Source of the DNA: a virus
IMG/VR virus record: IMGVR_UViG_3300017783_000169
Span: 1-26,570 of that record
DNA length: 26,570 bases
Reading direction: 5' to 3' (one strand)
This document shows positions 1 through 26,570 of this stretch, one piece after another. The stretch's first letter is position 1; each line of letters opens with the position of its first letter. The translations under genes and the position numbers were made by a program. Under the pieces are notes generated by a model that saw nothing but the letters and a program-made list of their open reading frames with translations, searched no databases and was not told the origin of the DNA.

Positions 1-725
1 AACGCATCTACATCGCCAAAATTATTACTAGAAACTCTTGGATTTGTTAATAATACCTCAGCAATCGCACCACTAGTTTGACCAGTAAATTTTAATTTTG
101 AACCTAAAGTAGGTGGATTTAATAAAGTTCCATCTTCGACTGTAATATTATCAATAGCAATATTAGTAGATGCAGAACTATAACTAGCAGTCATAGTAAC
201 ATCATACTTACTAGTTGCAACTAAATCTGCCTCAAGTTTTCTGCCACCAGCAGAATCTTGTGATTCGATAGTAACTTTTTCCCCAACAACGAAGGAAGTG
301 TTATTTACAGTTCTTGTAATATTACGGAATAATTTTGGATAAATTACTCCATTTTGATCTTCACCATCAATAAAGAAATAAAGTTCCGAATCTGGTTTGA
401 GTCTAGAAGCAAAACAATCAATAACCAAAGATCTAGCAAATTTAATAGATTCTAAAGAATTAATTCTATCACCAACTTCGATGTTCTGAATTACAGAACT
501 AAACTCATTGTTTACACCACTTCTTGTATCAGTGAGGGTTCTTCCCCCACCACCTCTACTAACGCCAACTGTATTCCATGCACCCCATTGATTTCCATCA
601 GCACCACTTTGATCGTATAGGAATTTGATAGGTCCAGTTAAGTCAATCTCTGGTACATTTTCTAATAGAGTTCTTTGAGTATCATACCAAACATCTCTAG
701 CTGGAGAAATTTTAAAATCACCAAC
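1..725 (-). CDS. Continuation of the DUF4815 baseplate frame beyond an in-frame TGA (partial)
   Basis: This is the same reading frame as the 726-4085 gene. After the TGA at 726-728 it stays open for about 241 codons to the window edge, with no further stop. The translation looks like normal structural protein: it begins VGDFKISPARDVWYDTQRTL and later holds a glycine run, a stretch with FARSLVIDCFASRLKPDSEL and a beta-rich GQTSGAIAEV segment. Base composition matches the upstream gene. There is no credible start codon with a ribosome site just after the TGA, so independent translation is unlikely. I infer that it is the 3' part of one longer gene whose end lies outside the window. The break may be a nonsense mutation, a read-through site or a base error. 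Confidence 0.7.
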
Positions 726-3700
726 TCAGGAAATTGTATTGAATGGGTTGAGGTTTACAACTCTACTTGCATATGGATTTTCACTGTAAATGGTTTCGGT
801 ATATGGAAGTGTAAGGACAGATCCAGTCTTTCTTAGACCACCAATAGTTTGAACGCCACTAGAATCTAAACTAACATTAGATTCCAATCCAATATTATTT
901 GTATATGGATATGGACGAATTAGTCCTTTATCAGTATCGATAGAAATTTTATAATCAACATTAGATGTTGCAGCAAAATTGGTAGATCTAAAGTTATCTA
1001 CAATAAAACCATTCTTAAATCTATTATTTCCGTTAGAATCTAAGATATCAAGATTATTAGTATCAGTTTCCAGGAGACTTAAAGTTGTATAGTATTCAAT
1101 ACTATCAACTCTAGTTTCAAGATCACCAATATCTTTCATGGTAAATCTCTTTGTCTTCTCCGTCGTAATATTAACAGTCCTAACGTCTCTTAAAAATGCA
1201 GGAACATCCAAAGTTGCTAAAAGGAGAGCATTGGATATAGTGATTGGACTAGTTGGATTTACTGCTGGTGAACCAACAGAAATTTTAAAATCACCTTTTC
1301 TATCTAAGAATAATCTATCAACTCTACCCAGATAATAATTGTAATCATAAGAAATTACTTCTGCTGGGAATGGAAATGGTGCGCTAGATTTAACGTTACC
1401 ATACAAATCAAATGAAGATGTTAAACCAGAAGCAATATATGGTGATACTACTTGACCAGTACCAGAAGAGGTTGATTCTGTATAGGTTTGTCTGAAGTCA
1501 AAAATATTTGTATAAGAAACTCCTTCATAAGTAGATGGAATATTATTATAGTCAATCTTAGTTGTGTCAAAAGAATTTGCAGCAAAGAAATCATTATTTG
1601 TTTTCTCGTGATCAAAGTGATCAAATACTACATTAATTTTATTTTGAGCGACAGGTCTATTATTTAATCTCTGTAATTTTGAAATTCTATAAGCATCGGA
1701 AACATCATTTTTAATAAGAGCGTAATTTTCGGTAACATCTTTATATTGACCATGTACTACTTCCGTTAAAAATCTTCCAACCAAACTAGGATTAGATGTC
1801 ACAACAACTTGTGTAGTTAGATTTGATCCTTCTACAAATTTAATCGAAGAAATATAAATGACGTGTAAAGTTGTACCATTGATACTAACAACTCTAGCAA
1901 TTACATCATTTAACTTTAAAATATCACCAACTACAATACCATTAACATCATTGATGACAATTCTGTCAAACATGTTGTTATCAGAAACACCAGTAACTAA
2001 TGCTTCATGAACTCTATGTACTTTATAGATATCTGGAAATTTTAGATTGATTTCTTGATCATCATATCTATTGCCATATGTCGTGTAAGTACTATCTTTT
2101 TTATTTGGTACTGATAAAAAAGTGAATTTTTTAGAATTCTTTTCGCGTGATGTTGTGTTATTTACTCTAAGCTTGTAGTAAACATCAACAGAACCAGAAA
2201 CAGATGGAGTAATGTTCGAGAGTGATAAAGTGTTTCCGCTGATTGATGCAGTTGCTGTATGCAGTCCACTAGAAGAAAGAATAGTAAATCCAGTACTTAA
2301 TACTGTATAGTTACTTGGGGCACTAATGGAGACTTCATTTCCCGAAACAGTTTTAGTAACCTTATCAAGTTTTACATATGAAAAATCTGAAACTGTTTTA
2401 ACTGGTAAGTTAGAAGCAGAAACATAAAAGTTTTTATTTTGTGACTCTAGTTTGACAGCACTAGAAAATGTTGCTTGGAAAGTACCACTATTGATAATAG
2501 AACTAATATTAGATACATCATAATCTGTAACTGTAACAGCAGTTACACTTCCAGAATCTCTACTATTGGTAATAACATCATTCTGTGCAAACTTACCGCT
2601 TACTTGTCTTACAGTAATTGTTAATGTACTGCCAGAAACTGTTGCACTATTAACTACACCTCTAGAACCTCTAGTACTGAATACAAAGTCACCTTCAATT
2701 AAGTTTGTTGATGATGCAGCAGCAGTAATTGTTGAAAAAGTAGTTAGTTCGGTGAGATATAGTCTAGAACCAGAGATACCAACTGCTTTTGCAAGACCAA
2801 TACTCAAATTGGATGAATTTCTAAGAACAAGTTCTTCATTGAGAACTACAGATCCAGCAACACCAGTAAAAGTTAAGTAATTACCAAAGTCAATATTTGT
2901 TGCTTTGTTGTTTACATCAAAAGATGATCTTGGTTTTTCTACAGTTACATATTTTCTACTAATGTTGTTAATTTCATAACCTCTAACATAGGCTTTACCA
3001 GGAGAAATTTCTAATGTATAAAAATTTCTACCATCAATAGAATTTGCATTATCTGTTGCAATTGGAGTTCTATTTAAAATAGTTCTGCCATCTTCTGTAA
3101 CACTATTTACAGGATAAACTCCATTATTATCAGAAGTGTCTAGAGTTTCACGTACTTTAAAAGAAAACTCATTGATTGTATAATCGCCAGACTCATCATA
3201 AGTTCTCCTGGCAAGATTTTTCTCTAATTCGTTATATACACTCGTCTCTACAAGTTCCTCAAGTTCTCCATTAGTCAATCTCAATAATTCAATAAAGTCT
3301 GAATTATCTGAAAAGGTAATAATATCTTTTGAAAGTGTTGCTGTAATTTTTAATCTATCAGCACCAGGAGCAGCAAAATTGGTCGAACCATTTGCATTAT
3401 CAAATAAAGAGATATCCTCATCAGAACTTACAGTTTGTTCACTAATTGTAAGTCCAACTTTATATGTTGGTTTGTTGGAATATTGATCTAAAATTACAAA
3501 AGAATCAGATACTTGTACAAAGTATCCTCTGATATAATAAACACCTGCAGTTAAATATGCAATACTACCAATATATGTTGTTGAATTTAATAAAGAGGTA
3601 ACTGCAATCGGAGTTGTGGTATTTTTCTCTACTAAATTTTCATTATTCTTAAATCTAGTTAATTGGACACCAGATTCTGTATTACCACTTTTGGTATACT

Positions 3701-4085
3701 TGACATACAAAGTAATCGAGTTTTTCTCGGATTCGGCAACACTAAGGGTATTTACTACAATACCTTCTACACCAGATTCTGATCCTACTAGAGTTTTTCC
3801 AACTAAAGTTGTTCTATAAGATTCTACTTCTATACCATTAACAAGATTTTGAACCAAAACTGCCGAATAATCCAAGTCAAATCCAATCTGACCAGGAATA
3901 ACAACCGAACCATCTTTGAAAGTATGATTACCAAATTGCTCAATCTGATTTTGCAGCTGCGTTTGCAGCTGTGTTAGTTCTCTAGTCTGGACTGGTAATC
4001 CAGGTTTAAAAAGAATCTTCTGGTAATTTTTTGACTTATCAAAATCGTCAAAATATGGCGCCAGTTTAAGGTTGGTCTTTTGCAT
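726..4085 (-). CDS. DUF4815-type virion/baseplate structural protein, interrupted by TGA
   Basis: Up to the TGA this encodes 1,119 aa. The N-terminus (residues 1-60, with KLAPYFDDFDKSKNYQKILF, then LPVQTRELTQLQTQLQNQIE and FGNHTFKDGSVVIPG) matches what I know of the DUF4815 family in T4-like marine phages. It sits where T4 has the gp9/gp10 wedge-periphery genes, directly after gp8, so I infer a role at the outer baseplate or fibre attachment. The middle is beta-rich with many short Ser/Thr/Gly repeats. The conserved NPF motif near residue 1,112 is cut off by TGA two codons after the NT that follows it. The ATG at 4085 follows an AAAGGA ribosome site and a CATAAATA late promoter box in the 39-bp gap after gp8. 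Family call is fairly sure; exact function is inferred. Confidence 0.8.
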   Translation of the reverse strand: MQKTNLKLAPYFDDFDKSKNYQKILFKPGLPVQTRELTQLQTQLQNQIEQFGNHTFKDGSVVIPGQIGFDLDYSAVLVQNLVNGIEVESYRTTLVGKTLVGSESGVEGIVVNTLSVAESEKNSITLYVKYTKSGNTESGVQLTRFKNNENLVEKNTTTPIAVTSLLNSTTYIGSIAYLTAGVYYIRGYFVQVSDSFVILDQYSNKPTYKVGLTISEQTVSSDEDISLFDNANGSTNFAAPGADRLKITATLSKDIITFSDNSDFIELLRLTNGELEELVETSVYNELEKNLARRTYDESGDYTINEFSFKVRETLDTSDNNGVYPVNSVTEDGRTILNRTPIATDNANSIDGRNFYTLEISPGKAYVRGYEINNISRKYVTVEKPRSSFDVNNKATNIDFGNYLTFTGVAGSVVLNEELVLRNSSNLSIGLAKAVGISGSRLYLTELTTFSTITAAASSTNLIEGDFVFSTRGSRGVVNSATVSGSTLTITVRQVSGKFAQNDVITNSRDSGSVTAVTVTDYDVSNISSIINSGTFQATFSSAVKLESQNKNFYVSASNLPVKTVSDFSYVKLDKVTKTVSGNEVSISAPSNYTVLSTGFTILSSSGLHTATASISGNTLSLSNITPSVSGSVDVYYKLRVNNTTSREKNSKKFTFLSVPNKKDSTYTTYGNRYDDQEINLKFPDIYKVHRVHEALVTGVSDNNMFDRIVINDVNGIVVGDILKLNDVIARVVSINGTTLHVIYISSIKFVEGSNLTTQVVVTSNPSLVGRFLTEVVHGQYKDVTENYALIKNDVSDAYRISKLQRLNNRPVAQNKINVVFDHFDHEKTNNDFFAANSFDTTKIDYNNIPSTYEGVSYTNIFDFRQTYTESTSSGTGQVVSPYIASGLTSSFDLYGNVKSSAPFPFPAEVISYDYNYYLGRVDRLFLDRKGDFKISVGSPAVNPTSPITISNALLLATLDVPAFLRDVRTVNITTEKTKRFTMKDIGDLETRVDSIEYYTTLSLLETDTNNLDILDSNGNNRFKNGFIVDNFRSTNFAATSNVDYKISIDTDKGLIRPYPYTNNIGLESNVSLDSSGVQTIGGLRKTGSVLTLPYTETIYSENPYASRVVNLNPFNTIS

Positions 4086-4109
4086 TGCCGAATAAAAGTC
4101 CTTTCTTTT

Positions 4110-4117
4110 TATTTATG
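4110..4117 (-). promoter_or_regulatory. T4-type late promoter box CATAAATA
   Basis: On the minus strand this reads CATAAATA, one base from the T4 late consensus TATAAATA. It lies 25 bases upstream of the ATG of the DUF4815 gene in a 39-bp intergenic gap, followed by an AAAGGA ribosome site. Confidence 0.6.
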
Positions 4118-4124
4118 GGTATAA

Positions 4125-5690
4125 TTAGAACTCAATAACGAGTTTAATGTCTTCGATTTGGTCATCAGATCTAATAATAGTTTTTCTGTTCTCAATATAC
4201 AGAATTTCACCACTAAATTTTAAAACTTCAGATGGTGCATAACCAGTAGTAAATGAAGTACCTGCAACGGTAACAGTTCCCGAAGAAGCTGTATCTGGTG
4301 TTACAGAAGTTCCAGAAGCACCGCCAGTAATTGAATTTGCACCAGAGAAATTAACCAGAGTATACTGTTCATTACCAGATTGACCAGATGATAGATACTC
4401 ATTCTGGTAATACCTGAGAATCTTATTAACAGAATCCCAATGAATTACTCTTCCCTTTGCATTTGTAGTTGCTTGAGTAATTTCTTCACCAATTGAAAAG
4501 TTAACTGCAGTTGATACTGGAAATTTAATTGCTTTACAAACAGATGCAGTATTGTCTAATAAATCACTATTTCCAGGAGTTTGTGGATCGGAGATCAAAC
4601 CAAATCTTCTGAACTGCATATCAACAGGAACATCTCCAGAACCATCAAGGAATTCAACAGCTTTATTGATCATGACTCTGTATGCACCAAGTTCTTTGAC
4701 CGTATTAGAACCATGTCCATTTGGAGGAGAAATAATTGCTTCAATAGAAGGAGATCCTTGATTCAAATTTACTGGGGTAGTACTTCTAGCTTGTGCTGCA
4801 CTAAGAGTAGTGTAAGACTCTGAAAGGTTTACAGTACCAAATGTATAGTTAGAACCAACAACTGACAGTTGTACACTGCTGGGGTCAATCTGACCACTTG
4901 TGGGAGCTGTAGAAGATACTGTGAATGTTAAAACAGCACCAGTGCCATCACCAAGAACAGGTGAAAAGTATGTACCAGGGGTAATACCTGTACCAACATT
5001 ATTAACAATTGCTTGTTCCACCGTACCATTTACTGCAGCAGCAATAACAGTTGCGTCAGATTTAATGGGCATAAAATCACTAGAAACAAACTTAACAAAG
5101 TCATTAATTCCCAATGTATACATATACTTCCACTTATAAGTGTCAGCAGTTGTAAAAATTGAAGTTGATTGACCAGTAGGTTCTACGGTAGAAATAACTC
5201 CATTAGCATTTGTTGGTGTTTCGCCGTTATAGATGCACTTGTAAACATCATAGTTACTATTCATTACATAAAACTGAGAATCATACAGTTTGTTCGCACC
5301 AGTAGCAGACTGATTCGTTGTCGAATAGTTATGCTTATACATGTCATAACGAGTATTGACATTCCAAGTTCTCTTTCTGATTACCTGAGTAACATCACCG
5401 CGAGTGATGCGTTTCATTGCAATCATATCATCGTAAATCTCACTCAACTCATCAAAAGAATCGGTTGGTGCGGGAATGTTGTCGATATCATTGAAACTTT
5501 GTCCAGAATATCTTTCCGAATCCCAAGTTTGAGATCTACCAATAAAAATATAAATTTTACTTCTGTCTCTTAGGGCTTCAGTACTTGAATCAGCAAGAGC
5601 ATTACCAGCAGTATCTAGAGGTTCCTCTAGAGACTCCATAAACTGCTCAGCAGCAAACACCCTAAAATTGTCAGAAACTAGTGATGGCAT
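4125..5690 (-). CDS. 8: Baseplate wedge protein gp8-like
   Basis: 521 aa, clearly longer than T4 gp8 (334 aa). The N-terminal 210 residues carry the features typical of cyanophage gp8: a helical start, then SKIYIFIGRSQTWDSE (residues 44-59), a RITRGDV stretch, NVNTRYDMYKHNY, and YVMNSNYDVYKCIYNG followed by KWKYMYTLG. Residues about 220-330 hold a glycine-rich insert resembling the GGxGY repeats of the neighbouring gp7-like protein, and the C-terminus forms a further beta-rich domain ending IKLVIEF. In T4, gp8 is a dimer in each wedge that contacts gp7 and gp10. Gene order (after gp6 and gp7-like, before DUF4815) is the T4 order. It has its own late promoter box at 5722-5729 and a modest GGGAAG site before ATG. 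Confidence 0.85.
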   Translation of the reverse strand: MPSLVSDNFRVFAAEQFMESLEEPLDTAGNALADSSTEALRDRSKIYIFIGRSQTWDSERYSGQSFNDIDNIPAPTDSFDELSEIYDDMIAMKRITRGDVTQVIRKRTWNVNTRYDMYKHNYSTTNQSATGANKLYDSQFYVMNSNYDVYKCIYNGETPTNANGVISTVEPTGQSTSIFTTADTYKWKYMYTLGINDFVKFVSSDFMPIKSDATVIAAAVNGTVEQAIVNNVGTGITPGTYFSPVLGDGTGAVLTFTVSSTAPTSGQIDPSSVQLSVVGSNYTFGTVNLSESYTTLSAAQARSTTPVNLNQGSPSIEAIISPPNGHGSNTVKELGAYRVMINKAVEFLDGSGDVPVDMQFRRFGLISDPQTPGNSDLLDNTASVCKAIKFPVSTAVNFSIGEEITQATTNAKGRVIHWDSVNKILRYYQNEYLSSGQSGNEQYTLVNFSGANSITGGASGTSVTPDTASSGTVTVAGTSFTTGYAPSEVLKFSGEILYIENRKTIIRSDDQIEDIKLVIEF

Positions 5691-5721
5691 TATACTTCCC
5701 GATAGTCTTGTTGTTTATTGT

Positions 5722-5729
5722 TATTTATA
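5722..5729 (-). promoter_or_regulatory. T4-type late promoter box TATAAATA
   Basis: The minus strand reads TATAAATA, an exact match to the T4 late promoter core. It is 32 bases upstream of the gp8 ATG, between the gp7-like stop and gp8. This suggests transcription by a gp55-like late sigma factor. Confidence 0.75.
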
Positions 5730-5736
5730 CTGTTGA

Positions 5737-8700
5737 TCAACCAGCAAAGATGACCTTGGTATCCGTAGTGGCAGTAGCAGCAGTTGTACCAATCATTCCT
5801 CTAGTCACACCTTTTAGGTTTGTAGAGTCGTGATTGGTATATTCAATTACTTCGTTATTAATGAATGATCTGTAGGAATCATATCCTACCCCTGGATTGA
5901 TAACACTAATACTAGTAATCGTACCAGATACATTCAAAACTCCTTCCAATATAGCACCAGAACCTCCACCATTGTTCACGTTAAGAACAAAGTCGAGATC
6001 ATCATATCCCGATCCACCATTTTCGATATCAACTGATACAATCTCACCACCAACTACAAATGGTTGTAAGATTGCACTAGAACCAGTAGATGAAGTAACT
6101 GTTACAGTAATATCACTTTCTGGCGCCATTGCAGTACCAGCAACAGGAATTGTAGTTGAAGTGGTTGTAATATCAGATGTTAATTTAGTTCCGAAGTGAA
6201 CATCACTAGAACTTAGAACAGTGTCTCTTACAACATATGCTTCATATGTAGGAACTAATGTTGTATTTTCGAGATTATGTCCTTTGTAATCAATGACTAC
6301 TGTGTTTTTAATTTCACCGCCCTTGATTGGGTCGATGAAAGAATTTGCAGACGCACTATTACCAATTCCATATGTACGGAACTTCATCTTTCTTGGATAT
6401 CCAGTACCACCAGCAGTGACATTGACACTAGTAAGGTTACCACCAGAAACTGTAGATGTTGCAGTTAATCCAGATGGAGATGTAATACCTGTAGGTGTAT
6501 TGAGTTCCATTACAGTTGGAGAATGAACAGCTGTAACTTGTCTTCTATCAGACTCACCAGGAATGAAGATAGAATTACCGACTTCTACCTGTTGACTGTA
6601 TGATTCAACTGCGATATCAGATGCTTTACTCATATAATCGTAAAGTTTAATACTGTCAGATGATGTTGGTGCAGTCGTAAATCTTACTACATTATCATGT
6701 ACATAATAATCGCGAAGAGGATCCAAAACACGACCATTCTTAATGGCGACGATTTGATTCTCAAACTCTCTTGGTCTACCAATCAAAGCATTTGGATAAT
6801 ATGCACTAGAAGAATCTGTAAGGTTGTAACTAGTTACACCACTACCAGTAATAGTATCCAATTGTTTTACTAGACCATGAGTCTTAATAAAGATATTGTC
6901 AGTAGGTGCAGGAGCACTAGTAAAGATAATTCTAGAGTCAATTGTACCTGTTACATTATAGTCTACAACTGGTGTTAACACTAATGCGTTCTTAATTACG
7001 AATAGATTTCTTGGATCTACTACAGCGTCATTATCAAAAGAACCATTTGGCACAAAGTTCTCTTCATCTAGGAACAGATTGAATTCAGTTCTAGAATTGT
7101 TATATGGTGTATGAATGTAATCAAGAACTTTACCTGTAGTTGTCAAGATAGCGAATGGGGTGCCAGTTGTGGTTGTAGTATCAAAGTTCATTTGAGTTGT
7201 AGAAGTAAATTCTGCACCTCTCGCAAGACCATACTTTGCATGATCATTTTGAACGAAGATAATAGATTCTTGTTCATCAGCACTAAGTGCTCTGCTGGTA
7301 TTGTAGACCTGCGAAGTAACTTGAGTTAATGTAATAAGTTCATTATCGTGCATACCAACCATCCAGATATCATCTCCATCAACAGGAGCTACTGTAAATG
7401 TAATACATCCACGAAGACTAATAGCTCCTTGATTTAAGAGAGTATAGTCAACTCCTGGATGGAGAATAACATTGTTCTTAGAGATAACGATATCTTCAAA
7501 AGCAGTGTAATTAGTGTATTTGATTCCATCTAACAGAAGTCTGAACTTAGTTCTAGATCCATCATAAACTTGATTGATCTCATCAACGGATCTTTGTCTA
7601 CCATTAGATGAACCAAACTCAACAATATCAATTGCAGCAAGATATCCAACTCCCATAGGAATTGACATGGAGGAATATTTTTCACCATTTCCAATACCAG
7701 TAGAAGATGCTGTTCCAGAACCACTGTGATCATAAGCAACTCCTGGTTCCTGAATAACCCCATCAAAAGCAACAAATGTATTTGATGGATCATCGTACAT
7801 AACCAGAGTATTTAAATTCAAGTTAGTAATGCGATAATGGTTAGTGCCAATTGTGAGAGTACTACTTCTTTGTACAATATTAACTACATCAGTACCACTG
7901 ATTGTAGTTGACCCACTTCTCTGAGTTACCGTAAATATATTATTTACAGTTGGCACAAGAACTTCATTGTGATTGTCTCTTTGAAGAACAACCAGATTGG
8001 CATTCAAAATATCACCATAAACATTTTGTGGTCTAAGTTCTCCAAGTTTTGCATGGAACTCAACTTGATCGGTTGCAAGTGTTGGTAAATTAGTACCAGT
8101 AAATGTTAGTGTTTTTGCAGCAGTGTCCAATGTATAGGAATTTTGATCTTGATAAACACCATCAACATAAACAAATGGAACTTTTGTTGATGCATTGGGA
8201 ATATTGCCAGTATAAGAAAGAACAGTAGAACTTGTCTGTGACAATCCATCTGTCAGATCATGGAAATAATTTCCATCATTCACATGGAACATGATGAATA
8301 CATCTTCAGTCGATCTTGGTGGATCAACAAACTGAATTCTATATGATCCGCTAAAATTATTGATATTATGTGGATCTACAGGAGTGATCAAAGTATAATC
8401 TGTAGTTGGATATTGATAAACACCATTCCTAACAACAACTAAACTTTCAACTCTTGGATCTTCATTAACCAAATCATCACATTCATAATCATAACTATGA
8501 AGTAGAGTGAAAGTAGTTCTAACGCCATCAAAATATTCGTTTCTATCAAGAACCCAATTTCTGTGGTTGTTTGGAACTAACTGTCTATTGAAAGACATCA
8601 GTTTAACAACATCAGAACTCACAGGAACATCTGTATAAGTTACCTTGTTTGCAGACGCAACTTGTAATTGTACGTTGGGTCTGGAATCGACAGCATTAAG

Positions 8701-11700
8701 ATGAACATCTGGACGAAGAAGAACATTATTCTTGACTGTAAAGAGATCCGTATTGTTAGAAACTGTTTCAGGAACACCATTGTCAGATAGATTAAATCTT
8801 GTCCTAGCACCATTGAATACATTAAACTGATCTAACTCAGCGCCACGTTTTGTACTATCATTTGCAACATAAGATCCAACAAAGTCACTAATTGCACATG
8901 TAACTCCAGATACAGGAGGAGTGTTAAATGTGATTTGACTACCACTTACAGAATATTCATTTTCTGGAAAAATAATACCATTAACTGCAACCATTAAAGA
9001 GTTTTTACCATCAACAGGAACATAAGGATCTGTTGCATTGATGGTAAGATCAAATGTAGTTGTGGAACCATTAAACTGACTGGTGATGTCGTTAATAACC
9101 TCTACATGACTTGTCGAATACTCTGGATTGGAATACTTAAATCTAGAACCAAAACCATGTGCTGTAGTTCCATCGAGATATAAAGTGCCGTCAATAGTTT
9201 CCTTTTCTAATTCAAAGAAACCATTTGGTTTCTTAACATTATCTGATTGAATTTTAAGAGTTACATTCTTAGATTCGTTACAAATTAAATTTTTACCTTT
9301 AACCTGGTTTTTATATACACCAGCAACAGATAATTGTTCACATTCAACAGTTTCATCAATTTGCCAACCAAAAATTTCGGATGGATTGACTGATGTTGGA
9401 AATGTAATTGTAGAACCAGATACTGTAAAGTCAGTAATATGATGAGACTGATTAACACCCTCAAAGAAAATTAAAAGCTTACAATTATCAGAAGGAGTAA
9501 ACCCAAGATCAAAATCAGTACCAGCAGATCCAGTAAAAGTAATTGGACTAAGTTGTGGATGGTATAAAACAAAATTTGGTTTATCCTGAATGTCTACACC
9601 AAATTGTAATGTGCTATTATTAACTACAGTAAAGTTAGTATTTCTCTGAACAACGCCGTTTAGAGAAACAATGATCTTATCACCATCAGGAACAATATAT
9701 GGTGATGAATTAATACTTAAATTAATTTGTCGATTAGCATTAACTTGAGATGGTTCAATATTAGTATAGGGTGTCTGTAATCTATATTGAATAATTTCAT
9801 CTAATGGAAATACTGCGAAATTGGGAATAACATTAATACCTCTAACATCATAACTGACATCAGGAGTCTGTACAATACCATTAACAGATAATAATGTTTT
9901 ATCTAACGAAGATCTTGAAGAAGATGGTAATAGTCTTAGTATATTAATCTGAAATTCGTTAAGTTCAAATTCTTCTGTAAGTAAAGCAACTATAATATAA
10001 TTTGGACCCACTTCAATGACTCTTCCATACCGTTCGGATTGGGTGGTAAAAATTAAATCATTGATAACATATGGATTTGGATCTGATTCAATGTAAATAA
10101 TTTGTTTTTTACATTCTGGACTTTTTACATTTAAATCAAGAAGACTAAAAATAGTTGCTTTAAATGTAATAGCACTTCTTACAATATTTTGAGATCTACC
10201 AAGTAGTGATTTTCTACTATGAATTCTAGATTTACCAAACAATCTGAAACCAGACGGATGAGTATTTTCTAGAACCTCGGGTCTCCAATCTTTAGTATTT
10301 CTTTGGTTTGCTAGTGTATAAGACCAATCTTGATAATAGACATTATCTTCTAAACGTTGATAATCATCACTAATAAATCCTACTGTACCAATAAACTTAT
10401 CTTGAATATTACCATAAGCGTTTGCTTTGGTATATGCCCTTGCAGAATTTACATGTGTGATTATACCATAATCTCTACCATCAGAACTACGAAGTTGATC
10501 ATTGACTTTAAATTCACCAGAAGTTACCAACAGTTCAATAGTAGAAGATTTTACATCAACGTTTAAAATTTTTGCTGTTGTTCCCCCAGATACATTTACC
10601 GTATCTCCAATATTTAAATTTCTTCTACCAATAGAAACATCAAATGTTGCACCAGTTCCACCATTTTGACTAAACAATTCTAATGTTGGCACATCATCAA
10701 AACCACTACCGCCATCAACAACGGTGGCACTCATAACTTCACCAACACTAAAATCAAATTTAATATTAGTAGTATTTTGTAAGTTATTTACCTCATAGTA
10801 AGGATTTAAGAAATAGTTACTACCTCCATTTTTAACTTTAACACCAGTAATTTCAAAATTAGATTTCACCTTTACGGTGATGGGCAAATCCAAGTAGTTT
10901 CTGACATTTCTAGATCCATAAAATTGATCACCATAAGAAATATAATTAATATTTTTAATGGCGCCGATTGTAGTTGAGTTTGCAGTAAGAATTGCACCAG
11001 TACCAGAATCAGAAATTACACCAGATACCGCTGGCAGAGATCTATATCCTGCACCACCATCTGCGATATTGATAGTCTTAATTGGTCCAATAGCACCCTT
11101 AGATCTGATACTAAAATCTAATGTACTAATGTCTACACTAGAAATTGTTTCAGTAAGAGGAAGTGTAAATGTACTTGCAGTATTTTTCTTGACAATGTAT
11201 CTGGCAACTAATGGAGATTTAAGAACAGTTAACTGATAAATTGATGTTGCAGTATGTACAAAAATTCTAGATGGAATACTGGAAGGATCAATATCAAAAT
11301 AAGTACTTGTTAAAGTAATATCTTTTTGGTGATATGGATTAAAATTTAAACTATCAAAAGAAAGATTATATTTTCGCGAAGATCCAAATTGCAACCTATA
11401 TTTTTTATGCTTTTCTAATACTACAGAATATACTTGTTTAGATCCAATTGATTGAACAACAGTAGAAAGTAAATCTAAGTTGATTAAAGTATTTGTAGAT
11501 TCTTTAAACAGGTCAATAAGTACAACATCATTTTTTACAACATTATGAGGACCACTGAAAGTAAATGTAAGTTCTTTTTCATCATTATCTACTTGAGCAT
11601 TTGTAACAGGTGGAGATTCAACAGAACTTACATATGCAATAACACCAGCGCCGCCAGTATCTGAATTGTCAAATGTTATGTAATCTCCAGTTTTATAATT

Positions 11701-14700
11701 TTGACCTTTCTTCTCAATAAACACAGAATCAACAGATCCAACAGAAGTATAATTTGTCTTCAATAAAGTTGTATTGAGATTTTTAATTTCTTCTGGGAAG
11801 TAATCATTTTCAGAATCATTAACTCTGGTTAATTTATCTGGAATTTGATCATTAGTTCTATTCTCACCCAAGTTATAACAATCAGGATCAGAAAAATAAT
11901 TAGGTCCAATTACAAACGGATATGCATCGACCATAAAGTAACAATAAACACCATTAGGAAATTCTGGTGTTACACAAAATCTACCATTGAATTGATCTAG
12001 TGTACCATGTCCAGCTTTATACTCGTAATCTTCAATAAAAGAACCAAGTGGATAATCGACGACTGAAGGACCATTTAATCTAATGCCAACAAGTTTATAC
12101 GAGCTTGTTTGTTCAGAAATTCCAGATGTATTGTCTAATGCTGTTGTATATCCATATTTACAATAAATTGGGTGTCCATCGTAAGACCATCCAACAATTT
12201 TAGAATGTTGTGAAGAAGAAATACTATAAAATGTTTCAAAATTATCTGTATTGATTAACTGAAGATATTGGAATTTTAATCTAGATCTTGGGAAAGTGCT
12301 AGAAAGTACCTCAGAGATTTTAAGAGAACCTCTGATTCTATCATCTCCCTGTGAAATAGTTGCTTGAGTGCCTTTAATAAGAGCAGATTTTGATGAAGTA
12401 ATTTCCGACTTTGAAAGAAATACTACTTTAGTAGAAACATCTACACCACTAACAAAAGTTCCAGGTGACAATTGTGAGTGGTTAAACTCCATTCCAGTAA
12501 TAATATCAGTGGATGTAAAAACTTCTTTAAGTTTTACCGAATTAGCAGATGGTGTTTCTTCAATTGTATAGTTATTACCATCAGAATCATCAAAAACATA
12601 CCCACCATAATTATCAACACCATTGATAAATCTACTTACAATATTAAAAGTCCAGTTCTTTAAAGTAGAAGAAATTAATCCTGATTTAGAAATTTTACTA
12701 ATCGTAATATCTGGTGGTACAGAGTAACCACTACCCCCATTAACAATATTTACATCTACGATTTTACCACCAGAAATTTTAGCTTCTAATACAGCACCAG
12801 ATCCACCATCATTAGAAATAACAGTTAAAATAGGTTCAACAAAATAGTTTTTACCACTATTAAGAATTCGTACAGCAACTACCTTACCATTAGAAACAAT
12901 AGAAGAAATACTAAGATCAGAACCATCATCAATAACCACTGTTGGATTACTTACAAAAGAAGATCCAAGTTCAGTTGTCAAATCAATCACATTAGAAGAA
13001 CCATTACTAGAAATAATAGGTCCTGACATAACAATAGCATTATCAGTATTAGTACTATTAGTTAACGGTACATCATAAGTAGTAAACTTACCACCACCAC
13101 TAATTCTGATTGTAGGTGCCTCAACATAACCATAACCACCATCAACAATAATGATATTATCTATAGTTCCATTAGCGAATCCAACATCTAAAATTGCAGA
13201 CCTAAATCCAGCAGGATTTTGTTGAACATTATTAATTACTGGATTATTATTAATAACTTCTATAATTGGTTTATCGGAGAATCCTTGAAAATTGGGTAAA
13301 ATTGAAGATTCAAAAAGATTAAAATTAACTTTAGAGATAGAAGCTGCAATGTCAATAATGTTTGACGTAACAGTAATATCCGACGATTCACCACCATTTT
13401 TCTTGATGTATAGTATTGGTAAACCAGACTTATCAAAAGTTCCTAATGACGTATATACTACTTGATAATCACCACCATTATCAATAGTTAGTTTGTTGAC
13501 AGCACCATATCCTATATTATTACCTTTTGGTGATTGATATTGAATACCATCGATTGTAATACCAATTCCTCTCTTGGTTTCTACAGGTGTTAGTGCTTTA
13601 GAATTCCTAACAACATTATTGTTGATAATACTTGATGGGAAAGGAATTCTTTTTACAAGTTTTTGTAATTTATAGTTATTTCTATCAAGGTTGATTCCAC
13701 TTAAAGTCTGAAGCGAGATAGTAGAAACACCAGATCCACAATCAATAACAGTCAAAGTAGCGCCACTATTTTCTTGCAGTAGAGTGATAGTAGATCCACT
13801 AATTGTGTATGATGTAGTTGGTTGTTGAACAACACCATTTATTGCTACAATTACACTATCAGTAGTTGCAGTTGTATAATTAACACTCGAATTTTGTAAT
13901 GTATATGTAAGTGATGATGTAGTAGTAATAGAATCTAAAATATCCGCACCATCAATGGTATATACTAAAATATCATCAGTACCAACAGTTACTATTTGAC
14001 TGGTAAATGTAACAGTCTTACTAGAATCGTTGTATGTAAAAGAACTACCTACTTGCAGAACACCATTCAAGAATACAAAAATTTCGTCTCTAGTAAGAAC
14101 ATCACTAGTAGTTAATACAATATCTGAAGATTGAGCACCCTGAGTGACAGCTAATTTACTAATTTGATTTGCTGTACTAAAATATCTCGAATATACTTGT
14201 TCAGACGTTAATGGTACAGTGTTAAAGTTAATTACATTATCAACAAAGAAATAATCAGTATTAAATTCCTGTAGTACAGCATTTCTAAACACCAAAAGAC
14301 TTTCTTGATTGAGTGAGGAAATACCAGTTAAAAAACCATTTGTATATCCATCAAAAGTATTTTCAAGAATTCTAGTTTTGCCTGCAGTATATGGCGGTAT
14401 AGCTGAAGACGATGCATAAACATGACCAGAACCTGACGTAACAGAATCATAAATTGAAGTAATACCAACATAATCATTATCAGTATCTAATGTATGATTG
14501 CTATTTACGTTCCATGATGTATATTCAATACCACTAAAATCTTCATAATTTTTATCATCTAACGTATAAATCTGATCGCTAAATAATGCGCCACTATGAT
14601 CAATTGTTACTTTGTCAACAAGACCAATAACTCTTGCTGTTGCTTGTGAGGCAACCGCTGAACTATTTACTTTTGAAATATTTGGCAAAGAAAGAGTTAC

Positions 14701-16734
14701 TTTTTTACCATCAATTGATAAAATTTTTGAATCTGGTGCAATACCAGTAGCAACAACAGTTTGACCTACACTCAGGTTTCTTGCACTATCAACAACAATT
14801 TCTAACTCGCCCTGATTACCAGTCGCTTCAATTTCTGGAGTTCCAACAAAAACTGTACAAAAATAATCTACTGTACTATCACCAATATATTCCCACTCAA
14901 TCCTACCAATTCTCTTCTTTCCAAATACATGTGTTGGGGATTCAGACGCATCTGTAGTTCCCGTTGTTTTTGACACATATAAATTATTACCAAGATATCT
15001 TTCTTGACCCTCTTTTACAAATTCATTATTTAAATATTGTCTTCTTGTTTTATATCTACCAAAAGCAACTACCTCAGTTCCAACAATTTTAGAACCAGTA
15101 TCAGTTGTAGTACAACCTAAAAATTGATTTGCAGTTCTCTCATTATATTCTACTTTAAATCCATCAATGTATACAATACCTTTGATGACAGGAAAACCAG
15201 AAGCATCATCAACAGTAATTACAGTATCAGTATGATCAAACTGATGGGTTAGTTGCGTAGAAGCTGGTAAGTAGATAGAATTAAAATCATCATTGATGTC
15301 AATATCAATTTCATATACCGATCTACCAATATTATCAATTTTAGAAATAAAACTGGCTTCAGTAGAGTTTGACTTCACACCAAAAATTGAATCTTGTTTT
15401 TGAACAAGAGTTACATAATCAGGTGGAATAATTTTATCATTTACTACAGATTCAAGAAAACCATCAATTACTTCAATTTTAGCAATTTTTTTACCAACGT
15501 AACTAGAACTTGAAGGTCTAAAGAGATAATCTTTAGGAAACTCGATATCTGGATCTTGAGAAATAAATTCAAAAGATTTTACAAAACCTCGTGCAAGTTC
15601 ACCAGAAGATGAAACTAATTCGTCTGTATTAGTAAAGAAACCAACAATATCTTTAAGTGTTAATTCTCCAGTATTAAAATCCCAACTCTCTACAGTACCA
15701 GATCCGTTGCCAGACAAAGTGGTTACAATTTCTTCCTCGGCAAAATCTCGTTCTCTAACAAATGCAGTAATAGGTCCAGTATAATCTCTTCCAGCATCAG
15801 TAATTGTAATGCCCGTATAATTTGGGTCAATCGTAGATCCTTCTACAATTCCCCCCAGATTATCAATTGAAGTTACTGTTAAGACAGCAGTTTCTTGTAA
15901 ATTACTAATTCCCTGACCACTACCAAAAATTTCAATAACAGGTGGATTAATTAAAACACCATTACTTGTTCTATTATCATATCCAGAACCACCTTCAATT
16001 ACCTGTGCATTACCAATACCACCATCAAAATTAATAATTTTTAAAGTTGCATTAGTTCCTCTATTTTTAATAGTAAATTTAATCTTCTTATCGTTAAATA
16101 AAATTCTAAACAGAATTCTATGAGAATTTAAACTACCTTTAGATGAATAAAAAGATCTTACTTGTGATAGAAAACTAGAAATTTCTAGTTCTTCGACAAG
16201 ATTTTCAGGAATACCAACAGCAATTTCTGATTTAACTCTTCTTAAAAATTCGTTGGTATATGCAAAAGCTGTGTTGATTACTTGATCTTTTGCAAAATGA
16301 TTTTGATTATTTGAAGTGGATAAAGATACTTCAGACAAAGGAACACTAGTTAACAGTAGTGCAGAAGTTCCTCTAACACAATCTTTAAATTGTGTTTCTG
16401 TTTTTGATCCATAATAAATTATTTCACTTTCAATTTGGATGTAACCCTTATCTGGAAATCCCTTGGTGCTAGAAACAGTGATAGTTGTTACACTATCGTT
16501 AATATCCGAAGATAGTTCAGTTTTTTCTACTAATTCACTTTTCCTAAAGTGAGATATATTATAGTACTCAATTAAATTTTCAGCAATATCTAATGGCTGA
16601 TTTTTTAACTCTTGAGATTCGTAGTATGATTTTAAAAATGTAATGAACGTAGAGTTATCTTCCCTTACAAATTGAGGGAATTGATTTTCAATCAAATATG
16701 AAAGATCTACAGTTTTATCTACTAAGAATTTCAT
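5737..16734 (-). CDS. 7: Giant gp7-like baseplate wedge protein with YHYH-like domain and fibre-like repeats
   Basis: 3,665 aa from ATG at 16734, more than three times T4 gp7 (1,032 aa). I prefer this ATG to the GTG six bases upstream because it makes an ATGA overlap with the gp6 stop and has AGGTG just before it. Residues 1-60 (LIENQFPQFVREDN, FITFLKSYYE) are the usual start of wedge gp7 homologues. About eleven GGxGY-type repeats lie near residues 250, 315, 1200-1335, 1900-2010 and 3450-3615. A YHYH-like domain sits near residues 1505-1620 (GWSYDGHPIY, EDYEY, NGRFCVTPEFP). A phage-baseplate motif near 2145 reads YYQDWSYTLANQ, then HPSGFRLFG. Residues about 2280-3350 form an array of NGVxQ modules. 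Gene order between gp6 and gp8 supports the role of wedge initiator or scaffold; the repeat-rich extension looks fibre-like. The stop is TGA, with TAA four codons later. Confidence 0.8.
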   Translation of the reverse strand: MKFLVDKTVDLSYLIENQFPQFVREDNSTFITFLKSYYESQELKNQPLDIAENLIEYYNISHFRKSELVEKTELSSDINDSVTTITVSSTKGFPDKGYIQIESEIIYYGSKTETQFKDCVRGTSALLLTSVPLSEVSLSTSNNQNHFAKDQVINTAFAYTNEFLRRVKSEIAVGIPENLVEELEISSFLSQVRSFYSSKGSLNSHRILFRILFNDKKIKFTIKNRGTNATLKIINFDGGIGNAQVIEGGSGYDNRTSNGVLINPPVIEIFGSGQGISNLQETAVLTVTSIDNLGGIVEGSTIDPNYTGITITDAGRDYTGPITAFVRERDFAEEEIVTTLSGNGSGTVESWDFNTGELTLKDIVGFFTNTDELVSSSGELARGFVKSFEFISQDPDIEFPKDYLFRPSSSSYVGKKIAKIEVIDGFLESVVNDKIIPPDYVTLVQKQDSIFGVKSNSTEASFISKIDNIGRSVYEIDIDINDDFNSIYLPASTQLTHQFDHTDTVITVDDASGFPVIKGIVYIDGFKVEYNERTANQFLGCTTTDTGSKIVGTEVVAFGRYKTRRQYLNNEFVKEGQERYLGNNLYVSKTTGTTDASESPTHVFGKKRIGRIEWEYIGDSTVDYFCTVFVGTPEIEATGNQGELEIVVDSARNLSVGQTVVATGIAPDSKILSIDGKKVTLSLPNISKVNSSAVASQATARVIGLVDKVTIDHSGALFSDQIYTLDDKNYEDFSGIEYTSWNVNSNHTLDTDNDYVGITSIYDSVTSGSGHVYASSSAIPPYTAGKTRILENTFDGYTNGFLTGISSLNQESLLVFRNAVLQEFNTDYFFVDNVINFNTVPLTSEQVYSRYFSTANQISKLAVTQGAQSSDIVLTTSDVLTRDEIFVFLNGVLQVGSSFTYNDSSKTVTFTSQIVTVGTDDILVYTIDGADILDSITTTSSLTYTLQNSSVNYTTATTDSVIVAINGVVQQPTTSYTISGSTITLLQENSGATLTVIDCGSGVSTISLQTLSGINLDRNNYKLQKLVKRIPFPSSIINNNVVRNSKALTPVETKRGIGITIDGIQYQSPKGNNIGYGAVNKLTIDNGGDYQVVYTSLGTFDKSGLPILYIKKNGGESSDITVTSNIIDIAASISKVNFNLFESSILPNFQGFSDKPIIEVINNNPVINNVQQNPAGFRSAILDVGFANGTIDNIIIVDGGYGYVEAPTIRISGGGKFTTYDVPLTNSTNTDNAIVMSGPIISSNGSSNVIDLTTELGSSFVSNPTVVIDDGSDLSISSIVSNGKVVAVRILNSGKNYFVEPILTVISNDGGSGAVLEAKISGGKIVDVNIVNGGSGYSVPPDITISKISKSGLISSTLKNWTFNIVSRFINGVDNYGGYVFDDSDGNNYTIEETPSANSVKLKEVFTSTDIITGMEFNHSQLSPGTFVSGVDVSTKVVFLSKSEITSSKSALIKGTQATISQGDDRIRGSLKISEVLSSTFPRSRLKFQYLQLINTDNFETFYSISSSQHSKIVGWSYDGHPIYCKYGYTTALDNTSGISEQTSSYKLVGIRLNGPSVVDYPLGSFIEDYEYKAGHGTLDQFNGRFCVTPEFPNGVYCYFMVDAYPFVIGPNYFSDPDCYNLGENRTNDQIPDKLTRVNDSENDYFPEEIKNLNTTLLKTNYTSVGSVDSVFIEKKGQNYKTGDYITFDNSDTGGAGVIAYVSSVESPPVTNAQVDNDEKELTFTFSGPHNVVKNDVVLIDLFKESTNTLINLDLLSTVVQSIGSKQVYSVVLEKHKKYRLQFGSSRKYNLSFDSLNFNPYHQKDITLTSTYFDIDPSSIPSRIFVHTATSIYQLTVLKSPLVARYIVKKNTASTFTLPLTETISSVDISTLDFSIRSKGAIGPIKTINIADGGAGYRSLPAVSGVISDSGTGAILTANSTTIGAIKNINYISYGDQFYGSRNVRNYLDLPITVKVKSNFEITGVKVKNGGSNYFLNPYYEVNNLQNTTNIKFDFSVGEVMSATVVDGGSGFDDVPTLELFSQNGGTGATFDVSIGRRNLNIGDTVNVSGGTTAKILNVDVKSSTIELLVTSGEFKVNDQLRSSDGRDYGIITHVNSARAYTKANAYGNIQDKFIGTVGFISDDYQRLEDNVYYQDWSYTLANQRNTKDWRPEVLENTHPSGFRLFGKSRIHSRKSLLGRSQNIVRSAITFKATIFSLLDLNVKSPECKKQIIYIESDPNPYVINDLIFTTQSERYGRVIEVGPNYIIVALLTEEFELNEFQINILRLLPSSSRSSLDKTLLSVNGIVQTPDVSYDVRGINVIPNFAVFPLDEIIQYRLQTPYTNIEPSQVNANRQINLSINSSPYIVPDGDKIIVSLNGVVQRNTNFTVVNNSTLQFGVDIQDKPNFVLYHPQLSPITFTGSAGTDFDLGFTPSDNCKLLIFFEGVNQSHHITDFTVSGSTITFPTSVNPSEIFGWQIDETVECEQLSVAGVYKNQVKGKNLICNESKNVTLKIQSDNVKKPNGFFELEKETIDGTLYLDGTTAHGFGSRFKYSNPEYSTSHVEVINDITSQFNGSTTTFDLTINATDPYVPVDGKNSLMVAVNGIIFPENEYSVSGSQITFNTPPVSGVTCAISDFVGSYVANDSTKRGAELDQFNVFNGARTRFNLSDNGVPETVSNNTDLFTVKNNVLLRPDVHLNAVDSRPNVQLQVASANKVTYTDVPVSSDVVKLMSFNRQLVPNNHRNWVLDRNEYFDGVRTTFTLLHSYDYECDDLVNEDPRVESLVVVRNGVYQYPTTDYTLITPVDPHNINNFSGSYRIQFVDPPRSTEDVFIMFHVNDGNYFHDLTDGLSQTSSTVLSYTGNIPNASTKVPFVYVDGVYQDQNSYTLDTAAKTLTFTGTNLPTLATDQVEFHAKLGELRPQNVYGDILNANLVVLQRDNHNEVLVPTVNNIFTVTQRSGSTTISGTDVVNIVQRSSTLTIGTNHYRITNLNLNTLVMYDDPSNTFVAFDGVIQEPGVAYDHSGSGTASSTGIGNGEKYSSMSIPMGVGYLAAIDIVEFGSSNGRQRSVDEINQVYDGSRTKFRLLLDGIKYTNYTAFEDIVISKNNVILHPGVDYTLLNQGAISLRGCITFTVAPVDGDDIWMVGMHDNELITLTQVTSQVYNTSRALSADEQESIIFVQNDHAKYGLARGAEFTSTTQMNFDTTTTTGTPFAILTTTGKVLDYIHTPYNNSRTEFNLFLDEENFVPNGSFDNDAVVDPRNLFVIKNALVLTPVVDYNVTGTIDSRIIFTSAPAPTDNIFIKTHGLVKQLDTITGSGVTSYNLTDSSSAYYPNALIGRPREFENQIVAIKNGRVLDPLRDYYVHDNVVRFTTAPTSSDSIKLYDYMSKASDIAVESYSQQVEVGNSIFIPGESDRRQVTAVHSPTVMELNTPTGITSPSGLTATSTVSGGNLTSVNVTAGGTGYPRKMKFRTYGIGNSASANSFIDPIKGGEIKNTVVIDYKGHNLENTTLVPTYEAYVVRDTVLSSSDVHFGTKLTSDITTTSTTIPVAGTAMAPESDITVTVTSSTGSSAILQPFVVGGEIVSVDIENGGSGYDDLDFVLNVNNGGGSGAILEGVLNVSGTITSISVINPGVGYDSYRSFINNEVIEYTNHDSTNLKGVTRGMIGTTAATATTDTKVIFAG
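6700..9900 (-). repeat. Array of protein-level NGVxQ modules inside the gp7-like gene
   Basis: The encoded protein repeats the pattern 'VxxNGVxQxPxxxYxxxGxxIxFxxxPxxxDxI' about eleven times here (for example SVNGIVQTPD, SLNGVVQRNT, VRNGVYQYPT, YVDGVYQDQN, FDGVIQEPG, SKNNVILHPG, IKNALVLTPV, IKNGRVLDPL). In several modules it follows 'FNGxRTxFxL' (FNGARTRFNL, FDGVRTTFTL, YDGSRTKFRL, YNNSRTEFNL). Three further copies lie near 13,820-14,300. The DNA copies are diverged, so this is an old protein repeat, not a recent tandem duplication. Confidence 0.75.
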
Positions 16735-18737
16735 GAGCACCTATTAGGATCTTGTTCTGGCGTGAAGTCGTTAATTGTATTAATATTATTTGGATCGTCG
16801 ATCTCAGCAGTAGGAATAGTATCACTTTCAGTTATTACTCTTGGATCACCAGTTGCATCACCTACTGGTGGAACAGTTATTTCTGTAAATGGTCCAAGAT
16901 CTGTAGATGTTTCGTCACCTGGAGTATCAATAATAGTAATTGATTCTACTTTAATATCAGGATAAGTTTCCCCATCAACATCTAAATTTGGTGTTGTTGG
17001 TACTGCACAAATATTTATTGGAGTATCGTCACAGACGGCTACAGAAAATGTAATTTCACCAGTTTCAAAATCAATTGTTCCTACACTTCTAATTATAGTA
17101 CCAGTATCATCAATCAAATAAACATTTTCATCTGGAGTACATCCAGCTTCAGCATATGATTTAACACCCAAAAAGACAGGATTTGCAATTCCTGGAGAAC
17201 AAAAGAAGTCGGAGACAACAGCATATTTACCATCTAGTTTATTTTCAATAGCACCAAAGAAAGATCTTTCATATTTTGTCTCAATTTCATTATTCTTTCG
17301 GAGAGTTAATTCTATACAAGTTTTTACCTTGATATTACTATATGTAATTGCACTATCAAGATTCTGAATATTGGAAATAATATTTGACTGCGAATATACG
17401 CCACCAAAGTTTTTAAATGAGTCAGAATTTTCAAAATCTACAATTAAATCAGTAATCAATCTAGAAAATTGTGTTGGAGTTTTTCTAGTTTTATTTTGAT
17501 CATATACAATAACTGGACTAAGATTAATAGTATATCTTTTAGCATCTCTAATTACTGGAGTAATAGATCCCACAATATAACTTTTTAAATCTGTAATAAT
17601 TTTTGCTTTTTCACTAGCACTTATAACTTCACCTACTTTTGGTTTAATTGTAATAAAAACTTTACCATATTCTGGGGTTTTAAGTGTTTCACCACCAACA
17701 ACCTTAACGAGATCGGCATTTCCATATAATTGCATAATTAGTGATTCATAATCACTAATTGTTACTGCTCTACCTTGAGCTGCATAATATCTGGGTGCTC
17801 TATACTTAATAGAGGAAATACTTTCAAACTCAGAACCGCCATCAGTAAATTCTGTGTTTAATGAAAAGATAATATTACTTAAATTAACTTTTTGAATTGA
17901 ACCACCAGCTGAGTAATCAATAGAACCTACAAATGTAAATGCAGACTCTTTTACATTGTTTAATTCTCCACCAGCTGTTGCAATATACTCAATAATTACA
18001 ATTTCACCATTTTGTAATTTTCTACCAATTACATCATCACCGAAAATAATTTCATATTTTTGATCCTGAATTTCTTCAACAAAAAATACGGTATCTGATT
18101 GAGATACATCGACTACTGTATTTTTTCGTTGATATTGAATAGAAGATGAAGCAGTAGAATCTGATTTTACAAATACTTTTACACTACTTGCATCAATAAA
18201 ATTATTTGGAATGATAAAACGTTGATTTTCGTTAGATGTATCTACAGTATATGTAATATTAAAAGATGTACCTTCAAAAATATCTACATCTCTAAAAGTA
18301 AGTTCATTAACTCCTGCAGGAACTGTTAAATTAATAGGTTCCCTTGCAATAAAAGTATAATTCTTCTTTTGATACTTTGTAGAAAGAATAGGACCAGACT
18401 TTAATGAAATTTTATCAGTATTTAATGAATTAAGTCCTGATACCGTAATATCAATACTAGTTTTAGCTGATGTATAAGATCCTGGAGCATATCCTAGTTT
18501 TTTAGCATGAGATACAATGTTATCTCTCAATACAGCTGTATCAAGATTCAACTCATTGGATGCCATGTTGATATTATAAGATGTATACAAAGTATTGTAT
18601 GCAAGAATATCAACCAACATTGAAAGGTTGGAACCATCGAAATCATAGTCGGTAAATTCCGACTTAGTTTTGATGTAATTTTTAATTGAAGCTCTGAGTT
18701 GATTAAACTCTAGTGCTGATACTGAAGGTAATTCCAT
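16731..18737 (-). CDS. 6: Baseplate wedge protein gp6 (baseplate J-like)
   Basis: 668 aa, close to T4 gp6 (660 aa). The N-terminus has the gp6 hallmark: LRASIKNYIKTKSEFTDYDF, then SMLVDILAYNTLYTSYN and LGYAPGSYTSA (residues 12-95). Mid-protein motifs typical of the family are IFGDDVIGRKLQNGEIV with IEYIATAGGELNN near residues 225-260, and KYRAPRYYAAQGRAVTISDY with LYGNADLVKVVGG near 305-350. The last 150 residues form an acidic, proline-rich tail. gp6 forms the dimeric ring linking the six wedges of the baseplate. The ATG directly abuts the gp25 stop (TAAATG), and the TGA stop overlaps the next ATG, so the three wedge genes are probably translationally coupled. Confidence 0.92.
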   Translation of the reverse strand: MELPSVSALEFNQLRASIKNYIKTKSEFTDYDFDGSNLSMLVDILAYNTLYTSYNINMASNELNLDTAVLRDNIVSHAKKLGYAPGSYTSAKTSIDITVSGLNSLNTDKISLKSGPILSTKYQKKNYTFIAREPINLTVPAGVNELTFRDVDIFEGTSFNITYTVDTSNENQRFIIPNNFIDASSVKVFVKSDSTASSSIQYQRKNTVVDVSQSDTVFFVEEIQDQKYEIIFGDDVIGRKLQNGEIVIIEYIATAGGELNNVKESAFTFVGSIDYSAGGSIQKVNLSNIIFSLNTEFTDGGSEFESISSIKYRAPRYYAAQGRAVTISDYESLIMQLYGNADLVKVVGGETLKTPEYGKVFITIKPKVGEVISASEKAKIITDLKSYIVGSITPVIRDAKRYTINLSPVIVYDQNKTRKTPTQFSRLITDLIVDFENSDSFKNFGGVYSQSNIISNIQNLDSAITYSNIKVKTCIELTLRKNNEIETKYERSFFGAIENKLDGKYAVVSDFFCSPGIANPVFLGVKSYAEAGCTPDENVYLIDDTGTIIRSVGTIDFETGEITFSVAVCDDTPINICAVPTTPNLDVDGETYPDIKVESITIIDTPGDETSTDLGPFTEITVPPVGDATGDPRVITESDTIPTAEIDDPNNINTINDFTPEQDPNRCS

Positions 18738-19187
18738 TTAACTTTCTCTAACTAAAATAAAGTCTACGGCCTGTACTGCTTCTGGGATGCCCACAATGAA
18801 GTATTCAATAAAGCATTCAAATCTATTTAAGTCTGGATTAGAAGTAGCACTAATATTAGATAAGATTATTCTGGGTTCATTTTCCTTCAGAACAGTCTCA
18901 ATTTCTTCAATTAGTGCATTTTCAGAAAAACCAGTAGAAAGTTCAAACAAATACGATGTCGTTGAGGTTCCAAGGTTTGGTTGAAAGAAACGTTCACCAA
19001 TTTGCGTCAAAACAAGGTTTTTTACAGCCTGTTTGATGGCTTCTTCATTTTTTAGAACTACGATATCTTTCGTAATTGGATTCATAGAGAAATTAAAGCT
19101 AATATCTTTAAAAGCTCTAGAAGTTTTACCCAAAGAGTTATCTACTATTTGGGTAGGTGCTGTTGATCTGGAAACGCTAAAAGACAA
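18738..19187 (-). CDS. 25: Baseplate wedge protein gp25 (lysozyme-like fold family), TTG start
   Basis: 149 aa; T4 gp25 is 132 aa. The family signature is clear at residues 56-80: NLVLTQIGERFFQPNLGTST followed by YLFE, which matches the GER-F-P-G pattern of gp25/TssE proteins. gp25 sits in the inner wedge core with gp6 and nucleates sheath assembly. The frame has no ATG near its start. An in-frame TAG lies six codons upstream, the first plausible start is TTG at 19187, and the next Met is residue 36, which would remove the conserved DNSLGKTSRAFKDI segment. No Shine-Dalgarno sequence precedes the TTG. A nearby ATG five bases upstream is out of frame. Function is sure; the start is not. Confidence 0.9.
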   Translation of the reverse strand: MSFSVSRSTAPTQIVDNSLGKTSRAFKDISFNFSMNPITKDIVVLKNEEAIKQAVKNLVLTQIGERFFQPNLGTSTTSYLFELSTGFSENALIEEIETVLKENEPRIILSNISATSNPDLNRFECFIEYFIVGIPEAVQAVDFILVRES

Positions 19188-19219
19188 GGCATTAAACAGT
19201 ATCTATCATACTATATATG

Positions 19220-19354
19220 CTAGCTTTTAGATTCTTTCTTTTTATTAATCTCTTCTTTACTTTTTTTCATATGTCTATCAGAATCAAGTTGAGTGATCAA
19301 AGTCATTCCAGATTTGATAAATTCTTTACTTTTGTCTGTTGGCGAAATTCCCAT
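19220..19354 (-). CDS. Small Lys-rich protein of unknown function, 44 aa
   Basis: This short frame fills the gap between the 215-aa gene and gp25. It reads MGISPTDKSKEFIKSGMTLI, continues with TQLDSDRHMKKSKEEI and ends in a Lys/Ser tail (KKKESKS) before TAG. The ATG has a good ribosome site, GGAG six bases upstream, and an AATAAATA late-promoter-like box lies about 20 bases upstream. The N-terminal half could form an amphipathic helix; the tail is strongly basic. I do not recognise a family. Its position directly before gp25, ribosome site and codon use match its neighbours and support a real gene, perhaps a structural accessory protein. Confidence 0.6.
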   Translation of the reverse strand: MGISPTDKSKEFIKSGMTLITQLDSDRHMKKSKEEINKKKESKS

Positions 19355-19371
19355 TAGTTACTCCATTTTAA

Positions 19372-20019
19372 TTATTTATTTTCGTATTCCTCATCTTCTG
19401 TTTTGTAACTCCATTTTTCTGTATGACCAACAGACCATTTAGGTGTGTTTTCCACAGTAAAATTTTGTGTGCAAACATTAAAGTCTGGTACTTTAACCTC
19501 TAGAGGAATAAGACTTTGATCTGACCACACCACCCTATTATTAGGTTGAGCTGCAAACTGACCATTACTCATTTTAATCACATTAAATGACTTATGTTCT
19601 GGATCATGTTCAGAATAATTTTGATTTAATGCAGACCTGTCACGGTGGGCCGAGTCGATGGTAAATATATAATCTCCTTCGTGCATTTTCTTATCCTTCC
19701 CGAAAAAAGAGCAGCTTCCGAGAAGAGGCTTTCTGATGACAGTGATATCGTAGTCAAAACAATCCCATATTTGCAAATGATCCAAAGGCAAGAGCTCACC
19801 GTGATCAGTTTTCCACAAAAATGCGCTGATAGGAAGTTTATCATACAAGGCTCCATATTCTGTTAATAGGGTCTCGAAATAAAGTGCTTTACCTTCTACA
19901 GATTTTACTGAAATCCATATTCCAGGAGTAAATTCACCATTTCCTTTCTGTAAGTCGTACAAATACTCTTTTCTTACAAAAACTGGTGTTGGAGGTAAAT
20001 TATGAACTAGGAATGACAT
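19372..20019 (-). CDS. Conserved hypothetical protein of T4-like marine phages, 215 aa
   Basis: I know similar proteins in cyanophage baseplate regions, always without assigned function. It starts MSFLVHNLPPTPVFVRKEYL and has a beta-rich middle with FLWKTDHGELLPLDHLQIWD (near residue 65) and a GDYIFTIDSAHRD stretch (near 116). The C-terminus is charged and tyrosine-rich (DEEYENK). It shows no signal peptide, membrane segment or catalytic motif that I can name. The ATG lies inside the end of the 70-aa gene (20-base overlap) and lacks a good ribosome site, so translation is probably coupled to that gene. It does not resemble T4 gp53, the protein I first considered for this position. Confidence 0.75.
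   Translation of the reverse strand: MSFLVHNLPPTPVFVRKEYLYDLQKGNGEFTPGIWISVKSVEGKALYFETLLTEYGALYDKLPISAFLWKTDHGELLPLDHLQIWDCFDYDITVIRKPLLGSCSFFGKDKKMHEGDYIFTIDSAHRDRSALNQNYSEHDPEHKSFNVIKMSNGQFAAQPNNRVVWSDQSLIPLEVKVPDFNVCTQNFTVENTPKWSVGHTEKWSYKTEDEEYENK
19374..19381 (-). promoter_or_regulatory. Late-promoter-like box AATAAATA before the 44-aa gene and gp25
   Basis: The minus strand reads AATAAATA, seven of eight bases of the T4 late core. It overlaps the stop of the 215-aa gene and lies about 20 bases before the ATG of the 44-aa gene, so it could start a late transcript for that gene, gp25, gp6 and gp7-like. Confidence 0.45.
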
Positions 20020-20212
20020 AATCGGGTTTGTTATACTTTAAATATTCCCAAAAAGTCAATTTCATTTCTTTTTGGGTCATACCACAATTTTTTGCAGCGG
20101 CTGGAAGAGTCATTTTTGCACGAAACAGTGCTTCATTTGATTCTTTAACGTTTTCAGGTGTTGTTTTAACAACTGGTTCGACCAATCGTTTTTTGTCTAT
20201 GGTTGTTCTCAT
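20000..20212 (-). CDS. Small conserved phage protein with helix-turn-helix-like segment, 70 aa
   Basis: The start is the ATG at 20212, giving MRTTIDKKRLVEP at the N-terminus. A longer frame reaches upstream, but that part is the overlapping 56-aa gene read in another frame. Residues 38-63 (TLPAAAKNCGMTQKEMKLTF and WEYLKYN) look like a small helix-turn-helix of the type seen in short cyanophage proteins, ending NKPDYVIPSS. DNA binding is only an inference. The ATG overlaps the TGA of the upstream gene (ATGA), so it is probably translated by coupling; no separate ribosome site is visible. Its end overlaps the 215-aa gene by 20 bases. Confidence 0.7.
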   Translation of the reverse strand: MRTTIDKKRLVEPVVKTTPENVKESNEALFRAKMTLPAAAKNCGMTQKEMKLTFWEYLKYNKPDYVIPSS

Positions 20213-20379
20213 CGTAATGCGTTTGTAAGACCTGTTGTAAGACGATTTACATTGAGAGCCATGTATCGATACCCAGTACCAACATACAGTTGTCCTAGGA
20301 CCACTGAGACGGTGGCTAGACCCCAAAAAATGTAGTAGAACCTAGATTTGACTTGATAATTCGATTTTTTGTTTTTCAC
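20209..20379 (-). CDS. Small membrane protein, 56 aa, GTG start
   Basis: This gene is easy to miss because it starts at GTG and overlaps both neighbours. A strong ribosome site (CGGAG, seven bases before GTG) lies within the end of the 67-aa gene. The protein starts with a basic segment (KNKKSNYQVKSR), followed by a hydrophobic stretch at residues 14-36 (YYIFWGLATVSVVLGQLYVG), then YRYMALNVNRLTTGLTNALR. This is a single membrane helix with a positively charged N-terminal side, so N-in topology is expected. Its TGA overlaps the ATG of the 70-aa gene (ATGA). I recall similar short membrane proteins with FWG and SVVLGQLYVG in cyanophages; no function is known. It overlaps the 67-aa gene by 38 bases. 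Confidence 0.75.
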   Translation of the reverse strand: MKNKKSNYQVKSRFYYIFWGLATVSVVLGQLYVGTGYRYMALNVNRLTTGLTNALR

Positions 20380-20545
20380 CAGAATACTCCGTATTTAATA
20401 TATGTTCAACTGTAGTAGCTACATCATTCATTGCATCTCTTAGTACAGGTCTTTGTCCTGATTCTTGGATCAAATCGTTCATGTCATCTGTTAGAGACCA
20501 TCTCCATAGATTTAAATCTCCAGAATACCACAGTTGTATTTTCAT
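20342..20545 (-). CDS. Small conserved cyanophage protein, 67 aa
   Basis: The N-terminus MKIQLWYSGDLNLWRWSLTD and the following MNDLIQESGQRPVLRDAMND resemble a short protein family I know from cyanophages, without assigned function. It is mixed alpha/beta, with a tryptophan-rich first strand pair and an amphipathic helix around residues 35-52. There is no membrane segment. The ATG overlaps the stop of the 47-aa gene by one base (TAATG) and follows an AAGGT site, so the two are probably translated together. Confidence 0.7.
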   Translation of the reverse strand: MKIQLWYSGDLNLWRWSLTDDMNDLIQESGQRPVLRDAMNDVATTVEHILNTEYSGEKQKIELSSQI

Positions 20546-20688
20546 TACTTACCTTGACCCCTGTAACGTTTGCGTGCTTTATTACGAGATGTAGAAGCGT
20601 ATTTGGTATGCTTACCAGTCCCTTGACGTGTTTTTTTGGGAATAGCTTCAATATTAGTGTTTCCGCCAAAACTAGCCCTACGTGCCAT
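20545..20688 (-). CDS. Small, strongly basic conserved phage protein, 47 aa
   Basis: The start at the ATG at 20688 gives MARRASFGGNTNIEAIPKKT, then RQGTGKHTKY and a C-terminus rich in Arg/Lys (RNKARKRYRGQGK). A longer frame reaching 20736 includes promoter DNA, so I reject that start. Very short basic proteins with this layout (ARR, FGGNTN, PKKTRQG, KRYRGQG) are common in cyanophage late regions. A nucleic-acid or virion-internal role is possible but unproven. It is the first gene after the minus-strand sigma-70 promoter; the predicted leader is about 20 bases, with no ribosome site at normal spacing. Confidence 0.75.
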   Translation of the reverse strand: MARRASFGGNTNIEAIPKKTRQGTGKHTKYASTSRNKARKRYRGQGK

Positions 20689-20715
20689 AGTGATTCGTTT
20701 GTAAATTACCTTAGA

Positions 20716-20744
20716 ATTATACCACAGGCTTGACAAGATGTCAA
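20716..20744 (-). promoter_or_regulatory. Consensus sigma-70 promoter, minus strand
   Basis: On the minus strand TTGACA (20744-20739) and TATAAT (20721-20716) are separated by exactly 17 bases, a perfect consensus match. It points at the 47-aa gene, whose ATG is about 20 bases from the expected start point. A host-type promoter here suggests that the small-gene cluster can be transcribed early, apart from the late promoters. Confidence 0.8.
20730..20744. repeat. Perfect inverted repeat formed by the two -35 boxes
   Basis: TTGACA-AGA-TGTCAA is a perfect 6-3-6 palindrome holding the -35 boxes of both opposed promoters. It could also serve as an operator for a dimeric repressor or form a small hairpin in RNA. 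Confidence 0.85.
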
Positions 20745-20758
20745 AATACTTCTATAAT
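20730..20758 (+). promoter_or_regulatory. Consensus sigma-70 promoter, plus strand, antisense to the PAAR-like gene
   Basis: On the plus strand TTGACA (20730-20735) and TATAAT (20753-20758) are again separated by exactly 17 bases. The expected start near 20765 would give RNA antisense to the PAAR-like gene and possibly the 1,364-aa gene. I see no plus-strand gene downstream with a ribosome site. Confidence 0.65.
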
Positions 20759-20780
20759 AACACTGTCAGGGTTGAAAAGA

Positions 20781-21110
20781 TCAAGCATATAGAATTTTGG
20801 GAGTGGGAGTTGCTGTATTAAGTCTTGGAACTGATGGTGGATTTGGATCTCCAATATGAGATGACATACGTCCACAGATAAACACCTTACTGATTCCTAC
20901 AGCGACTCTAGGACAGACGCAAGGACTACAACCTTTACCACAACAGTCAATTCCAGGAGCAGGTACTAGAACCTGTCCTGTGGTCAATTCAGGAAGTCCA
21001 CAGAGAAGTTCTTTTTGTACCACTGGTGTCACAACAAATGGGAAACACTTGCAACATCCATAAACAGATGGTCCATCGATACCACCGAATGATTGTACTG
21101 GTCTTACCAT
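20781..21110 (-). CDS. Cysteine-rich PAAR-like baseplate spike-tip protein (putative)
   Basis: 109 aa with ten cysteines in short clusters (GCCKC near residue 19, DCCGKGCSPCVC near 55-66, FICG near 77). The C-terminal segment has VFICGRMSSHIGDPNPPSVP, which fits the 'V-x-I-x-G-x-x-x-S/A-x-x-GDP' core of PAAR-type spike tips such as T4 gp5.4; the rest is proline- and glycine-rich. PAAR proteins form a metal-bound cone on the central spike. Here only one histidine is present, so metal binding would rely on cysteines, unlike the usual His-rich site. ATG follows GGGAG and is two bases after the stop of the 1,364-aa gene. The family call is moderate; a small metal-binding structural protein of another family is possible. 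Confidence 0.55.
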   Translation of the reverse strand: MVRPVQSFGGIDGPSVYGCCKCFPFVVTPVVQKELLCGLPELTTGQVLVPAPGIDCCGKGCSPCVCPRVAVGISKVFICGRMSSHIGDPNPPSVPRLNTATPTPKILYA

Positions 21111-21112
21111 TG

Positions 21113-24100
21113 CTAGCTCCCGTAATTAACGTTAGAAGAAGAAGATCCACTAGATGTAGATTCAGATGATGAATCTGTACTGTATGCCCAATACTGTTGT
21201 ACTGAATATCCCAGTTGATAACTATTTACCATACCACCATTCTTTTTGAATGGTTCTAGTGAGGTTTGGAACACATATGTTGTATTAAATTGTGATCTTT
21301 TAATTCCAGTAAAACTTGTCGATGTTTTACCAGCATAGTAAATAATTTCTTCACCATCATAATAATAATGTTCTCTAGAATTTTTTAATTCATTTACATC
21401 TCCTTCTTTACCTAATTGTAAATAAATTTCGGTCTTTTTAATCCACTTAGGAATCATTAAGTATCCAGATGATAAAAACTTAGAGGTATCTTCTACTAAA
21501 ATAGTGTCATCAGTTGGATTTAAAGTTTTAGTTAATTTAGCTGTAATTGGTGCAAGTTGAATTGGATTGCCTTTAGAGAAAGAAGATTTGGCAATATTTT
21601 CTGAGGTAGTTACCAAATCAAATTCATACTCTTTAACAAAAGATGATTGTACTTCAAAATTATTACCTCTCCATGATTTATCAGGATAAGTCTCTCCCAT
21701 ACTTTCAAGTCCAATTTCTTGAATATATTGAACACCAGTTTGTGGATCTGTATAGTAAACAGGATTTTGAGTTACAGAAAAAGTACCAAATACTACACCA
21801 GTCATTCCTTGCGGCGAATCATTAAATCTGAGTGTAAAGAAAAATGGTACAAATGTCCCTGCTCCTGTTGTACTTGTTAAACTTGTAGTTGGTGCAGGTG
21901 TCTGAAAAACTTTAAACGTATTCGCAGAAGTTTTATATGCACTATAAACAGTATTAAGTGATAAAGGTGATGGTGCAGTTGTGGTAAATGTAACTTTAAA
22001 ATATGATGCAAATGCTGATAAATCAGAACCATTTAGTTGAAGTTCACCATTTCGTCTATTCACAACATCAACTGTTGGTCCCGATGATGGCACAATTGCA
22101 GTGTTATATAATGTACCTCCATTATTCAATGAAACAATATATTGTGGAGAACCAGAGCTGTTTTCACCTTTTAAAATATCAAAAGAAGCACCAGATCCAC
22201 TCACACCATCTGTATTTGTACCAGAAATACTTGTATAAAGAGTTTCTGGTACACCACTAATCGTAAAATTAGATATACCACCTGCAGGATTAATCTCTGT
22301 TACTGTAATCAAAAGATCATTTGTAGTATTGACACCACCCAGGTTCGATCCTAATACTGTAATAACATCATTTAGTTGATATCCTACTCCAACTGTGCTC
22401 TCGTCCTGTATAAGCGCTGTGTAAACATCATCAGAGACACTATTAGTATCCGACCATTCAACATTTACCGAGAACGTGGCAGCAGTGTTTAATGGTGTTT
22501 GTCCTGAGTATACGGTGGAATCTGCAGAAGTTCCAAATAAACTGAATGTTGTAATATTACCAGAACCATCAACTGCAGTTGCAGTTAAGATCAGATCATT
22601 TGTTCCGTCCACACCACCTAAAGTAGAACCAAGAAAAGTGAAGTCTTGACCTACAGTAAATCCACCAGCACCACTACTTACAAGAGTTGCACTATAAGAT
22701 CCGTTAACACCACCACCAGTAATGTTAAATGATGGTCTAGTTTGCGTAGTTGAAAGATTTCCTGACGCAACATATGACATTTTTGGTGTAGATGAACTAA
22801 AAACATCAAATCCGTTTGATAAAACCGCACCAGTAGAGTCATCTACATCTACTGCTAAGATATAAAGATCATTATCTGGTGTTGTACCACCTAATTGAGT
22901 GCCTAAAATGCGGATTTCTGTCTCGCCAGAGGTTTCGGAACCAATATCAGGAGTACCCAAGATGTATCTTGGAGTAACTTCGATGTTAATCGTCTCTCTA
23001 AGTGAGTTTTTTCCGTATTCTTGATAAGATTTGTCGTCATCAAGTGAAATATTATCCGCAATAAACGTAATATTATCCTGAGGAACTGGTAAATCACGAT
23101 AAGCATTCTTAACTAAGAGTGTAGATGACTCATTTTGACCATCAATCGTTGAAATTACAGCAACACCATCAACATTTTCGATTGTATTGGGTAATTCAGG
23201 TAACATATCTGTTAAATCATCAGGAACTTCCGAGAATTTATTCAAAATATTGTTAATAAGTTGCGCTGATGCGGTATCTTGCTTTAATTCTAGATTTATA
23301 TCCGATTTTTTATCTTTCTTCTTACTGTTTTGTTTGTTTTTATTGGATTCAGTCTCATTTGTTGATTCCAATTGAGATACTGTTTGATTTGTAATTACAG
23401 TATTCTCTTTTTCAAGGATTTTTGAGATATCTTCAATACTTGTTCCTCCTGAAACAAGTTCATCAATTCTATTTTCAATATTAGTTAATTTAAATTCAGA
23501 TTCATTGCTTACAAATTTATTCACATTATCAGCATTACCAATATTATCTGGAATAATAACTGATGGTGTTAAATAAGGATCACATGTTTCAGATACAGTG
23601 GGTGCTTCTAAATTATATTCCCTCAAATCAGTAATCTCAGATATTCCTGGAAAAGAACTCTTTAATTTACTAATGATATCAGGTACAATTGGTTGGTTTT
23701 TATTGAAAACAGGTTCATATCCAATGTCTTTATGTGTACTTACAATGATTCCTACCATTGCAGCTCTATCAATAATACCGTATCCTGCAATTGCAGTGAT
23801 TGATGCACTACTAATTGAACCTGTATAACTTGCATTCTTAGCAAATGTACCCCCAGATACTACAGTTGATCCTGTATTCTCTACAATTTTAAAATCAATT
23901 CTTACTTTTCCTTTACCGCCATTAAATGTTTTCTGAAATGATGTGCCAGTACTTGGTAAACTACCAGTAAATGATTCGATATACCACTTAGAATCATATT
24001 CACCACCATCATCGATGGGTTCTGCTTTCATGACAAGTGATCCACCATTGAAATTTACATTGATAGTTCGAGTCTCACCACTATTAAATACTGCATTACC

Positions 24101-25207
24101 ACCTTCATTATCAATCTTTGTACTTGTCCATGTTCCAGCAGACGTTGTAGTCGTCTGATAGTCCATATAATGAATGCCTGGTCCCTCAATCTTAAATGCA
24201 ATATTCTTACTGTTGCTTATAGCATTACTAAATTCACAATAACAATAATTTGTATTCGGTACTTGATTTATTTCTGCATCGGAAATAATAATGTTCCTAA
24301 TATTAACGATATTTGTAGTATCTAATCCGTCAATACCTGATGGAAAACTTAATTTGATAGTTCTTGATACACTATTAATTGAACTCACAGTTGTGCCAGT
24401 TGGAATCTTAGTATCGCCAAATCCAATTACATTATCACCTACACTGATACCATCAATACTATTCACTTTTAATATGTTATCACCAATGACTCTATGAACT
24501 TGTCTTCGGTCTGCTTTGGTCTCAATGAAATTTGCTACTTTTGTAACAGTATGTCCATTAATAATATCGCCAACTTGTACTACAGTACGAGTATCATTAT
24601 TATAAACAAATACTAAACTTGCTTTATGTGTCGCAGTCCAATATACATACGAATTCTCAGTCGCATTTGGTAAACCACTTACATTAATATCAACTTTACC
24701 TAAACTAAAATTATTTGTAACTTTTACTTTCTTGAAACATGCTCCTACAGCCGCTGTTACACTCGGTGCTGTAGCTGCACCTGGTCTCGTGGTTGGTGAT
24801 CCAGTCGCTGTTTGATATATTGGTGTATACTTAACAACAATTTCTTTCGTTGATGTATGACTTGTTGGATATTCCCATAGATTATAAAAATATCCCTCGT
24901 CTGTACCTTTATCAGTTCTACAATAATTCTCAAATATAGGTTGTCCTGTATTAATATCATACTGTTGAAATCTAGGATCACTACTATTATCCCATTTCTC
25001 ACGAATGACACCATTCGTTAATGTATGAGTAATCTCATTATATACTGTATCTACATATTCAACTTCTGTTGTGTTAAATGTTCGAGTATAACTGCCAGCT
25101 TGACTACCACTAGTCTGTGTACTCGTACTAGGACATTCAATATCTACAGTCTTCTTGACTTCCTGATACGTGGGTTGACAACTAAACCCTGAATTGACAG
25201 TTCCCAT
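21113..25207 (-). CDS. Large repeat-containing virion structural protein, 1,364 aa
   Basis: I do not recognise a named T4 counterpart. The N-terminal 150 residues are Thr/Ser-rich with tyrosines and cysteines. Residues about 240-310 hold a 'VGDNVIGFGDTKIPTGTTVSSI' type beta module. A polar linker with a very basic core (SKKKDKKSD, near residue 630) and coiled-coil-like flanks separates two halves. Three tandem units of about 92 residues follow near 780, 870 and 962, each with LGG-x4-NDL (TPDNDLYILAVD, DGTNDLILTATA, NTTNDLLITVTE). Near the C-terminus is a motif shared with the gp7-like protein (EEIIYYAGKTSTSFTGIKRS), then a Ser-rich tail (SSSESTSSGSSSS). The gene is coupled to the PAAR-like gene. 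Tail-hub, spike or fibre protein is the best inference. It probably uses the promoter at 25245-25273. Confidence 0.65.
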   Translation of the reverse strand: MGTVNSGFSCQPTYQEVKKTVDIECPSTSTQTSGSQAGSYTRTFNTTEVEYVDTVYNEITHTLTNGVIREKWDNSSDPRFQQYDINTGQPIFENYCRTDKGTDEGYFYNLWEYPTSHTSTKEIVVKYTPIYQTATGSPTTRPGAATAPSVTAAVGACFKKVKVTNNFSLGKVDINVSGLPNATENSYVYWTATHKASLVFVYNNDTRTVVQVGDIINGHTVTKVANFIETKADRRQVHRVIGDNILKVNSIDGISVGDNVIGFGDTKIPTGTTVSSINSVSRTIKLSFPSGIDGLDTTNIVNIRNIIISDAEINQVPNTNYCYCEFSNAISNSKNIAFKIEGPGIHYMDYQTTTTSAGTWTSTKIDNEGGNAVFNSGETRTINVNFNGGSLVMKAEPIDDGGEYDSKWYIESFTGSLPSTGTSFQKTFNGGKGKVRIDFKIVENTGSTVVSGGTFAKNASYTGSISSASITAIAGYGIIDRAAMVGIIVSTHKDIGYEPVFNKNQPIVPDIISKLKSSFPGISEITDLREYNLEAPTVSETCDPYLTPSVIIPDNIGNADNVNKFVSNESEFKLTNIENRIDELVSGGTSIEDISKILEKENTVITNQTVSQLESTNETESNKNKQNSKKKDKKSDINLELKQDTASAQLINNILNKFSEVPDDLTDMLPELPNTIENVDGVAVISTIDGQNESSTLLVKNAYRDLPVPQDNITFIADNISLDDDKSYQEYGKNSLRETINIEVTPRYILGTPDIGSETSGETEIRILGTQLGGTTPDNDLYILAVDVDDSTGAVLSNGFDVFSSSTPKMSYVASGNLSTTQTRPSFNITGGGVNGSYSATLVSSGAGGFTVGQDFTFLGSTLGGVDGTNDLILTATAVDGSGNITTFSLFGTSADSTVYSGQTPLNTAATFSVNVEWSDTNSVSDDVYTALIQDESTVGVGYQLNDVITVLGSNLGGVNTTNDLLITVTEINPAGGISNFTISGVPETLYTSISGTNTDGVSGSGASFDILKGENSSGSPQYIVSLNNGGTLYNTAIVPSSGPTVDVVNRRNGELQLNGSDLSAFASYFKVTFTTTAPSPLSLNTVYSAYKTSANTFKVFQTPAPTTSLTSTTGAGTFVPFFFTLRFNDSPQGMTGVVFGTFSVTQNPVYYTDPQTGVQYIQEIGLESMGETYPDKSWRGNNFEVQSSFVKEYEFDLVTTSENIAKSSFSKGNPIQLAPITAKLTKTLNPTDDTILVEDTSKFLSSGYLMIPKWIKKTEIYLQLGKEGDVNELKNSREHYYYDGEEIIYYAGKTSTSFTGIKRSQFNTTYVFQTSLEPFKKNGGMVNSYQLGYSVQQYWAYSTDSSSESTSSGSSSSNVNYGS

Positions 25208-25230
25208 GTTATATCTTGAAAAACGCTACG

Positions 25231-25242
25231 GTGTTTAAACAC
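25231..25242. promoter_or_regulatory. 12-bp perfect palindrome over the predicted start point
   Basis: GTGTTTAAACAC is perfectly self-complementary and is centred about 8-9 bases downstream of the TATAAT box at 25245-25250, where transcription would begin. That is a typical operator position. A binding protein is not known; the AbrB-like regulator encoded just upstream is a candidate. Confidence 0.45.
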
Positions 25243-25244
25243 TA

Positions 25245-25273
25245 ATTATACTCGGAATTTTTTTAAGTGTCTC
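25245..25273 (-). promoter_or_regulatory. Sigma-70-like promoter for the 1,364-aa gene
   Basis: On the minus strand GAGACA (25273-25268, four of six matches to TTGACA) and a perfect TATAAT (25250-25245) are 17 bases apart, in the gap between the AbrB-like gene and the 1,364-aa gene. Confidence 0.5.
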
Positions 25274-25283
25274 AAAAGAAACC

Positions 25284-25466
25284 TTAATCCTCTCCTACCT
25301 TATGTAGGCGAAGGCCTGGAAGTCCATTATAATCATGATACTCCCATTCCAGTACATCGCCGTCCTTCCAATCTAACTCCTCTAGAATATGTTCTGGAAT
25401 GGTTACCATATACTCTTCGTTTACTTCATCATAAAGTACTTCTGTAGATGTTTCAAAATTTGACAT
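25284..25466 (-). CDS. AbrB/SpoVT-like small transcriptional regulator, 60 aa
   Basis: 60 aa with a swapped-hairpin AbrB-like core at residues about 13-50: NEEYMVTIPEHILEELDWKD followed by GDVLEWEY. The pattern 'hxVTIPxxhxxxLxWxxGDxhxWxh' is that of AbrB, MazE-antitoxin and SpoVT-type DNA-binding proteins, which bind as dimers. Similar short proteins occur in cyanophages. No toxin-like partner gene is next to it, so an antitoxin role is not supported. The protein is acidic overall. ATG lacks a good ribosome site, and a TATAAAAA box lies about 20 bases upstream. Its position before a promoter with a palindrome suggests local regulation, but the target is inferred. Confidence 0.65.
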   Translation of the reverse strand: MSNFETSTEVLYDEVNEEYMVTIPEHILEELDWKDGDVLEWEYHDYNGLPGLRLHKVGED

Positions 25467-25485
25467 TAGATTGTATCTGTGTTAT

Positions 25486-25493
25486 TTTTTATA
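25486..25493 (-). promoter_or_regulatory. Possible late promoter box TATAAAAA before the AbrB-like gene
   Basis: The minus strand reads TATAAAAA, seven of eight bases of the T4 late core, about 20 bases before ATG. The stretch is very AT-rich, so a chance match is possible. Confidence 0.3.
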
Positions 25494-25512
25494 TATGTCT
25501 ATGATAATCTCT

Positions 25513-25536
25513 AAAAAGGCCTCGGTGGTTTTTTTT
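25513..25536 (+). terminator. Hairpin with T-tract, best formed on the plus strand
   Basis: On the plus strand AAAAAGGCC pairs through a TCGGT loop with GG and an eight-T run, using two G-U pairs. On the minus strand those become A-C mismatches, so the hairpin favours a rightward transcript. It lies between the AbrB-like gene and the GC-rich small genes. Confidence 0.45.
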
Positions 25537-25606
25537 GCTGGAAAAATTTTTGAGTTCCTTTGATATCACTCTCGCGAATTGGGTACGTTATAGATTAGGG
25601 TAGTTA

Positions 25607-25643
25607 GGGGTTTTCGCCCCATATGAACTGGCCCCTAAGGGCC
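25607..25643 (-). terminator. Two GC-rich hairpins after the 80-aa gene
   Basis: GGGG-TTTTCG-CCCC (25607-25620) and GGCCC-CTAA-GGGCC (25630-25643) follow the stop of the 80-aa gene on the minus strand. Neither has a T-run, so they may be weak terminators or RNA-end stabilising hairpins. They also mark the boundary between GC-rich and AT-rich DNA. Confidence 0.45.
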
Positions 25644-25649
25644 CTCCCG

Positions 25650-25892
25650 TTAACCTAGGTCTAAGTCGGCACCATAGAGCAGGTCGCTGATCTGTTGGAT
25701 CGGATCATCGTCTGGCGAGTCAGGTCCTAGGTCAACAGCAAGATTTGGCAGTCTTGGAGCACCTGCCCTCTCTGCTTCCATCTCTTGGATAGCGATAGCA
25801 TCGGAAGGCGTCTCTGCCCAAGCGAAGGGTTCATCACTGCCCCAACGGGTGACGGTGTAGCAGTCGAGGTCGGAAACGTAGCGGATTGACAT
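25650..25892 (-). CDS. Small, very acidic protein of unknown function, 80 aa
   Basis: 80 aa with 17 Asp/Glu, four Arg and no Lys. Residues 1-20 (MSIRYVSDLDCYTVTRWGSD) suggest a short beta hairpin, followed by a helix (PSDAIAIQEMEAERAG) and an acidic tail (DLGPDSPDDDPIQQISDLLY). I do not recognise a family. The acidic tail could interact with basic partners or mimic DNA, but this is speculation. The gene is GC-rich, unlike the structural genes to the left. The ATG at 25892 has no clear ribosome site; a TACCAT box lies very close upstream. Overlapping frames on both strands are shadows. Confidence 0.6.
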   Translation of the reverse strand: MSIRYVSDLDCYTVTRWGSDEPFAWAETPSDAIAIQEMEAERAGAPRLPNLAVDLGPDSPDDDPIQQISDLLYGADLDLG

Positions 25893-25928
25893 AGCAGCAG
25901 GTTATGGTAGGATGGATGAGCGACTGAA

Positions 25929-26168
25929 TCAGCCGGAGGTTTTGAAGTATGATCCAACGTTGCCAGCAACGACAGAGCGAGTTGCTCTGACAGCAGATGG
26001 TGCTGTCTGTCCTCGGCGGTTGGTATTGGAGCGACTGCCCTTCGTCATGCTCATGGGGGTTTCACCCTTACGTGGTCCACGAGTCTTGAGCACTGTGATC
26101 TTGACGGTCTTGCCGTTTGCCTGCAGGGCAGCGGTGATGTCGAGCAGGTTCTGAGTGGCGGTGGTCAT
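25929..26168 (-). CDS. Small basic protein of unknown function, 79 aa
   Basis: 79 aa with six Lys and seven Arg against one Asp and one Glu. An N-terminal helix (TQNLLDITAALQANGK) is followed by a beta strand (TVKITVLKT) and a flexible basic part with GPRKGETPM and SNTNRRGQTAP. I do not recognise the family. It could bind nucleic acid or its acidic neighbour, but nothing in the sequence proves this. A TACAATAG -10-like box lies 22 bases upstream of ATG, just after the hairpin that ends the 73-aa gene. The plus-strand frame over the same region is a shadow. Confidence 0.6.
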   Translation of the reverse strand: MTTATQNLLDITAALQANGKTVKITVLKTRGPRKGETPMSMTKGSRSNTNRRGQTAPSAVRATRSVVAGNVGSYFKTSG

Positions 26169-26190
26169 GTCGTTGGTTGGTTGTTTAACT

Positions 26191-26196
26191 ATTGTA
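26191..26196 (-). promoter_or_regulatory. -10-like box TACAAT before the 79-aa gene
   Basis: The minus strand reads TACAATAG, identical to the box before the 73-aa gene. No clear -35 is present; that position falls in the preceding hairpin. Confidence 0.4.
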
Positions 26197-26202
26197 CCAT
26201 AG

Positions 26203-26218
26203 AAGGGGCGGACCCCTT
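26203..26218 (-). terminator. Perfect hairpin overlapping the 73-aa gene stop
   Basis: AAGGGG-CGGA-CCCCTT is a perfect six-pair stem. On the minus strand the TAA stop of the 73-aa gene overlaps its start. No T-run follows, so termination may be weak. Confidence 0.5.
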
Positions 26219-26438
26219 ACAGTTCAGCGAGCATCTCGTCCATCTCGTCGGTGTCGATGTCATCGTGCAACCAGGCAACCCCGTCCCCTGTGATGTACTC
26301 GCCGAACTCATCGATGAAGCGTTTGGCCCACTTGCGGTAGCCGAGGTTCTTGTTCTCCTTAGCGTGGCGGTAGATCACCTCTTCGTTGCCGATCCAGAGG
26401 GCGACGTTCCAAGTTTCGTAGGTTGACCAGCCGTTCAT
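26217..26438 (-). CDS. Small TYETWNVxLWI-family protein, 73 aa
   Basis: 73 aa starting MNGWSTYETWNVALWIGNEE. This TYETWN-xx-LWI opening is a conserved small-protein signature that I know from bacteria and phages, including cyanobacterial ones; function is unknown. A basic helix (RHAKENKNLGYRKWAKRF) is followed by GEYITGDGVAWLHDD and an acidic end (DTDEMDEMLAEL), also typical of that family. ATG follows AAAGGA at seven bases and a TACAATAG box 27 bases upstream. Codon choice is GC-rich in third positions, unlike the structural genes. It is probably an accessory gene affecting host takeover, but the role is unproven. Confidence 0.75.
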   Translation of the reverse strand: MNGWSTYETWNVALWIGNEEVIYRHAKENKNLGYRKWAKRFIDEFGEYITGDGVAWLHDDIDTDEMDEMLAEL

Positions 26439-26465
26439 GTTGTGTCCTTTGTTTTGTATGTGGCT

Positions 26466-26471
26466 ATTGTA
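26466..26471 (-). promoter_or_regulatory. -10-like box TACAAT before the 73-aa gene
   Basis: The minus strand reads TACAATAG, 27 bases before ATG, just after a small CCC-TAA-GGG hairpin at the end of the upstream frame. No good -35 box is visible. Confidence 0.4.
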
Positions 26472-26475
26472 GACC

Positions 26476-26570
26476 CTAAGGGCGGATAAACTCGGAAGCA
26501 GTGGACAGTGCGTCAGCTGTCACGTCACGTGCTGGGGTGCTACTGTAGAAGAGACCAGCGAGGCAAACGA
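26476..26570 (-). CDS. 3' end of a gene running off the right edge (partial)
   Basis: One minus-strand frame is open from the window edge for about 30 codons to TAG at 26478-26476; the other two frames have stops. It ends with FYSSTPARDVTADALSTASE then FIRP. The GC-rich codon use fits the neighbouring small genes. The fragment is too short to name. Confidence 0.4.
   Translation of the reverse strand, partial: VCLAGLFYSSTPARDVTADALSTASEFIRP

Follow-up and report, generated by a model that had tools for sequence, protein, structure and literature searches.

Crossed consensus sigma-70 promoters in a cyanophage-related genome fragment resemble a promoter module found upstream of the late sigma factor gene gp55

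Introduction

Overlapping divergent promoters are already known in bacteria, and bidirectional promoters with a common -10 element are well described. In E. coli, the bidirectional promoters have a symmetrical -10 in common and start sites 7-25 bp apart (PMC10268837). At basal strength, competition is often absent between overlapping promoters that occur naturally in E. coli, but improving one -35 element greatly cut the opposite transcript, indicating that strong overlapping promoters do compete (Warman et al., PMC12825309). In T4-like cyanophages, sigma-70-like promoters have been listed upstream of early genes (PMC2984593; PMC3037559). These phages lack MotA and AsiA, and the timing of their early, middle and late transcription has been described as unclear (PMC2984593).

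Here we discuss a pair of consensus promoters on opposite strands of a 26,570-base IMG/VR fragment (the window, meaning this whole stretch of DNA), the structural-gene region of a T4-like phage with relatives among marine cyanophages. The plus-strand arm of the pair belongs to a wider family of promoters in these phages, and several models may explain why it is conserved, as we discuss below.

Architecture of the promoter pair

Direct reading and a pattern scan both find a sigma-70 promoter of the form TTGACA-N17-TATAAT on each strand of positions 20716-20758, each matching the consensus at 12 of 12 positions. The plus-strand ("antisense") promoter spans 20730-20758, with TTGACA at 20730-20735 and TATAAT at 20753-20758, and its start is predicted at ~20765 from the position of the -10. 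The minus-strand ("sense") promoter spans 20716-20744, with TTGACA at 20744-20739 and TATAAT at 20721-20716; it has an extended -10 (TGG-TATAAT), and its start, inferred in the same way, is predicted at ~20709. The two interlocked -35 boxes make up the palindrome TTGACA-AGA-TGTCAA (20730-20744). The geometry is thus crossed, not back to back: each -35 lies within the spacer of the opposite promoter, and each predicted transcript begins past the opposite promoter. Since the arms overlap, the size of a polymerase footprint makes it unlikely that both are bound at once.

These two are the only perfect promoters with spacers of 15-19 bases in the 26.6 kb window. Dinucleotide shuffles of the window contained 0.11 perfect promoters on average and never reached two. 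An earlier note on this DNA had described two consensus promoters with a palindromic -35 core and had called a chance origin very unlikely; both statements are borne out.

Genes on either side of the pair

The minus arm points to the start codon (20688-20686) of a gene for a 47-residue basic protein, phrog_516, of unknown function (20545-20688, minus strand). This family occurs in 449 phage records, nearly all of them cyanophages, and its matches in the annotated phage collection are confined to Synechococcus and Prochlorococcus phages and to records named Cyanophage or Marine. The cluster's second small gene, phrog_2818 (20342-20545, minus), is also of unknown function, and a further member, phrog_3704 (19372-20019, minus), is labelled ferredoxin/auxiliary metabolic. 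The baseplate genes gp25 (18738-19187) and gp6 (16731-18737) lie on the same strand. Very long open frames flank the baseplate genes, one of 3,667 residues (5737-16740, minus) and one of 1,364 residues (21113-25207, minus), the latter matching just one PHROG family, phrog_26996, over a short stretch. Farther along, a 60-residue protein (25284-25466, minus) matches the Pfam MazE antitoxin family (PF04014), with no toxin gene identified nearby.

The plus arm faces the other way. A gap of 16 bases separates its predicted start from the stop codon of a minus-strand gene of 109 codons (20781-21110), and the transcript would enter the 3' end of that gene in antisense. The 109-residue protein has no Pfam or PHROG match, and a search of the annotated phage collection with it gave no matches; its PAAR label rests on the gene at the same position in P-RSM4 and S-SM1, which is annotated as a PAAR-motif protein. 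An antisense protein-coding gene was considered and rejected, as the plus strand over the neighbouring gene holds no open reading frame of at least 50 codons. The plus strand showed no intrinsic terminator, and its RNA folds no better than shuffled versions, so that nothing points to a discrete small RNA. The T4 late promoter sequence TATAAATA occurs once in the window, below chance expectation, so that the layout of late genes cannot be read from late promoters.

Conservation in close relatives

A search with the 109-residue protein found nine loci. Both arms are exact in all six close relatives (protein 89-94% identical), which were located through this neighbouring protein and not through the promoter, and whose spacers and central bases differ from those of the window. 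In three remoter loci (72%), all that is seen is TTATAAT, which resembles a -10, in sense orientation. Loss of one arm, which the earlier note had named beforehand as evidence against its reading, was seen in none of the six, and the orientation that it had given, with one arm toward the small-gene cluster and the other antisense to the PAAR-position gene, holds for arms that are conserved.

The central three bases of the palindrome differ in every relative lineage, and the outer spacer of the minus arm, GCCTGTGG, is identical across all close relatives. In the adjacent genes, 43 of 88 four-fold degenerate sites (49%) are invariant across four lineages; at this rate, the neutral chance that all 12 box positions belonging to the antisense promoter only would be invariant is ~2e-4. 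Box conservation across 15 module copies gathered by promoter pattern was set aside as circular, and loci found by protein were used instead.

Among 80 phrog_516 loci the module is present in one, that of the window clade only, which points to a recent local arrival. Most simply, it would have arrived by copying of a module of the type found at gp55. Neither gp55 nor a second module was recovered in the larger contigs of the window clade, which are fragments, and copying within one genome is for this reason inferred. A weaker match to the promoter element (L562) occurs in a relative whose gp6 is ~50% identical; it lies at G021 37400-37450 (minus), ~8.6 kb upstream of gp6 and with no obvious gene start nearby.

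The same module upstream of gp55

A scan that allowed TANAAT in both -10 elements returned 28 stretches, most with common flanks but a different gene after them. In most, that gene encodes the late sigma factor gp55, as judged by matches to annotated gp55 genes. Named cyanophages bear this out. In ACG-2014b the arrangement ahead of gp55 is CTCTGAACCCTTACAGTGTTATTCTA-N8-TTGACAAACTTGTCAAGTGTGTTATAAT; in Syn9 it has the interlocked form CAACCCTGACAGTGTTATTCTA...TTGACAAGTTTGTCAAGTATGCTATAAT, which is near the CAACCCTGACAGTGTTATTATA...TTGACATCTTGTCAAGCCTGTGGTATAAT of the window. The Syn9 element spans 123683-123735 of NC_008296.2, and its antisense -10 reads TAGAAT. Blastn with the gp55-upstream stretch gave 487 hits, spread over 284 records that are nearly all cyanophages. 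The window copy itself is not upstream of gp55: its neighbours are the PAAR-position gene and phrog_516, in a fragment without gp55.

By protein, 80 gp55 loci were fetched, 79 of which were usable for a scan of the 115 bases upstream. An antisense sigma-70 promoter matching at 10 or more of 12 positions is present in 78 of the 79, and 53 of these match at 11 or more. Among 157 control stretches taken from inside the upstream gene, 5 reached the lower threshold, as did 4.7% of shuffles. After similar upstream regions were dropped, the promoter was present in 66 of 67 loci; as gp55 loci are related, there were fewer independent events than these counts suggest.

R1, a sequence model of the plus arm, matched 72 of the 80 gp55 loci, always in antisense. 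Of these 72, 71 have TTGACA as their -35 and 67 have a 17-base spacer. The promoter directed toward gp55 is more variable. A good sense promoter is present in 62 loci, and in 40 of them it shares the antisense -35, taken on the opposite strand (TTGTCAA); a few of the remainder are interlocked as in the window, and others stand clear or abut. The antisense arm thus persists at gp55 while the sense promoter changes, at offsets from -16 to +9. The gene upstream of gp55 is annotated as methylamine utilization (T4-GC 139) in the majority of the named phages inspected, and antisense RNA from this site would cover its 3' end.

The antisense arm as a repeated promoter element

Conservation of the antisense arm extends past its -10. 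The element, a family defined here, has the consensus TTGACA-N17-TANAAT followed by AACNNTGTNAGGGTT, and the window copy conforms to it; the stretch past the plus-strand -10 (20759-20778), AACACTGTCAGGGTTGAAAA, matches the element consensus AACNNTGTNAGGGTTCAGAG. A matrix trained on the gp55-site antisense promoters of named cyanophages only, with the window excluded, ranks window position 20728 (plus) first of 53,040 positions (44.9 bits; next best, -1.7). Scored by the part past the -10 alone, this site again comes out on top of the 53,040 positions (26.1 vs 10.2 bits).

R1 was built from 25 sequences including the window, whose own R1 score is not independent. In whole-genome searches it found matches in 18 of 20 named cyanophages, and also in Syn9 and S-PM2. 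There are one to five matches per genome, not all strong, and usually two to four copies of the element. Two sites recur, one at ~13 kb, before the CpeT-region genes, and one at ~37-53 kb, where a small gene (T4-GC 1416 in S-SM1) follows. At both, the element faces a small gene, whose start codon follows ~50-100 bases after the -35, and no partner promoter lies behind it (best reverse scores, 7-9 of 12). This co-directional placement elsewhere suggests that the bases past the -10 are part of a promoter class. The repeated element likely marks a set of co-regulated genes. The earlier note missed both the likeness of the window unit to the gp55 promoter region, of which it is apparently a copy, and the repeated promoter family to which its plus arm belongs.

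Palindromic promoters across IMG/VR

The pattern TTGACA-N3-TGTCAA-N8-TATAAT was found in at least 120 stretches in IMG/VR, vs 39 for a non-palindromic control of the same composition. Among the matches listed, a mirrored -10 of at least 5 of 6 at exactly 17 bases accompanies 11 of 69 distinct palindromic promoters, a number to be read against a control rate of ~1.3% per position and with related loci, and some loci in both orientations, included in the 69; most palindromic promoters among these matches lack it. Those without a mirrored -10 are, IMG/VR-wide, at least three times commoner than the composition-matched control. Many of them may come from unrelated phages and carry operators.

Perfect mirror pairs of the same geometry occur in three other viral contigs (L072, 80-122; L086, 3770-3812; L099, 8447-8489), in each case between divergently oriented genes. 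L072 and L086 share gene content, and a ferredoxin-NADP reductase-like gene lies near two of the three pairs. These pairs are apparently independent of the cyanophage module, and the crossed geometry has thus arisen more than once.

Models for the function of the pair

We propose that the pair is a crossed divergent sigma-70 unit, copied from a gp55-type module, whose arms are mutually exclusive and whose antisense arm restrains or insulates the sense genes; on the sequence evidence, we give this model about an even chance of being correct. Host RNA polymerase with its primary sigma factor would occupy one arm at a time because of the overlap. The minus arm would start transcription of the small-gene cluster (phrog_516 and the genes that follow) inside the late structural region, and the plus arm would start RNA antisense to the upstream gene. 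Antisense initiation would restrain the sense arm and block read-through from the upstream late gene, and the sense genes would thus be expressed in a limited, early-timed manner. Placed ahead of gp55, this arrangement would set a limit on the late sigma factor or determine its timing. The broader proposal, that marine T4-like cyanophages control gp55 by an antisense promoter that competes with the gp55 promoter or insulates it, and that the window lineage has reused the module for a small-gene cluster, is more tentative, and we hold it to be somewhat less probable.

Both arms could also be active with the antisense arm having no regulatory role at this locus, having come along when a strong promoter was copied. 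The apparently recent arrival of the module, confined to one clade among the phrog_516 loci, is in keeping with this, as is the fact that the element works co-directionally at other sites. The antisense boxes, however, have stayed perfect in four diverged lineages, and at gp55 the antisense promoter persists where the sense promoter has changed, and we regard a passenger arm as unlikely, if a serious contender. A palindrome that serves as an operator is more doubtful still. Here a dimer of a phage or host repressor or activator would bind TTGACA-N3-TGTCAA and govern both promoters, and the earlier note had suggested a repressor of this kind. The excess of such palindromic promoters in viral contigs, most of them without a mirrored -10, would fit an operator. 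In homologous modules, however, the half-sites are 3, 4 or 5 bases apart, or the -35 boxes are merged or separate, while the boxes and the antisense promoter are kept, a variation that a dimer operator should not tolerate; the outer spacer and the centre also show no dyad conservation outside the hexamers. An operator was therefore rejected as the main explanation and is improbable; the palindrome looks like a by-product of crossed -35 boxes rather than a repressor site.

The upstream half might instead be a binding site for the sense promoter, either UP-like or for an activator, that resembles a promoter by accident. It does lie at ~-40 to -70 of the sense promoter, in the territory of activators and of the alpha C-terminal domain, and its conservation extends past the -10. 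Such a site is hard to reconcile with the shifting distance to the sense promoter at gp55, and elsewhere small genes follow the element in the direction in which it points and no partner promoter accompanies it, which makes the idea highly improbable. We give still less credence to a small RNA, acting in trans or in cis, with a functional 5' end (GUNAGGGUUCAGAG). Most sites do conserve the first ~14 bases of the transcript, and cyanophage S-PM2 has a known antisense RNA (CfrI, cited in PMC2984593), but conservation across loci stops at ~+14, neither a terminator nor a fold signal accompanies it, and Rfam 15 at gathering score gave no match in the window or in four gp55 loci.

Comparison with known systems

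The arms of the pair are like the sigma-70-like early promoters of T4-like cyanophages, which have the form TTGACA-N17-TATAAT and are used by unmodified host polymerase (PMC2984593; PMC3037559). We found no mention in these two papers of a repeated element with bases past the -10 or of an antisense copy at gp55. More widely, the literature covered, which excludes the Syn9 transcriptome (Doron 2016), yielded no description of the cyanophage element, of its antisense position at gp55 or of crossed consensus pairs with interlocked -35 boxes. Early promoters of T4 itself are very strong, with UP, -35, TGn and -10 elements and extra consensus outside the hexamers, and the minus arm likewise has TGn; the passages of the review covered here describe no crossed antisense partner (PMC2988021). 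Antisense transcription in a T4-like cyanophage has a precedent in CfrI of S-PM2, an RNA of ~225 nt, although this lies at psbA and has no link to crossed promoters (PMC2984593). A promoter that is conserved in antisense and interlocks with that of the late sigma factor gene, as in the laboratory phage Syn9, is a concrete and testable candidate for the control of transcription timing.

The pair is also like the bidirectional promoters of Warman, Grainger and colleagues (PMC12825309; PMC10268837), which fire in both directions, exclude a second polymerase and often yield one antisense RNA. Mutually exclusive binding is likewise expected at the window pair from its overlap. Unlike those promoters, the window pair has separate -10 elements, 31 bases apart (20721 to 20753), and it is the -35 boxes that interlock; its predicted starts are ~56 bp apart, and both arms are of consensus strength. 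Because overlapping E. coli promoters compete when strong, and both window arms match the consensus, we propose by analogy that the two arms may compete, although the natural, weak E. coli pairs did not and so speak against this step. As natural overlapping divergent promoters that come in three architectures, with shared, interlocked or separate -35 boxes, the cyanophage modules offer a set for studies of polymerase competition.
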